Shown piece after piece: positions 1-64,000 of a stretch of 64,000 nucleotides of DNA (positions are counted from its first letter, which is position 1; the number at the start of each line of letters is the position of its first letter). Below the pieces are notes generated by a model that saw only the letters and a list, made by a program, of their open reading frames with translations, searched no databases and was not told where the DNA came from. Source of the DNA: Streptomyces katrae (GTDB lineage Bacteria > Actinomycetota > Actinomycetes > Streptomycetales > Streptomycetaceae); assembly GCF_002028425.1 (NCBI RefSeq), contig NZ_CP020043.1, positions 248,001 to 312,000 on the forward strand, given 5' to 3'. The position numbers were made by a program, and so were the translations under genes.

Positions 1-3000
1 TCCGCGACGGCCGGACCCTCGTCCCCCGCCTGGCCCGGGCCACGCCCGCCCCGGCCCAGGGGCCCGCGTTCGGGGACGGCACCGTCCTGATCACCGGCGG
101 CACGGGCGGCCTCGGCGCCCTGTTCGCCCGCCACCTGGTCACCCAGCACGGCGTCCGCGACCTCCTGCTGACCAGCCGACGCGGCGAGAACGCCCCCGGC
201 GCCACCGAACTCGCCACGGATCTGGAAGAGTTGGGGGCACGCGTCCGCATCGCCGCCTGCGACGCCGCCGACCGCGAAGCACTCGCCGCGCTCCTGGACA
301 CCCTCGACCGGCCCCTGACCGCCGTCCTGCACTCCGCCGGTGTGCTGGACGACGGGGTGGTGTCCTCCCTGACCCCGGAACGCGTCTCCGACGTGCTGCG
401 CCCCAAGGCGGACGCGGCACGCCACCTGCACGAGCTGACCCGGGACGCGGGCGCGGACCTCGCCGCGTTCGTCGTCTTCTCCTCTGCCGCCGGCCTGTTC
501 GGCGGCGCCGGGCAGGCCGGCTACGCGGCCGCGAACAGCTACCTCGACGCCCTCATAGCCGAACGCCGGGCCGCCGGCCTGCCCGGCCTGTCGCTGGCCT
601 GGGGCCTGTGGGCCGGGGTCGGAGGCATGGGCGACACCCTCTCCGCAGAGGACGTCGAGCGCGTCGGCCGCTCCGGCGTCCGCCCGCTGACCGTCGACCA
701 GGGCCTGGCCCTCTTCGACGCCGCCCTCGGCACCGGAGAACCCCTCCTCGTCCCCGTCCCCCTCGACCTGCGCACCCTGCGCCGCCAGAGCCGGATCCCG
801 GTCCTGCTGCGCGGGCTGGTGCCCGCGCCGCGCCGCCGGACCGCCGCCGTCGGCTCCGGTGCCACCGCCCAGGGCGGGTCGGCCTGGGCGGACCGGCTGG
901 CCGGCCTGGCGGTCGCCGAGCAGCGGGCGCTCCTGTTCGACCTGGTCAGTGCGCAGGCCGCGGCGGTGCTGGGGCACAGCGATCCGTCCGTCGTGGAGCC
1001 CGAGCGGGCCTTCCGCGAGCTGGGCTTCGACTCCCTCACCGCCGTCGAGTTCCGCAACGCGCTGATCGCGCAGACCGGGATCCGGCTCTCGGCCACCCTG
1101 GTCTTCGACCACCCCAATCCGGCCGCCCTGGCCGAGTTCCTGCGGACCGAGCTGGTCGGCGAGGACACCGACGCCCGGTCCGCCGCCCCGGTGGCGGTCG
1201 GCGACGACGAGCCGATCGCGATCGTCGGCATGAGCTGCCGCTACCCGGGCGGCGTCGAAACCCCCGAGGACCTGTGGCGGCTGGTCGCCGACGGCCGGGA
1301 CGGCATCACCGCCTTCCCCGACAACCGCGGCTGGGACCTCGACCACCTCTTCGACCCGGACCCGGACCACCCGGGCACCTCGTACGCGGACCAGGGCGGG
1401 TTCCTGCACGGCGCGGCGGAGTTCGACGCCGGCTTCTTCGGCGTCTCCCCGCGCGAGGCCCTTGCGATGGACCCGCAGCAGCGGCTGCTGCTGGAGACGG
1501 CCTGGGAGGCCTTCGAGGACGCGGGCATCGACCCGGAGCGCGCCCGGGGCACGCGGACCGGCGTCTTCACCGGCCTGATGTACCACGACTACCTCGCCCG
1601 GCTCTCGGCGATTCCGGACGGGCTGGAGGGCTTCCGCGGCACGGCGGGGGCGGGCAGCGTGGCCTCGGGACGCGTCTCGTACACGCTGGGCCTGGAGGGC
1701 CCGGCGGTGACGGTCGACACGGCCTGCTCCTCCTCCCTCGTCGCCCTGCACCTGGCGGTGCAGGCCCTGCGGCGTGGTGAGTGCACGATGGCCCTCGCGG
1801 GCGGCGTGGCCGTCATGTCGACCCCGGAGACCTTCGTCGACTTCAGCCGTCAGCGCGGGCTCGCGGCCGACGGCCGCTGCAAGTCCTTCGCAGAGGGCGC
1901 CGACGGCACCGGCTGGGGCGAGGGCGTCGGCATGCTGCTCGTGGAACGGCTCTCGGACGCCGTGGCCAACGGACACCCCGTACTGGCCGTCGTCCGCGGC
2001 TCCGCCGTCAACCAGGACGGCGCCAGCAACGGCCTCACCGCCCCCAACGGCCCCTCCCAGCAGCGCGTCATCCGCCAAGCCCTCGACAGCGCCGGACTCA
2101 CCACCGCCGACGTCGACGCCGTCGAAGCCCACGGCACGGGAACCAAGCTCGGCGACCCCATCGAAGCCCAGGCCCTCCTCGCCACCTACGGGCAGGAGCG
2201 AGCGGACGGCGAACCGCTGTGGCTGGGCTCCATCAAGTCCAACATCGGGCACACCCAGGCCGCCGCCGGCGCGGCGGGGGTCATCAAGATGGTGCAGGCG
2301 ATGCGCAACGGCGTGCTGCCGCCCACCCTGCACGTGGACGCCCCGTCGAGCCACATCGACTGGTCGGCCGGAGCCGTCGAGCTCCTTACCGAGGCCCGGC
2401 CGTGGCCGGAGACGGGGCGGCCGCGCCGCGCGGGCGTGTCCTCGTTCGGCATCAGCGGCACCAACGCCCACGTGATCCTGGAGGCCGCCCCGGAGCAGGC
2501 CCCCGGGCGGGGCGGCGAGCCGGTGTCCGGTCCGGTGCCGGTGGCGCTGTCGGCCCGTTCACCGGAGGCCCTGCGGGCACAGGCCGCCCGGCTGGCCGAC
2601 CACCTGGAACAGCGGCCCGAGCTGGACGTGGCCGATGTGGCGTACTCCCTCACGGGGCGGTCCGAGATGGAACACCGCGCCGTGGTCGTGGGCCGGGACC
2701 GCGACACGCTGGTGCGGGGCCTGACGGCCCTGGCCTCCGGCGAGCCGGACCCGTCGGTGGTCACCGGCCAGGCGACGGGACGCGGGCGGCTGGCGGTGCT
2801 CTTCACGGGCCAGGGCAGCCAGCGGATCGGCATGGGCCGCGAGCTGTACGAGACGTACCCGGTGTTCGCGGCCGCCTTCGACGCGGTGTGCGCGGAACTC
2901 GGGGACGGCCTCAAGGAGATCGTCTTCGGCGAGGACACCGAAGCCCTGGACCGCACCGGAACCACCCAGCCCGCCCTCTTCGCCATCGAGGTCGCCCTCT

Positions 3001-6000
3001 ACCGACTCGTCGAATCCTGGGGCATCGCCCCGCGGTTCGTCGGCGGCCACTCGGTCGGCGAGATCGCCGCCGCACACGTCGCCGGAGTGCTGTCCCTGCA
3101 CGACGCGGCCGCATTGGTCAGCGCACGCGGGCGGCTCATGGAAGCCCTGCCCGAGGGCGGGGTCATGGTCTCCGTCCGGGCGGGCGAGGAACAGGTCGCC
3201 CCGCTGCTGGTCCCCGGCGCGGCCATCGCCGCCGTCAACGGCCCCGAGGCCGTCGTCATCTCCGGCGCGCGGGAAGCCGTCGAGGAAGTCGTCGCGCTGC
3301 TCACCCCCCTGGGCGTCAAGTCCAAGGCCCTGCGCGTCAGCCACGCCTTCCACTCCCCCCTCATGGACCCGATGCTGGAGGAGTTCCGGAACGCCATCTC
3401 CGGCCTGGACTTCCACCAGCCGAACATCCCCTTCGTCTCCGCCCTCACCGGCAGCCTCGTCACCGACGAGATCGCCCACCCCGACTACTGGGTCAGCCAC
3501 GTCCGCGAAGCCGTCCGCTTCCACGACGCCATCCACACCCTCGAAACCGAAGGCGCCACCACCATCCTGGAACTGGGCCCCGACGCCGTACTCACCGCCA
3601 TGGCCCGCCCCTGCCTCACCGACGAGAACACCGCACTCGCCCCCACGCTCCGCCGGGGCCGCGACGAGGCCGACTCCGCGGTCACCGCGCTCGCCCACCT
3701 CCTCACCGCAGGCGGCCTCGCCGACCGCACCGCCTTCTTCACCGGCACGGACGTCACCCGCGTCGGCCTCCCCGCCTACGCCTTCCAGCACGAGACCTTC
3801 TGGATCCACGACACGGCCCCGGCCACCGCCGACGCCGGGCACGCCGGGCTCGACGCGGCGGACCACCCGCTGCTCGGGGCGGCGGTCACGCTGCCCGAGT
3901 CCGAGGAGTTCCTGCTCACCGCCCGGCTGTCCCTGCGCACCCACCGCTGGCTGGACGACCACCGGGTCATGGGGCAGGCCGTCGTACCGGGCGCCGCGCT
4001 GGTGGAGCTGGCCGTGCGGGCCGGTGACGAGGCCGGCTGCAACACGCTGGACGAACTGACCCTGGAGGCCCCGCTGGTGCTGCCCGAGGACGGCGGGGTC
4101 CAGGTCCGGGTGCTGGTCGGCGGGCCCGACGCGGAGGAGCGGCGGTCCGTACGGGTCTACTCCCGGGCCGAGGACGCCCCTGCGGGGGAGCCCTGGACCC
4201 GGCACGCCGACGGGACGCTGTCGTTCGCCGACCGCGCCCCCGAGGCCGGTCCGGCCGAGTGGCCGCCGGCCGGGGCCGTGCCCCTGGACGCGGAGGGTCT
4301 GTACGCCGCGATGTCCGAGGTAGGCCTCGACTACGGGCCGGTGTTCCAGGGGCTGAAGGCTGCCTGGAAGCTCGGCGAGGACGTCTACGCCGACATCGCC
4401 CTCCCCGAGGACGCCACCGCCGACGCGGGCCGCTACGGCATCCACCCCGCCCTCCTCGACGCCGCCCTGCACGGCATCGGCCTGGGCCCGTTCCTCTCCG
4501 ACTCCGACGGCAGCGGGGCGCGGCTGCCCTTCGTCTGGACCGGGGTGTCGCTGTTCGCGGCCGGGGCCTCTGCCGTGCGGGTGCGGATCGCGCCCGCCGG
4601 GGCGGACTCCGTGGCGCTGACCCTCACCGACCCGGCCGGGGCACCCGTCGCGGCCGTCGCATCCCTCGCCCTGCGCGCCGTGTCGGCCGAGCAGTTCGGT
4701 GACGCAGCGCTGCGGGACGCGCTGTTCCGCCTGGAGTGGGCGGAGGCCTCCTCTGCGGAGGCCGCCGAGTCGGTCCTCGACTGGGCGGTGGTCGACGCCG
4801 AAGGGTCGCCCGCCGCGCGGGGGCTGGAGCGTGCGGGCGTTCCGTTCGCCGCGTACCCGGACCTGGCCGGGCTGCGGGCGGCCGTGGACGGGGGCCGGAC
4901 GGTGCCGGACCTGGTGGTGCTGCCCGCGCCGGGGACGGTGGCCGGGGCGCTGGCGGTGCTCCAGTCCTGGCTGACGGACGAGCGGTACACCGCGTCCCGT
5001 CTGGTGTTCACCGCCACCGGGCCGGCCCCGGACACGGCGGCTGTGTGGGGGCTGGTGCGTTCCGCGCAGGCCGAGAACCCCGGCAGGTTCGTGCTCGTGG
5101 AGGCCGCGGACGTGGACTCGGGCTGGAACCTGCTGCCGCGGGCCCTCGGCACGGACGAGGCCCAGTTCGCCCTGCGGGACGGCCTGGTGCTCGTGCCGCG
5201 CCTGGCCCGGGCCGCCGCTACCCCAGTCGAGGGTCCGGTGTTCGGGGACGGCACGGTCCTGATCACCGGCGGCACGGGCGGCCTGGGCGCGCTGTTCGCC
5301 CGCCACCTGGTCACCGAGCACGGCGTCCGCGACCTGCTGCTGACCAGCCGACGCGGCGAGAACGCCCCCGGCGCCACCGAACTCGCCACCGAACTCCAAC
5401 AGCTGGGGGCACGGGTACGGATCGCCGCCTGCGACGCCGCCGACCGCGAGGCACTCGCCGCCCTCCTGGACTCCCTCGACCGGCCCCTGACCGCCGTCCT
5501 GCACTCCGCCGGTGTGCTGGACGACGGGGTGATCGGGGCGCTGACCCCCGAGCGGGTGGCCGAGGTCATGCGGCCCAAGGCGGATGCGGTGGTCAATCTG
5601 CACGAGCTGACCCGGGACGCAGGCTCGGACCTGTCGGCGTTCGTGGTCTTCTCCTCCGTCGCCGGGGTCTTCGGCAGTGCCGGCCAGGGTGCTTACGCGG
5701 CCGCCAACAGCTACCTCGACGCCCTCATGGCCGAACGCCGGGCCGCAGGCCTGCCCGGCCTGTCGCTCGCCTGGGGCCTGTGGGCCGGAGTCGGCGGCAT
5801 GGGCGACACCCTCTCCGCAGAAGACATCGAACGCATCGGCCGCTCCGGCGTCCGCCCGCTGACCGTCGACCAGGGCCTGGCCCTCTTCGACGCCGCCCTC
5901 GGCACCGGAGAACCCCTCCTCGTCCCCGTCCCCCTCGACCTGCGCACCCTGCGCACCCGCGACCAGACCCCCGGCCTCCTGCGGGCCCTGACCGCCGGAC

Positions 6001-6602
6001 CGGCCCGGCGGGCCGTCGCCCGGGCGGCGGAGCCCAGCGGGGCCGCGGCCACCGGGCCGTCGCTGCGCGACCGGCTGCTGGCGCTGCCCGCCGAGGAGCG
6101 GGACGCCGTCCTGCTGGACCTCGTGTGCGGTCAGGTGGCGCTGGTCCTCGGGCATGCGCGGGCCTCGGCGGTGGACGGCGAACGGCAGTTCCGCGAGCTG
6201 GGCTTCGACTCCCTCACCGCGCTCGAACTGCGCAACGGGCTGGGCCCGGTGACGGGTCTCGCCCTGCCCGCGACGGTGGTGTTCGACTACCCGACGCCGG
6301 CCGCGCTCGCCGGGTACCTGCGGGCCGAGCTGGTCGACGCGTACGCGGAGCACGCCTTCGCCGAACGGCTGGATTCCCTGGAGCCCGTCCTCGCCTCCCT
6401 CGCGCAGGACGACGTGCTGCGCGGGAAGGCGGAGGCCCGGCTGCGCGCCCTCCTGGAGCGGCTCGGCGCCTCCGGCGCGGCGGCGTCCCAGCCCGTGGAC
6501 GCCGCGAGCGGCGCTCGTGCCGCGTCCGAGGAGCGTGAGATCGAATCGGCCACCACCGACGAACTCTTCGACCTGATCGACAAGGAATTCGGATCCCTGT
6601 AG
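1..6602 (+). CDS. modular type I polyketide synthase, partial (5' end outside window)
   Basis: The reading frame is already open at base 3, so the start codon lies upstream. In order it holds the end of one module, KR (about 84-640) and ACP (about 920-1150, serine in [10 protein letters not shown]), then a complete module: KS 1209-2484 (Cys in VDTACSSSL, His in VEAHGTGT and [11 protein letters not shown]), AT 2790-3650 (GHSVGE and HAFH, malonyl-CoA signature), DH 3845-4690 (HxxxGxxxxP in [11 protein letters not shown]; Asp in LLDAALHG), KR 5235-5830 (GGTGGLG; LDD motif of B-type; YAAAN) and ACP 6130-6330. The module should add a malonyl unit and leave an E-configured alkene. The C-terminus, ending [14 protein letters not shown], resembles a docking tail matching the N-terminal coiled coil of the next protein. 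The domain calls are very secure; the stereochemical reading is family knowledge. Confidence 0.96.
2940..3650 (+). repeat. near-identical AT segment shared with 13740-14450
   Basis: The nucleotide sequences of the two malonyl AT domains agree almost base for base over about 700 bp, including synonymous sites. Similar near-identity links 1-340 with 10815-11160 (KR), 1125-1305 with 11925-12105 (ACP-KS junction), and 9890-10250 with 15020-15370 (DH). This points to recent duplication or gene conversion among modules. Confidence 0.85.
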
Positions 6603-6727
6603 CCACCACCGTCCTCCCCGCCTCCTTCCCCCACATCCCGCCCACGTCCCGTCCCCCGTTCCTCCCCGCACCGATCCGAAGCTACGAAGCTCCGAAGCAC
6701 AGGAATTCCTTGAAAGGCGATACACCG

Positions 6728-9700
6728 ATGTCGGACGAAACGAAGCTCGTTGACTACCTGAAGCGGGTCACCGCCGACCTGCGTCAGACGACTCGACGGC
6801 TTCGCGAGGTGGAGGCGGAGGCCACCGAGCCGATCGCGATCGTCGGGATGAGCTGCCGCTACCCCGGTGGCGTGCGGACGCCGGAGGACCTGTGGGAGCT
6901 GGTGTCGGGCGGCCGGGACGGCATCTGCGTCTTCCCCTCCGACCGGGGCTGGGACGTGGAGGCCCTGTACGACGAGGACCCGGAGCGGCGGGGGACCTCG
7001 TACACCCGCGAAGGCGGTTTCCTCGACGCCGCCGGGGAGTTCGACGCGGGGTTCTTCGGGGTGTCGCCGCGCGAGGCGCAGGCGATGGACCCGCAGCACC
7101 GGTTGCTGCTGGAGACCTCGTGGGAGGCGTTCGAGCGGGCGGGCATCGACCCGCTGTCGGTGAAGGGGCAGCGGGTCGGGGTCTTCGCCGGGCTGATGTA
7201 CCACGACTACGGGACGAGCGTCGCCGAGGTGCCCGAGGAGCTGGAGGGCTACCTCGGCAACGGCAGCGCGGGCAGCATCGCCTCCGGCCGCATCTCGTAC
7301 ACGCTGGGCCTGGAGGGCCCGGCGGTGACCGTGGACACCGCCTGCTCCTCCTCCCTCGTCGCCCTGCACCTGGCCGTGCAGGCGCTGCGGCGCGGTGAGT
7401 GCACGATGGCCCTCGCGGGCGGGGTCACCGTCATGGCGACGCCCGCGACCTTCGTGGAGTTCAGCCGCCAGCGGGGCCTGTCGGCGGACGGCCGCTGCAA
7501 GTCCTTCGCCGACGGCGCCGACGGCACCGGCTGGGGCGAAGGCGTCGGCATGCTGCTCGTGGAACGGCTCTCGGACGCCGTGGCCAACGGACACCGCGTC
7601 CTGGCCGTCGTCCGCGGCAGCGCGGTCAACCAGGACGGCGCCAGCAACGGCCTGACCGCCCCCAACGGCCCCTCCCAGCAGCGCGTCATCCGCCAAGCCC
7701 TCGACAGCGCCGGGCTCACCACCGCCGACGTCGACGCCGTCGAAGCCCACGGCACGGGAACCAAGCTCGGCGACCCCATCGAAGCCCAGGCCCTCCTCGC
7801 CACCTACGGACAGGACCGGGCAGGCTCCGCCCCCCTGTGGCTGGGCTCGGTGAAGTCCAACATCGGGCACACGCAGGCCGCCGCCGGTGTCGCGGGCGTC
7901 ATCAAGATGGTGCAGGCCATGCGCCACGGCTCCCTCCCGCGCACCCTGCACGTCGACGCCCCGTCGAGCCACGTCGACTGGTCGGCCGGAGCCGTCGAGC
8001 TGCTGACCGAGGCCCGGCCCTGGCCCGAGACCGGCCGCGCGCGCCGCGCGGGCGTCTCCTCGTTCGGCATCAGCGGCACCAACGCGCACATCATCCTGGA
8101 GCAGGCCCCCGAGGCCGTCCCCGCCGACGCCGAGCCCGAGGGCGCGGAGCCGCAGCCGCAGGCCGCCGCCGTCACCCCACCCGCCACCCTCCCGTTCCTC
8201 GTCTCCGGCCGCACCCCCGAGGCCCTGCGGGCCCAGGCCGGGCGGCTGGCCGCGTTCCTGCGGGAGTCCCCCGAGGCGGCGGCCGCCGCCCCCGTCGACC
8301 TCGCCTACTCGCTGGCCGCATCCCGCTCCACCTGGGAGCACCGGGCCGCCGTCGTCGCCGACGACCGCGAGGAACTACTCGGCGCCCTCGACGCCCTCGC
8401 CGGCGGCGCCGGAGCCGCGCCCGGGCTGGTGCGGGGCACGGCCGGGAAGGGCCGCACGGCGTTCCTGTTCACCTTCCAGGGCAGCCAGCGCCCCGGCATG
8501 GGCCGTGAACTGTACGAGGCGTTCCCGGTGTTCGCCGCCGCCTTCGACGAGGTCTGCGCCGAACTCGACCGACACCTGGACCGGCCGATCCGCGAGATCG
8601 TGTTCGCCCCCGAGGGCACCCCCGAGTCCGCCCTCATCGACCGCACCCTGTACTCCTCGCCGGCCATCTTCGCCCTCGAAGTCGCCCTGTACCGGCTGCT
8701 GGAGCACTGGGGCATCCGCCCCGACCTGGTCTCGGGCGGCTCGATCGGCGACTCGGCCGCCATCCACGTCACCGGCGTGCTCTCGCTCGCCGACGCCGCG
8801 ACCCTGGTGACCGCCCGCAGCCGGCTGATGAACGAGCTGCCCGCGGGCGGCGGCATGGTCGCCGTCGAGGCTCCCGAGCAGGTGGTCCGCGAGGCCCTGG
8901 ACGAACTCGACGGGCGGGTGAGCATCGGCCTCGTCAACGGGCCGGAGGCGTTCGTGGTCTCGGGCGACGAGGACCTGATCGCCGGGCTCGGCGACCGCTG
9001 GAAGGCCGAGGGCTACCGCATCAAGCGGCTGACCGTCGGGCACGCCTTCCACTCCCCGCACATGGACCCGATGCTCGACGCCTTCCGGGAGGTCGCCCGT
9101 TCGCTCACCTTCCGGGCGCCGCGCATCCCGATGGTCGACGCACTGACCGGCGAGCTGATGGACGCCGACCGGATGTGCGACCCCGAGTACTGGGTGCGGC
9201 ACGTCCGCGAGGCCGTGCGGTTCGTCGACGCGGTGCGGACGCTGGAGTCGGAGGGGGTGACGACCTACCTGGAGGTCGGGCCGCTCGCCATGCAGAGCCT
9301 GATGGCCCGCGCCTGCCTGACCGCCGAGTCCGAGGCCGCGCTGGTGCCGTCGCTGCGCCGGGACCGGCCCGAGGTGTGGTCGCTGGTGCACGCCGTCGCC
9401 CAGCTGCACGTGCGGGGCGTACGGGTGGACTGGGAACGCTTCCACGCCGACACCCGCCCGGCGGTGACGGACCTGCCGACGTACGCCTTCCAGCGCGAGC
9501 GGTACTGGCTGAAGTCCGCCGGCACCCCGGGCGCGCTCGGCGCCGGTGCGGTCGCAGCCGAACTGGGGCTGAGCCTGGCCGGGCATCCGCTGCTCGGTAC
9601 CGCGATCTCCCTGGCCGACTCCGGGGGCTTCCTGTTCACCGCCCGGCTGTCACTGCGCTCGCACGGCTGGCTGGCGGACCACCGGGTGCTGGGCCGGGCG

Positions 9701-12700
9701 GTCGTTCCCGGCGCGGCGCTCGTGGAGCTGGCCGTGCGGGCCGGTGACGAGGCCGGCTGCGGCACCCTCGACGAACTGACCCTGGCCGCGCCCCTGGTGC
9801 TGCCCGAGGACGGCGGGGTCCAGCTGCGGCTCACGGTGGCGGAGCCGGACGGGCAGGGCCGGCGGGCACTGAGCCTGTACTCCCGCCCGGAGGACGCCCC
9901 CGAGGACACCCCGTGGACCCGGCACGCCTCCGGTTCGCTCTCCCCCGGCGGGTCCGCCCCCGGCGAAGGCCTGGCCGTGTGGCCGCCCGCCGGCGCCGAA
10001 CGGCTCGACACCGACGGCCTGTACGAGGCCCTGAGCACGGCCGGACTGGCCTACGGCCCGGTCTTCCAGGGGCTGAAGGCCGCCTGGAAACTCGGCGAGG
10101 AGATCTACGCCGAGATCGCCCTCCCCGAGGACGCCACCACCGACGCGGACCGCTACGGCATCCACCCCGCCCTCCTCGACGCCGCCCTGCACGGCATCGG
10201 CCTCGGCTCCTTCGTCACCGGCGACGGCGCAGCACGACTGCCGTTCAACTGGTCGGGGGTGTCCCTGCACGCGGCCGGGGCCTCTGCCCTGCGGGTCCGC
10301 ATCGCCCCCACCGGGACGGACTCGGTGGCACTCACCCTCGCCGACCAGACCGGGGCGCCCGTCGCCACCGTCGAATCCCTCGCCCTGCGTGCCGTCACCG
10401 CCGAGCAGCTGGAGGACGGCTCGCTGCGCGACGCCCTGTTCCGCCTGGAATGGGTCGAGCCCGTGCTCGGGGACGGTACCGGCGGGGAGTGGGCCTGGCT
10501 GGACGAGGAGGGCGACGGCGACGGCGTTCCCCCGTACCTGCTCACCCGCACCCCGGCAGGCGAGGTGCATTCCGCCGTCGCCGAGGCCCTGCGGCTGGTG
10601 CGGTCCTGGCTGGCCGAGGAGCGCTTCGCCGCCTCCCGGCTGGTGTTCACCGCCGAGCGGCAGGACCCGGCCACGGCCGCCGTGTGGGGACTGGTGCGTA
10701 CCGCGCAGACCGAGAACCCCGGCAGGTTCGCCCTGGTCGAGACCGCCGACATCGAAGCCACCTGGGAACAGATCTCCACCGCGCTCGCCGCCGGCGAGGA
10801 GCAGATCGCCCTGCGGGACGGCCGGACCCTCGTCCCCCGCCTGGCCCGGGCCACGCCCGCCCCGGCCGAGGGGCCGGCGTTCGGGGACGGCACCGTCCTG
10901 ATCACCGGCGGCACGGGCGGCCTCGGCGCCCTGTTCGCCCGCCACCTGGTCACCCAGCACGGCGTCCGCGACCTCCTGCTGACCAGCCGACGCGGCGAGA
11001 ACGCCCCCGGCGCCACCGAACTCGCCACGGATCTGGAAGAGTTGGGGGCACGCGTCCGCATCGCCGCCTGCGACGCCGCCGACCGCGAAGCACTCGCCGC
11101 GCTCCTGGACACCCTCGACCGGCCCCTGACCGCCGTCCTGCACTCCGCCGGTGTGCTGGACGACGGGGTGATCGGGGCGCTGACCCCCGAGCGCGTAACC
11201 GCCGTCCTGCGCCCCAAGGCGGACGCGGCCCACCACCTGCACGAGCTGACCCGGGATGCCGGGCTCTCCGCCTTCGTGGTCTTCTCCTCCGTCGCCGGAG
11301 TCTTCGGCGGTGCGGGACAGGCGGGCTACGCGGCCGCGAACAGCTACCTCGACGCCCTCATAGCCGAACGCCGGGCCGCCGGCCTGCCCGGCCTGTCGCT
11401 CGCCTGGGGCCTGTGGGCCGGGGTCGGCGGCATGGGCGACACCCTCTCCGACGAGGACGTCGAACGCATCGGCCGCTCCGGCATCCACGCCCTCACCATC
11501 GACCAGGGCCTGGCCCTCTTCGACGCCGCCCTCGGCACCGGAGAACCCCTCCTCGTCCCCGTCCCCCTCGACCTGCGCACCCTGCGCACCCGCGACCAGA
11601 CCCCCGGCCTCCTGCGGACCCTGGTCGGCACGACCCGGCGGCGCGGTACCGCCGCGGCGGCGGCCGACACCGGATCCTCACTGGCGAACCGCCTGGCGGT
11701 ACTGGGCCGGACCGAACAGCGGGCGCTCCTGCTGGACCTGGTGTGCACGCGGGCCGCCGCGGTCCTCGGGCACGTCGGCGGCGGTGCGGTGGACGCCGAG
11801 CGGGCCTTCCGCGAGCTGGGCTTCGACTCCCTCACGGCGGTCGAGTTCCGCAACCTGCTGATGGCCGAGACGGGTGTCCGGCTCTCCTCGACGGTGGTCT
11901 TCGACCACCCCAATCCGGCCGCCCTCGCCGAGTTCCTGCGGACCGAGCTGGTCGGCGAGGACACCGACGCCCGGTCCGCCGCCCCGGTGGCGGCCGGCGA
12001 CGACGAGCCGATCGCGATCGTCGGCATGAGCTGCCGCTACCCGGGCGGCGTCGAAACCCCCGAGGACCTGTGGCGGCTGGTCGCCGACGGCCGGGACGGC
12101 ATCACCGGCTTCCCGGAGAACCGCGGCTGGGACCTGGAGGCCATCTACCACCCCGACCCCGAGCACCGGGGGACCTCGTACACCCGCGAGGGCGGCTTCC
12201 TGCACGACGTGGCCGAGTTCGACGCGGAGTTCTTCGGGATCTCCCCGCGCGAAGCCCTCGCGATGGACCCGCAGCAGCGGCTGCTGCTCCAGGCCGCCTG
12301 GGAGGCCTTCGAGCGGGCCGGGATCGACCCCAAGGCGATGAAGGGCTCGCGTACGGGCGTCTTCGCCGGGCTGATGTACCGCGACTACCTGACGCGGCTC
12401 TCCTCGATCCCGCAGGAACTCGAAGGCTTCCGGGGCACCGCCAGCAGCGGCAGCGTCGCCTCCGGACGCGTCTCGTACCTGTTCGGGCTGGAGGGCCCGG
12501 CGGTGACCGTGGACACCGCCTGCTCCTCCTCCCTCGTCGCCCTGCACCTGGCCGTGCAGGCGCTGCGGCGCGGTGAGTGCACGATGGCCCTGGCGGGCGG
12601 GGTGACGGTGATGTCCTCGGCCGGCACCTTCGTGGAGTTCAGCCGTCAGCGCGGGCTCGCGGCCGACGGCCGCTGCAAGTCCTTCGCCGACGGCGCCGAC

Positions 12701-15700
12701 GGCACCGGCTGGGGCGAAGGCGTCGGCATGCTGCTCGTGGAACGGCTCTCGGACGCCGTGGCCAACGGACACCGCGTCCTGGCCGTCGTCCGCGGCAGCG
12801 CGGTCAACCAGGACGGCGCCAGCAACGGCCTCACCGCCCCCAACGGCCCCTCCCAACAGCGCGTCATCCGCCAGGCCCTCGACGCCGCCGGGCTGACCAC
12901 CGCCGACGTCGACGCCGTCGAAGCCCACGGCACGGGAACCAAGCTCGGCGACCCCATCGAAGCCCAGGCCCTCCTCGCCACCTACGGACAGGACCGGGCG
13001 GACGGCGAACCGCTGTGGCTGGGCTCCATCAAGTCCAACATCGGGCACACCCAGGCCGCCGCCGGTGTCGCGAGCATCATCAAGATGGTGCAGGCCATGC
13101 GCCACGGGGTCCTCCCCCGCACCCTGCACATCGACGCCCCGTCGAGCCAGGTCGACTGGTCGGCGGGCGCGGTGGAGCTGCTGACCGAGGACCGGGCCTG
13201 GCCCGAGACCGGCCGCGCGCGCCGCGCGGGCGTCTCCTCGTTCGGCATCAGCGGCACCAACGCCCACGTCATCCTGGAGCAGGCCCCCGAGCAGGAACCG
13301 GCCACCACGACCGCCCGGCCGCTCGCGGACGGCGCACTGGTGCCGTGGATGCTCTCGGGCCGCTCGGCGGAAGCCCTGCGGGCGCAGGCCGAGCGCCTGC
13401 TGGCGCACGTCGAGGCACGGCCCGAGCTGGCCGTCGCCGACGTGGCGTACTCCCTGATGGGGCGGTCCGAGATGGAACACCGCGCGGTGGTCGTGGGCCG
13501 GGACCGCGAGGAGTTCCTGGCCGGTCTGCGCACCCTCGCCCGCGACGGCGCCACCACGACGGCTCCGGTGTCCGCGAACGGGCCGGGCAGCGGGCCCGCG
13601 GTGCTGTTCACAGGGCAGGGCAGCCAGCGGATCGGCATGGGCCGCGAGCTGTACGAGACGTTCGCGGTGTTCGCGGCCGCCTTCGACGCGGTGTGCGCGG
13701 AACTCGGGGACGGCCTGAAGGAGGTCGTCTTCGGCGAGGACGCCGAAGCCCTGGACCGCACCGGAACCACCCAGCCGGCCCTCTTCGCCATCGAGGTCGC
13801 CCTCTACCGGCTGCTGGAGTCCTGGGGCATCGCCCCGCGGTTCGTCGGCGGCCACTCGGTCGGCGAGATCGCCGCCGCACACGTCGCCGGAGTGCTGTCC
13901 CTGCACGACGCGGCCGCATTGGTCAGCGCACGCGGGCGGCTCATGGAAGCCCTGCCCGAGGGCGGGGTCATGGTCTCCGTCCGGGCGGGCGAGGAACAGG
14001 TCGCCCCGCTGCTGGTCCCCGGCGCGGCCATCGCCGCCGTCAACGGCCCCGAGGCCGTCGTCATCTCCGGCGCGCGGGAAGCCGTCGAGGAAGTCGTCGC
14101 GCTGCTCACCCCCCTGGGCGTCAAGTCCAAGGCCCTGCGCGTCAGCCACGCCTTCCACTCCCCCCTCATGGACCCGATGCTGGAGGAGTTCCGGAACGCC
14201 ATCTCCGGCCTGGACTTCCACCAGCCGAACATCCCCTTCGTCTCCGCCCTCACCGGCAGCCTCGTCACCGACGAGATCGCCCACCCCGACTACTGGGTCA
14301 GCCACGTCCGCGAAGCCGTCCGCTTCCACGACGCCATCCACACCCTCGAAACCGAAGGCGCCACCACCATCCTGGAGCTGGGCCCCGACGCCGTATTGAC
14401 CGCCATGGCCCGCCCCTGCCTCACCGACGAGAACACCGCACTCGTCCCCACCCTCCGCCGGGGCCGCGACGAGGTACAGGGCCTGACCGCGGCGGTCTCC
14501 GAGCTGCACCGCCACGGTGTGGACCTGGACTGGGAAGCCCTCTGCGGGATGTCCGTCGACTGGGACACCTTCTTCGCCGAGTCCGGTGCCTCCCGCGTCG
14601 ACCTGCCCACCTACGCCTTCCAGCGGCAGCGTTTCTGGCTGGAGGACACCGGCCCGCAGGCCCCGCAGGACGTGGAGTCGGTCGGTCTCAAGGCGGCCGG
14701 GCACCCGCTGCTGGGTGCCGCGATCGCCCTGCCCGATTCCGACGGGGTGATGTTCACCGGACGGCTGACGACCCGGGGGCCGGCCTGGATCGGCGACCAC
14801 CGGGTGATGGGGAAGCCGGTGGTGCCCGGTGCGGCCGTCGCGGAGCTCGCGGTGCGGGCCGGTGACGAGGCCGGCTGTGGGTTCCTGGACGAGCTGACCC
14901 TCGAAGCCCCGCTCGTCCTCCCCGAGGACGGCGGTGTCCAGCTGCGGGTGCTGGTCGGGGAGGCTGCGGCCGAGGGGCCGGGCTCGCGCCCGGTCACGGT
15001 GTTCTCGCGGTCGGAGGACGCCCCCGAGGACACCCCGTGGACCCGGCACGCCTCCGGTTCGGTGGCTCCCGGCGGGTCCGCCCCCGGCGAAGGCCTGGCC
15101 GTGTGGCCGCCCGCCGGCGCCGAACGGCTCGACACCGACGGCCTGTACGAGGCCCTGAGCACGGCCGGACTCGCCTACGGCCCGGTCTTCCAGGGGCTGA
15201 AGGCCGCCTGGAAACTCGGCGAGGAGATCTACGCCGAGATCGCCCTCCCCGAGGACGCCACCACCGACGCGGACCGCTACGGCATCCACCCCGCCCTCCT
15301 CGACGCCGCCCTGCACGGCATCGGCCTCGGCTCCTTCGTCACCGGCGACGGCGCAGCACGACTGCCCTTCGCCTGGACGGGACTCTCCCTCCACGCCACC
15401 GGGGCCACCGCCCTGCGCGTGCGCATCACCGCCGCCGGAACGGACTCCGTGGCGCTGACCCTCGCCGACCAGACCGGCGCCCCGGTCGCCACCGTCGAAT
15501 CCCTCGCCCTGCGCGCCGTCACCGCCGAACAGCTGGAGGACGGCTCGCCGCGCGACGCCCTGTTCCGCCTGGAATGGGCCGGCCTGGCCCTCGACGGCGC
15601 CGCCGACGCGGGCGGCACGTGGGCCGTGCTGGGCGGCGCGGACGGCTACGCCGCCACGGCCCTGCGCGGTGCGGGCGTCGGCTTCGACGCGTACGCCGGT

Positions 15701-18469
15701 CTCGCCGAGGCGGCCGCCGCGGCCGTGGCTCCGCAGGTGCTGGTGGTGCCCGTGGAGGGTGCCGGGGAGGCTTCGGCGGAGCGGGTGCGGGAGCTGGTCG
15801 GGCGGGTCCTGGAGCTGCTGCGGGACTGGCAGGCGGACGAGCGGTTCGCCGGGACGAGGCTGCTGCTGCTGACCTCCGGTGCGGTCGTCGCCCGGGCGGG
15901 AGAGGCCGTGCACGATCTCGCGGCGGCCGCCGTCTGGGGTCTGGTGCGGTCCGCGCAGGCGGAGAACCCGGGCAGGATCGTGCTGGCCGACGGGCCGCTC
16001 CCCGGGCATGCGGGCGCCGGCCTCGGCTGGGACGTGCTGCCCGCCGCCCTGGCCGCCGACGAGCCCCAGCTGGCCTTGCGCGGCGGGGAGTTCTTCGTGC
16101 CGCGGCTGGCGCGCGCGCTGGCCTCGGAGGCGCTGGCCGCGCCGGCCGGTGAGGGGTCGTGGCGGCTGGACGTGCGGGGCCGGGGGACCCTGGAGAACCT
16201 GGCGCTGGTACCCGCGCCGGAGGCGGACCTGCCGCTCGGCGCCGGACAGGTGCGGATCGGGGTCCGTGCGGCGGGCCTCAACTTCCGTGACGTGATGCTC
16301 TCGCTGGGCCTGTACCCGGGCGAGTTCGTGCTCGGCGGCGAGGGCGCGGGCGTGGTCCTGGAGACGGGGCCGGGGGTGACCTCGGTGAAGCCGGGCGACC
16401 GGGTGATGGGCATCTTCGACGGGGCGTTCGGGCCGGTGGCCGTCGCCGACGCGCGGAGCGTGCACCGCGTCCCGAAGGGGTGGACGTTCGCCCAGGCCGC
16501 GGCCGTGCCGATCGTGTTCATGACCGCGTACTACGGGCTGGTGGACCTGGCCCGGGCGCGGCGCGGCGAGCGGGTGCTGATCCACGCGGCGGCCGGCGGC
16601 GTCGGCATGGCCGCCGTGCAGCTGGCCCGGCACCTGGGGCTGGAGGTGTACGGCACGGCCAGCCCCGGCAAGTGGGACGTGCTGCGGGCGGCGGGCCTGG
16701 ACGGGGCGCACCTGGCGAACTCGCGGACCCTGGACTTCGAGGGCGCGTTCCTGGAGGCCACCGGCGGGCGGGGCGTGGACATCGTCCTCGACTCCCTGGC
16801 CCGGGAGTTCGTGGACGCCTCGCTGCGGCTGCTGCCGGGCGGTGGCCGGTACCTGGAGATGGGCAAGACCGACATCCGGGTGCCGGCGGAGGTCGCCGAG
16901 GCGCACCCGGGGGTGGAGTACCGGGCGTTCGACCTGGTGGACGCCGGTCCGGAGCGGATCGGCGAGATGCTCGCCGCGCTGGTGGAGCTGTTCGAGAGCG
17001 GGGAGTTGTCGCCGCTGCCGGTCACGACCTGGGACGTCCGGCAGGCCAAGGACGCGTTCCGGTACGTCAGCGGGGCCAAGCACACCGGCAAGGTGGTGCT
17101 GACGGTCCCGGCGGGCTTCGACCCGGAGGGCACAGTGCTGGTCACGGGCGGTACGGGCGCGCTGGGCGCGCTGCTGGCCCGTCACCTGGTGCGGGAGTAC
17201 GGGGTGCGGCACCTGCTGCTGACCAGCCGGCGCGGGCCGCGGGCGGCCGGGGCGGCGGAGCTGACCGCCGCCCTGGCGGAGCTGGGCGCGCGGGCGGAGG
17301 TCGTGGCCTGTGACGTGGCGGACCGGGAGGCGCTGGCGGGGCTGCTGGCGGGGATCCCGGCGGCGCACCCGCTGACGGCGGTCGTGCACACGGCCGGTGT
17401 GCTCGACGACGGGATCCTCGGATCGCTGACCGGGGAGCGGCTGGAGCGGGTGCTGCGCCCGAAGACGGGGGCGGCGCTGGCGCTGCACGAGCTGACGCGG
17501 GACCTGGACCTGTCGGCGTTCGTGCTGTTCTCCTCGGCGGCCGGGGTGTTCGGCAACCCGGGGCAGGCCAACTACGCGGCGGCGAACGCCTCCCTGGACG
17601 CGCTGGCGCTGCACCGGCGGGCGCTGGGCCTGCCCGCGGTGTCCCTGGCGTGGGGCATGTGGGAGGAGGCCAGCGAGATGACGGCCCATCTGGACGGCGG
17701 CGAGCGGTCGCGGCCCCGGCGGGGCGGCGCGGGGGCGCTGGGCTCGCGGGAGGGGCTGGCGCTGTTCGACGCGGCGTTCGCGGACGGTGCGGCGGTGCTG
17801 GTCCCGGCGCGGCTGGACCTGCGCGCGGTGTCCGGGTCGGCCGGTCCGGTGCCGCCGCTGCTGCGGGGCCTGGTCCGTTCGGCGGGCCGGCGGGCGGCGG
17901 CCGCGGCGCGGCAGCAGCCCGGCGGGGTGTCGCCGGCGGAGCGGCTGGCGGGGCTGTCGCCGGTGGCGCGGGAGCGCGAACTGCTGGAGATCGTCCGGGA
18001 GAACACGGCGGTGGTGTTCGGGCACGCGAGCGGTGACACGGTCGACGTGGCGAAGCCGTTCAAGGCGCTGGGCATCGACTCGCTGACGGCGCTGGAGCTG
18101 CGCAACCGGGTGACGGCGGCGACGGGGCTGCGGCTGCCGCCGACGCTGGTGTTCGACTGCCCGACGCCGGCGGCGCTCGCGGAGCGGCTGCTGGAGGAGT
18201 TCGCGGGCGCCGGCGGCGGCGCCGGGGCCACGGCCGGGGAGCCGGCCGGGCCGGCGGCGGTCCTGGCGGAGATCGACCGGCTGGAGTCGGCGATCGGCGC
18301 GGTGGACGCGGCCGACGAGGCGGCGGTCGGGGCCCGGCTGCGGGAGCTCCTGGCCGCCTGGAACGGCCGGACGGCGGCGGTCGCGCCGGACACCGGCACG
18401 GCGGACCTCGAAGGGGCGACCGCCGAGGACATCTTCGACCTGCTCGACGGCGAGCTGGGGACGCTCTGA
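6728..18469 (+). CDS. modular type I polyketide synthase, two modules
   Basis: 3913 aa. I place the start at ATG 6728, with GAAAGG about 9 bases upstream, because the protein then begins with a docking helix (residues 3-35, [14 protein letters not shown]). First module: KS 6830-8110, AT 8450-9330, DH 9575-10400, KR 10875-11480 (LDD, B-type), ACP 11715-11950. Second module: KS 12005-13280, AT 13590-14410 (GHSVGE/HAFH, malonyl), DH 14690-15520, ER 16170-17110 (NADPH loop [10 protein letters not shown]), KR 17125-17750 (LDD, YAAAN), ACP 17970-18205 ([10 protein letters not shown]). The second module should deliver a fully reduced two-carbon unit. The AT of the first module is odd: the active-site region reads [10 protein letters not shown] instead of GHSxGE, although the serine and HAFH remain. 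The C-terminus, ending [14 protein letters not shown], should dock to the next PKS. Confidence 0.96.
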
Positions 18470-18526
18470 CGCCGCCACCCGAAGCCGCACCCCCCGCAAG
18501 CCCGACCCCTGTTGGAGCGATCGCAC

Positions 18527-21500
18527 GTGACGAACACCAGCCAGAACAACGAGGCCAAGCTCCTCGACTACCTGAAGCGGGCCACCGCCGACCTGCGTGA
18601 GACCAAACGCCGGCTCGCGGAGGCGGAGGAGCGGGCCGGGGCGAAGGAGCGCGAGCCGATCGCGATCGTCGGCATGAGCTGCCGGTTCCCCGGCGGTGCC
18701 GGCTCCCCCGACGGGCTGTGGGACCTCGTGCGGCGCGGCGGGCACGGGCGCACGCCGTTCCCGGAGAACCGGGGCTGGGACGTGGACGCCCTGTTCGACG
18801 AGGACCCGGCCCGGCCGGGGACCTCGTACGTGCGCGAGGGCGGGTTCCTGCACGAGGCCGTCGACTTCGACGCGGGGTTCTTCGGCATCTCCCCGCGCGA
18901 GGCCCTGGCGATGGACTCGCAGCAGCGGCTGCTGCTGGAGGGGGCGTGGGAGGCGTTCGAGGACGCGTCCATCGACCCGGTCTCGGTGCGGCAGACGGAC
19001 GTCGGGGTGTTCGCGGGCGTCATCCACCACGACTACGTGACCCGGCTCGCGCGGGTCCCCGACGGTTTCGGCGGCTACCTCAGCACGGGCAGCGCGGGCA
19101 GTGTGGCCTCGGGCCGGATCGCGTACACGCTGGGCCTGGAGGGCCCGGCGGTGACCGTGGACACCGCCTGCTCCTCCTCCCTGGTCGCCCTGCACCTGGC
19201 GGTGCAGGCGCTGCGGCGCGGTGAGTGCACGATGGCCCTCGCGGGCGGGGTCACGATCATGTCCTCGCCGGGCGCTTTCGTGGAGTTCAGCCGGCAGCGC
19301 GGGCTCGCCCCGGACGGGCGCTGCAAGTCCTTCGCGGACGGCGCCGACGGCACGGCGTGGGGCGAGGGCGTCGGCATGCTGCTGGTGGAGCGGCTCTCGG
19401 ACGCGGTGGCGAAGGGGCACCGGGTGCTGGCCGTCGTGCGCGGCTCCGCCGTCAACCAGGACGGGGCCAGCAACGGGCTGACCGCGCCGAGCGGGCGGGC
19501 GCAGCAGCGGGTCATCCGGCAGGCCCTGGAGAGCGCCGGGCTGGGTCCGGCCGATGTGGACGCGGTGGAGGCGCACGGGACGGGGACGCGGCTGGGCGAC
19601 CCGATCGAGGCGCAGGCGCTGCTCGCGACGTACGGGCAGGGCCGGGCGGCGGGGCTGCCGCTGTGGCTGGGGTCGGTGAAGTCGAACATCGGGCACACGC
19701 AGGCCGCGGCAGGGGTGGCGGGCGTCATCAAGATGGTGCAGGCGATGCGGCACGGCACGCTGCCGCGCACCCTCAACGTGGACGCCCCGTCGGCGCAGAT
19801 CGACTGGTCGATGGGCGAGGTGGAGCTGCTGACGCAGGAGCGGCCCTGGCCGGAGACGGGCCGTCCGCGGCGTGCGGGGGTGTCCTCGTTCGGGATGAGC
19901 GGGACCAACGCGCACGTGATCCTGGAGCAGGCACCGCCGGAGGCCGCGGCGCAGGAGGCTCCCGCCGCCGGGCCGGTGCCGGGCGTGGTGCCGTGGGTGC
20001 TGTCGGGCCGGACGGGGGCGGCGCTGCGGGCGCAGGCCGCCCGGCTGGCCGGGCACCTGGAGGCGGCTGCGGAAGCCCGTCCCGCCGACGTGGGGTTCTC
20101 GCTGGCGACGGGCCGGTCCGCGTTCGAGCACCGGGCGGTGCTGCTGGGTTCCGGCCCGCAGGAGTTCCGGGCGGGTCTGGCGGCCCTCGCGGCCGGCGAG
20201 GCGGCGCCGGGGCTGGTGACGGGCTCGGCCGAGACCGGTGCGTACGGCAGGGTGGCGTTCGTGTTCCCCGGGCAGGGCGCCCAGTGGATGGGGATGGCCG
20301 TCGGCCTGCTGGACGCCGAACCGGTGTTCCGGGCGCGGATCGAGGAGTGCGCGGCGGCCCTCGCCCCGCACACCGACTGGTCGCTGCTCGACGTGCTCGC
20401 GGGCCGGCCGGACGCGCCGGGCCTGGAGCGGGTGGACGTGGTCCAGCCGGCGCTGTGGGCGGTGATGGTGTCGCTGGCGGCGCTGTGGCGGGCGTACGGG
20501 GTGGAGCCGGCGGCCGTCGTCGGGCACTCGCAGGGCGAGATCGCGGCGGCCGTGGTCGCCGGGGCCCTGTCGCTGGAGGACGGCGCCCTCGTCGTGGCCC
20601 GGCGCAGCCGGCTCCTGACGGAGCTGTCGGGGCGCGGCGGGATGATGTCGGTGGCGCTGTCGCACGAGCAGGCCGCCCTGGACGTGGCCGGATACGCGGG
20701 CCGGATCGCGGTGGCCACCGTCAACGGGCCCGCCGCCACGGTGGTGGCGGGCGAGCCGGCCGCGCTGGAGGAACTGCGGGCCCGGTACGAGTCCGAGGGG
20801 GTGCGGGCCCGGATCATCCCCGTGGACTACGCCTCGCACTCCCCGCAGGTGGAGTCGATCCGGGAGCGGCTGATGGAGGTGCTGGCGCCGGTGCGGCCGC
20901 TGCGGCCGGAGCTGCCGCTGTACTCGTCGGTGACCGGCGAGGTGGTGGAGAGCGCCGCGCTGGACGCCGAGTACTGGTACGAGAACCTGCGCCGCACGGT
21001 GCGGTTCGAGGGGGCGGTGCGGGCGCTGCTGGCCGACGGGCACCGCTACTTCGTGGAGGTCAGCCCGCACCCGGTGCTGACCCTGGGCATCACCGAGACC
21101 CTCGACGCGGTGGCCGGCGCGGGCGGCGCGTCCGGGCGGGCGGCGGTCGTGGAGTCGCTGCGCCGTGACGACGGGGGCCCGGAGCGGTTCCTGGCCTCGG
21201 TGGCGGAGCTGTACGTGCAGGGCGGGCCGGCGGACTGGCGGCCCGCGTTCGCGGCGCACCGGCCGCGGACCGTGCCGCTGCCGACGTACGCGTTCCGGCA
21301 CGAGCCGTACTGGCTGCACAGCGCGCCGGGCGGCGAGGGGGCGGGCACGTCCGGGATGACGGCGACGGGCCATCCGCTGGCCGCGTTCCGGCTGGACCTG
21401 CCGGAAGCCGGCTCGGTGCTGTTCACCGGGACGGTCTCGGCGCGCAGCCACCCGTGGCCGGCGGGCGGCGAAGTGCCCGTCGAGGCGCTGGTGGAGGCGG

Positions 21501-24500
21501 CGCTGGCGGCGGGCGGGGCCGTCGGCCTGCCGGAGGTCGCCGAGGCGGCCGCCGAGGCCGCGCTGGTCCTGCCCGAGCGGGGCGGGGTCCGGCTCCAGCT
21601 GCTGGTGGGGGCCCCGGACGAGGCGGGCCGGCGCAGGCTGACCGCGGTCTCGCGGCCGGAGGCGGCGGACGGGGAGGAGCCGTGGGTACGCCACCTGACG
21701 GCCCTCCTGGCCCCCGGCCGGGCCCCGTCCTTCACCCCGGGCACGGGCACGGGCGTCACCGCCGCCGCGGGCACGGACGCCGGACCGGTCGCAACCGCCG
21801 CGGCGGGCATGCTCACGGGGCCGGCCGGCGCGGCCACCGGGCCGGTTCCGGCAGGCAGTTCCGGCGCGACCGTCGGCGCGGGCGCGACAGCCGGCACGGG
21901 CGCGACAGCCGGCACGGGCGGGCCCATCGGCGCGGACGCGACAGCCGGCACGGGCGGGGCCATCGGCGCGGGCACGGGCTTCGGGCCCGACGCCGGCCTC
22001 GGGGTGGCGGGTCGTGGGGGCTGGTCGGAAGTGTGGCCGCCGCGGGGCGTCGAGCCGGTGGAGCTCGACGACGAGCATCCCCTCCTGGAGCGGGTCTGGC
22101 GGCGGGGTGAGGAGTTCTTCGCCGAGGCCGTGCTGCCGGAGGCGCTGCACGAGCAGGCGGACGGGTACGCCCTGCACCCGGCCCTGCTGGAAGCGGCCCT
22201 GTACCCCGTACTCGCCGCCGGCGAGCAGCCGTTGGCGCCGCTCGCCTGGAGCGGTACGGCCCTGTACGCGACGGGTGCGTCCTCGCTGCGGGTGCGGGCG
22301 GTGCGCGGGGCGTTCGGGGTGGTGGAGCTGGAGCTGGCCGACGCCGGGGGCGGGCCGGTGGCGGCCGCCACCGTGACTCTGTCGGCCCCGGCGGGGGGCG
22401 GCCGGGGCGGACGGCCCGTCACCCCGCTGCACCTGGTGTGGGAGCGGGCCGCCGAAGCCCCCGAGGCGGCCTCGGGCGTGACCCGGGCGCTGGTCGGCGT
22501 ACCGGACGGCGGTGGACGGGGCCCGTCGGTGCTCCCGGCCTGCGACGGGGCGCCCGCGTACCCCGGCCTGCCGGCCCTGCTGGCGGCGACCGGGACGGCG
22601 GCCGCGGCCGGAACCGGGACCGCGAACGGAACCGGGGCAGGCGCCGAAACCACAACCGGGACCGCGAACGGAACCGGGGCGGTGGCGGGGTTGCCCGGGC
22701 TGCTGCTCGTGCCGTTGACCCGGGGCGGCGGTGCGCCCGAGGTGTCGGGGGCGCGGGTGCGGGCCGCGGTGGACGGGGTCCGCGAGCTGGTCGGCGCCTG
22801 GCTCGCCGAACCCCGGTGCGCCGGCACGGCGCTGGCCGTGGTGACCAGCGGCGCCGAGGCGGTGCTGGACGGGGAGGACGTCCCCGACCTGGCCGGCGCG
22901 GCCGTACGCGGCTTCGTGCGCTCGGTGCAGGCGTGGCTCGCCGAGGAGGGGGCGCGCCGCCTCATGCTGGTGGACGTGGACGACAGCGACGCGAGCCGCA
23001 AGGCCCTGGTGCGGGCGCTGGGCGGCGAGGAGCCGGAGCTGGCCCTGCGCGACGGCGTCGCCTACGCCCGGCGCCTGGTGCGGGCCGAACCGGTCCCGGC
23101 GGGGCCGCTCGCCGAAGGCCTGGAGCCGGTCCGGCTGAGCGGCGCCTCCGACGGGCCGTGCGCCGAGGAGGCCGCCCGGCAGCTGGCCGAGGGGCACGGC
23201 GTACGGCTGGCGGGGCCCGGCGAGGAGGCCGCGGCCATCGTCCACCTGGCCGGGCCGGACGGGCCCTCGCTGGAAGCCGCGGTGGACGCCGCGCTCGCCC
23301 TGGACGGGCACACCACCCCGCTGGCGTTCGTCACCAGCGTCGGCGGCGCCGTCGGCGCGGGCTGCGCCGAGGAGACCGCCGTCCTGGGCGCGTTCCTCAC
23401 CGCGCTGGCCGCCCGCCGCCGTGCCGCCGGACTGCCGGCGGCCGTACTGGGCTGGGGCGCGGACCCCGAGGGCACCCCGGCGGGGCTGGCCCCGCTGGCG
23501 GGGGCGGCCGGGCCGGCGCCGCTCGGGCACGCGCTCGCGCGGAGCCTGACCCTGGTCTCCGCCCGGGCCGACGCGGGCCCGTTGCGGGCCTCGGGCCGGC
23601 CCGTGCCGGCGCTGCTGCGCACCCTGGTGCCCGTACCTCCGCGCCGGGCGGCCAACCGGCGGGCCGACGACGGGATCCCGCCGCGCGAACGGCTCGCGGC
23701 GCTGCCCGCCGCGGAGCGGACGGCGGCCCTGACGGCCCTGGTGCGCGGCCACGCGGCCGCCGCGCTCGGGCACGCCGACGCCGAAGCGCTCTCCGTGGAG
23801 CGCTCGTTCACCGAGCTGGGCTTCCAGTCGCTGACCGCTCTGCAGCTGGTCCGCTCGCTGCGCGAGGCGACCGGGCTGACCCTCGCCCCCGTCACCGTCT
23901 TCGACCACCCGTCGGTGACGCGGCTGGCCGGGCACCTGGCCGGGCTGCTCGGCGGAGCCCGCTCCGAGGAGGTCCCGCGGCCGGCCGGGGGCACGTTCGC
24001 CGGACTGCTGCGGGGCGCCCACGCGCAGGGCCGTACCGCCGAGGGCGCGGCGCTGCTGATGGCGGCGGCCGAGCTGGTGCCCGGCTACGACTCCCGCGCC
24101 GCGGTGGAGCACTGGCCGGCCCCCGCGGAACTGGCGCCGCACCGGGAGGGCGCGGCGGGCCTGTTCGCTTTCCCGTCGCTGGGCGCGGCCTCCGGCCCGC
24201 ACGAGTACCTGGCGCTGGCCGGTGCCCTGGCCGGGGTGCGGGGCCTGACGGTGCTGGCGCACCCCGGGTTCGGCGGCGAGGCGGTGCTGCCGCGCAGCCG
24301 GCAGGCGCTGGTACGGGCCCAGGCCGAGGCCGTCGCCGAGGCGGCGGGCGCGGCGCGGCCGGTGCTGCTGGGGCACTCCTCCGGCGGCTGGATCGCGCAC
24401 GCCGTGGCCCGGGAGCTGCTGGAGATCGGCCGGGAGGCGGCGGCGGTCGTGCTGCTCGACACGTACGCGCGCGCCGAGGGCCGGCACGGACTGGAGGTGC

Positions 24501-24787
24501 TGACGGAACGGCTCGTCGACCCGGACGGCCCGCTCGGGGTGCCCGACGACGGGAGGTTCCTCGCGATGGGCGGCCATCTGCGGGTGTTCGCCGACTGGAC
24601 GCCGGAGCCCGCGGCGGCGCCGACGCTGCTGGTGCGGGCCTCCGCGTCGGCGGCCTCGGGCGCGGCCGGCTGGGAGTACGCCGACCACGTGGCGGAGGTG
24701 GGCGGCGACCACTTCTCGCTGCTGGGCGCGGACGCGGGCACCGTCGCGGCCGCCGTGGACGCCTGGCTGCGGAAGGTGGCCCGCTGA
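18527..24787 (+). CDS. modular type I polyketide synthase, terminal module with thioesterase
   Basis: 2086 aa from GTG 18527 (GGAG at 18514-18517); it starts with a docking helix [19 protein letters not shown]. Domains: KS 18654-19930 (VDTACSSSL), AT 20250-21110 (GHSQGE and YASH, methylmalonyl-CoA signature), DH-like 21360-22420, KR-like 23100-23600, ACP 23720-23950 (GFQSLTALQ, with Gln before the serine instead of Asp), TE 24150-24780 ([19 protein letters not shown] triad). The DH-like part lacks HxxxGxxxxP and has LLEAALYP in place of the [12 protein letters not shown] Asp. The KR-like part lacks the Rossmann GxGxxG and YxxxN. The last condensation should therefore leave an alpha-methyl beta-keto acyl chain, which the TE releases as an acid, lactone or pyrone. 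Two low-complexity Gly/Ala/Thr linkers interrupt the dead region. The stop overlaps the next gene (TGATG). Confidence 0.95.
21885..21980 (+). repeat. tandem 18-bp repeats in the dead DH region of the terminal PKS module
   Basis: Units like GGCACGGGCGCGACAGCC recur four times with small changes, coding for Gly-Thr-Gly-Ala-Thr-Ala runs inside the inactive DH. A second repeat (GGGACCGCGAACGGAACC type) lies at 22610-22680. Confidence 0.75.
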
Positions 24788-25635
24788 TGGCGGCGGCCGG
24801 GCGGCTGCTCGCCGTCTCCGACCTGCACGTGGTGTACGCGGAGAACCGGCGGCTGGTCGAGGAGCAGCTCGTGCCCCGGTCGCCGCAGGACTGGCTGCTG
24901 GTGGCCGGGGACGTCAGCGAGACGGCGGCGGAGATCGAGTGGGCGCTGGGCCTGCTGCGCGAGCGGTTCGCGCGGGTGGTGTGGACGCCGGGCAACCACG
25001 ACCTGTGGACGCCGAAGGACGACGCGGTCTCGCTGCGCGGGGAGGCCCGGTACCGGTACCTGGTGGAGCTGTGCCGGTCGCTGGACGTCCTGACCCCGGA
25101 GGACCCGTACCCGGTGTGGGAGGGGGCGGGCGGCCCGGTGGCCGTCGCCCCGCTCTTCGTGCACTACGACTACTCGTTCCGGGCGCCGGGGCTGACGAAG
25201 GAGCAGTCCCTGGCCGCCGCCCACGCGTCGGGGGTGGTGTGCACGGACGAGTTCCTGCTGCACCCCGATCCCTACCCGGACGCCGACAGCTGGTGCCGGG
25301 CCCGGGTGGCGGCGACGGAGGCCCGCCTCGACGAGGTGGACCCGGCGCTGGCGACCGTCCTGGTCAACCACTACCCCCTGGTGCGTGAGCCCACCGACGT
25401 GCTGCGCTACCCGCAGTTCGCCCAGTGGTGCGGCACCACCCTCACCGCGGACTGGCACCTGCGCTACCGGGCGGCGGCCGTGGTGTACGGGCACCTGCAC
25501 ATCCCGCGGACCACCTACCACGACGGGGTCCGCTTCGACGAGGTCTCCATCGGCTATCCGCGCGAACGCCGTCTGCGCGGCCTGCCGCGCGGGGTGCTGC
25601 GGGACGTGCTGCGGCCGCACGAGGGCGGAGCCTGA
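24787..25635 (+). CDS. calcineurin-like metallophosphoesterase, PptH-like (possible phosphopantetheinyl-ACP hydrolase)
   Basis: 282 aa; its ATG overlaps the PKS stop, so it is translationally coupled to the terminal PKS. Metallophosphoesterase motifs are in order: VSDLH near residue 10, AGDV near 40, GNHDLW near 66, VLVNHYP near 196, YGHLHIP near 237. The spacing and the tail (GHLHIPRT, then SIGYPRE) look like the actinobacterial proteins next to Sfp-type PPTases, whose studied member is Mycobacterium tuberculosis PptH (Rv2795c, beside PptT). PptH removes 4'-phosphopantetheine from carrier proteins. The family assignment rests on motif resemblance recalled without a search. In this position it may recycle or switch off the PKS carrier proteins. 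A general phosphodiesterase role remains possible. Confidence 0.78.
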   Translation: MAAAGRLLAVSDLHVVYAENRRLVEEQLVPRSPQDWLLVAGDVSETAAEIEWALGLLRERFARVVWTPGNHDLWTPKDDAVSLRGEARYRYLVELCRSLDVLTPEDPYPVWEGAGGPVAVAPLFVHYDYSFRAPGLTKEQSLAAAHASGVVCTDEFLLHPDPYPDADSWCRARVAATEARLDEVDPALATVLVNHYPLVREPTDVLRYPQFAQWCGTTLTADWHLRYRAAAVVYGHLHIPRTTYHDGVRFDEVSIGYPRERRLRGLPRGVLRDVLRPHEGGA

Positions 25636-25652
25636 GCGCTTCTCCGGGAGTT

Positions 25653-25669
25653 CTCGAGCGGGGGGCGAG
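25653..25669 (+). promoter_or_regulatory. candidate SARP site upstream of the type II thioesterase
   Basis: CTCGAG and GGCGAG are 11 bp apart (CGAG at 25655 and 25666), 74-90 bp before the thioesterase ATG. It lies in the 107-bp gap behind the metallophosphoesterase. Weaker than the other sites. Confidence 0.42.
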
Positions 25670-25742
25670 CCGGTGCTGGTGCCGTAGGAGCCGACGGACG
25701 CGGCGCGGCCGCCCCGACGGACGAGAGAACGGACCCTTCCCC

Positions 25743-26519
25743 ATGGCGGACCCCCAGCCTCTGCGCGACCTGTGGCTCAGGCAGTACCACCCGGCCCCCG
25801 ACGACGGGACGACCCTGGTCTGCTTCCCCTACGCGGGCGGGGCGGCCAGCTACTACCACCCGCTCTCCGAGGCCCTGTCGCCCGGAGTGCGGGTGCTGTC
25901 GGTGCAGTACCCGGGCCGCCAGGACCGCCGCGGCGAGCCGGTCCGCACGGACCTGCACGCCCTCGCCGACGAGCTGGCCGGGGTCCTGTCCTCCTGCGAG
26001 GACGGCCCGCTGGTCTTCTTCGGCCACAGCATGGGCTCCACGCTCGCCTACGAGACCGCGCTGCGGCTGCAGGACGGGCCGTCCGGGGAACGGCTGCTCG
26101 GGCTGGTCGTCTCGGGCCGCCGCGGCCCCGCCACGGTCCGCCGGGAGACGGTCCACCTGCGGGACGACGCCGGGATCATCGAGGAGGTGGTCCGCCTGGA
26201 CCGCGGCAGCGCCGCCCTGCTCGCCGACCCGGACATCGCCGGGATGGTGCTGCCCGCCCTGCGCGGCGACTACACGGCGGTGGAGACGTACGCGCCCCGG
26301 CCGGGGGCGCGGCTGCGCTGCCCCGTCAGCGTGCTCACCGGGGACGCCGACCCGCAGGTGACGGCCGAGGAGGCCGCGGCCTGGGCCGGGGCCACGGACG
26401 GCGCGTTCCGCCTCCGCACCTTCCCCGGCGGCCACTTCTACCTCAACGCGCAGCGGGACGCGGTGAACGCGGCCCTGGCCGAAGACCTGGCCGCGTTCGC
26501 CCTGCCGGCTCGAGTGTGA
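25743..26519 (+). CDS. type II (editing) thioesterase
   Basis: 258 aa alpha/beta hydrolase. It shows the type II thioesterase features CFPYAGGAAS near residue 31, nucleophile elbow GHSMGS near residue 95, LTGDADP for the acid and GGHFYL for the histidine near residue 235. Enzymes of this type free PKS or NRPS carrier proteins from stalled or wrong acyl groups. It follows the metallophosphoesterase by 107 bp, and that gap holds a candidate SARP site at 25653-25669. It may therefore start a separate transcript with the downstream exporter. Its substrate could include chains on the type I ACPs or on the aromatic PKS carrier. Confidence 0.93.
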   Translation: MADPQPLRDLWLRQYHPAPDDGTTLVCFPYAGGAASYYHPLSEALSPGVRVLSVQYPGRQDRRGEPVRTDLHALADELAGVLSSCEDGPLVFFGHSMGSTLAYETALRLQDGPSGERLLGLVVSGRRGPATVRRETVHLRDDAGIIEEVVRLDRGSAALLADPDIAGMVLPALRGDYTAVETYAPRPGARLRCPVSVLTGDADPQVTAEEAAAWAGATDGAFRLRTFPGGHFYLNAQRDAVNAALAEDLAAFALPARV

Positions 26520-26545
26520 CCCGCCACCCCCTCTTGGAGAATCAG

Positions 26546-27982
26546 TTGAGTAGTGCACCCGCCCGTCCCTCGTTCGGGACGGTCATCCTCGCCGTGTCCC
26601 TGCCGATGTTCATGGTGGCCCTCGACAACCTGATGGTGACCAACGCGCTGACCTCGATCCGCGCCGACCTGGGCGCCTCGGTCGAGGACCTCCAGTGGAT
26701 CACCAACGCCTACATCCTGGGCTTCGCCGGCCTGCTGCTCGCGGCGGCCGCGCTCGGCGACCGGTTCGGCCGCAAGCGCGTCTTCGTCACGGGCATCACC
26801 GCGTTCACCCTGACCTCGGTCGGCGGCGCCCTGTCCTCCTCCACGGAGGCGCTGGTCCTCTTCCGCGCCCTGCAGGGCATGAGCGCGGCCGCGGTGATGC
26901 CGCTGTCGCTGACGCTGCTCGCGATGGCGGTGCCGGCGGAGAAGCGCGGCGCGGCGATCGGCCTGTGGAGCGGCATCAGCGGCCTGGCCGTGGCCCTGTC
27001 GCCGCTGATCGGCGGTGCGATCACCTCCGGTCTCGACTGGCAGTGGATCTTCTGGGTGAACGTCCCGGTGGGCGTCGTGGCGGTCCCGCTGGTCCTGAAG
27101 GCGGTCTCGGAGAGCCGGGGCGCCCCGGTGAAGCTGGACCTGCTGGGCCTGGTCCTGGCCTGCGCCGGCGTGGTCTCCCTCGTCTGGGCCATCGTCAACG
27201 GGCACGAGAAGGGCTGGGGTTCGGCTCCGGTCGTCTCCGCGTTCGCGGCGGCCGTGGTCCTCCTGGGGGCCTTCATCGCCTGGGAGCGCAAGGCGTCGGC
27301 CCCGCTGCTGCCGCTGTCCTTCTACCGCGTCCGTGCCTTCACCCTCTCGAACGTGGTCTCCCTGGCCGTGTACTTCGGCATGTTCGGCGCCACCTTCCTG
27401 ATCGCCCAGTACCTCCAGACGGGCCTGGGCCACTCGGCGTTCGTGGCGGGCCTGTGGACGCTGCCGTGGGCGGTCATGCCGATGTTCATCGCCCCGCAGG
27501 CCGGCAAGCTGGCCGCGAAGGTCGGCGCGGGCCGGCTGATGGCGCTGGGCCTGGCGGTGTCCGGGGCCGGCCTGGCCTGGTTCGCCCTGGTGGTCGGGGT
27601 CGGCACCTCGGACTGGGCGTTCGTCGGCCCGTTCGTCCTGGCCGGGGCGGGCATGGGCCTGGTCTTCGCCCCCACCGCGACGGTGGTCATGGGCGCTGTC
27701 GCGCCGCAGCACATGGGCAAGGCCTCGGGCGCCAACACCACGGTCCGCGAACTGGGCGGCGCGCTCGGCATCGCGGTCCTGGCGAGCGTCTTCGCCGCCC
27801 AGGGCGACTTCACCGGGCAGCAGCGTTTCGTGGACGGCCTGGTGCCGGCCATCTGGATCGCGGTCGCGGTGGTCCTCGTGGGCGCCCTGTTCGCCCTGGC
27901 CATCCCCCGCCCGAAGGCGGCCCCGGCCCCGGCGGCCGCTCCGGCCCCCCAGGCGAAGGAGCCGGCCGGCGCCACGGCGTGA
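26546..27982 (+). CDS. MFS drug exporter, DHA2 family (14 membrane segments expected)
   Basis: 478 aa from TTG 26546, chosen because GGAG at 26536-26539 lies 6 bases upstream; a GTG at 26516 overlapping the thioesterase would add ten residues. Family motifs are plain: MVALDNLMVTNALTSI in helix 1, motif A GDRFGRKRVF between helices 2 and 3, antiporter motif C region with SPLIGGAI, and the DHA2 signature WIFWVNVPVG. Such proton antiporters export antibiotics, so this is the likely exporter and self-resistance gene of the polyketide. The C-terminus is an Ala/Pro-rich tail. It ends just before a perfect terminator hairpin. Confidence 0.93.
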   Translation: MSSAPARPSFGTVILAVSLPMFMVALDNLMVTNALTSIRADLGASVEDLQWITNAYILGFAGLLLAAAALGDRFGRKRVFVTGITAFTLTSVGGALSSSTEALVLFRALQGMSAAAVMPLSLTLLAMAVPAEKRGAAIGLWSGISGLAVALSPLIGGAITSGLDWQWIFWVNVPVGVVAVPLVLKAVSESRGAPVKLDLLGLVLACAGVVSLVWAIVNGHEKGWGSAPVVSAFAAAVVLLGAFIAWERKASAPLLPLSFYRVRAFTLSNVVSLAVYFGMFGATFLIAQYLQTGLGHSAFVAGLWTLPWAVMPMFIAPQAGKLAAKVGAGRLMALGLAVSGAGLAWFALVVGVGTSDWAFVGPFVLAGAGMGLVFAPTATVVMGAVAPQHMGKASGANTTVRELGGALGIAVLASVFAAQGDFTGQQRFVDGLVPAIWIAVAVVLVGALFALAIPRPKAAPAPAAAPAPQAKEPAGATA

Positions 27983-28000
27983 CCCGTCGCTTCCCTCTCC

Positions 28001-28030
28001 GTGCCACCGGATCGCGAGATCCGGTGGCAC
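28001..28030. terminator. bidirectional intrinsic terminator between convergent genes
   Basis: A perfect 13-bp inverted repeat: GTGCCACCGGATC, loop GCGA, then its complement. It lies between the stop of the MFS exporter (27982) and the stop of the convergent DUF5302 gene (28039). There is no clear T-tract, as is common in Streptomyces. It closes the type I PKS transcript. Confidence 0.85.
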
Positions 28031-28038
28031 GGCCCGTT

Positions 28039-28227
28039 TCAGCCGGACTTGCGGCGGAAGGTGCGGCTCTGGCCGTTGGGGCCGCTGGCGCCCTTGATCT
28101 TCAGGCGGCCCTCGTGGTGGGCCTGCTGGGCGCGGGCGCCCCGGGCCTTGCGCTCCAGGGCCTCGCGGAACTTCTCCTTGCCGTCGGGCTCGGCTGCGGC
28201 CGCCTGGTCTTCCGGCGTATCGGTCAT
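28039..28227 (-). CDS. DUF5302-type small hydrophilic protein
   Basis: 62 aa with a perfect AGGAGG ribosome site seven bases before ATG 28227. It is highly charged and has no membrane segment. The Lys/Arg-rich middle (KEKFREALERKARG) and the end QSRTFRRKSG match the DUF5302 family as I remember it, which is widespread in Streptomyces and of unknown function. It is probably a chromosomal gene rather than part of either cluster, and it marks the junction between the type I PKS operon and the minus-strand genes. Confidence 0.8.
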   Translation of the reverse strand: MTDTPEDQAAAAEPDGKEKFREALERKARGARAQQAHHEGRLKIKGASGPNGQSRTFRRKSG

Positions 28228-28327
28228 GGTTGCCTCCTGGGCCCGGACAAACGATGTACTGCTGGAGCCCGTCAGTGTCGCAGCCGGGCGGGTGGAGAGC
28301 GACCCCTTTTCGGATCAATGGCGCCAT

Positions 28328-29530
28328 TCAGGCAACGGGGCCCGCTGCCACCGGCTGGGACGCCGGGGCGCGCAGGACGGGGGAGCGCAGGCGGGTCACG
28401 GGGTCGCCGTCGGCGCGCAGGTCGGGAAGGGTCTCGGCGAGGGTGCGCAGGGCGGCCCGGGCGATGGGCCCGACCAGGTGCGCGGACAGCCCGAAGTGCA
28501 GGTCGGTGCAGAGGCCGAAGGGCGGGGCGTCCGGCGCGGCCAGCGGGTCGCGGTTGACGGCGGCGACGAGGAGGGTGACGCGGGCGCCCACGGGCAGCGC
28601 GGTGCCGGCGAGGGTGACGGCGCAGCGCACGGCCCGGGACTCCAGGCGTACGGGGGGCGCCGTGCGCAGGGTGCGTGCGACGGCCTCCCCGGCCCGGCCC
28701 GGGTCCTCGGCCAGCCGCCGCCAGCCGCCGGGTTCGGCGAGCAGCAGGCGGACGGCGTTGGAGACGAGGACGGCGGTGGGCTCGGCCACGCCGAGGGCCA
28801 TGATCTGCGAAGCCCGCAGGGCGTCGGCCGTGGGCCGGTACAGGGCTTCGGCCAGGAGCCCGGCCAGGGCGGTCTCGGCGGCCTCCCCGGCCCGCGCGGC
28901 GGCGTGGCTCTGCGGGCACAGCAGGCCGTCGAGGGCGTGGCGGCAGTCGGGCAGGAGGCGGCAGAACCGCTCGTGCGCGGCCTCGGGGAGGCCCAGCTGC
29001 TCGGCGAGGACCGGGCCGGTCAGGCGGCGTGCGTAGTGCTCGGCGAGGTCGAAGCGGTCGCCCAGGGCGGCCAGGAGCCTGCGGGCCCAGGTGGCGGTCC
29101 GCTTCTCCAGCCGGTCGGCGTCGTCCGCCCACAGCAGGGGCCCGCCGAAGGCGGTGAGCGCGGCGAGCGGCGCGGCCGAGGCCCGGTCGAGGGTGAGGAC
29201 GGCGCTGCGGAAGGGCGGCGGGGCGCCGCCGGACACGCCGGGGGCGGGGGCGGGGGCCGGGGCGTCGAAGGCGGGATGTCCGACGACCTCCTCGGCGACG
29301 GCCCGTTCGGCGGTGACCCAGGTGTCCGGCAGGGCGCTGCGGTGCAGCGGGCCGAGGGCGCGGACGGCCTCCTCGGCGGCGTCGGGCGTCCCGGTGCCGG
29401 TGCGCAGGACCCGGGCGTACGGGTCGGCTTCGAGGGCGGCGAACCACTTGGCGGCCCGGGTGAGTTGGTTCCTGCGGGCCCGGCGGTCGGCCTCCCGGCC
29501 GGGGTCCCCGGCCAGCAGCTCGGAGCTCAT
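28328..29530 (-). CDS. cytochrome P450-like protein without heme ligand (EryCII/DnrQ-type auxiliary protein?)
   Basis: 400 aa from ATG 29530 (an upstream start at 29569 is possible). The overall pattern is P450-like, ending with the heme-loop region LHFGLSAHLVGPIARAAL. Aligned with FGxGxHxCxGxxxAR, the cysteine position is Val and the loop is two residues short. The K-helix ExxR glutamate reads RTLR, and the I-helix is only GVAEPT. It should not bind heme in the normal way. P450-derived proteins of this kind (EryCII, DesVIII, DnrQ, AknT) activate glycosyltransferases, but no glycosyltransferase is in this window. It is the last gene of the ligase 1-ABM-P450-like unit. Confidence 0.75.
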   Translation of the reverse strand: MSSELLAGDPGREADRRARRNQLTRAAKWFAALEADPYARVLRTGTGTPDAAEEAVRALGPLHRSALPDTWVTAERAVAEEVVGHPAFDAPAPAPAPGVSGGAPPPFRSAVLTLDRASAAPLAALTAFGGPLLWADDADRLEKRTATWARRLLAALGDRFDLAEHYARRLTGPVLAEQLGLPEAAHERFCRLLPDCRHALDGLLCPQSHAAARAGEAAETALAGLLAEALYRPTADALRASQIMALGVAEPTAVLVSNAVRLLLAEPGGWRRLAEDPGRAGEAVARTLRTAPPVRLESRAVRCAVTLAGTALPVGARVTLLVAAVNRDPLAAPDAPPFGLCTDLHFGLSAHLVGPIARAALRTLAETLPDLRADGDPVTRLRSPVLRAPASQPVAAGPVA

Positions 29531-29637
29531 GTTGCGTCCAGCATGCCATCCCGCCGGACGCGGGGACACCGGGCGCGCGGGCGGGGCGCCCGGATGCGGC
29601 CGGCCGGAGTCCCGCCGGGACCCGGCCCGGTCGCCGG

Positions 29638-29940
29638 TCAGGCGGCGGTGGCGGGAGCCTGCTCGGGCAGTGACTCGTACAGGCCCTGCTCACGGGTGGC
29701 GAGGACGGCGATCTCCCGGGCCAGTTCGCGGAAGTCCTCGCTGGTCACGGCGGCGCGGTGCGCGGCGGTGTCCTCCCAGACGGAGAGTTCCACGAAGAAG
29801 TTGGCGGTGCCGACCAGGCGGAGCGTCTGGTGGCTGACGCAGCCGGGCTGGGCGCTGACGAAGCGGGTGAGGCGGTCCTTGGCGTCCATGAAGCGCACGA
29901 GGTCGCCGTGGACGTTCAGCTTGTTGACGTAGGTCACCAT
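29638..29940 (-). CDS. antibiotic biosynthesis monooxygenase (ABM) domain protein
   Basis: 100 aa, a ferredoxin-like dimeric alpha/beta barrel of the ABM family (VTYVNKLNV strand, then SHQTLRLVG, FFVELSVWED and the helix AAVTSEDFRELAREI). Start ATG 29940 has AGGAG upstream. Members in aromatic polyketide clusters (ActVA-Orf6, TcmH, ElmH) oxidise anthrones to quinones without metal or flavin; others act as cyclases. Given the type II PKS here, a quinone-forming oxygenase is the most likely role. It lies 51 bp behind ligase 1 and probably shares its transcript. Confidence 0.82.
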   Translation of the reverse strand: MVTYVNKLNVHGDLVRFMDAKDRLTRFVSAQPGCVSHQTLRLVGTANFFVELSVWEDTAAHRAAVTSEDFRELAREIAVLATREQGLYESLPEQAPATAA

Positions 29941-29991
29941 GACGGGCGCTCCTGCTCCTTGGATGGGTCTCGGGGGGTCGGACGGGTGGTG

Positions 29992-31617
29992 TCAGGCGTT
30001 CGCCTCGGCGGCCGCGCGGCTGCGGATGCTGCGGCGCAGCACGCCCCGTACGGGCTTGCCGACGGGGGTGCGCGGGACCGCGTCGATGGCCTCGACGCGG
30101 CGGATGCGTTCGAAGGGCGCCAGGCGCTCGTTGGCGCGGGCGGCGATCTCCGCCAGCAGGGGCGCGGGGTCGGCCGCGCCGCGCTCGCGCAGGACGATGC
30201 CGGCCCAGGTGACGGACCCGTGCACGGCGTCGGGCCAGCCGACGACCGCGCATTCGGCGACCCGGGGGTCGGAGCCGAGGACCCGCTCGACGGCGCTGGG
30301 CGAGACGAGTTCCCCGTCGTGGAGGAAGACGTCCCCGAGCCGGTCGACGAGGAACAGCTCCCCGTCCGGGCCGATCCGGCCGACGTCGCCGGTGGAGAAC
30401 CAGCCGTCGGGGCCGGCCGGCGCCTCCTCGGTGCCCAGGTAGCCGGCCATCAGCTGCGGGCCGCGCACCTGTACCTCGCCGCTCTCCCCGGGCGGCAGCG
30501 GGACCCCGGTGTCGGGGTGGACGACGCGGCATCCGGTACCGGGCACGGGGGTGCCGACGGAGCCGGTGCCGGTCGTGCCGTCGGGGCGCTGGCAGTGGGT
30601 GAGCGGGGAGAGCTCGGTCATGCCGTAGCCCTGGACGACGGGGACGCCGATCCGGTGGGCGAGGGTGCGGGCGGCGGCCGGGTTGAGGGCGCTGCCGCCC
30701 GAGAGGACGGCGGTCAGCCGGGGGCCGGCGGGCAGGCCGGGCAGGGGGCCACCGCGCAGCCGCTCGTCGGCGGCGAGCCGGTGGAGGCGGGCGGGCAGCC
30801 CGTAGTAGTGGGTGGCGCCTGCCTCCTCGGCGAGGGCGAAGGAGGCGAACGGGTCGGGGTCGGGGCACAGCACCTGGCAGGCGCCCGCGTACACGGCCGA
30901 GTTGAGGTGCATCGGCTGGTACAGCGGGAGGTGGTTGAGGGTGGTGGAGTCCTCGCCGAGCCGGTGGGCCAGGGCCGTCTGGACGGCGTTGGCGACGAGG
31001 TTGCGGTGGGTCAGCCGGACGCCCTTGGGGCTCGCGGTGGTGCCCGTCGTGAACTGGACGCAGGCCTCGGCGTCGAGGTCCACGGAGACGGCCGCGCGCG
31101 GGGCGGCGGATCCGGCGGCCGGGGCGACGGCGTCGAGGACGAGGTCCAGCGGGACGGCGGCGCCGGGCAGCGGGCCGCCGTCCTCGGCCCCGGTGACCAG
31201 CACCAGGGACAGGCTCTCGGGCCGGTCGGGCAGCGCGCACAGCGCCTCGGCGGCGGCCCGCGGCGCGAAGGCCAGCTCGGCACCGGCGACGGCGAGCACC
31301 TTCGCCGTCCGGGCGGGCGCGAGCAGCGGGTTGAGGACGACGACGGTGTTGCCGCTGCGGACGGTGGCGTAGTACGCGGCCGCGAACTCGGCGTCCAGGG
31401 TGTTCACGACGGCCACGCGCGCCCCGCGCCGGCCCACCGAGCACTCCAGGTAGGCGGCGATCCGGTCGGCGCGGGCGTCGAGCTCCCCGAAGGTGAGCGT
31501 CTGCGCGCCCACGCGCAGCGCCGGGGCCCCGGGGGCCCGCAGGGCGGCGCGGCGCAGCAGCCCGTCGAGCGGCAGGTGCGGCAGTCGCGGCAGTTCCGGA
31601 TGGGCGGGTGTCGGCAC
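29992..31617 (-). CDS. acyl-CoA/aryl-CoA ligase 1 (AMP-forming)
   Basis: 541 aa from GTG 31617, preceded by GAGGGGAG. It is an ANL-family adenylating enzyme: P-loop FTTGTTASPKGV near residue 190, YGMTE near 330, the STGDVGRI region (A8) and C-terminal lysine motif PRTPVGKPVRG. It activates a carboxylic acid with ATP and loads it on CoA or a carrier protein. It is clearly a paralogue of ligase 2 at 35056-36705 (shared NTLDxEFAAAYY and LNHLPLYQPMHLNSAV). Type II PKS clusters such as mithramycin carry similar ligases. A SARP-type triple repeat lies 66-93 bp upstream. Confidence 0.93.
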   Translation of the reverse strand: MPTPAHPELPRLPHLPLDGLLRRAALRAPGAPALRVGAQTLTFGELDARADRIAAYLECSVGRRGARVAVVNTLDAEFAAAYYATVRSGNTVVVLNPLLAPARTAKVLAVAGAELAFAPRAAAEALCALPDRPESLSLVLVTGAEDGGPLPGAAVPLDLVLDAVAPAAGSAAPRAAVSVDLDAEACVQFTTGTTASPKGVRLTHRNLVANAVQTALAHRLGEDSTTLNHLPLYQPMHLNSAVYAGACQVLCPDPDPFASFALAEEAGATHYYGLPARLHRLAADERLRGGPLPGLPAGPRLTAVLSGGSALNPAAARTLAHRIGVPVVQGYGMTELSPLTHCQRPDGTTGTGSVGTPVPGTGCRVVHPDTGVPLPPGESGEVQVRGPQLMAGYLGTEEAPAGPDGWFSTGDVGRIGPDGELFLVDRLGDVFLHDGELVSPSAVERVLGSDPRVAECAVVGWPDAVHGSVTWAGIVLRERGAADPAPLLAEIAARANERLAPFERIRRVEAIDAVPRTPVGKPVRGVLRRSIRSRAAAEANA

Positions 31618-31682
31618 GGCTCTGCTCCCCTCTGCACTGCGTCCCGGCGGGCGACAGGGCCCTCCCACGGTCCACGCCACCG

Positions 31683-31710
31683 CTCGCAATCCACTCCAGG
31701 ACCACTCGAA
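31683..31710 (-). promoter_or_regulatory. candidate SARP site, three 11-bp direct repeats, ligase 1 promoter
   Basis: Read on the minus strand the three half-sites are TTCGAG, CTGGAG and TGCGAG, each exactly 11 bp apart, and each followed by a G-rich triplet. This is the architecture of OmpR-like SARP binding sites. It sits 66 bp upstream of the ligase 1 GTG. The 31618-31870 gap holds nothing else that I can identify. Confidence 0.6.
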
Positions 31711-31870
31711 CCCCTCTGGTGCACACCTCCGGCCCCGACCGGAACCCACGCCACCCGCCACGGCCCGAACCCCGCCCGCAGGAGGGCCAGGCGGGTCGTT
31801 CCCCGGCCCGTCAGGCGAGCGCCGGACTCCGCAAGCCGGGCCGGGCCGGACCGATCCGGTGCGACGCGGC

Positions 31871-33904
31871 CTACGGCCTCTTGCGTCCGGCCGCCGTCAG
31901 GGCCGCCGCGAGCTCGCGTTCGGTGGCGGCTACCGCGACCGGCGGGCGGGCCCAGCCGTACGCGGCGACGCGGCCCGCGACCTGGTGCGCGAGGTCCGCG
32001 ACCTCCGGGTACCCGCCCAGCACGACGGGCTCCCCGGCCGCCAGCGCGGGGGCCAGCGCGGCCAGGGCGGCCGAGGCCCTGGGGGCCACGGACAGCAGGG
32101 CCCGCCTTCCGCGCCGGCCGTGCACGAGGCCGTCGTAACAGTCCTCGGGCGCGCCGGGCGGCCGCAGCAGGCAGACCAGTCCCGTCCCGGGGGCGGCCGC
32201 CGCGCGCAGGGTGCGCGGCGGCGGGTCGGGGGGCGCGGCCGCCAGCGGCACGGGGGCTCCGTCCAGCAGCCGCAGCGCCTCGGTGACGGTGGCTCCGGGG
32301 TCCGCGTCGGCCGGGAGGCCGCGCAGCAGGCAGGCGACCTGCCACAGGATCTCGTCGGCGTCGCCGTCGGCGATCCGGGTCCGGTCGTGGACGAGCGTCA
32401 GCAGCAGCCCGCCGTCCACGTCGTGCCGGGCCGTGAGCACCAACGGCGTCCCCGTGTAGGCCTCGCACTCCTCGGCGGGGCCGACGCCGTCCCCGCCCGC
32501 CGCACCGAACGGCCCGGACGGCGCTTCCGGCCCCGCCGGGAAGGCAGGCTCCGCGAACGGCCCCGCCGGGGAGGCGGGCCGCCGGGGCCACCCCGGCGCG
32601 GACGCGGGCTCCACGAACGGCCCCGCCGGGAACGGGGACTCCGCCCACGGCCCCACCGGGGACGCGGTCTCCCCCAACTCCCCCACCGGGAACGGGGACT
32701 CCCCCAACGCCCCCGCCGGGAGCTCCGGCTGCGGAGGACCCCCGGCGGCGAGGGGGCGCGGTGCCGAGGGGAGGCGGGGTTCGCGTGGGGGCAGGAAGGC
32801 CAGGACCGACTCCGTGAGCGGGTCGTACGGGTCGCGGCCCGACCAGCGGTGGACCTGGCCGGCCGAGACCCACTCGTACGCGGCGAGGTCGACGGCCCGC
32901 CCCGCGAGGGCGGACAGCAGGTCCGCGAGGGTGCCGCCGGGGCGGACCTCCACGCCCACGGGCAGGGCGCCCAGCAGCGGCCCCGGCAGGCGGTCGGCGC
33001 CGTCGAGCGGGATGCCCCGGCCGGACACGGCGGCGCCGAAGGCCACCGGGACCGGTCCCGGACCGCCGTCGGCCGCCCGGTACAGCAGCAGCGCCCACAC
33101 CGCCTGGAGGGCGGTGCTCTCCGCAGCGCCCCGGGCGGCGGCCCAGCCGCGCAGCCGGGCCGCTTCGGCCGGGGTGAGCCGCTGCCGGGTACGGCCGTGC
33201 CCGCGCTGGTGCGTGGGGCGGCCGCGGTCGCCGGCCGGGAGGGTGGCGGAGCCCGCGGGCGGGGCGGCACGGGCCCAGAACTCGCGGGCGGGGGCCCGGT
33301 CCCGGGTGCCGATCCACTGGAGGTGGTCGCGCAGGTCGGGCCGCCGCTCACCGCCCCGGGGGCGGCCGTCGGCGGCGTGGGCGCGGTGGAAGGCGCGCAC
33401 GAGCTGCTCCGCGCCGACCGGGTCGAGGAACGCGCGGTGGTACGTGAGCAGGACCCGCGTCGAACCGTCGGGCTCCTCCAGCAGGGCGATCCGCAGCGGG
33501 TCGGGCCGGGTGAGGTCGAACTCGCGCATCCGCTCGGCGGCGAGCAGCGCCTCCCACTGGGCGCCGCCCACCGGGTGGCGGACGATCAGCGGACCGGCGG
33601 CCGGGTGGACGGCGAAACCCGGCAGCCCGGTACCGGTGCCGGAAGCAGCCGGCGCGAGCCCGGTCCGCAGCACCGCCTCCTGGTCGGTGACGGTCTGCCA
33701 GGCCCGGGTGAACCGCTCGGCGTCGAAGGGGCCGGGCAGCCGCCAGTGCAGCTGCCCGGTGTGCAGGCCGCGGCCCGGGTGGGTGAGGCCGTCGAGGAGC
33801 ACGTCGACCTGGAGGGGGGCGGCGGGGTGGACCCTCGGCCGGGGGGCGGCGAGAACCCGGGACGCCGGGGCCCGGCGCGGGCCGTCGCCGGGGCGGCCGG
33901 TCAC
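31871..33904 (-). CDS. stand-alone condensation-domain protein with altered active site
   Basis: 677 aa, starting at a GTG that overlaps the aromatase stop (GTGA). Residues about 25-400 follow an NRPS condensation domain: VLRTGLAP near 70 (C2), LLTYHRAFLDPVG near 147 (C3), DHLQWIG (C4), LPGPLLGALPVGV near 315 (C5). The catalytic HHxxxDG reads HRxxxDP, so the second histidine is Arg. A Pro/Gly-rich linker of imperfect repeats follows (residues about 390-475, units like GPFAEPAFPAG), then about 200 residues resembling the end of a condensation fold. Free condensation enzymes make amides or esters between carrier-bound acyl groups and acceptors. Given the mutation it may be a non-standard acyltransferase or a structural partner. 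Confidence 0.72.
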   Translation of the reverse strand: MTGRPGDGPRRAPASRVLAAPRPRVHPAAPLQVDVLLDGLTHPGRGLHTGQLHWRLPGPFDAERFTRAWQTVTDQEAVLRTGLAPAASGTGTGLPGFAVHPAAGPLIVRHPVGGAQWEALLAAERMREFDLTRPDPLRIALLEEPDGSTRVLLTYHRAFLDPVGAEQLVRAFHRAHAADGRPRGGERRPDLRDHLQWIGTRDRAPAREFWARAAPPAGSATLPAGDRGRPTHQRGHGRTRQRLTPAEAARLRGWAAARGAAESTALQAVWALLLYRAADGGPGPVPVAFGAAVSGRGIPLDGADRLPGPLLGALPVGVEVRPGGTLADLLSALAGRAVDLAAYEWVSAGQVHRWSGRDPYDPLTESVLAFLPPREPRLPSAPRPLAAGGPPQPELPAGALGESPFPVGELGETASPVGPWAESPFPAGPFVEPASAPGWPRRPASPAGPFAEPAFPAGPEAPSGPFGAAGGDGVGPAEECEAYTGTPLVLTARHDVDGGLLLTLVHDRTRIADGDADEILWQVACLLRGLPADADPGATVTEALRLLDGAPVPLAAAPPDPPPRTLRAAAAPGTGLVCLLRPPGAPEDCYDGLVHGRRGRRALLSVAPRASAALAALAPALAAGEPVVLGGYPEVADLAHQVAGRVAAYGWARPPVAVAATERELAAALTAAGRKRP
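32515..32725 (-). repeat. degenerate tandem repeats encoding a Pro/Gly-rich linker
   Basis: In the condensation-protein gene the plus strand repeats blocks like GGCCCCGCCGGGAACGGGGA and ACTCCCCCAACTCCCCCACC about every 30-45 bases. In protein the unit is roughly GPxxExxFPAG, six or more imperfect copies. It looks like slippage-driven growth of a flexible interdomain linker. Confidence 0.7.
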
Positions 33905-34869
33905 CGCCTCGCGCTCAGGCTCGGGACGGCCGTCTCCGCGTGCCGCCGGGCCAGGTGCAGGACGCGGGTGCAGGCACCGCCCAGGCTGCGGCGTACGTGG
34001 TCGCGGGCCTGGGCGAGGTCGGCGCCCGGGCCGAGGACCGGCTCGATGTCCTCGGCGCGCAGCAGGACCCGGTGGCTGGCGACGGCGGTGACCCCGGTCT
34101 CATCGGGGTCGACCGACCATTCGCCGGTGTGGGCGGCGAGCAGCCGCGGGGTGCGGGTCCGCTTGTAGACGATCCGTCCGGCGTGCGGGAGGCAGATCCG
34201 TACGGACTCGCTGGTGTCGGTGGTGCCGTCGGCCGCGCGGGTGTCCATGGTCAGCAGCTGGACGCCCGTACGGTCCTCGGCCACGTGTGCGCGGGTGACC
34301 TCGGGCAGGTGGGCGGGCCAGTCCCCGGCCCGGTACAGGAAGTCGTAGACGAGTTCCGGGGGTCCCTCGACGCGCACCGAGTCCTCGAAGGACAGCAGCA
34401 GGCCGTCCAGGGCGGTCCACTGCTCGGCGGTCCGCTTCAGCTGCTGGAGTTCGGCGTGGCTGTTGGCGTCGGTGGCGTCGGCGAGCCACCGGGCGCCGGC
34501 CCCGTCCCCGGGGGCCACCGCGAACCGGTGGTGCAGGGTCAGCCGGGAGCGGCCGCCGGCGAGTTCGGCGACCTCCCAGCGGCCGCTCATGGCGGTGGCC
34601 GGGGGCGCCGGGACCTCCTGGTGGAAGTCGATGGTGCGCCGTGCGGGGTCCAGGGAGCGCCGCGACACCCAGGAGGTGACGGTATCGCCCGCGGTCGCCC
34701 ACATCCCGAAGCGGTCGCTGGTCCCGTCGAAGTCCAGCCGCTCCACGTGGATGCTGGGCGGGACGAACAGCGGCCACTGCGTCGTGTCCGCGAGCAGCGC
34801 GTAGACCACACCCGCGGGGGCGGCCACGTCCACCGAGTACGACGTGTGCTGCACACGCTCACCTGACAT
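33901..34869 (-). CDS. di-domain aromatase/cyclase 1 (SRPBCC fold)
   Basis: 322 aa, two START/Bet v1-like halves. The first (residues about 5-150) has YALLADTTQWPLFVPPS and the second (about 165-310) has VYDFLYRAGDWPAHLPEV. Enzymes of this class (ActVII, Gris ARO/CYC) catalyse first-ring cyclisation and aromatisation of a poly-beta-ketone after C9 ketoreduction. Start ATG 34869 has GAGGTG upstream. It is a paralogue of the one at 45726-46679, with the same layout of RRSLDPxxxTIxFxQEVPAPP. The condensation protein is coupled to its stop. Confidence 0.94.
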   Translation of the reverse strand: MSGERVQHTSYSVDVAAPAGVVYALLADTTQWPLFVPPSIHVERLDFDGTSDRFGMWATAGDTVTSWVSRRSLDPARRTIDFHQEVPAPPATAMSGRWEVAELAGGRSRLTLHHRFAVAPGDGAGARWLADATDANSHAELQQLKRTAEQWTALDGLLLSFEDSVRVEGPPELVYDFLYRAGDWPAHLPEVTRAHVAEDRTGVQLLTMDTRAADGTTDTSESVRICLPHAGRIVYKRTRTPRLLAAHTGEWSVDPDETGVTAVASHRVLLRAEDIEPVLGPGADLAQARDHVRRSLGGACTRVLHLARRHAETAVPSLSARR

Positions 34870-34914
34870 CGGTTCACACCTCTCTGCCTCGGTCCACCAA
34901 CTTCGCGGCAGTCG

Positions 34915-34931
34915 GCGGAGCTCCGCTCGAA
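34915..34931 (-). promoter_or_regulatory. candidate SARP site, ARO/CYC 1 promoter
   Basis: Minus strand: TTCGAG then, 11 bp on, CTCCGC, 46-62 bp upstream of the ATG. Same spacing and sequence type as the other candidate sites. Confidence 0.5.
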
Positions 34932-34988
34932 AGGCCCTGGACCCCGGCTGCACGGGCCGTCCACGGGCTCTCGGGAGGCCTTGCGAAG

Positions 34989-35050
34989 ACCCCCCGGGCC
35001 GTACGGGTACCCCGGGGCCGTGCGCATACCCCCCGGGCCGGCCCCCGGGC
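34989..35050. terminator. GC-rich repeat block, possible terminator of ligase 2
   Basis: Three near copies of CCCCGGGCCGT alternate with short GTAC/GCAT spacers just after the ligase 2 stop (35056, minus strand). Overlapping self-complementary CCCGGG cores can form alternative hairpins. The termination function is inferred from position. Confidence 0.4.
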
Positions 35051-35055
35051 ATGTG

Positions 35056-36705
35056 TCAGAGGGAGGCTTCGGCCGCCGCCCGGTGGTGCAGTTCGCGGCG
35101 CAGGGAGCGCCGCTCGGGCTTTCCGGCGGGGGTGCGCGGCACGGCGCCGATCAGCTCGACGCGCCGGATCTGCTCGTGCGGGCCGAGCTGTCCGTTGGCC
35201 GTCTCGACGATGGAGTCGAGGACGTCGAGCAGCCCGGGCGCGGTCGGGTCGTGCAGGACGAGCCCGAGCCAGGCGACGGCTCCGTGGACCGGGTCGGGCC
35301 AGCCGACGACGACGCAGTCGGCGACCCGGGGGTCGGCGGCGAGGACGGATTCGACGGCGGTGGGCGAGACGAGTTCGCCGTCGTAGGAGAAGACGTCGTC
35401 GAGCCGGTCGACGAGGTACAGCTCCCCGTCCGGGCCGATGCGGCCGACGTCCTTGGTGGAGAACCAGCCGTCCTCCCCGGCGGCCGGCCCGTTCTCCCCG
35501 AGGTAGCCGGCCATCAGCTGGGGCCCGCTCAGCTGCACCTCGCCGGTCTCGCCGGGGCCGAGCGGCAGGCCGGTGCCGGGGTGCACGATGCGGCAGGCGG
35601 TGCCGGGGACGGGGGTGCCGACGGAGCCGGAGCCGGAAAGGTCCTCGCCGGGCCGCTGGGAGTGGGTGAGCGGGGCGAGTTCGACCAGGCCGTACCCCTG
35701 CAGGACGGGGACGCCGAGCCGGTCGGAGAGCAGCCGGGCGTCCGCGGGGGCGAGGGCGCTGCCGCCGGAGAGGACGGCGGTGAGCCGGTCGAGGGCGGGA
35801 GCGGCGGGCAGGGGGAAGCCGGGCAGTTCCCCGGCGCCCGGGAGTTCGCCGTGGCGCAGGTCGGCGGCGAGCTGGTGCAGCCGGGCGGGCAGGCTGTAGA
35901 GGTGGGTGGCGCCGGTACGGGCGGCCAGGGCGAGGGCGGCCGCGGGGCGCGGGGCGGGGCACAGCACCTGGCAGGCGCCCGCGAGGACGGCCGAGTTGAG
36001 GTGCATCGGCTGGTAGAGCGGCAGGTGGTTGAGGACCACCGAGCCGGAGTCGAGCCGGTGGGCGGCGGCCGTCTGCGCGGCGTTGGCGAGCAGGTTGCGG
36101 TGGGTCAGCCGGACGCCCTTGGGGCGGCCGGTGGTCCCGGTGGTGAACTGCACGCACACCACGGCGTTCGGGTCGAAGGGCTCGTCGGGGCGAGGGCCGG
36201 GCTGCGGGGCGCGGTCGAGGGCGACGGACAGCGGCAGGGCGTCGGCGGGCACGATCCCGTCGGGTGCGTCGGTGACGACGATCTCGCGCAGCAGGGGCAG
36301 CCGGTCGGCGGTCTTGACGAGCTGTTCGGCGGCGGCGGTGGGCAGGAAGGCGATCTCGACGTCGGCCAGTTCGCAGACGCGGCGCAGTCCCGCGGCCCGG
36401 ATCAGGGGGTTGAGGAGGACGACGGTGTTGCCGCTGCGGATGGTGCCGTAGTAGGCGGCGGCGAACTCCTCGTCGAGGGTGTTGGCGACGCCGACGCGGG
36501 CCCCGCGCCGGCCGAGGGCGTGTTCGAGGTAGGCGGCGAACCGGTCGGCGCGGGCGTCGAGTTCGGCGAAGGTCCGCGTACCGTGGGGGGAGCGGAACGC
36601 ACAGGCGGCGGGGTCGCGTTCCGCGGCCCGGCGCAGCAGTCCGTCGAGCGGCAGCTCCCTGCGGCGGGTCGGTTGCGGGCGGCGGCTGAGGCGGTAGATC
36701 GGCAC
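35056..36705 (-). CDS. acyl-CoA/aryl-CoA ligase 2 (AMP-forming)
   Basis: 549 aa from GTG 36705, with AGGAGG upstream. ANL-family motifs: FTTGTTGRPKGV near residue 188, YGLVELAPLTH near 335, DGWFSTKDVGRI, and the adenylation lysine in PRTPAGKPERR. Closely related to ligase 1, probably by duplication within this cluster, so the two may activate different acids: for example a starter acid for the aromatic PKS and the chain released by the type I PKS. It is divergently transcribed from the CCR gene; the shared region holds a TTCGAA-centred double SARP-type site. Confidence 0.93.
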   Translation of the reverse strand: MPIYRLSRRPQPTRRRELPLDGLLRRAAERDPAACAFRSPHGTRTFAELDARADRFAAYLEHALGRRGARVGVANTLDEEFAAAYYGTIRSGNTVVLLNPLIRAAGLRRVCELADVEIAFLPTAAAEQLVKTADRLPLLREIVVTDAPDGIVPADALPLSVALDRAPQPGPRPDEPFDPNAVVCVQFTTGTTGRPKGVRLTHRNLLANAAQTAAAHRLDSGSVVLNHLPLYQPMHLNSAVLAGACQVLCPAPRPAAALALAARTGATHLYSLPARLHQLAADLRHGELPGAGELPGFPLPAAPALDRLTAVLSGGSALAPADARLLSDRLGVPVLQGYGLVELAPLTHSQRPGEDLSGSGSVGTPVPGTACRIVHPGTGLPLGPGETGEVQLSGPQLMAGYLGENGPAAGEDGWFSTKDVGRIGPDGELYLVDRLDDVFSYDGELVSPTAVESVLAADPRVADCVVVGWPDPVHGAVAWLGLVLHDPTAPGLLDVLDSIVETANGQLGPHEQIRRVELIGAVPRTPAGKPERRSLRRELHHRAAAEASL

Positions 36706-36745
36706 GGCGCGTCCTCCTGGTCGGGCTGATCCCTGGATCTCCGGA

Positions 36746-36772
36746 TCCCTGGTCGCTGGTCCCTGGTCGCTG
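36746..36772. repeat. two 13-bp direct repeats upstream of ligase 2
   Basis: TCCCTGGTCGCTG occurs at 36746-36758 and 36760-36772, with related GATCCCTGGATC copies just before. The function is unknown; it lies in the divergent ligase 2/CCR promoter region. Confidence 0.6.
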
Positions 36773-36801
36773 ATCCCGACGCATCACGGTCCGCACCTCC
36801 G

Positions 36802-36829
36802 GTTGAGGGCGCTTCGAAGGTGACTCGAT
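36802..36829. promoter_or_regulatory. candidate divergent SARP site between ligase 2 and CCR
   Basis: A central palindrome TTCGAA (36813-36818) pairs with CTCGAT 11 bp downstream on the plus strand (toward CCR) and with CTCAAC 11 bp downstream on the minus strand (toward ligase 2). Both pairs fit the TTCGAR-N5-CTCNR pattern seen elsewhere here. It could serve both divergent promoters. No other element stands out in 36706-36950 except the 13-bp repeats. Confidence 0.55.
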
Positions 36830-36950
36830 CCCGCCGTCGTCGAGCGTTCCTCCGGCGGCCTTCGACGCCCGGGGCGGAGCCTGCGGGCACGCGCTTCGGC
36901 GGACCCGCACGTCCGGCGCCGCCGCATCCCTCCGTCGCAAGGGAAGTCAC

Positions 36951-38291
36951 GTGGACGAGATCGTCGAGGCCCTGCTCTCCGAGGACGCGCTGCCCGGGGA
37001 CTTCGCGGCGCTGCCGCTGCCGGAGGCGTACCGGGGCAACGTGGTGTGCCGGGACGAGACCGGCATGTTCACGGGGATCCCCTCGGCGGAGAAGGACCCG
37101 CGCAAGTCCCTGCACCTGCAGGAGGTGCCGACGCCGCAGCCGGGTCCGGGCGAGGCGCTGGTCGCGGTGATGGCGAGCGCGATCAACTACAACACCGTCT
37201 GGAGCTCGATCTTCGAGCCGCTGCCGACCTTCGGTTTCCTGGAGCGCTACGGCCGTCTCTCGGAGCTCACCCGCCGCCACGACCTCCCGTACCACGTGCT
37301 GGGTTCGGACCTGGCGGGCGTGGTGCTGCGCACCGGCCCGGGTGTGAACCGGTGGAAGGCGGGCGACCGGGTGGTGGCGCACTGCCTGTCGGTGGAGCTG
37401 GAGTCGGCCGACGGGCACGACGACACGATGCTCGATCCGGAGCAGCGGATCTGGGGCTTCGAGACCAACTTCGGCGGTCTGGCGGAGCTGGCCCTGGTGA
37501 AGTCCAACCAGCTGATGCCCAAGCCCGAGCACCTGACCTGGGAGGAGGCCGCCGCCCCGGGTCTGGTGAACTCCACCGCCTACCGCCAGCTGGTCTCCCG
37601 CAACGGCGCCGGGATGAAGCAGGGCGACAACGTGCTGATCTGGGGCGCCAGCGGCGGCCTGGGCTCGTACGCCACCCAGCTGGCGCTGGCCGGCGGCGCC
37701 CACCCGGTCTGCGTGGTCTCCTCCCCGGAGAAGGCGGAGATCTGCCGTTCCATGGGCGCCGAGGCGGTCATCGACCGGACCGCCGAGGGGTACAGGTTCT
37801 GGAAGGACGAGCGGACGCAGGATCCCGGGGAGTGGAAGCGCTTCGGCAAGCGCATCCGGGAGCTGACGGGCGGGGAGGACGTGGACATCGTCTTCGAGCA
37901 TCCGGGCCGCGAGACCTTCGGCGCCTCCGTCTACGTCACCCGCAAGGGCGGCACGATCACCACCTGCGCCTCGACCTCGGGCTACATGCACGAGTACGAC
38001 AACCGCTACCTGTGGATGTCGCTGAAGCGGATCATCGGCTCGCACTTCGCGAACTACCGCGAGGCCTGGGAGGCCAACCGCCTCATCGCCAAGGGCAAGA
38101 TCCACCCCACCCTCTCGAAGACCTACTCCCTGGAGCAGACCGGGCAGGCCGCCTACGACGTCCACCGCAACCTCCACCAGGGCAAGGTCGGCGTCCTCGC
38201 CCTCGCCCCCCGGGAGGGCCTGGGCGTGCGCGACCACGAGCTGCGCGCGAAGCACCTGGAGGCGGTCAACCGCTTCCGCCCCCGGGCCTGA
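36951..38291 (+). CDS. ccr: crotonyl-CoA carboxylase/reductase
   Basis: 446 aa from GTG 36951. It is a medium-chain dehydrogenase/reductase with the NADPH loop GASGGLGSYA near residue 230. Residues described for CO2 binding in Kitasatospora CCR can be seen in their contexts: Asn in AINYNTVW, Phe-Glu in IWGFETNFGG and His in GSHFANYREAW. It should therefore carboxylate as well as reduce, turning crotonyl-CoA into ethylmalonyl-CoA (or a longer enoyl-CoA into its alkylmalonyl-CoA). No AT in this window has a typical ethylmalonyl signature, so its product is used by an upstream module, by the odd AT at 8450-9330, or for general C4 metabolism. Confidence 0.95.
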   Translation: MDEIVEALLSEDALPGDFAALPLPEAYRGNVVCRDETGMFTGIPSAEKDPRKSLHLQEVPTPQPGPGEALVAVMASAINYNTVWSSIFEPLPTFGFLERYGRLSELTRRHDLPYHVLGSDLAGVVLRTGPGVNRWKAGDRVVAHCLSVELESADGHDDTMLDPEQRIWGFETNFGGLAELALVKSNQLMPKPEHLTWEEAAAPGLVNSTAYRQLVSRNGAGMKQGDNVLIWGASGGLGSYATQLALAGGAHPVCVVSSPEKAEICRSMGAEAVIDRTAEGYRFWKDERTQDPGEWKRFGKRIRELTGGEDVDIVFEHPGRETFGASVYVTRKGGTITTCASTSGYMHEYDNRYLWMSLKRIIGSHFANYREAWEANRLIAKGKIHPTLSKTYSLEQTGQAAYDVHRNLHQGKVGVLALAPREGLGVRDHELRAKHLEAVNRFRPRA

Positions 38292-38311
38292 CCCTGCTTG
38301 TCGATCATTAA

Positions 38312-38354
38312 CGGCGTTAACGCCGCGCCGCCGCCACGCCGCCGTTAACGGCGG
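38312..38354. repeat. paired GTTAAC palindromes upstream of argG
   Basis: CGGCGTTAACGCCG (38312-38325) and CCGCCGTTAACGGCGG (38339-38354) are perfect palindromes sharing a TTAACGGCG core, with a further copy of that core at 38308-38316. The pair could be a terminator for CCR or an operator for argG. Confidence 0.6.
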
Positions 38355-38366
38355 AGCTCGCTCCAC

Positions 38367-39856
<1,490 letters not shown>

Positions 39857-39860
39857 GTCA

Positions 39861-40012
39861 TCTCTTTCGGATCTTGCCGGTTAAGCCCGCGTCGTTCGGT
39901 GCCGTGCATCGGCGCCTTGGCGGGGCGCCGCCGTACTGGACGTACTTGGTGCCCCGCCAAGGCGGCGAGGTGCGGTGCCGGGCGGCGCGGGCCAGGCAAG
40001 ATCCGGAAGAGA
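39861..40012. repeat. 152-bp imperfect palindrome between convergent genes
   Basis: Outer arms 39861-39878 and 39995-40012 match at 17 of 18 positions. The inner core 39915-39929 / 39948-39962 (CCTTGGCGGGGCGCC against GGTGCCCCGCCAAGG) pairs at 14 of 15, and the arms between remain largely complementary. The centre carries GTAC-TGGAC-GTAC. No ORF or transposase is present. It can act as a bidirectional terminator between argG and the ActIV-like gene, or be a MITE-like or mobile-repeat relic. Confidence 0.75.
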
Positions 40013-40066
40013 CGGCCTGGCAGACCCCGTACCCCACGGCCCCCGGACTGCCCGTCCGCACCGCCC

Positions 40067-40984
40067 TCAGGCGGCGCAGGCGGGCAGTCCGCCGTGGTAC
40101 TCGACCATCTCGCAGAACATCTGCTCCACGTCGAGCCGGTGCCCCGGCTCCGCGCCCCGCGCCTCCGCGTAGGCGCGGTGCAGGTTGGGCACCAGCCGCT
40201 CGGCGTCCAGGAGCTCCGCGTACGGGCCGAGGTCGGCCTCCCGCGCGGCCTCCAGCGGGGTCAGCCCCGCCGCAAGGCCCTCGACGGCCAGCCGCTGGAG
40301 CAGGCGCAGGTAGCCGGCGGTGGCGTCGAGCAGTGCGGGGCCGCCGACCGGCCCGTGACCGGCGACGACGGTCCGCGGGCCGAGGGCGCGCAGCCGCTCG
40401 ACGACGGCGAGGGAGCCGGAGACCGAGCCGGTCAGGCAGAACGGCGTGGCCCCGGACATCACGATGTCCCCGGTGAACAGGACCCGCTGCCGCGGCAGCC
40501 AGACCACCGTGTCCCCGACGGTGTGGGCGGTGCCGGGGTGGATCAGCTCGACGGGGAACTCCCCCGGGTGCAGGGTGAGCCGGTCGCGGAAGGTCAGCCC
40601 GGGCAGTTCCACGCGGACCTCCCCCCAGGGGACGTCCGGCCACAGCCGCGTCAGGTGCAGACCGGCCAGGGCCATCTCGGCGCGCGCCGCCTCGTGGGCG
40701 ACGACCAGCGCCCGGTCGGCGAAGAACCGGTTCCCGAACGTGTGGTCGCCGTGCGAGTGGGTGTTCACCACGAAGCGCGGGGCGTGCGGGGTGATCCGGG
40801 CGACCGCCTCCCCCAGGGCCCGCGTACGGGCCTCGGTGGCGGCCGTGTCGACCAGCACGGGCCGGCCGCCGTCCGGGGCGATCAGCCCGGCGTTGTTCAG
40901 GCACCAGCCGCCGTCGGGCTGGAGGTAGGCCCAGACGTGCTCGGCCACCTCCTCCATCCGGGGCCCGCCGACGCTGCCGGTCAC
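40067..40984 (-). CDS. metallo-beta-lactamase-fold cyclase/thioesterase, ActIV-like
   Basis: 305 aa from GTG 40984, which overlaps the KS-beta stop (GTGA); ATG 40957 is an alternative. The metal motif is NTHSHGDHTFGN near residue 85, with GTAHTVGD and FTGDIVMSG further on. In actinorhodin biosynthesis ActIV, an enzyme of this fold and size, closes the second ring and hydrolyses the aromatic product from the ACP. The position directly behind KS-alpha and CLF supports the same job here. A generic MBL hydrolase cannot be excluded from sequence alone. Confidence 0.83.
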   Translation of the reverse strand: MTGSVGGPRMEEVAEHVWAYLQPDGGWCLNNAGLIAPDGGRPVLVDTAATEARTRALGEAVARITPHAPRFVVNTHSHGDHTFGNRFFADRALVVAHEAARAEMALAGLHLTRLWPDVPWGEVRVELPGLTFRDRLTLHPGEFPVELIHPGTAHTVGDTVVWLPRQRVLFTGDIVMSGATPFCLTGSVSGSLAVVERLRALGPRTVVAGHGPVGGPALLDATAGYLRLLQRLAVEGLAAGLTPLEAAREADLGPYAELLDAERLVPNLHRAYAEARGAEPGHRLDVEQMFCEMVEYHGGLPACAA

Positions 40985-42240
40985 CGTCCCCGGACCACCA
41001 TGGCCGCGTTGAAGCCGCCCCGGCCCCGTGCCAGCACCAGCGCCGTGCGCAGCCGGGCGGGCCGGCGGACCTCGGTCACGAGGTCGACCGGGCAGTCCGC
41101 GGCGGGCGGCCCGGCGTGCACGGTCGGCGGGATCACGCCGTCGCGCAGCGACAGCAGGGCCGCGGCCAGGTCGAGGGAGGCGCCGCCCGCGGCGAGCCGG
41201 CCCGTCATGGTCTTGGGCGCGGTCACCGGGACCCCGTACTCCCCGAAGACCTCGGCGAGGGCCGCGGCCTCGGCCCGGTCGGCCGCGCGCCGCCCGGCCG
41301 CGTCGGCGAAGACCACGTCCACGTCGGCGGGGGCCAGCCCGGCCTCGCGCAGGGCCAGCGCGGCGGCGTCGCGCAGCCGGGGGGCGCCGCCCGAGCCGGG
41401 CGGCGGATCGAAGGTGGCCGCGTAGCCGGCGACCTCCCCGTAGGGGCGGGCGCCGCGCTCGCGGGCGGCGGCCGCGTCCTCCAGGACCAGCAGGGCCCCG
41501 CCCTCGCCGACGACGTGCCCGCCGGCCTCCTCGGAGAAGGGCAGGTAGGCGCGCTCGGGGTCCTCGCTGGTGCTGAGCTCGCCGGAGGCCAGGTGGGCGG
41601 CCCAGCCCCAGGGGCAGAGGGAGGAGTCCATGCCGCCGGTGACGACGAGCCGGATGCCCTTGCGGAGCTGGCGGCGGGCCTGCGCCACCGCGTCGAGCCC
41701 GCCGGCCTGCTCGCTGACCAGGACGCTGTTGGGGCCGCGCATGCCGTTCTTGATGGAGATCTGGCCGCTGTTGACGGCGTAGAACCAGGCGAAGGACTGG
41801 TAGGCGCTGACGTACTGGCCGCCCTTGCTCCACAGGGCCTGGAGCTCGCGCTGCCCGAACTCGTAGCCGCCGGCCGAGCTGGCGGTGATCACCCCGGCCG
41901 CGTAGTCGGGCAGCCCGGCGGGATCCACGCCGGCGTCGGCGAGGGCCTCGTCGGCGGCGGTGAGGGCGAGCCGGGTCACCTGGTCGGTCTGCGGCAGCAG
42001 CCGGCCGGGCAGGTGCTCGGCGGCGTCGAAGCCCCGGACCTCCCCGGCCAGCTTCGCCGGGTACTGGCCGGCGTCGAAGCGGGTGACCGGGCGGATGCCG
42101 CTCTCGCCGCGCAGGACCGCGCTCCACCAGGCCTCGGTGCCCAGCCCGTTCGGGGCGGCGACGCCGATCCCGGTGATCACGGGGGCGGCGGAGGCGGCCG
42201 CCGCCGACATCACCGGGGCGGCTGCGGTCTGCGTGCTCAT
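40981..42240 (-). CDS. type II PKS ketosynthase beta subunit / chain length factor
   Basis: 419 aa; ATG overlaps the KS-alpha stop (ATGA). It is KS-like but the active-site Cys is Gln in [13 protein letters not shown], the hallmark of CLF. It forms a heterodimer with KS-alpha and sets the number of malonyl units. The first 20 residues are an Ala-rich extension. Chain length cannot be read reliably from the visible gate residues without an alignment. Confidence 0.96.
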
Positions 42241-43508
42241 GCGGCGGCTCCCAGGCGCGGGCGGGTCAGGATCATGGCGCTCTGGAAGCCGCCGAAGCCG
42301 CTGCCGACGCTGAGCACGGTGTCCGTGCGGTGCTCGCGCGCGGTCAGCGGGATGTAGTCCAGGTCGCAGCCCGGGTCGGGGTGGTGCAGGTTGGCCGTCG
42401 GGGGGACGGTGTTGTGCTCGATGGCCAGGGCGCTGGCGGCCACCTCCAGGGAGCCGATCGCGCCGAGCGAGTGCCCGATCATCGACTTGATGGAGCTGAC
42501 CGGGGTCTCGTAGGCGTGCTGTCCGAGGCTGCGCTTGAAGGCGGCGGTCTCGTGCCGGTCGTTCTGCTTGGTGCCGGAGCCGTGGGCGTTGACGTAGTCG
42601 ACGGCGGTGGCGGGCAGGCGGGCCTCGTCGAGGGCGACGGTGATGGCCTCGGCCATCTCGCGGCCCTCGGCCTTCAGCCCGGTCATGTGGTAGGCGTTGC
42701 CGCGGCTGGCGAACCCGGCTATCTCGGCGTAGACGTGGGCGCCGCGGCGGCGGGCGCTCTCCAGCTCCTCCAGGACCAGGACCGCCGAGCCCTCGCCGAG
42801 GACGAACCCGTTGCGGGTGGCGTCGAAGGGGCGCGAGGCGGTCTCCGGGTGGTCGTTGCTGGGCGAGGTGGCCTTGATGGCGTCGAAGCAGGCCACGGTG
42901 ATCGGCGAGATCGGCGCCTCGGTGGCGCCGGTGACCATCACGTCGGCGCTGCCCTCGCGGATCAGTTCCACGGCGTGGCCGATGGAGTCCAGGCCCGAGG
43001 TGCAGCCGGTGGAGACCATGGAGACGGGGCCCTGGGCGCCGACGCGCCAGGCCACCTCGGCCGCCATCGAGCTGGGCACGAAGTAGTCGAACAGGTGGGG
43101 CACGGCGAGGGTGTGGTCCACCTGCCAGGTGGAGCCGCCCCCGCTGACGGCGTTGTACTCGTTGTCCAGGCCCGTGGTGCAGCCCACCGCGCTGCCCAGG
43201 GTGACGCCGGTGCGCGTGGGGTCCAGGGCCGCGGTGTCGAGCCCGCTGTCACGGACCGCCTCGTCGGCGCTGACCAGCGCGAACTGGGCGGCCCGGTCCA
43301 GGCGGGCGGCCTCCTCGGGGGTGAACCCGTGGGCGAGCGGGTCGAAGTCGGCCTCGGCGGCGATCCGCGAACGGAAGCCGGAGGCGTCGAAGAGGCTGAT
43401 GGCGCGGGTGGCGGTCCGCCCGGAGGTGAGCCGGGCCCAGTACGCCTTGGTGCCCACTCCCCCGGGTGCGACCACGCCGATCCCGGTGATGACGACGCGT
43501 CGGTTCAT
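42237..43508 (-). CDS. type II PKS ketosynthase alpha subunit
   Basis: 423 aa. Active-site Cys in [11 protein letters not shown] near residue 170, His in [14 protein letters not shown] near 310 and MIGHSLGA near 347, as in ActI-ORF1-type aromatic ketosynthases rather than FabF. It overlaps both neighbours by ATGA junctions: the DegT-like gene upstream and CLF downstream. No ACP gene follows the CLF, which is unusual for the KS-CLF-ACP order of these clusters. Confidence 0.97.
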
Positions 43509-44683
43509 GGGGTGTCCTTCACGGTGAGTCCTTCGTCGGTACGGTCGGAGAGCCTGGACCGCACCGACCTGCGCAGCGCGTCGATGACGGTGGTCACGTC
43601 CGCGTCGCTGAGCCCGGGGTGCAGGGGCAGGCGCACGGTGCGGTCCACCGCCCAGTCGCAGGAGGGCAACGGGGCCGCCGGGGGCTCCCCGTCGCCGTCG
43701 GCCGGGAACCGGTGCAGGGGCGCGTGGTGGGAGGTCGTGTAGATCTCCTCGGCCAGCAGGTCGGCGACGACCCCGTCCTTGATGGCGGGGTGGAGCTGCA
43801 CCCAGTACAGGCAGTCCGTGGACTCGTGGCCCTCGGGCAGCGGCGGGGGCGTCAGCAGCCCGTCGGTGCCGGCCAGCTCCCGGTCGTAGCGGGCGGCGAT
43901 CTCGCGGCGCCGCTCCACCATCTCGGGGAGGCGGCGCAGCTGGACGGTGCCGATGGCGGCGGTCAGGTCGTTGCCGGCGATCCCGCGCCCGTACTCGGGC
44001 AGGTCCGGTTCGCCGGGCAGGGAGGCATGGCCGAAGCCGCTGGCGCGGACCAGGCCACGGCGGGCGAGGAGGCGGGTGCGGGCGGCCCGTTCGGGGTCCT
44101 TCGCGTAGACCATGCCGCCGTCGCCGGTGACCAGGACCCGGCCGGGGTCGAAGCTCCACACGGCGAGGTCGCCGAAGGTGCCGGCGGGCCGGCCGTCGAC
44201 GCGGGAGGCGACGGAGCAGGCGCCGTCCTCGATCAGGGCCAGGCCCCGTTCCCGGCAGTGCGCGGCGATGCGGACGATGTCGCCGGCGCGTCCCCCGTAG
44301 TGGAGGAAGAGGACCGCGCGGGTGCGGTCGGTGAGGGCGGCCTCGACGTCCTCCAGGGACGGGTTGAGGGTGCGGCGGTCGACGTCGCAGAAGACGGGGC
44401 GGCCGCCGCGCGCGGCCACGGCCTCGGCGGTGGCGGGCAGGCCGAGGGAGGGCAGGACGACCTCGTCGCCCTCCTCGAGGTCGAGGGTCTCGACGGCCAG
44501 GTGCAGTGCGGTCGTGCCGGAGCTGGTGAAGACGACGTGGCCGGGCTCGATGCCCAGGTGCTCGGCGAAGGCCGTCTCGAAGGCCGTGGTGCGCCGTCCG
44601 CTGCCGAGCCTGCGGTCGTGGAACACCCCGGCGACCGCGTCGAGTTCCTCCGCCCCGACCTGGGGCTGAAACAAGTTGATCAT
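43505..44683 (-). CDS. DegT/DnrJ/EryC1-family protein lacking the PLP lysine
   Basis: 392 aa from ATG 44683. Fold motifs are normal: [13 protein letters not shown] near residue 57, the LIEDGACSV aspartate near 155 and [13 protein letters not shown] near 180. In the family the last motif reads SFxPxKN with the Schiff-base lysine; here it is [14 protein letters not shown], and the codon at that site is CGG (Arg) on direct reading. Normal transamination is therefore unlikely. ColD-type dehydratases use His at this site; Arg is a different change. It heads the operon with KS-alpha, CLF and the ActIV-like enzyme. No deoxysugar genes are in view. Confidence 0.85.
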
Positions 44684-44718
44684 GGTCGCCTCTCGCGTGC
44701 GGGTGTCTCCCCGATCTT

Positions 44719-44735
44719 GTCGACCGCCGCTCGAC
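44719..44735 (-). promoter_or_regulatory. candidate SARP site for the DegT-KS-CLF operon
   Basis: Minus strand GTCGAG and GTCGAC spaced exactly 11 bp (a third weaker repeat CTCCAT lies 11 bp before), 36-52 bp upstream of ATG 44683. Confidence 0.55.
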
Positions 44736-44788
44736 GAACGATGGAGGGCCGGTGGTCCCCCCGGTCGCGACACCGGGGCCGAGACGCC

Positions 44789-44805
44789 TTCGAGTACCGC
44801 TCCAT
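44789..44805 (+). promoter_or_regulatory. candidate SARP site for the ketoreductase operon
   Basis: TTCGAG and CTCCAT spaced 11 bp, 54-70 bp upstream of the KR start at 44859. Together with 44719-44735 it gives each divergent operon its own site. Confidence 0.58.
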
Positions 44806-44858
44806 CGCGGTGACGGATCCTCCGCGTGCGCCACCAGTCGATTCACCGAGGAGTTCTC

Positions 44859-45662
44859 ATGCCCGACCAGGCCCAGGAGCAGGACCAGACCAAGCGCGTC
44901 GCCGTCGTCACCGGAGCGACCAGTGGTATCGGCCTGGAAGCGGCCCGCACCCTGGCCGCGCAGGGACACCGGGTGTTCATCGGCGCCCGCGACGCCGACA
45001 ACGTGGCCCGTACCGTCAAGGAGCTCACCGCCGAGGGCCTGGAGGTCGACGGCGCGAGCGTGGACGTGCGCAGCGGCGAGGGCGTCAAGGCCTGGGTCGA
45101 GGCGGCCGTGGAGCGGTTCGGCACCATCGACGTGGTGGTCAACAACGCCGGCCGCTCGGGCGGCGGCGTCACCGCCGACATCGCCGACGAGCTCTGGTAC
45201 GACGTCATCGAGACCAACCTCAACAGCGTCTTCCGCGTCACCCGCGAGGTCCTGAACACCGGCGGCATGCGCGCCAAGAACCGCGGCCGCATCATCAACA
45301 TCGCCTCCACTGCCGGCAAGCAGGGCGTGGTCCTGGGCGCCCCCTACTCGGCGTCCAAGCACGGCGTGGTGGGCTTCACCAAGGCGCTGGGCAACGAGCT
45401 GGCCCCGACGGGCATCACCGTCAACGCCGTCTGCCCCGGCTACGTCGAGACGCCGATGGCCGAGCGGGTCCGCCAGGGCTACGCCGCCGCGTACCAGACC
45501 ACCGAGGAGGCCGTGCTGGAGAAGTTCCAGGCCAAGATCCCCCTCGGCCGCTACTCCACCCCGCAGGAGGTCGCCGGGCTCGTGGGCTACCTGGCCTCCG
45601 ACACCGCCGCCTCCATCACCTCGCAGGCCCTCAACGTCTGCGGTGGCCTCGGCAACTTCTGA
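44859..45662 (+). CDS. type II PKS C9 ketoreductase, ActIII-like SDR
   Basis: 267 aa from ATG 44859 (GAGGAG upstream). NADPH motif TGATSGIG near residue 20, NNAGRSGGG near 95, catalytic YSASKHG near 165, and the C-terminal VCGGLGNF like that of ActIII. It reduces the C9 carbonyl of the nascent poly-beta-ketone and directs first-ring folding. First gene of the KR-ARO/CYC 2-SDR operon. Confidence 0.95.
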
Positions 45663-45725
45663 GCCCGCCCCGCCCGACCCCGTACGCACGTACGCGTGTA
45701 CGACCCCGAACCGAGGAGCAAGACC

Positions 45726-46679
45726 ATGCCGCAGCCCGGCCTGCGTGAAGTGGAGCACGAGATCACGGTCTCGGCCCCGGCCGCCGCCGTGTACCGGTTG
45801 ATCGCCGAGGTGCAGAACTGGCCGCGGATCTTCCCCCCGACCATCTACGTGGACCACATCCCGCAGGGCGGGAACGAGGAGCGCATCCGGATCTGGGCCA
45901 CCGCCAACGGCGAGCCCAAGAACTGGACCTCCCGCCGCACCCTGGACCCGGAGAAGCTGACGATCACCTTCCGCCAGGAGGTCCCGGCTCCCCCGGTCGC
46001 CGCGATGGGCGGCACCTGGATCATCGAGCCGGTCTCGGAGGGCGAGTCCCGGGTGCGGCTGCTGCACGACTACCGGGCCGAGGACGACGACCCGCAGAAG
46101 CTGGAGTGGATCGACCGCGCGGTCGACCGCAACTCGCGCTCGGAGCTGGCCGCGCTCAAGACCAACGTCGAGCACGCCCACGCCACCGAGGACCTGACGT
46201 TCTCCTTCGAGGACACGGTCCGCGTCGAGGGCTCCGCCAAGGACGTCTACGACTTCGTCAACGAGGCGCACCTGTGGCCCGAGCGGCTGCCGCACGTGGC
46301 GGTCGTCCGGCTGACCGAGGACACCCCGGGCCTGCAGGAACTGGAGATGGACACCCGGGCCAAGGACGGCTCCGTCCACACCACCAAGTCCTACCGGGTG
46401 ACGTTCCCGGACGAGCGGATCGCCTACAAGCAGACGACCCTGCCTGCGCTGATGAGCCTGCACACCGGCTACTGGACGTTCGCCGAGGACGGCGAGGGCG
46501 GCGTGTCCGCCTCCTCCCAGCACACGGTGACGATCAACACCGCGAACATCGCCCGGATCCTGGGCCCCGAGGCCACGGTCGAGGACGCCAAGGCGTACGT
46601 CCGGTCCGCCCTCAGCACCAACAGCACGGCCACCCTCAACCACGCCAAGACCTTCGCCGAGCAGCGGGCCCGTCGATGA
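45726..46679 (+). CDS. di-domain aromatase/cyclase 2 (SRPBCC fold)
   Basis: 317 aa, two START-like halves ([18 protein letters not shown] near residue 20 and [18 protein letters not shown] near 175). It lies directly behind the ketoreductase, as in many reducing type II clusters, so it is the likelier of the two paralogues for first-ring aromatisation. It overlaps the next SDR by ATGA. Confidence 0.95.
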
Positions 46680-47524
46680 CGGAGGGGACGCCCCGGGTCT
46701 GGTTCGTCACCGGTGCCTCCAGGGGCCTGGGACGGGCCGTCGCCGAGGTCGTCCTGGAGGCAGGGGACACCGTGGTCGCCACGGCCCGCCGCGTCGAGGC
46801 GCTCGACGGACTCGTCGAGCGCTTCGGCGCGCAGGTCGTCCCCATGACCCTGGACGTCAGCGACCGCGCGGCGGTGTTCGCGACCGTGGCCGAGGCCGGG
46901 GAGCGGGCCGGGCGGATCGACGTCCTGCTCAACAACGCCGGGTACGGGCTGGCCGGTGCGGTGGAGGAGGTCACCGAACGACAAGTCCGCGACCAGTTCG
47001 ACGTGAACTTCCTCGGCGCCCTGTGGACCACCCAGGCCGTACTCCCGCTGATGCGCCGCCAGGGCTCGGGCCACCTCCTCCAGATGTCCAGCATCGCGGG
47101 CGTGACCACGTACCCCAACCTGGGCATGTACTGCGCCAGCAAATGGGCCTTGGAGGCGATGGGCGAGACCCTGGCCCGGGAGGTCGCCGGCTTCGGGATC
47201 AAGGTCACCCTGATCGAGGCCGGCGAATTCCGCACCGAGTGGAGCGCGAGCTCCCTGGTGCGGGCCACGCCCAAGACCGCCTACGACACCGTGCTGGCCC
47301 AGCGCCGGCACGGACTGTCGGGTGCCTTCGCCCACCTCCAGCCCGGCGACCCGCGCCGGGCCGGGGTGGCGTTGCTGAAGCTGCTGGAGGCCGATGAGCC
47401 CCCACTCCGCCTCCTCCTGGGCGCCAGTGCGGCCGACCGCGCCCCGGCGGTGCTGCGCGAGCGGCTGGCCGGCTGGGAGGAGTGGGCCCCCCTGGCCCCG
47501 ACGACGGACTTCCCGCCGGCCTGA
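46676..47524 (+). CDS. short-chain dehydrogenase/reductase, tailoring
   Basis: 282 aa, classical SDR with TGASRGLG near residue 12, NNAGYGLAG near 88 and [11 protein letters not shown] near 152; translationally coupled to ARO/CYC 2. It is of the longer oxidoreductase type with a C-terminal extension. The likely role is a second ketoreduction or a late tailoring step on the aromatic polyketide; its substrate is not visible from sequence. It converges on metK with only 28 bp between the stops and no hairpin. Confidence 0.88.
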
Positions 47525-47552
47525 GCCCCTGGCGCCCTGACCCCCTGGAGCC

Positions 47553-48761
47553 CTAGAGACCGGCCGCGGCGCGCAGGGCGTCGGCGCGGTCCGTGCGCTC
47601 CCAGGTGAAGTCGGGGAGCTCGCGGCCGAAGTGGCCGTAGGCGGCGGTCTGCGCGTAGATCGGGCGCAGCAGGTCCAGGTCGCGGATGATGGCGGCCGGG
47701 CGGAGGTCGAAGACGCTGGAGACCGCCTCCTGGATCCGCTCGTCGGGCAGGGTGCCGGTGCCGAAGGTCTCCACGAAGAGGCCGACGGGCTCGGCCTTGC
47801 CGATCGCGTACGCGACCTGCACCTCGCAGCGGGCCGCGAGGCCGGCGGCGACGACGTTCTTGGCGACCCAGCGCATCGCGTACGCCGCCGAGCGGTCCAC
47901 CTTCGACGGGTCCTTGCCCGAGAAGGCACCGCCGCCGTGACGGGCCATACCGCCGTAGGTGTCGATGATGATCTTGCGGCCGGTCAGGCCTGCGTCGCCC
48001 ATCGGGCCGCCGATCTCGAAGCGCCCGGTCGGGTTGACCAGCAGCCGGTACCCCTCGGTGTCCAGCTTGATGCCCTCGGCGGCCAGCTGCCCGAGCACGT
48101 GCTCGACGACGAACTCCCGGATGTCCGGGGTGAGCCGCACCTCCAGTGCGATGTCGGCGGCGTGCTGCGTGGAGACCACGACCGTGTCGAGCCGGACCGG
48201 CTTGTCCCCGTCGTACTCGATGGTGACCTGCGTCTTGCCGTCGGGCCGCAGGTAGGGAACGATCGCGCTCTTGCGCACCTCGGACAGGCGCCGGGACAGC
48301 CGGTGCGCGAGGTGGATCGGCAGCGGCATCAGCTCGGGGGTCTCGTCGCAGGCGTAGCCGAACATCAGACCCTGGTCGCCCGCGCCCTGCCGGTCGAGCT
48401 CGTCGCCCTCGCCCTCCACCCGCCGCTCGTACGCCGTGTCGACGCCCCGCGCGATGTCCGGGGACTGCGCGCCGATGGACACCGAGACGCCGCAGGAGGC
48501 GCCGTCGAAACCCTTGTTGGACGAGTCGTAGCCGATCTCCAGGATCTTGTCGCGGACGAGCTGGGCGATCGGCGCGTACGCCTTCGTCGTCACCTCACCC
48601 GCGATGTGGACCTGGCCGGTGGTGATCAGGGTCTCCACGGCCACGCGCGAGGTCGGATCCCGTCGCAGCAGCGCGTCGAGGATGGTGTCGCTGATCTGGT
48701 CGGCGATCTTGTCGGGGTGGCCCTCGGTCACGGACTCCGAGGTGAAAAGACGACGGGACAT
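47553..48761 (-). CDS. metK: S-adenosylmethionine synthetase
   Basis: 402 aa from ATG 48761 with a perfect AGGAGG. Starts [16 protein letters not shown]; further motifs [20 protein letters not shown] and [16 protein letters not shown] are those of MetK. It makes SAM from methionine and ATP. A candidate SARP site in its own promoter suggests a cluster-dedicated or cluster-boosted copy. No methyltransferase is visible in the window, so the user of the SAM should lie outside it. Confidence 0.97.
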
Positions 48762-48821
48762 GCGGCTTCCTCCTGTGTAGGCCCGGTGCACGGCCCTGTG
48801 CACGGCCGGAACCGCGACGCT

Positions 48822-48849
48822 CCCCGACCGCCCTGGAGCCGCGCTCGAA
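48822..48849 (-). promoter_or_regulatory. candidate SARP site, metK promoter
   Basis: Minus strand TTCGAG, CTCCAG and a weaker TCGGGG at 11-bp steps, about 61-88 bp upstream of the metK ATG. The first two 11-mers agree at 8 of 11 positions. No SAM-riboswitch-like leader is apparent. Confidence 0.58.
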
Positions 48850-48873
48850 CGCGGCGGACGCCCGGGCCGCGGT

Positions 48874-49662
48874 TCAGACCGCCGCGCTCGCCGCGACCCG
48901 GTCGCCGCGGGCCGGGCTCAGGAGCCGCCCGTGCAGCCGCTTGAGCTCCGCGGAGGGCTCCAGGCCCAGTTCCTCGGCGAGCAGCCGGCGCACCTTCTGG
49001 TAGGCCTGCAGGGCCTCCGCGCGGCGGCCGGCGGCGCCGAGGGCGCCGATGAGCCGGCTGTGGAACCACTCGTTGAGCGGGTAGTCGTTGATCAGCTTGC
49101 GCAGCTCCGGTATGGACTCGCGGTGCCGGCCCAGCGCCTCCTGGGCCTCGATCCGGGTCTCGAACGCCCTGATCCGCAGCTCCTCCAGGTGCACGATGTG
49201 CCCGGCGAGCACGTCGCCGGCGGGGAAGTTCGACAGGGCCGGCCCGCGCCACAGGTCGAGCGCCTGGCCGACCGTGCGCAGCGCCCGCTGCGGCTCCTCC
49301 TCAGCCAGTTCGTACCGGGCCCGGGTGACCAGCCGCTCGAAGATCCGTACGTCGACCTCGGAGTCCTCGACGCGCATCACGTACCCGGACGGGCCGGTGA
49401 CGATCAGGCAGCGGCCGGCGGGCGCGAGCTGCTCCTGGGTGAACATCCGGCGCGCGTGGTAGACGTACGTCTGGAGCGTGGTGACGGCACTGCGCGGGGG
49501 GTTCTCGCCCCACAGCTCCCGGATCAGGGCCTCGGCCGTGACGACCTCGCCGGGCCGGGTGAGCAGCAGCGCGAGCGTCTGGCAGACCTTGGGGGTGCCC
49601 GGCTCGTAGGTCCGGCCGTCGTCGGTGACGATCTCGAAGGGGCCGATGAGATTGAAGCGCAT
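48874..49662 (-). CDS. SARP-family pathway-specific transcriptional activator
   Basis: 262 aa from ATG 49662. Residues 1-95 form the OmpR-like winged helix ([19 protein letters not shown], then [27 protein letters not shown]) and 95-255 the BTAD tetratricopeptide domain ([40 protein letters not shown]). This is the short ActII-ORF4/RedD type that activates antibiotic promoters by binding direct repeats overlapping the -35 region. It is the only regulator in the window and the natural reader of the 11-bp repeats listed here. The 272-bp gap upstream holds its promoter and the terminator of the indigoidine operon. Confidence 0.94.
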
Positions 49663-49860
49663 GGAAGATGACTCCTCATCAGCGAGAAGAGCAAAAAAAA
49701 CAGGACGGCTGGAATCAATAGAAGTGTCTTGTGTAGGGAATGTGCACGTCAACGGCGGCGATGTCAGAACGCGGTCAAGCTGCGTCAGAATTGAGCCACC
49801 TACTGGCCGGTTTTTCCTCCACCGCCGAAAAGCATCCGGAAAACAGCCGAAAAACACGAA

Positions 49861-49904
49861 AGGACGGCCGCCCCGCCGGAATTCTCCGGCGGGGCGGCCG
49901 TCCT
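49861..49904. terminator. perfect 44-base palindromic terminator after the indigoidine synthetase gene
   Basis: 20-bp arms (49861-49880 / 49885-49904) pair without mismatch around GAATTC. It lies 31-74 bp beyond the NRPS stop on the minus strand and isolates the upstream operon from the SARP gene. Confidence 0.85.
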
Positions 49905-49934
49905 CATTCGGGCCGCTCTCCCTTACTCAGGCAC

Positions 49935-52900
49935 TCACTCGCCGAGCAGGTAGCGGATGTGCTTGACCAGCTCGCCGATGTCCTCGCGCAGCAGGCTGTA
50001 GTGGTCGGCGTCGAGGTCGATGACCGTCGGCGGCTCGGCCGAGTAGCCGCTGCTGTTCTCCAGGAACGAGTAGTCGTCGCCCACGGCCTTGAAGATGCTG
50101 ATCGGCGCCTGGAGCGTGCGCTCGGCCAGCTCGTGGAAGCTGTACTCGAATTCGTAGGTCTGGCCCACGACCGAGATGATCCGGCGGGCCAGCTCGACGT
50201 CGATCCCCTTGAGTTCGCTGATGAACTCGGCGAAGGACGCCTCGTCCGTCACCGTCTCCAGGCACCGGTCCAGGTCCGGACCGGAAATCGTGCCGGTGAA
50301 GACGGAGAAGAGGATCGTGGTGTAGCCGCGGTTGGCGAAGGACGCCTCACGGCCCCACACCTTGCCGTTCTCGGCGCGCACCTTCGGGGAGCCCGGGGCG
50401 ATCAGGAAGAGGTTGTCCACCTTCTCGCCCGCCTGCTCCAGCTGGTAGGCCGTCTCGAAGGCGACACGGGCACCGAAGGAGTAGCCCCACAGGGTGTAGG
50501 GGCCGGCCGGCTGGATCTCCTTGAGGGCCTCGATGTCCTTCTTGGCCATCTCGGTGATGGTCTCGTACGGGGTCTCGCCCTCGTTGATGCCGTAGGACTG
50601 GACGCCGTAGAACGAGCGGCCGAGGCCGATCTCGCCGGCCAGGCTGCGCAGGTTCATCGGGTAGCCGCCCAGACCCGGCCAGCAGATCACGGGCCGGGCC
50701 TTGCCGGTCTCCGCGTGCAGGCGGACGAAGCGCGAGGACTCCTGGGCGACCTCGCGCTCCAGGCGGCGGGCCAGCTTCTCGATGGTCGGGGACTCCAGGA
50801 CGCTCTGCAGCGGCAGGGAGACACCCAGGCGGGAGTTGAGCTCGCGCACCAGGCCGACGGCGATCAGCGAGTTGCCGCCCGACTCGAAGAAGTCGTCCTG
50901 GACGGAGGCGTTCTCGCGGCGCAGGGCCTTCTCCCAGACGCCCGCGATCTCCTTCTCCGTCTCCGTGCGCGGGGCGACGAAGGGGCGCTCCACGAGCTCG
51001 GCGTTGACCTGGTCGGAGGCGGCGAGCGCCTTGACGTCGATCTTGCCGTTGGCGGACAGCGGCAGCCGCTCGAAGACCACGACCCGGTTGGGGATCATGT
51101 AGTCCGGCAGGAAGCTGACGAGGTCGTCGCGGATGAGCTCGGCCGGACCGCGCATGTGGACGCTGTCCTCACGCATGCCCTCGTGGCTGACCTGCTCGTC
51201 GCTGATGCGGCCGCCGACGAAGAAGTACATCGGACCGCTCTCGACGCCGTTCGCGGCCAGGACCGCGTCCATGCGGCGCGAGGCCGGCAGCGGGTTGCCC
51301 GTCTTGGAGCTGTAGCCGGAGGACATGAAGCCCAGGTTCAGCCCGTTCATCATCAGGTGCTGGAGCTTCTTGCCGAGGGTGACGTACTTCAGCCACTCCT
51401 CCTCGGCGCGGCTGTAGACGCTGATGCCGAAGCTGGCGGCCTGGTACACCGACTGGTTGATCGCGATGACGTGCTTCTTGAGGACGATGTCGTCCGAGAA
51501 GCGGGTCAGCTCGCCGTTCTCGTAGCGGTACTGGCCCTCGGGCAGGCCGGCGATCTTGTTGCCGTGCGTCTGGACGTAGACCTCGGCGTGGTCCTCGCGC
51601 GGGCCCGCGTGCGGGACCAGCTCGAAGGTGCCCAGGTAGTAGTCCTCCTCGGCGACGTCGAGCAGGTCCTTGACGGCCGGCTCGTAGGCGCGGTCGTGGA
51701 TGTCCAGGCCGTAGGCCGGCAGGATCTGCTCGAAGAGGCCGACCATGTGGCCGGTCTCGATCTCCAGGACCTCGACGATGTTGTTCTTGTAGACCGGCTC
51801 GATGCCGCTCTTCTTGCCGATGAAGTGGATCTGCGCCGTCGGCTTGCCGGTGGCCTCGCGCTCGCTGATGAGCACGAGCTGGTGGCGGACCGGCTGGTAG
51901 TAGTAGTAGCCCGGCTTGAGACCGCCGACGCCCTCCAGCTCGAAGTACATCTGCGTCGCGTACAGCGCGCCCGGGGAGGCGTAGCCGTACTTCGGCAGCA
52001 GGCGCTCCTCGCTGATGTACTGGCCGAACCAGCGCAGGATCTGGCCGAGCTCGGCGGGGGCCAGGTCGGCCGCCTTGCGCGAGTAGCCGGCGGTGACCGT
52101 GGCGCCGAGCAGGCCGAGGAGGTCGGCCTGGGTGACGGGGCCGCCCTCGTAGAAGCGGTACGTCTTGCGGGCGAAGACGCGGGCGCGCTGCTCGGGGGTG
52201 GGCTCGGAGCCCTCCAGGTCGAAGGCCGGGCGGGCGGCCAGCTCGGCGTCGTCGCGCAGGCCCGGGTTGGACAGCTGCGCCTTGACCTGGAGCTTGCTCT
52301 TCTTCGACGCGTGGTGGGAGCCGTGGTTGCCCTGGTCCATCAGGGCGGCTTCCTTCTCGCTGAGCTCGATGCAGGCGATCAGGTTCTGGAAGCCGGTGCG
52401 GCCGTCATTCTTGACGATGACGGCGGCGTTGCGGACCCAGTCGTGGTTCTCGATCGCCAGGGAGATCTCGTCGAGCTCGACGCGGTAGCCGCGCAGCTTG
52501 ACCTGGTTGTCGGCGCGGCCGGCGAACTGCACCGTGCCGTCGGCGTTCCACTGGCCGAGGTCGCCCGTCTTGTACAGGCGGACGGGCTCGGCGCCCTCCT
52601 CCAGCTCGATCTCCAGGAAGCGCTCGGCGGTCAGGTCCTCGCGGTGCAGGTAGCCGCGGGCCAGCTGGATGCCGCCGATGTACAGCTCGCCTATCTCCCC
52701 CACGCCGACCGGCTTGAGGGTCTCCTTGTCGAGGATGTGGTACGTGGTGCCGTGCACCGGGGAGCCGATGGAGATGGACTGCGGTCCCTCGTCCAGGTCG
52801 GCGGGGTCCACGGGGAACGAGGACGAGTTGATCGTCGTCTCGGTCGGCCCGTAGACGTTGATGAGCGCCCGGCCGGGCATCTCCTGCGTGGTCTGGATCG

Positions 52901-53783
52901 CCAGCAGCCGGGAAAGGGCCTCGCCACCGCTGAAGATCTGCTGGAGGGAGACGCACTCGGGGAACTTCTCGGTGTCGAGCAGGCCCTGGAGCAGGGTCGG
53001 GACGCACTGGAGGGTGGTCACGTTGTGCTTGACGATGGTCTCGATGAGGCCCTCGGGGTCGGCGTAGACGCCGGGGGCGCCCATGACGACGGTGGCGCCG
53101 TTGGCCGGGGAGAGGATCTCCCACTGGGCGGCGTCGAAGCTCATCGGGGTCTTCTGCAGGATCACCTTGCTGCGGTCGATCGCGTAGGTCTCGCGCAGCC
53201 AGCCGAGCTGGTTGACGATGCTGCGGTGCTCGATCATCACACCCTTCGGCTTGCCCGTGCTGCCGGAGGTGTAGATGACGTACGCGAGGGTGTCCGGGCG
53301 GGCGCCGCCGGCGGCCGGGGCCTCCCGGCCCTCCGGGCGGACGAAGGCCTCGGACTCGCGCAGGGTCACGATGGTGACGTCCTGCGGGGCGAGTTCGCGC
53401 AGGCGCGAGACCAGGCGCTGCTGCGCCAGGATGATCTTCGCCTGGCTGTTCTCGATCATGTAGCGGAGCCGGTCCTCGGGGTACTCCGGGGACAGCGGCA
53501 GGTAGGCGGCGCCGGCATTGAGGATGCCCCAGGCGCCGACCATGAGGTCGATGGACGGCTCGACGAACAGGCCCACGCAGTCGTCCGCGGAGACACCGAG
53601 GTGCTCCAGGTAGTCGGCCAGGGCCGAGCTTCTGGACGCGAGCTCGCGGAAGGTGAGCTTGTCGTCCCGGTAGGCGACCGCGATCGCGTCGGGGTGCTCG
53701 GCCACACGCTGAGCGAGCAGGCCGGGCAACGTGTTGGTCCCCTGCAGGGTGGGCTCGAGCACGCTGGTCTCCTGAAGAGTCAT
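49935..53783 (-). CDS. indC: indigoidine synthetase-type NRPS (A-Ox-T-TE)
   Basis: 1282 aa, exactly the length of Streptomyces BpsA/IndC. Adenylation core motif YTSGSTGKPKGV near residue 170, GDLGQW near 407 and PLSANGKID near 910. An FMN oxidase domain (about 535-850, RKTYRFYEGG to GPMYFFVGGR) is inserted between A8 and A10. Carrier serine in GGNSLIAVGL near 970; thioesterase serine in WGYSFGARVA near 1100. The enzyme activates, oxidises and cyclises L-glutamine to an aminopyridinedione, which dimerises to blue indigoidine or enters C-nucleoside pathways such as minimycin. A PsuG-type gene in the same operon favours a C-nucleoside branch. Confidence 0.97.
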   Translation of the reverse strand: MTLQETSVLEPTLQGTNTLPGLLAQRVAEHPDAIAVAYRDDKLTFRELASRSSALADYLEHLGVSADDCVGLFVEPSIDLMVGAWGILNAGAAYLPLSPEYPEDRLRYMIENSQAKIILAQQRLVSRLRELAPQDVTIVTLRESEAFVRPEGREAPAAGGARPDTLAYVIYTSGSTGKPKGVMIEHRSIVNQLGWLRETYAIDRSKVILQKTPMSFDAAQWEILSPANGATVVMGAPGVYADPEGLIETIVKHNVTTLQCVPTLLQGLLDTEKFPECVSLQQIFSGGEALSRLLAIQTTQEMPGRALINVYGPTETTINSSSFPVDPADLDEGPQSISIGSPVHGTTYHILDKETLKPVGVGEIGELYIGGIQLARGYLHREDLTAERFLEIELEEGAEPVRLYKTGDLGQWNADGTVQFAGRADNQVKLRGYRVELDEISLAIENHDWVRNAAVIVKNDGRTGFQNLIACIELSEKEAALMDQGNHGSHHASKKSKLQVKAQLSNPGLRDDAELAARPAFDLEGSEPTPEQRARVFARKTYRFYEGGPVTQADLLGLLGATVTAGYSRKAADLAPAELGQILRWFGQYISEERLLPKYGYASPGALYATQMYFELEGVGGLKPGYYYYQPVRHQLVLISEREATGKPTAQIHFIGKKSGIEPVYKNNIVEVLEIETGHMVGLFEQILPAYGLDIHDRAYEPAVKDLLDVAEEDYYLGTFELVPHAGPREDHAEVYVQTHGNKIAGLPEGQYRYENGELTRFSDDIVLKKHVIAINQSVYQAASFGISVYSRAEEEWLKYVTLGKKLQHLMMNGLNLGFMSSGYSSKTGNPLPASRRMDAVLAANGVESGPMYFFVGGRISDEQVSHEGMREDSVHMRGPAELIRDDLVSFLPDYMIPNRVVVFERLPLSANGKIDVKALAASDQVNAELVERPFVAPRTETEKEIAGVWEKALRRENASVQDDFFESGGNSLIAVGLVRELNSRLGVSLPLQSVLESPTIEKLARRLEREVAQESSRFVRLHAETGKARPVICWPGLGGYPMNLRSLAGEIGLGRSFYGVQSYGINEGETPYETITEMAKKDIEALKEIQPAGPYTLWGYSFGARVAFETAYQLEQAGEKVDNLFLIAPGSPKVRAENGKVWGREASFANRGYTTILFSVFTGTISGPDLDRCLETVTDEASFAEFISELKGIDVELARRIISVVGQTYEFEYSFHELAERTLQAPISIFKAVGDDYSFLENSSGYSAEPPTVIDLDADHYSLLREDIGELVKHIRYLLGE

Positions 53784-54094
53784 TTCCCGCTTCCTAACGT
53801 TCCGTTGTGGAGCACGGGCGCGGTCAGCGCCCCGGCTGCCGGGCTCCCGGTGCGGGCGAGCCCGGCGGACGACGCCTCACCGCGAAGCGTGGGGGGTGGC
53901 GTCCGCACGGGGCGGACGCCGCTTCGAACGCGGTGGGTGCCGGTGGCCGGGCTGCAGCCCGGCCGGGAAGTACCGAAGAACTGAGGGGCGCAAGGGCAAA
54001 GCCTCACCACCCGGAAAGACCGGAACGGCGCGGTGCGTGCGGCCGCCTCCCCCTTCGGACGGACGGGCCCCGTGGGACCCGTCCGCCCGGGCGA
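53784..54094 (-). promoter_or_regulatory. 311-bp leader between prs and the indigoidine synthetase gene
   Basis: No credible gene. It contains a candidate SARP pair on the minus strand (TTCGAA 53928-53923, then GTCCGC 53917-53912, 11 bp apart), an overlapping hairpin GGCGTCCGC/GCGGACGCC (53898-53906 / 53912-53920) and the prs terminator near 54061-54084. The NRPS gene may thus have its own promoter about 130 bp upstream of its ATG. Confidence 0.45.
54061..54084. terminator. possible terminator after prs
   Basis: GGACGGG and CCCGTCC form a 7-bp stem around GCCCCGTGGGA-type loop sequence, just beyond the prs stop at 54095 on the minus strand. Moderate strength; readthrough to the NRPS is possible. 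Confidence 0.45.
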
Positions 54095-55054
54095 TCACCG
54101 GCTCTGCAGGAGCCGGGTTACTGATCCGTTCTCGAACACCGCGCGCGAGGCGCCCGCGATGAGCGGGGCGATGGACAGGACGGTGACCTTGTCCAGTCCG
54201 AGGGCCCCGGGCACCGGCAGGGTGTCCGTGAACACGAACTCGCTGACCCGCGAGTTCTTGAGGCGGTCCGCCGCGGGGCCGGAAAGCACCCCGTGCGTGG
54301 CCGCCACGATGACGTCCCTCGCCCCCTGGGCGAAGAGGGCGTCGGCGGCGGCACAGATCGTGCCGCCGGTGTCGATCATGTCGTCGACCAGGACGCAGAC
54401 CCGGTCGTGCACGTCGCCGACCACCTCGTGGGCGGTGACCTGGTGGGCCACGTCCTTGTCGCGCCGCTTGTGGACGATGGCCAGCGGAGCGCCGAGGCGG
54501 TCGCACCAGCCGTCGGCCACGCGCACGCGGCCGGCGTCGGGCGAGACCACGGTCAGGGCCTCGCGGTCCACCTTGGAGCCGATGTAGTCCGCGAGGACCG
54601 GCATGGCGAACAGGTGGTCCACCGGGCCGTCGAAGAATCCCTGGATCTGGTCCGCGTGCAGATCGATCGTCAGGATCCGGTCGGCGCCGGCGGTCTTGAG
54701 CAGGTCCGCCACCAGGCGGGCCGAGATGGGTTCCCGGCCGCTGTGCTTGCGGTCCTGTCGCGCGTATCCGTAGAAGGGCAGGATGACCGTGACGCTGCGC
54801 GCCGAGGCCCGCTTCAGCGCGTCGATCATGATGAGCTGTTCCATGATCGACTTGTTGATGGGGGCCGTGTGGCTCTGGACCACGAAGCAGTCCGCGCCGC
54901 GCACGGAGGCGTGGTAGCGGATGTAGATCTCGCCGTTGGCGAAGTCGATCGCCTTCGTCTCGACCAGCTCCGTGCCCAGCTCCGCCGCGATGGCCTCGGC
55001 CAGCTCGGGGTGCGCGCGCCCCGAGAAGAGCAGCATCTTCCCGGAGTCGCTCAC
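54095..55054 (-). CDS. prs: ribose-phosphate diphosphokinase (PRPP synthetase)
   Basis: 319 aa from GTG 55054, overlapping the stop of the flavin reductase (GTGA). Motifs: flexible-loop KRRDKD near residue 195, PRPP site VDDMIDTGGTI near 223, ATP site FYGYARQDRKH near 100. It converts ribose 5-phosphate and ATP to PRPP. A dedicated copy within a pathway operon is notable: it shares the ribose-phosphate pool with the PsuG-like and UPRT genes nearby, and could supply PRPP for the resistance UPRT or for a phosphoribosyl intermediate. Confidence 0.96.
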   Translation of the reverse strand: MSDSGKMLLFSGRAHPELAEAIAAELGTELVETKAIDFANGEIYIRYHASVRGADCFVVQSHTAPINKSIMEQLIMIDALKRASARSVTVILPFYGYARQDRKHSGREPISARLVADLLKTAGADRILTIDLHADQIQGFFDGPVDHLFAMPVLADYIGSKVDREALTVVSPDAGRVRVADGWCDRLGAPLAIVHKRRDKDVAHQVTAHEVVGDVHDRVCVLVDDMIDTGGTICAAADALFAQGARDVIVAATHGVLSGPAADRLKNSRVSEFVFTDTLPVPGALGLDKVTVLSIAPLIAGASRAVFENGSVTRLLQSR

Positions 55055-56127
55055 GCGGCGCTCTCGAGCGTCGGGTAGTCGGTGTAACCGGTGTGGTCAC
55101 CACCGTAGAACTTGCTCTGGTCGGCCTCGGCCAGAGCGGCGCCGGTGCGGATGCGCTCCGGCAGGTCCGGGTTGGCGATGAAGGACGACCCGAAGGCCAC
55201 GGCGCAGGCGACGCCGGCCTCGAGCGCCGCCTCGGCGATCTCGCCGCTGACCGGGACGCCGTTCTCCGGGTGCGGGCACAGCACGATGGTGCCGGTCCAC
55301 TGCGCGCGCAGGGCCGCGATGTGGTCGCGGTTGCCGCCCTCGAGGATGTGCAGGAAGGCGATGGGCGGCAGGGCCGCGACGAGCGCCTCGTAGATGGCGT
55401 GCGTGTCGCCCTCGACGATGTCGTTGTACGGGTTCGACGGGGAGATGCGCACGCCGACGCGGTCGGCGCCGATGCGCTCGGAGACCGCCTCGATCACCTC
55501 GATCGCGAAGCGGATGCGGTTCTCGACGGAGCCACCGTACTGGTCGGTGCGCTGGTTGGTGTTCTCCGCCAGGAACTGGTGGAGCAGGAAGCCGTTGCCC
55601 GCGTGGATCTCCACGCCGTCGAAGCCGGCCTCGATGGCGAGCTCGGCGGCGTCCGCGTGCTCCTTGACGACCTCGGCGATCTCCTCGACCGTCAGGGCGC
55701 GCGGCTCGGGGTAGTCCAGCGGGCCCTCGGGGCCGTAGGCCTGGCCGGCCGCGGTGACGGCGGACGGGGCGACGGACTGGTGGCCGCTCGGGTAGAGCGA
55801 GGGGTGGCCGATGCGGCCGCAGTGCATGAGCTGCGCGACGATCAGACCGCCGTTCGCGTGCACGGCCTCGGTGACCGGCTTCCAGGACTCGGCCTGCTCC
55901 TGGGTGTGCAGACCCGGGCTGTTGCCGAAGCCCTGACCGGTGACCGAGGGCTGGACGCCCTCGGTGATGATCAGACCGGCGCCCGCGCGCTGGCCGTAGT
56001 AGGTGGCCATCAGGTCGGTGGCGAGGCCATCGGCGGTGGCCCGGTTGCGGGACATGGGCGCCATGACGACCCGGTTGCGCAGGGCCAGCTTGCCCAGGGT
56101 GACCGGCGCCAGCAGCTTCTCGGACAT
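55051..56127 (-). CDS. Old Yellow Enzyme-family ene-reductase (NADH:flavin oxidoreductase)
   Basis: 358 aa. FMN barrel motifs: MAPMSRNRA near residue 22, QLMHCGRIGHP near 98, substrate pair in EIHAGNGFLLHQFL near 178 (His and Asn), NQRTDQYGGSVENR near 197. It resembles the NemA/xenobiotic reductase class, which reduces activated C=C bonds such as those of maleimides. In this operon it could reduce the heterocycle derived from the aminopyridinedione, or detoxify a reactive intermediate; both are inference. It sits 59 bp behind the PsuG-like gene. Confidence 0.93.
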   Translation of the reverse strand: MSEKLLAPVTLGKLALRNRVVMAPMSRNRATADGLATDLMATYYGQRAGAGLIITEGVQPSVTGQGFGNSPGLHTQEQAESWKPVTEAVHANGGLIVAQLMHCGRIGHPSLYPSGHQSVAPSAVTAAGQAYGPEGPLDYPEPRALTVEEIAEVVKEHADAAELAIEAGFDGVEIHAGNGFLLHQFLAENTNQRTDQYGGSVENRIRFAIEVIEAVSERIGADRVGVRISPSNPYNDIVEGDTHAIYEALVAALPPIAFLHILEGGNRDHIAALRAQWTGTIVLCPHPENGVPVSGEIAEAALEAGVACAVAFGSSFIANPDLPERIRTGAALAEADQSKFYGGDHTGYTDYPTLESAA

Positions 56128-56186
56128 GTGTGTGTCTCTCCAGACTGAGTTCAACGCGTGGTGCGGTGGTGGTTCGTACGGGCGGG

Positions 56187-57131
56187 TCAGCGCCCGGCGC
56201 GCTCGGCGAGGTGCGCGGCGTGCGCCACGGCCAGCCGGCCCGCCGCCTCGGCGCAGGAGGCGAGGACGGCCATGTTGGCCTTGGCGCTGCGGCCGTCGGT
56301 GGCGGCGTCGACGGCGCGCATCAGGTACTTGGTGATGGCCTGGCCGGAGACCCCGTCGCGGGTGGCCTCGGCGACCGCGGCCCGGATGGCCGTGTCCACC
56401 TCGGCGGAGTCGATGGCGTCCTCCTCCCGGACCGGGGTGGTGATCAGGAAGGAGCTGTTGTTGCCGAGCGCCCAGTGGGCCTCGACGGCGCGGGCGATGA
56501 CCTGTTCGTCGTCCAGGCGGTGGGGCGCCTTGTGGCCGCTCGTACGGCAGTAGAACGCGGGGAAGTCGTCCGAGCGGTAGGCGACGACGGGGACGCACTG
56601 CGTCTCCAGGTACTCCAGGGTCAGCCCGAGGTCGAGGATCATCTTGGCGCCGGCGCAGACCACGGCGACCTTGGACCGGGTGAACTGGATCAGGTCCGAG
56701 GAGACGTCCCAGGTCTCCTGGGCGCCGCGGTGCACGCCGCCGATGCCGGCGGAGGAGAAGAAGGGGATCCCCGCGAGCTCGGCCGCCACGACGGAGGAGG
56801 CCACCGTGGTGGCGCCCAGGCCGCCCTGCGCCAGGATGACGGGCAGGTCCCGGCTGGACACCTTGGGGATGTCCGGGAGGGAGGCGAAGCGCTCGATGTC
56901 GGCGTCCGACATGCCGACGCGGATCTCGCCGGCCTCGATGCAGATCGTCGCCGGGACGGCGCCCCCGGCCCGTACCGCGTCCTCCACCTTGCGGGCGGTG
57001 GCCGCGTTGTCCGGGTAGGGCAGGCCGTGGGTGATGACGTTGCTCTCGAGGGCGACGACGGCCTTGCCCTCGTGGAGGGCCTCGCGGACTTCCTCGGTGT
57101 AGACGACGGGGATGCCGCTGCTTGCGCTCAT
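56187..57131 (-). CDS. indA: pseudouridine-5'-phosphate glycosidase-like C-glycosynthase (IndA/MinB type)
   Basis: 314 aa PsuG fold. Conserved elements: [14 protein letters not shown] near residue 27, [14 protein letters not shown] near 130 with the following WDVSSDL aspartate, and lysine in CAGAKMILD near 160. Two usual motifs differ: the C-terminal TPxLL region reads AITKYLM, and the NN pair near residue 290 reads SC. PsuG breaks or makes the C-C bond between uracil and ribose 5-phosphate. Homologues in indigoidine, minimycin, showdomycin and alnumycin clusters act as C-glycosynthases. Next to an indigoidine synthetase it most likely joins ribose 5-phosphate to a glutamine-derived ring. It lies 10 bp behind the tautomerase gene. 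Confidence 0.93.
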
Positions 57132-57141
57132 CGGGTCTCTC

Positions 57142-57375
57142 TCAACTCTCGTTCAGGTAGCCGGGTCGCTTGACCAGCAGATCCGGGCGGGCCGCTATCT
57201 CGGAGAGGACCTGGGACTCCCAGTCCTCCGGGCCGACCGGCTCCAGGGAGATCGAGACGGCGTCCTCGCCGGTGGCGAAGGTCTTCGTCACGGCGGCGGT
57301 GACCGCCTCGTCGATCGCCTTGAGCTGCTCGGCCGTGAAGTCCCGCGGGTAGTGCCAGATGTGGATGTGGGGCAC
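57142..57375 (-). CDS. 4-oxalocrotonate tautomerase-family protein, PptA-like
   Basis: 77 aa from GTG 57375 with GAGAGGA upstream. After Met removal Pro-1 would be the N-terminus (PHIHIW), as the family needs for catalysis. The rest ([37 protein letters not shown]) resembles E. coli PptA. Such enzymes shift keto-enol or double-bond positions. First gene of the tautomerase-psuG-OYE-prs run, so it may tautomerise the aminopyridinedione before or after C-glycosylation. Confidence 0.88.
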
Positions 57376-57414
57376 CGCTGGGTCCTCTCGCGAGTCGTTC
57401 GTGCAGGGGGGGTT

Positions 57415-57454
57415 GGTGGCACACCGCGGACGGGGGAGGCCGCGGTGTGCCACC
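57415..57454. terminator. perfect 15-bp hairpin upstream of the tautomerase gene
   Basis: GGTGGCACACCGCGG and its exact complement around a 10-base G-rich loop. Together with the next hairpin it follows the EamA stop (57515, minus strand), so it probably ends that transcript before the tautomerase-psuG operon. Confidence 0.75.
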
Positions 57455-57458
57455 ACCA

Positions 57459-57495
57459 CTCCCCGCCCGCCTCGGGGGCGGGGGCGGGCGGGGAG
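57459..57495. terminator. GC-only hairpin after the exporter gene
   Basis: CTCCCCGCCCGCC (57459-57471) pairs perfectly with 57483-57495, 20 bp beyond the EamA stop on the minus strand. Confidence 0.75.
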
Positions 57496-57514
57496 TCTCG
57501 GGCGGGGTCCCGGC

Positions 57515-58432
57515 TTACGCCTGGACGGATTCCCGCGAGGTCTGTGGGACCGGCTCTGCTTGGGGCTTGGGCTTGCCCTTGCGCGGCTGGGCCAGGATCA
57601 CGGACGCGACCACGGTCAGGGCTCCGAGGAGCTGGATCGGCGAGAGCGACTGGTCGAGGACGAAGTAGCCCAGCAGCGTGGCCGCCAGGGGCGAGGCGAA
57701 GCTCAGGAACGACACCGCCAGCGCGGGCAGCCGGGCCACACCGCGGAACCAGATCGCGTAGGCGAACAGGGCGCCGACGAGGCCGAGGTAGGCGAAGCCC
57801 AGCAGGTTCTTGCCGGTGATCTCGCTCGGCAGGCCCTCGCCGATCAGTGCGATCGGGAGCAGGACCAGGCCGCCGACGGTGAGCTGCCAGCCGGTGAAGG
57901 GCAGCAGGCCCACGCCTTCGGGACGTCCCCAGCGCTTGGTCAGCACGATGCCGGAGGCCATGCTGAGCGCGCCCAGCAGACCGGCGATGACACCGGTGGC
58001 GTTGAGCCCGGCGTTGGGCTGGAGGACCAGCAGGGCCACGCCGGCCGCGCCGAGGGCGCAGGAGATCAGGTGGATCGCCTTGATCTTGTCCTTCAGCAGG
58101 GCGGCACCGAGCAGGAGCACGATCATCGGCTGGATGGACATCACCAGCGCCGCGACGCCGCCCGGCAGGTGGTAGGCGGCCACGAAGAGCAGGTAGAAGA
58201 AGGCGCCGATGTTCAGCACGCCGAGCACCAGGGCGCGCCACCACCAGATGCCCTTGGGCAGCGTCCGGCCGATGGCCACGAGGATCAGGCCGGCGGGAAG
58301 GGCACGGAGCAGGGAGGCCAGCAGCGGCCGGCCCTGCGGCAGCAGCTCCGTGGTGACCAGGTACGTGGACCCCCAGATGGCCGGCGCGAGGGCCGTCAGC
58401 GCGGAGTCGACAACGGTACGGCTGCTCTTCAT
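57515..58432 (-). CDS. EamA/DMT-superfamily exporter
   Basis: 305 aa with ten predicted membrane segments in two EamA repeats (WGSTYLVTTELLP near residue 20; second repeat from GVIAGLLGALSMA near 150). Start ATG 58432 overlaps the UPRT stop (ATGA). RhtA/YdcZ-type members export amino acids, nucleoside analogues and small metabolites. Coupled to a UPRT gene, it is best read as export and self-resistance for the nucleoside product. Confidence 0.92.
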   Translation of the reverse strand: MKSSRTVVDSALTALAPAIWGSTYLVTTELLPQGRPLLASLLRALPAGLILVAIGRTLPKGIWWWRALVLGVLNIGAFFYLLFVAAYHLPGGVAALVMSIQPMIVLLLGAALLKDKIKAIHLISCALGAAGVALLVLQPNAGLNATGVIAGLLGALSMASGIVLTKRWGRPEGVGLLPFTGWQLTVGGLVLLPIALIGEGLPSEITGKNLLGFAYLGLVGALFAYAIWFRGVARLPALAVSFLSFASPLAATLLGYFVLDQSLSPIQLLGALTVVASVILAQPRKGKPKPQAEPVPQTSRESVQA

Positions 58433-59097
58433 CAGGCGACTGCCGAGTCGGTGGTTCCGAAGTAGCGGTCGCCGAAGTCGCCGATGCCCGGGATCATGAA
58501 CGCGTTCTCGTTGAGGCGCTGCTCGATCGAGGACGTGACGATCTTGACGAGCGGGTACGCGGCGTGGACGGCCTCGATGCCCTCGGGGGAGGCGAGGAAG
58601 TTGACGAAGACGATGTTCCCCTCCTGCACGCCGGAGTCGAGGAGGACCTCGATGGCGGCCTTGGCGCTGCCGCCGGTGGCGAGCATCGGCTCCAGGAGCA
58701 GGACGTGCCGGTCGGCGATGTCCTCGGGGAAGTTCTTGTAGTACAGGTGCGGGAGCTTGGTGGTCTTGTCCCGCTGGATGAGCAGCTTGCCGACGGTGAT
58801 GTCGGGGATGACCTGGCGCAGCTCGTCGAGCATCGAGTCGCCGGCCCGGACCACGGGCACGGCGCACAGCTGGGGGCCGAGTCTCAGGCCCTCGTACGTC
58901 TCTCCGACCGGCGTGATGGCCTCGTGCTGGTCGAACGGCAGCTGGTTGAGCGCCGATTCGAGCAGGAGGCGGATGATGCGCCGGGAGTAGAACACGAAGT
59001 CCGCGCGGGAGGCTCTGCGGTCACGGATGATCGTGTGCATGGCGCGGAGCTGGTTGGTCTGCGGCAGCGGGTGGACATTGTGGTGGCCGGTCGCCAT
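58432..59097 (-). CDS. upp: uracil phosphoribosyltransferase
   Basis: 221 aa. PRPP site LLEPMLATGGSAKAA near residue 135, uracil loop GIGDFGDRYFGT near 205. The N-terminal half (MHTIIRDRRASR, LLLESALNQLPF) is like the eukaryotic-type enzyme rather than the shorter bacterial Upp, so it is probably not the housekeeping copy. It makes UMP from uracil and PRPP. As I recall, the UPRT of the minimycin cluster (MinD) takes part in self-resistance; a similar role fits here, with PRPP from the clustered prs. Confidence 0.94.
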   Translation of the reverse strand: MATGHHNVHPLPQTNQLRAMHTIIRDRRASRADFVFYSRRIIRLLLESALNQLPFDQHEAITPVGETYEGLRLGPQLCAVPVVRAGDSMLDELRQVIPDITVGKLLIQRDKTTKLPHLYYKNFPEDIADRHVLLLEPMLATGGSAKAAIEVLLDSGVQEGNIVFVNFLASPEGIEAVHAAYPLVKIVTSSIEQRLNENAFMIPGIGDFGDRYFGTTDSAVA

Positions 59098-59195
59098 GAG
59101 AAACCTGCTTCTCGTCGGTCGTGGAGACGTGCTGCGGCCGGGCCCGGGGCCCCGCGGGGCCCCGGGAACCGCAACCGTGTGGTCGGGTGCCGGGA

Positions 59196-59885
59196 TCAGC
59201 CGTTGGCGATCTCGGCGAAGGCCTTCCGCGACTCGGCCACGAACTTCGCGACCTTGGCGCGGTCCTTGCGGCGGTCGTCGCCCTCCAGGAGGCTGTGGGC
59301 GTCGACGGCGGCGGGCTTGACGAAGCGGATCGCGTCGGCGACGTTCTCCGGGCTCAGGCCGCCCGCCATCATCAGGGGCTTGGGGGAACGGCGCACGAGC
59401 TCGGCGCTGACGTTCCAGTCGTGGGTGAGGCCGGTGGCGCCCTTGGCACCGGTGGCCGGGTTGAAGGTGTCGGTGATGAACATGTCCACGAACTCGGCGA
59501 CCTCGTCGACGAACTGGAGGAGCTCCTCGGCGTTGTCCTCCTTCACGACCAGGCTCTTGAGCACGTAGAGGTCGGGGCGGTCGGCCTTGAGCTTGCGCAG
59601 CTGCTCCGGCTCGACGTCGCCGTGGAGCTGGACGGCCTTGACGCCCAGCTGCGTGGTGAACGCGCTGATCTCGTCGGCGTCCACCATGTAGCTGATGAGG
59701 ACGCCCTCCTGGGGAGCCGTCAGGCCGGCGATGATCTCCGTGGCCGCGGCCTCGGAGATGTCGTCCTTGCCCGACGGGAGGCGGAGCGGGAAGCCGAACC
59801 AGTCGACGCCCTCCTCGGCCAGCATCTTGGCCTCCTCGGCGTCGATGATGCCGGCGACCTGCACCAGGTCCTTCACGTCACTCAT
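59196..59885 (-). CDS. phosphoribosylanthranilate isomerase (TrpF)-like protein lacking catalytic Cys
   Basis: 229 aa TIM barrel of the TrpF family: VQVAGIIDAEEA near residue 8, VQLHGDVEPEQ near 88, ITDTFNP and GATGLTHDW near 140-155, MMAGGLSPENV near 172, VDAHSLLEG near 193. In TrpF the first strand reads KxCGIT with the general-base Cys; here it is VAGI, with Ala. The general-acid Asp (DTF) and phosphate-binding Gly stretches remain. It probably binds a phosphoribosyl compound but is not a normal Amadori isomerase of tryptophan biosynthesis. No other trp gene is near. A palindromic operator-like repeat precedes it. Confidence 0.85.
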   Translation of the reverse strand: MSDVKDLVQVAGIIDAEEAKMLAEEGVDWFGFPLRLPSGKDDISEAAATEIIAGLTAPQEGVLISYMVDADEISAFTTQLGVKAVQLHGDVEPEQLRKLKADRPDLYVLKSLVVKEDNAEELLQFVDEVAEFVDMFITDTFNPATGAKGATGLTHDWNVSAELVRRSPKPLMMAGGLSPENVADAIRFVKPAAVDAHSLLEGDDRRKDRAKVAKFVAESRKAFAEIANG

Positions 59886-59908
59886 GTGTGTTCCTTTGCG
59901 GAATGATC

Positions 59909-59940
59909 TGATGAATCAAACAGTTTGATGAATCAAACAG
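59909..59940 (-). promoter_or_regulatory. tandem operator-like repeat upstream of the TrpF-like gene
   Basis: Two exact 15-bp copies of TGATGAATCAAACAG (59909-59923, 59926-59940; period 17). The second lies in TTTGAT-GA-ATCAAA, a perfect inverted repeat. It is strikingly AT-rich for this window and starts 24 bp before the TrpF-like ATG, so it may be a repressor operator for the TrpF-like/UPRT/exporter operon. No regulator gene of that kind is in the window. Confidence 0.65.
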
Positions 59941-60046
59941 ACTTGCGAGAGGCCGAGTGGACGTGTCCCGGTTTGACGGACTTCGGTACACGTCACGGGA
60001 TGCTCACGAAAAGCCTCGTTGGTACCCATCTGTTGGTCAACGGGAT

Positions 60047-60961
60047 CTATGTCAGATCCCGGTCAACCTTCTTCATTTCCCGGTCAGTTGTGGCCGAGAC
60101 CCGCTCCGTCCCCGGCTCCCGGGCGAGTAGGCACTCCTCCAGGAAGGCCATGACCCGCAGGTGGTAGGAGCGGGAGGCCCAGCCCAGACTGGTGTTGTGT
60201 CCAGCATGGGGCTGGATGACCAGTTCTGTGGAGGCCCCGGTCAGCGGACTCAGCAGTTCCTCCAGCGCCGCGCCGTCATACCTCCACCACAGCTCCTGTT
60301 CGGCGAAGGTGAAGCGCACCGGGGCCCGTACGCCGGCGGCCACGGCGGGGTACATGTGCGGCCACAGCGGGGTCTCGCGGGCCTCCTCGGCGGGAACCGG
60401 GCACACCAGGCCGGTGCAGGCCCGGAAGGCCTCCGGCGGGTAGAAGCGCAGCGCGCCCCAGTGCCGGCGCCACTGGCCGGGGAAGTCCGTCCCGGGCAAC
60501 TGCCCTGGCTCCACGGCGAAATGGCGCCCGACACCGCACAGGTCCACGCCCAGCGGCGCGGTCCGGCCCCGGGCGGCGGCCGCCGCGGACAGCGCGAGGC
60601 GGCCGCCATTGGAGTGCGCCACGAGGAAGAAGCCCGCGCCGGTCTCGTGCCCCCGGGCGTACCCGTCGAGGGCGGCGAGCAGGACGCCGGTCTGCCCGGC
60701 GAGGTCCAGCCCCCGGGGCAGCGGGTCCGCGGAGGCCCCGTAGCCGGGCCGGTCCAGGGCGAGGACGGCGAAGCCCAGCGAGGCGCCGAGCTCCAGCAGG
60801 GAGAAGCCGGGCCGCACCCGGCTGTCGAAGTAGCCCGCCCTCATCCCCGCCCCGTGCAGCGCCACCACCACGGCCCGCGGCACGGGGTCCGCGGGCAGCG
60901 CGAGCAGCCCGGACAGCGGGATCCCGTCCGCGTCGAGGACGACGGGCCGCACGGCGGTCAT
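60047..60961 (-). CDS. alpha/beta hydrolase
   Basis: 304 aa. Oxyanion region LHGAGMRAGYF near residue 36, nucleophile elbow VAHSNGGRLA near 115 and histidine HAGHNTSLG near 265. No signal peptide or membrane segment. It is not a thioesterase of the usual PKS type; an esterase, lactonase or polyketide cyclase-like role is possible. It ends the minus-strand run that begins with the carrier protein and follows the SnoaL-like gene by 7 bp. Confidence 0.85.
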   Translation of the reverse strand: MTAVRPVVLDADGIPLSGLLALPADPVPRAVVVALHGAGMRAGYFDSRVRPGFSLLELGASLGFAVLALDRPGYGASADPLPRGLDLAGQTGVLLAALDGYARGHETGAGFFLVAHSNGGRLALSAAAAARGRTAPLGVDLCGVGRHFAVEPGQLPGTDFPGQWRRHWGALRFYPPEAFRACTGLVCPVPAEEARETPLWPHMYPAVAAGVRAPVRFTFAEQELWWRYDGAALEELLSPLTGASTELVIQPHAGHNTSLGWASRSYHLRVMAFLEECLLAREPGTERVSATTDREMKKVDRDLT

Positions 60962-60968
60962 CCGCCGC

Positions 60969-61466
60969 TCACAGGCGGACGCCCGCGAGCTCGGGCAGCC
61001 GGACGCCGGAGTCCCACACCACGCGGAACGAGACGTGGCTCAGCCGCCAGCCGTCCGCCGTGCGCACGGCACGGGCCTCGGTGTGCCCGCCCACGTCGAA
61101 GTGGGCGGCCGGACCCGCGCCGGCGTGGTGGACGTGGGTGGTCACCTGCTGGGCCCGGACGACGGCCCGGTCTCCGTCGAGGGTGATGGAGTGGTTGGCG
61201 CTCACGTGGTGCGTGCGCGCCCACCGGCCCCGGGCCTCGCGCTGGAGGGCGGCGAAGGCCTCGACGCCCGTGCACACGCCGATCGGGAAGGCGAAGGTGG
61301 CGCCCTCGGTGAACAGCGTGGCGAACCGGGCCTCGTCCGGGCCGGTCCCGTCGAAGGTGTCCAGGGCGGTGACGTAGCGGTCGAACAGCTCCCGCAGCTC
61401 GGCGCGGTCGCGCAGGATCCGTATCTGGTCGCGCAGCTCCGCGATGTCGTCGTAGGTCGGTGGCAT
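60969..61466 (-). CDS. SnoaL-like (NTF2-fold) protein
   Basis: 165 aa from ATG 61466 (AGGAGAG upstream). NTF2-like cone fold of the SnoaL_4 kind: LRDRAELRELFDRYVTALD near residue 20, THHVSANHSITL near 85, and the strand DGWRLSHVSFRVVW near 138. Homologues are cyclases, dehydratases or steroid-isomerase-like enzymes in polyketide pathways. Its substrate is unknown. The 188 bp upstream (61467-61654) hold no gene I can support. Confidence 0.85.
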   Translation of the reverse strand: MPPTYDDIAELRDQIRILRDRAELRELFDRYVTALDTFDGTGPDEARFATLFTEGATFAFPIGVCTGVEAFAALQREARGRWARTHHVSANHSITLDGDRAVVRAQQVTTHVHHAGAGPAAHFDVGGHTEARAVRTADGWRLSHVSFRVVWDSGVRLPELAGVRL

Positions 61467-61654
61467 GGCCCTCTCCTGTGGGCGGACTCACGGGATACCG
61501 CGGTCTGGAGCGTCCGCCCGCGAACTCCTTGACCGGGCCGGCGACGGGGCCGGCCGTCCACGAGGGCCGCGGGGGGCCACGGCCCCGGGTGGTGTCCTGT
61601 CGGACCGGGCCGGATCCGGCCGGGCGCGGGTGGCGCGGCCGGATCGCGGCCGGA

Positions 61655-61894
61655 TCAGGCCGGGCGCGTCCCGGCGGGGTTCTCCCGCCAGGTGCGCGCG
61701 CCGTGGAAGGCCCGGGGCTGCTGTGGGCAGCGCCAGCCCGCCAGGGTGGGCCCGCAGCCGGCCGTGCCGCCGTGCTGGCCCTCGTACGCCGCCGCCCGGG
61801 CCAGGACGACGGCGGTGAGCGCCGCCAGTTCCTCGGCGTCGGGCCGCCCCTTGACCACGTGGATGAGGCGGCCGGCCTCCGGATGCGTGTCCAT
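61655..61894 (-). CDS. accE: acyl-CoA carboxylase epsilon subunit
   Basis: 79 aa with GAGGAG before ATG 61894. The pattern IHVVKGRPDAEELAALTAVV, then RAAAYE and a Trp/Pro-rich tail (GWRCPQQP), is that of the small epsilon subunit of actinobacterial acyl-CoA carboxylases. It would bind a carboxyltransferase beta subunit and raise malonyl- or methylmalonyl-CoA formation. The alpha and beta subunits are not in the window, so it must act with partners elsewhere. Confidence 0.85.
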   Translation of the reverse strand: MDTHPEAGRLIHVVKGRPDAEELAALTAVVLARAAAYEGQHGGTAGCGPTLAGWRCPQQPRAFHGARTWRENPAGTRPA

Positions 61895-61977
61895 GGACTG
61901 CTCCTCGTCTCGTGACCTCCCGCCGGCCTTCGGCGCGGCGGGTCTGACGTGCGTGCGGCGGGGATGGGGCGGGCCGG

Positions 61978-62928
61978 TCAGACCGTGGTGGTGCTCAGCT
62001 CGTCGACGGCCTGCGCCAGCCGCTCCGGCGTGTGCGTGCTGTGGACGCGGGCCCCCGGCAGGATGCGGCGGACCAGACCGCCGAGCACCCGGCCGGGGCC
62101 CACCTCCACGAACCGGTCCGCGCCCGAGGCGGCGAGCGTCTCCACCGCCCCGGTCCAGCGCACCGGGGTGGTGAGCTGGCAGCGCAGGGCGACCACGGCC
62201 TCGGCGGCCGTCGTCACCCACCCGCCGGTGACACCGGAGACCAGGGGTACGGCCGGGTCGCGGAACTCGGTCGCGATCAGCGTCTCGGTGAACTCCGCCT
62301 CGGCCTCGCCGAGCAGGCTGGAGTGGAACGGACCGCCGGTCCGCAGCCATTCCACCCGCGCCCCGGCCGCCCGGGCCTCCTGCGTCACCCGGGCCACCGC
62401 CTCGGCCTGCCCGGACACCACGGTCTGCCGGGGCTCGTTGTCCCCGGCCACCTCCACGACCTGGCCGGTGGCCGCCCGGGTCTCGGCGCACAGGCGCGTC
62501 AGGTCGGGGCGGCTCAGGCCGATGACCGCGGCCGTGGCGCTGCCGACCCGGTCCCCGACGGTCGCCACCAGTTCGCTGCGCAGCCGGACCAGCCACAGCG
62601 CCTCGGTCCACTCCAGGGCGCCCGCGGCCACCAGCGCCGCGTACTCGCCCAGGCTGTGGCCGGCCACCGCGTCCGGCTCCAGGCCCCGGCCGCGCAGCAC
62701 CTCCAGTACGGCCATGCTGGTCAGGAAGGCGGCCGGCTGCGCGACCGTCGGGTCCTCCAGGTCCCGGGGGGACCCGTCGACGCACAGCCGGGACAGCGGG
62801 AAGCCGAGGAGGTCGTCGGCGGTGCGGTAGTAGGTGTCGGCGAGGTCCGGCCGCAGGGCGATCAGCTCCTTGCCCATACCGGCGCATTCGGAGCCCTGGC
62901 CCGGGAAGAGGAAGGCGGTGCGGGTCAT
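61978..62928 (-). CDS. malonyl-CoA:ACP acyltransferase (discrete, FabD-like)
   Basis: 316 aa. FPGQGSECAGMG near residue 8, active serine in AGHSLGEYAALVA near 92, histidine in GGPFHSSLL near 200, arginine in LVRLRSELV near 117. It moves malonyl (or another acyl) units from CoA to a carrier protein. Next to a PPTase and a carrier protein it may serve that carrier. It could also be a trans-acting AT for the type I module with the aberrant AT, which is inference. Confidence 0.94.
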   Translation of the reverse strand: MTRTAFLFPGQGSECAGMGKELIALRPDLADTYYRTADDLLGFPLSRLCVDGSPRDLEDPTVAQPAAFLTSMAVLEVLRGRGLEPDAVAGHSLGEYAALVAAGALEWTEALWLVRLRSELVATVGDRVGSATAAVIGLSRPDLTRLCAETRAATGQVVEVAGDNEPRQTVVSGQAEAVARVTQEARAAGARVEWLRTGGPFHSSLLGEAEAEFTETLIATEFRDPAVPLVSGVTGGWVTTAAEAVVALRCQLTTPVRWTGAVETLAASGADRFVEVGPGRVLGGLVRRILPGARVHSTHTPERLAQAVDELSTTTV

Positions 62929-62951
62929 CCGGTCACGTCCTTACTTGCGGT

Positions 62952-63779
62952 TCAACTGGCGAGGACCGTGTCGTTCGGTCCGGGGGCGGCGGCGCCGCAC
63001 ACGGTGTTGCCTGCGGCCAGCCAGGTGTCGGGCACCCACCTGACGTTGACGACCTTCGGGGGCTGTCCCTTGACCGCCACCGCGGCGGCGTGGGTGGTGT
63101 CCGCGGGAACGCCGACCATGGTCCAGCCCTCGGGGTGCCGGTCCAGTTCGGTGCCCAGGTAGTCCTCGGCGGGCGAGCGGCTCAACCCTGTCCCAAGCCC
63201 CTTGAGAAACGCTTCCTTGCGGGTCCAGATCTGCCCGAAGAGGTGCCGGCGCGTCTCCGCGGACCCGGCCTCGGCTATCTCGATCTGCTCGTCGGGGTGC
63301 AGCGCCTTGGAGCAGATGTCCACCGTCTCGGCGCCGGGGAGTTTCTCCACGTCAACGCCGAGCGGAACCGTTCCGACACCGACCATGGCCACTCCCCCGC
63401 TGTGCGAGAGCGAGTAGTGCAGGGGCGGCGGCGGGGGTGACAGCGCCGGGCGGCCGTGCGCCTCGCCGCAGCCGGGGCAGGGCTCGCGCATGAAGCGGAC
63501 GTCCTGGGGCAGAGTGGCCGTGTAACGTCCGAGCAGCCGGCGCACGGCGACGTGCGCGGCGGCGTAGAGCATGCCGTCCGAGCGGCGGATGAAGGCGTCG
63601 GCGCGCTTGCGCTCCTCCGCGTCGAGTTCGCCGACCGCGAGGGCGTCGGCGTCCGGACCGGTCGGGCGGCGGATCAGCCAGAGGTCGACCCGGTCGGCGG
63701 AGAGGGTGAAGTCGGGCCGGTCCAGGCCCTGGTGGTTCACCACCGGGCGGGCGGCCGGCAGCAGAGCGGTAGTCGTCAT
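62952..63779 (-). CDS. Sfp-type 4'-phosphopantetheinyl transferase
   Basis: 275 aa. Family motifs: HYSLSHSGG near residue 125, GVDVEKLPGAE near 142, WTRKEAFLKGLGTGL near 190. It converts apo carrier proteins to holo form with CoA. Overlaps the carrier-protein gene by ATGA. It is the natural counterpart of the PptH-like hydrolase at 24787-25635, though the two are 37 kb apart here. Confidence 0.95.
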   Translation of the reverse strand: MTTTALLPAARPVVNHQGLDRPDFTLSADRVDLWLIRRPTGPDADALAVGELDAEERKRADAFIRRSDGMLYAAAHVAVRRLLGRYTATLPQDVRFMREPCPGCGEAHGRPALSPPPPPLHYSLSHSGGVAMVGVGTVPLGVDVEKLPGAETVDICSKALHPDEQIEIAEAGSAETRRHLFGQIWTRKEAFLKGLGTGLSRSPAEDYLGTELDRHPEGWTMVGVPADTTHAAAVAVKGQPPKVVNVRWVPDTWLAAGNTVCGAAAPGPNDTVLAS

Positions 63780-64000
63780 GCCGGCACCGCTGCCCCGTGC
63801 AGGTGGGCCTCGGGGCCGAGCTGACCGGCGAGGCAGTCGATGAGCTCCTGGGCGCTGTTGGCGAGCAGCAGCCGCTGGAGGTTGACGTCGACTCCGAGCG
63901 TGGCTTCCATCCGGTACTGGAGTTCGATGCCGGAGATCGAGCCGATGCCGAGGCAGCCCATGGGGCGGCCCGTGGTGTCGACGAGGTGCGGTTCGATGCC
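63776..64000 (-). CDS. carrier protein or carrier domain, C-terminal part (gene runs off the window)
   Basis: At least 74 codons are open to the window end. The phosphopantetheine site reads LGIGSISGIELQYRME: the serine is present but the usual Asp before it is Gly. The rest (LGVDVNLQRLLLANSAQELI) fits helix 3 of an ACP. It may be a free ACP or the end of a multidomain enzyme. It is the only carrier candidate in the window outside the type I PKSs and the NRPS. Confidence 0.8.
   Translation of the reverse strand, partial: GIEPHLVDTTGRPMGCLGIGSISGIELQYRMEATLGVDVNLQRLLLANSAQELIDCLAGQLGPEAHLHGAAVPA

Follow-up and report, generated by a model that had tools for sequence, protein, structure and literature searches.

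Gene content and surroundings of the locus

In the window, i.e., the whole 64,000-nucleotide stretch of Streptomyces katrae DNA analysed here, eight intact genes lie in a single orientation on the minus strand (49935–59885); open reading frames, start codons, Pfam and NCBIfam confirmed all the genes that an earlier note on this DNA had placed there within 10 kb. The first encodes a TrpF-like protein of 229 aa with the PRA isomerase (PRAI) fold (59196–59885; PF00697, 74 bits; PRAI matches in the PDB; family alignments of 24 and 46 sequences). It is followed by genes for a uracil phosphoribosyltransferase (UPRT; 58432–59097; PF14681, 257 bits; nearest PDB sequences 7rh8 and 1upf/1bd3), an EamA-family exporter of 305 aa (57515–58432; PF00892), a 4-oxalocrotonate-type tautomerase with Pro-1 (57142–57375), a predicted C-glycosynthase of the PsuG/IndA/MinB type (56187–57131; PF04227, 372 bits; catalytic residues and tree), an OYE-family, N-ethylmaleimide reductase-like alkene reductase (55051–56127; PF00724, 270 bits; PDB matches; NF007899 at 324 bits, below its cut-off of 403), the PRPP synthetase Prs (ribose-phosphate diphosphokinase; 54095–55054; NF002844, 548 bits, over the cut-off) and an indigoidine-type NRPS of 1282 aa, A(Ox)-T-TE (49935–53783).

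The NRPS, identified from its reading frame, Pfam domains and motifs (YTSGSTG at 171, GGNS at 969, GYSFG at 1100), shares 89–95% identity with the top five plasmid records and has the single-module A-Ox-T-TE architecture of indigoidine synthetases (BpsA/IndC), its Ox domain being assigned by the position of an insert between A-domain parts, which no Pfam family matched, and by similarity to annotated relatives. The tautomerase begins with a GTG codon directly followed by Pro (an open frame of 105 aa also runs from 57459) and was recognised by a YdcE match and by two profiles below their cut-offs (NF002324, 69 bits for a cut-off of 83; PF01361, 19.8 bits for a cut-off of 22).

Where chain 4gim has Ala, PsuG retains the Lys (VCAGAK), along with the Glu and the Asp of the aligned motifs, the latter presumably being a residue with a catalytic role. 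Roles of Lys166 and Glu31 in PsuG are described in passages of PMC7722734. Elsewhere, the genome holds a second PF04227 gene (C1:2050611), 41% identical to the first, and a separate second UPRT gene (C1:4041704).

Just after the NRPS stop, an intrinsic terminator-like element with a 20-pair stem (49860–49905, minus strand) closes the gene group; in an alignment of the window with five relatives the stem is conserved, some pairs being G-T and one being compensated (as judged by eye). Two copies of TTTGATTCATCA(A/G)A (59907–59937, minus strand) immediately precede the start of the TrpF-like gene and may represent an operator, yet the doubled repeat occurs only in the window and S. katrae among six aligned sequences, which led us to reject a conserved upstream operator. 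Downstream of the gene set lies a SARP-type regulator (48874–49662, minus strand; PF03704, 163 bits), a putative pathway member found in three of the four annotated plasmid relatives inspected (CCM 3239, NBC_01276 and W1SF4, not NBC_00158). Type II PKS genes flank the whole set.

Comparison with known clusters

All eight genes recur in identical order on the auricin plasmid pSA3239 of S. lavendulae CCM 3239 (100% cover, 89.8% DNA identity), and the comparative search for the set that had been suggested earlier also recovered this order in NBC_01276 and in four loci of our sample (L033–L036), so the grouping is more than chance. Both pSA3239 and the window share their near flanks (alpha/beta hydrolase, NTF2/SnoaL-like protein, SARP), but the window has a second operator-like repeat, and some differences appear among the polyketide genes outside these flanks. 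S. lavendulae CCM 3239 is given as the source of the indigoidine cluster BGC0000727 in passages of PMC12766979, and our assignment of the pSA3239 locus to BGC0000727 rests on that source and on the shared strain. Hence, of the "probable new C-nucleoside pathway" announced in the earlier note, the newness of the cluster falls, as it has a close catalogued copy, while the C-nucleoside product stands as a prediction. The available passages of PMC10409956 and PMC12766979 describe the CCM 3239 locus only as making blue indigoidine, and none of them describes a role for its PsuG, TrpF-like, OYE or Prs proteins.

With the minimycin (min) cluster of S. hygroscopicus JCM 4712 (PMC8724604, in part), the locus has in common a glutamine NRPS (glutamine specificity being predicted here), a Tau function, a PsuG-type enzyme (MinB), a UPRT (MinD) and the presence of a transporter. 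In contrast, it lacks MinC (HAD + DUF4243), its Tau counterpart is free-standing, TrpF-like, OYE and Prs genes are added, and the transporter beside it is EamA, while the min-like locus L079 has an MFS gene. The tautomerase had been counted among the extra genes, which does not hold: it corresponds, as a separate protein, to the Tau domain of MinA and, since it is fused to or adjacent to the NRPS in most relatives, it is a regular pathway component.

A MinC partner is missing not only from the cluster, as reported earlier, but from the genome: a profile search for PF14027 (DUF4243) gave no match there, while across seven genomes it matched three, strongly in two with an in-cluster gene and weakly (28.7 bits) in S. 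chumphonensis, and the best match to an IndB-type HAD in the genome of the window is 31% identical (65.6 bits), none being of the IndB type. We thus rejected identity with the minimycin cluster, and the absence of DUF4243 backs the expectation of a product unlike minimycin.

As in the window, the indABC cluster of Dickeya and the indC cluster of S. albus J1074/S. albidoflavus pair an NRPS with an IndA-type PsuG (67–68% identical to that of the window in two Dickeya, 75% in S. albidoflavus NRRL B-1271), but they carry an IndB-type HAD rather than TrpF-like, OYE and Prs genes (L061, L105, L112; for J1074, passages of PMC3992020, which also list a tautomerase, a transporter and a phosphoribosyltransferase). 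The black-pigment locus of the C. aurimucosum plasmid pET44827 has a TrpF-like gene (54%), UPRT, NRPS, tautomerase, PsuG and EamA like the window, but neither OYE nor Prs in the stretch inspected, and its black pigment is tied to these genes by annotation only (PMC2830990, in part). The showdomycin cluster differs by separate NRPS proteins (SdmC, SdmD) and a cyclase (SdmE; passages of PMC8724604), as opposed to the one fused NRPS module seen here.

A remodelled TrpF-like protein

The TrpF-like protein shares with PRAI its sequence family, the AGGL/GGL loop and the catalytic Asp, but it lacks the catalytic Cys and Arg36. In the window, the Cys7 position of PRAI (which we take to be the catalytic base) is Ala11 and the Arg36 position (presumably binding the anthranilate carboxylate) is Asp41, whereas Asp139 aligns with Asp126, which we assume to be the catalytic acid. 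Across an alignment of 46 sequences (those of 42 loci and three additions besides the window), Ala replaces Cys, Asp or Glu replaces Arg36 and the catalytic Asp is retained in 46/46, so an ordinary PRA isomerase acting for tryptophan is excluded, and we rejected that role. Five polar residues are family-specific and invariant (Arg35, Asp42, Tyr66, Lys148 and His197; 46/46). Since DVSSG, which we take to be the second phosphate loop of PRAI, is replaced by DAH or DSH, phosphate binding is only partly backed.

The gene also accompanies the NRPS in a search not anchored on PsuG: of 295 Streptomyces genomes, 42 match the NRPS, and the nine that have the TrpF-like gene all belong to these 42, the two genes lying within 6 kb of each other in eight of the nine. 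Distant plasmid homologues (31–37% identity, 19 of 28 records) had other contexts in the two cases inspected. We found no described reaction for such a remodelled TrpF fold in the open-access literature.

Exchange of TrpF-like and HAD genes

Our core sample held the best 80 of 175 confirmed matches by PsuG similarity, close relatives included, to which chosen extras were added, and all counts cover 99 distinct loci (L140, on the same contig as L096, was counted once; L121, a longer stretch of the same genome, replaced L102; L119, which repeats L034, L122–L124, which repeat Microbispora loci, and L126, a further full copy, were left out). Gene presence was called with bit-score thresholds of our own (e.g., FMN reductase >80 bits).

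PsuG and NRPS co-occur in 81 loci, where 45 have the TrpF-like gene, 34 an IndB-type HAD, one both (L100, its TrpF-like gene being 7 kb beyond UPRT) and three neither (L062 and L091, whose contigs end close by, and L120, on a complete plasmid); DUF4243 is found in 17 loci, every one with HAD. The addition of a TrpF-like gene where MinC/IndB is missing, spotted in the window, is thus systematic. On the PsuG tree, TrpF-like and HAD genes exchange repeatedly: the TrpF label needs seven changes, at least five forced by starred branches, and a single TrpF clade is rejected (p-AU 1e-52), while the NRPS tree has 10 label changes, six of them forced (FastTree, with a long-branch warning). Among the open-access matches listed, we found no description of this exchange; a PRA-isomerase homologue beside an indigoidine-like NRPS is mentioned in the available part of PMC2830990.

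Fourteen NRPS loci without PsuG (13 from 16 regions chosen among 45 NRPS matches, one from a plasmid; chosen partly for the absence of PsuG; flanks of 1.7–12 kb, L135 having just 1.7 kb on one side) contain no TrpF-like, HAD, OYE, Prs or intact UPRT gene, in agreement with the proposed tie between UPRT and the PsuG branch. Conversely, the seemingly NRPS-free PsuG clusters of Kitasatospora and Spongiactinospora were rejected as such, the NRPS being present elsewhere in all four genomes.

The idea that TrpF-like, OYE and Prs form a distinct tailoring set gained genomic backing. Prs is present in 21/47 TrpF loci vs. 0/36 HAD loci. OYE (18/47) and FMN reductase (14/47) are never found together; as 15/47 TrpF loci have neither reductase and 26/47 have no Prs, none of these three genes is obligatory. 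Natural deletions have removed TrpF-like and OYE but not UPRT (NBC_00158), TrpF-like, UPRT, PsuG, OYE and Prs (W1SF4), or TrpF-like, PsuG, OYE, Prs and tautomerase, with a mere UPRT fragment (L127). Because the plasmid lineage also shows its loss, the C-ribosylation branch may be dispensable.

Proposed pathway and alternatives

Gene content, residue changes, co-occurrence and the observed HAD/TrpF-like exchange lead us to propose, with a probability of roughly 0.6, that the locus belongs to a TrpF-type branch of the IndA/IndC (indigoidine–minimycin) family, in which a C-ribosyl aminohydroxypyridone 5'-phosphate would be processed by the TrpF-like protein and not by a phosphatase; all reactions, like the product, are inferred. 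The NRPS would convert L-glutamine through 3-aminopiperidine-2,6-dione into an oxidised azaquinone-level monomer able to dimerise to indigoidine, the free tautomerase would supply the tautomer used by PsuG, and PsuG would couple it to ribose 5-phosphate. The C-ribosylation of a glutamine-derived ring advanced in the earlier note thus has genomic evidence behind it, as a predicted reaction. Where IndB/MinC clusters would have a HAD phosphatase act on the C-ribosyl nucleotide, the TrpF-like barrel, with its AGGL loop and acid Asp kept but its isomerase base and carboxylate-binding Arg lost, would act instead, probably in concert with OYE as the flavin reductase, a place taken in other lineages by an FMN reductase. 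PRPP and UMP would come from Prs and UPRT, giving self-protection as proposed for MinD, and EamA would export the product, which may accompany indigoidine. Indochromes are C-ribosylated azaquinone pigments; among the open-access matches listed, they receive a single passing mention.

Several observations count against the TrpF-type reading: S. chumphonensis encodes, outside its TrpF-type locus, a 47%-identical HAD besides giving a weak PF14027 match, L100 carries both genes, NBC_00158 retains PsuG with neither, and blue indigoidine is the only product described for CCM 3239. Moreover, the job of IndB could fall to a general host HAD phosphatase, generic HADs being present. As for the chemistry, we can only speculate that the TrpF-like protein opens the ring of a C-nucleotide: its Asp would open the ribofuranose of the PsuG product to an aza-quinone methide, whose exocyclic double bond would then be reduced by the flavin reductase (OYE or FMN reductase), leaving a C-linked, open-chain pentitol (or ketone) phosphate attached to an aminohydroxypyridone.

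In a variant of the TrpF-type branch that we consider possible though doubtful, the TrpF-like protein would be a protection factor binding or destroying a toxic UMP-like C-nucleotide while UPRT raises UMP, and would replace the detoxifying HAD domain of MinC. Its gene lies directly upstream of UPRT in 44/47 TrpF loci and is fused to it in frame in L078, and it exchanges with a HAD that is a self-resistance phosphatase according to passages of PMC8724604; yet the invariant polar residues suggest catalysis, and the joint loss of TrpF-like and OYE in NBC_00158, where UPRT is kept, links the protein to a redox step.

It seems unlikely that we are dealing with a plain indigoidine cluster with which a pseudouridine-to-UMP salvage group merely travels. 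At face value, the group would form a closed route, PsuG splitting pseudouridine phosphate into uracil and ribose 5-phosphate, Prs yielding PRPP and UPRT yielding UMP; the pSA3239 locus is catalogued as indigoidine, and NRPS loci without PsuG do exist (14/99, chosen partly for that absence). However, the genome already has another PF04227 gene and another UPRT, this PsuG type groups on the PsuG tree with NRPS-adjacent loci, including Dickeya IndA, and the four unlinked cases keep an NRPS. Salvage also leaves TrpF-like, OYE and HAD unexplained, and MinB, of the same type, is reported as a C-glycosynthase (PMC8724604, in part).

Finally, that PsuG serves the neighbouring type II polyketide, like AlnA in alnumycin, is very improbable and was rejected: AlnA comes close behind the best PDB matches of PsuG (256 bits vs. 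263 for 4gij) and PKS genes flank the set, but the same PsuG group sits beside an NRPS in many lineages, an AlnB-type HAD partner is absent from the cluster, and W1SF4 keeps auricin-type flanks without PsuG.

Significance

Such loci are catalogued simply as indigoidine clusters; by the pattern seen here, many would carry one of two kinds of C-ribosylation branch, and the HAD/TrpF-like exchange offers a simple rule for sorting them. If the TrpF-type reading is true, a classic barrel family would gain a new enzyme activity, and the nucleotide-like metabolites made would be a new group, which like minimycin might inhibit RNA polymerase or uridine metabolism. Should ring opening be true as well, these would form a new class of indigoidine-related metabolite across Actinomycetota and Pseudomonadota, interchangeable with the phosphatase branch.

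Cluster Organisation and Known Relatives

The eight genes reported in the earlier note (TrpF-like, UPRT, EamA, tautomerase, PsuG, OYE, Prs and indigoidine-type NRPS) were all recovered on the minus strand (49935–59885) by ORF calls, start checks, Pfam and NCBIfam. Two pairs overlap (UPRT/EamA and OYE/Prs) and the remaining intergenic gaps are short, the widest (311 bases) lying ahead of the NRPS gene. The NRPS stop is directly followed by a terminator-like element, whose 20-pair stem is retained, as judged by eye, in all five relatives aligned with the window. Just ahead of the first gene lies a doubled TTTGATTCATCA(A/G)A repeat (59907–59937); allowing up to two mismatches, the repeat matches three times in the window (0.02 expected), while its doubled form is common only to the window and S. 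katrae among six aligned sequences.

The contig (348,805 bases) belongs to a Streptomyces genome of 8.06 Mb in three contigs, and local gene order around the cluster is similar to that of the linear plasmid pSA3239 of S. lavendulae CCM 3239. As on this auricin plasmid, type II polyketide genes occur on both sides of the cluster (40981–49662 and 60047–63743), comprising a ketosynthase pair, a DegT aminotransferase, two short-chain reductases, a cyclase, an acyltransferase, a PPTase, a SAM synthetase and a SARP; the PPTase could prime the cluster NRPS. A modular polyketide synthase in long plus-strand ORFs (231–24787) ends about 25 kb before the cluster, its middle ORF (6728–18469) carrying KS, AT, DH, KR and carrier domains in two sets, plus a single stretch resembling an enoyl reductase.

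The earlier note proposed a probable new C-nucleoside pathway here; the whole span of the cluster is matched by pSA3239 (100% cover, 89.8% DNA identity). The 2023 auricin paper (PMC10409956) describes the auricin cluster on pSA3239 as broken up by the genes of a blue pigment, indigoidine, and CCM 3239 as formerly classified as S. aureofaciens, whose indigoidine cluster is MIBiG BGC0000727 (PMC12766979, according to which some indigoidine clusters encode the tautomerase as part of the synthetase and others as a separate protein). The gene set was thus already catalogued; no explanation of the functions of its non-NRPS genes was found in the literature consulted.

Alternation of the TrpF-like and HAD Genes

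A PsuG scan of genome contigs returned 175 loci, of which the best 80, chosen by similarity, served as tblastn targets for the eight proteins of the window cluster and for both halves, HAD and DUF4243, of a min-like MinC. The TrpF-like gene was found in 42 and the IndB-type HAD gene in 36, with both in one and neither in three (Fisher p 4.9e-18, kinship uncorrected). Among the last, the contigs of L062 and L091 terminate close by, and L102 has a TrpF-like gene 14 kb from PsuG, outside the first stretch (seen in L121). In the final set of 99 loci (chosen additions included, one duplicate contig taken out), PsuG and NRPS co-occur in 81; of these, 45 have TrpF-like, 34 HAD, one both and three neither, and the four loci with PsuG alone are split two and two. 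The sole locus of the 99 with both genes is that of Rhizocola hellebori (L100; 10924 and 18190). The 14 NRPS-alone loci lack TrpF-like, HAD, OYE, Prs and intact UPRT altogether. All four genomes with an unlinked PsuG group, from Kitasatospora and Spongiactinospora (L094, L099, L084, L098), encode the indigoidine-type NRPS elsewhere. As the earlier note had observed for the part in view, the MinC/IndB partner is missing, neither DUF4243 nor IndB-type HAD being found in the window's whole genome.

With only the TrpF-like protein as query (E up to 1e-45; NRPS threshold 1e-100), 9 of 295 Streptomyces genomes matched, all nine within the 42 matching the NRPS (two of the 42 only partially); the two genes lie at most 6 kb apart in eight, the ninth having them on separate contigs of a 240-contig assembly. 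Across the class, 4/394 genomes matched (the window and three whose loci hold the cluster), and 1/274 in the class to which the Shewanella locus belongs, namely the seed itself. On plasmids, the best nine of 28 records are divided equally between Streptomyces, Agrobacterium vitis and Corynebacterium (three each), and the cluster is present in the one A. vitis and the one C. aurimucosum record examined.

On the PsuG tree, the TrpF label changes seven times (eight with L102 scored), at least five changes being forced by starred branches; a single clade of TrpF loci is rejected (p-AU 1.2e-52), and the HAD-type loci from S. antimicrobicus, S. bambusae, WAC06614 and G-G2 are nested in a clade of TrpF loci containing the window. 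The NRPS tree (FastTree, with a long-branch warning) requires 10 changes, six of them forced. TrpF-like and HAD genes have therefore replaced each other repeatedly. Since the window NRPS is only 53–56% identical to those of the nearest HAD-type PsuG relatives, the NRPS itself was probably also exchanged in the window lineage, which fits its odd position at the end of the gene group.

Companion Genes and Natural Deletions

The 47 TrpF loci carry either OYE (18) or a PF03358 FMN reductase (14), never both, or neither (15); the 36 HAD loci include three with OYE (Lentzea; opposite strand; 46–49% identity) and two with FMN reductase (Spongiactinospora). Prs occurs in 21/47 TrpF loci vs. 0/36 HAD loci, and DUF4243 in 17 loci, every one with HAD. 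In many TrpF-type loci (L042–L057 type) there are further genes for an alpha/beta hydrolase, a DJ-1/PfpI protein and an Rv2466c-like, mycothiol-dependent nitroreductase, which suggests that the product there is electrophilic or resembles a quinone.

Natural deletions sort the genes into three sets. In the same plasmid setting, NBC_00158 has lost TrpF-like and OYE yet keeps UPRT, EamA, tautomerase, PsuG, Prs and NRPS, while W1SF4 keeps only EamA, tautomerase and NRPS; L127, from another Streptomyces genome, retains EamA, NRPS and a UPRT fragment. By gene content, the pigment core is EamA and NRPS, joined in most cases by the tautomerase, the ribosyl set is PsuG, UPRT and Prs, and TrpF-like and OYE form a further pair. 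The cluster UPRT (58432–59097) scores 231–234 bits against PDB chains 7rh8, 1upf and 1bd3, the other nine UPRT sequences reaching at most 134 bits; 1upf and 1bd3 are the enzyme of a eukaryotic parasite.

The TrpF-like Protein and Proposed Chemistry

We aligned 46 TrpF-like members with two solved PRA isomerases, assuming the roles of Cys7, Arg36, Asp126 and both loops in the latter. In all 46, the Cys7 position is Ala and the Arg36 position Asp or Glu. The catalytic-acid Asp (position 124 as counted here on 1dl3, a chain with two residues fewer than 1lbm) is retained, as is the AGGL loop; the second loop reads DAH or DSH in place of DVSS, and invariant residues include Arg35, Asp42, Tyr66, Lys148 and His197. 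The gene (59196–59885) lies directly upstream of UPRT in 44/47 loci, and both form a single in-frame fusion in S. microflavus JCM 4496 (L078, 3651–5066).

According to PMC8724604, in minimycin synthesis MinA forms the ring, its Tau domain yields the tautomer, MinB attaches the sugar, MinC-C and MinC-N perform rearrangement and dephosphorylation, and MinD and MinT provide protection. Other papers describe 3-aminopiperidine-2,6-dione as released by the TE, then oxidised by the Ox domain toward indigoidine (PMC10989907), and PsuG coupling as a sequence in which open-chain ribose 5-phosphate forms an iminium with a Lys, followed by elimination and ring closure (PMC7722734). By analogy, the window cluster would make a C-ribosyl aminohydroxypyridone 5'-phosphate, on which the TrpF-like protein probably stands in for the phosphatase; the reactions and product of the cluster are deduced from its genes. 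Ring opening, isomerisation or mere removal of a toxic nucleotide are all candidate actions: the tie to UPRT favours a protective role, whereas a redox-coupled step is suggested by the loss of TrpF-like and OYE together and by the way in which OYE and an FMN reductase alternate. C. aurimucosum, a carrier of a TrpF-type locus, is black rather than blue, its pigment being linked to the genes by annotation (PMC2830990); this colour is compatible with a different product of the TrpF-type locus.
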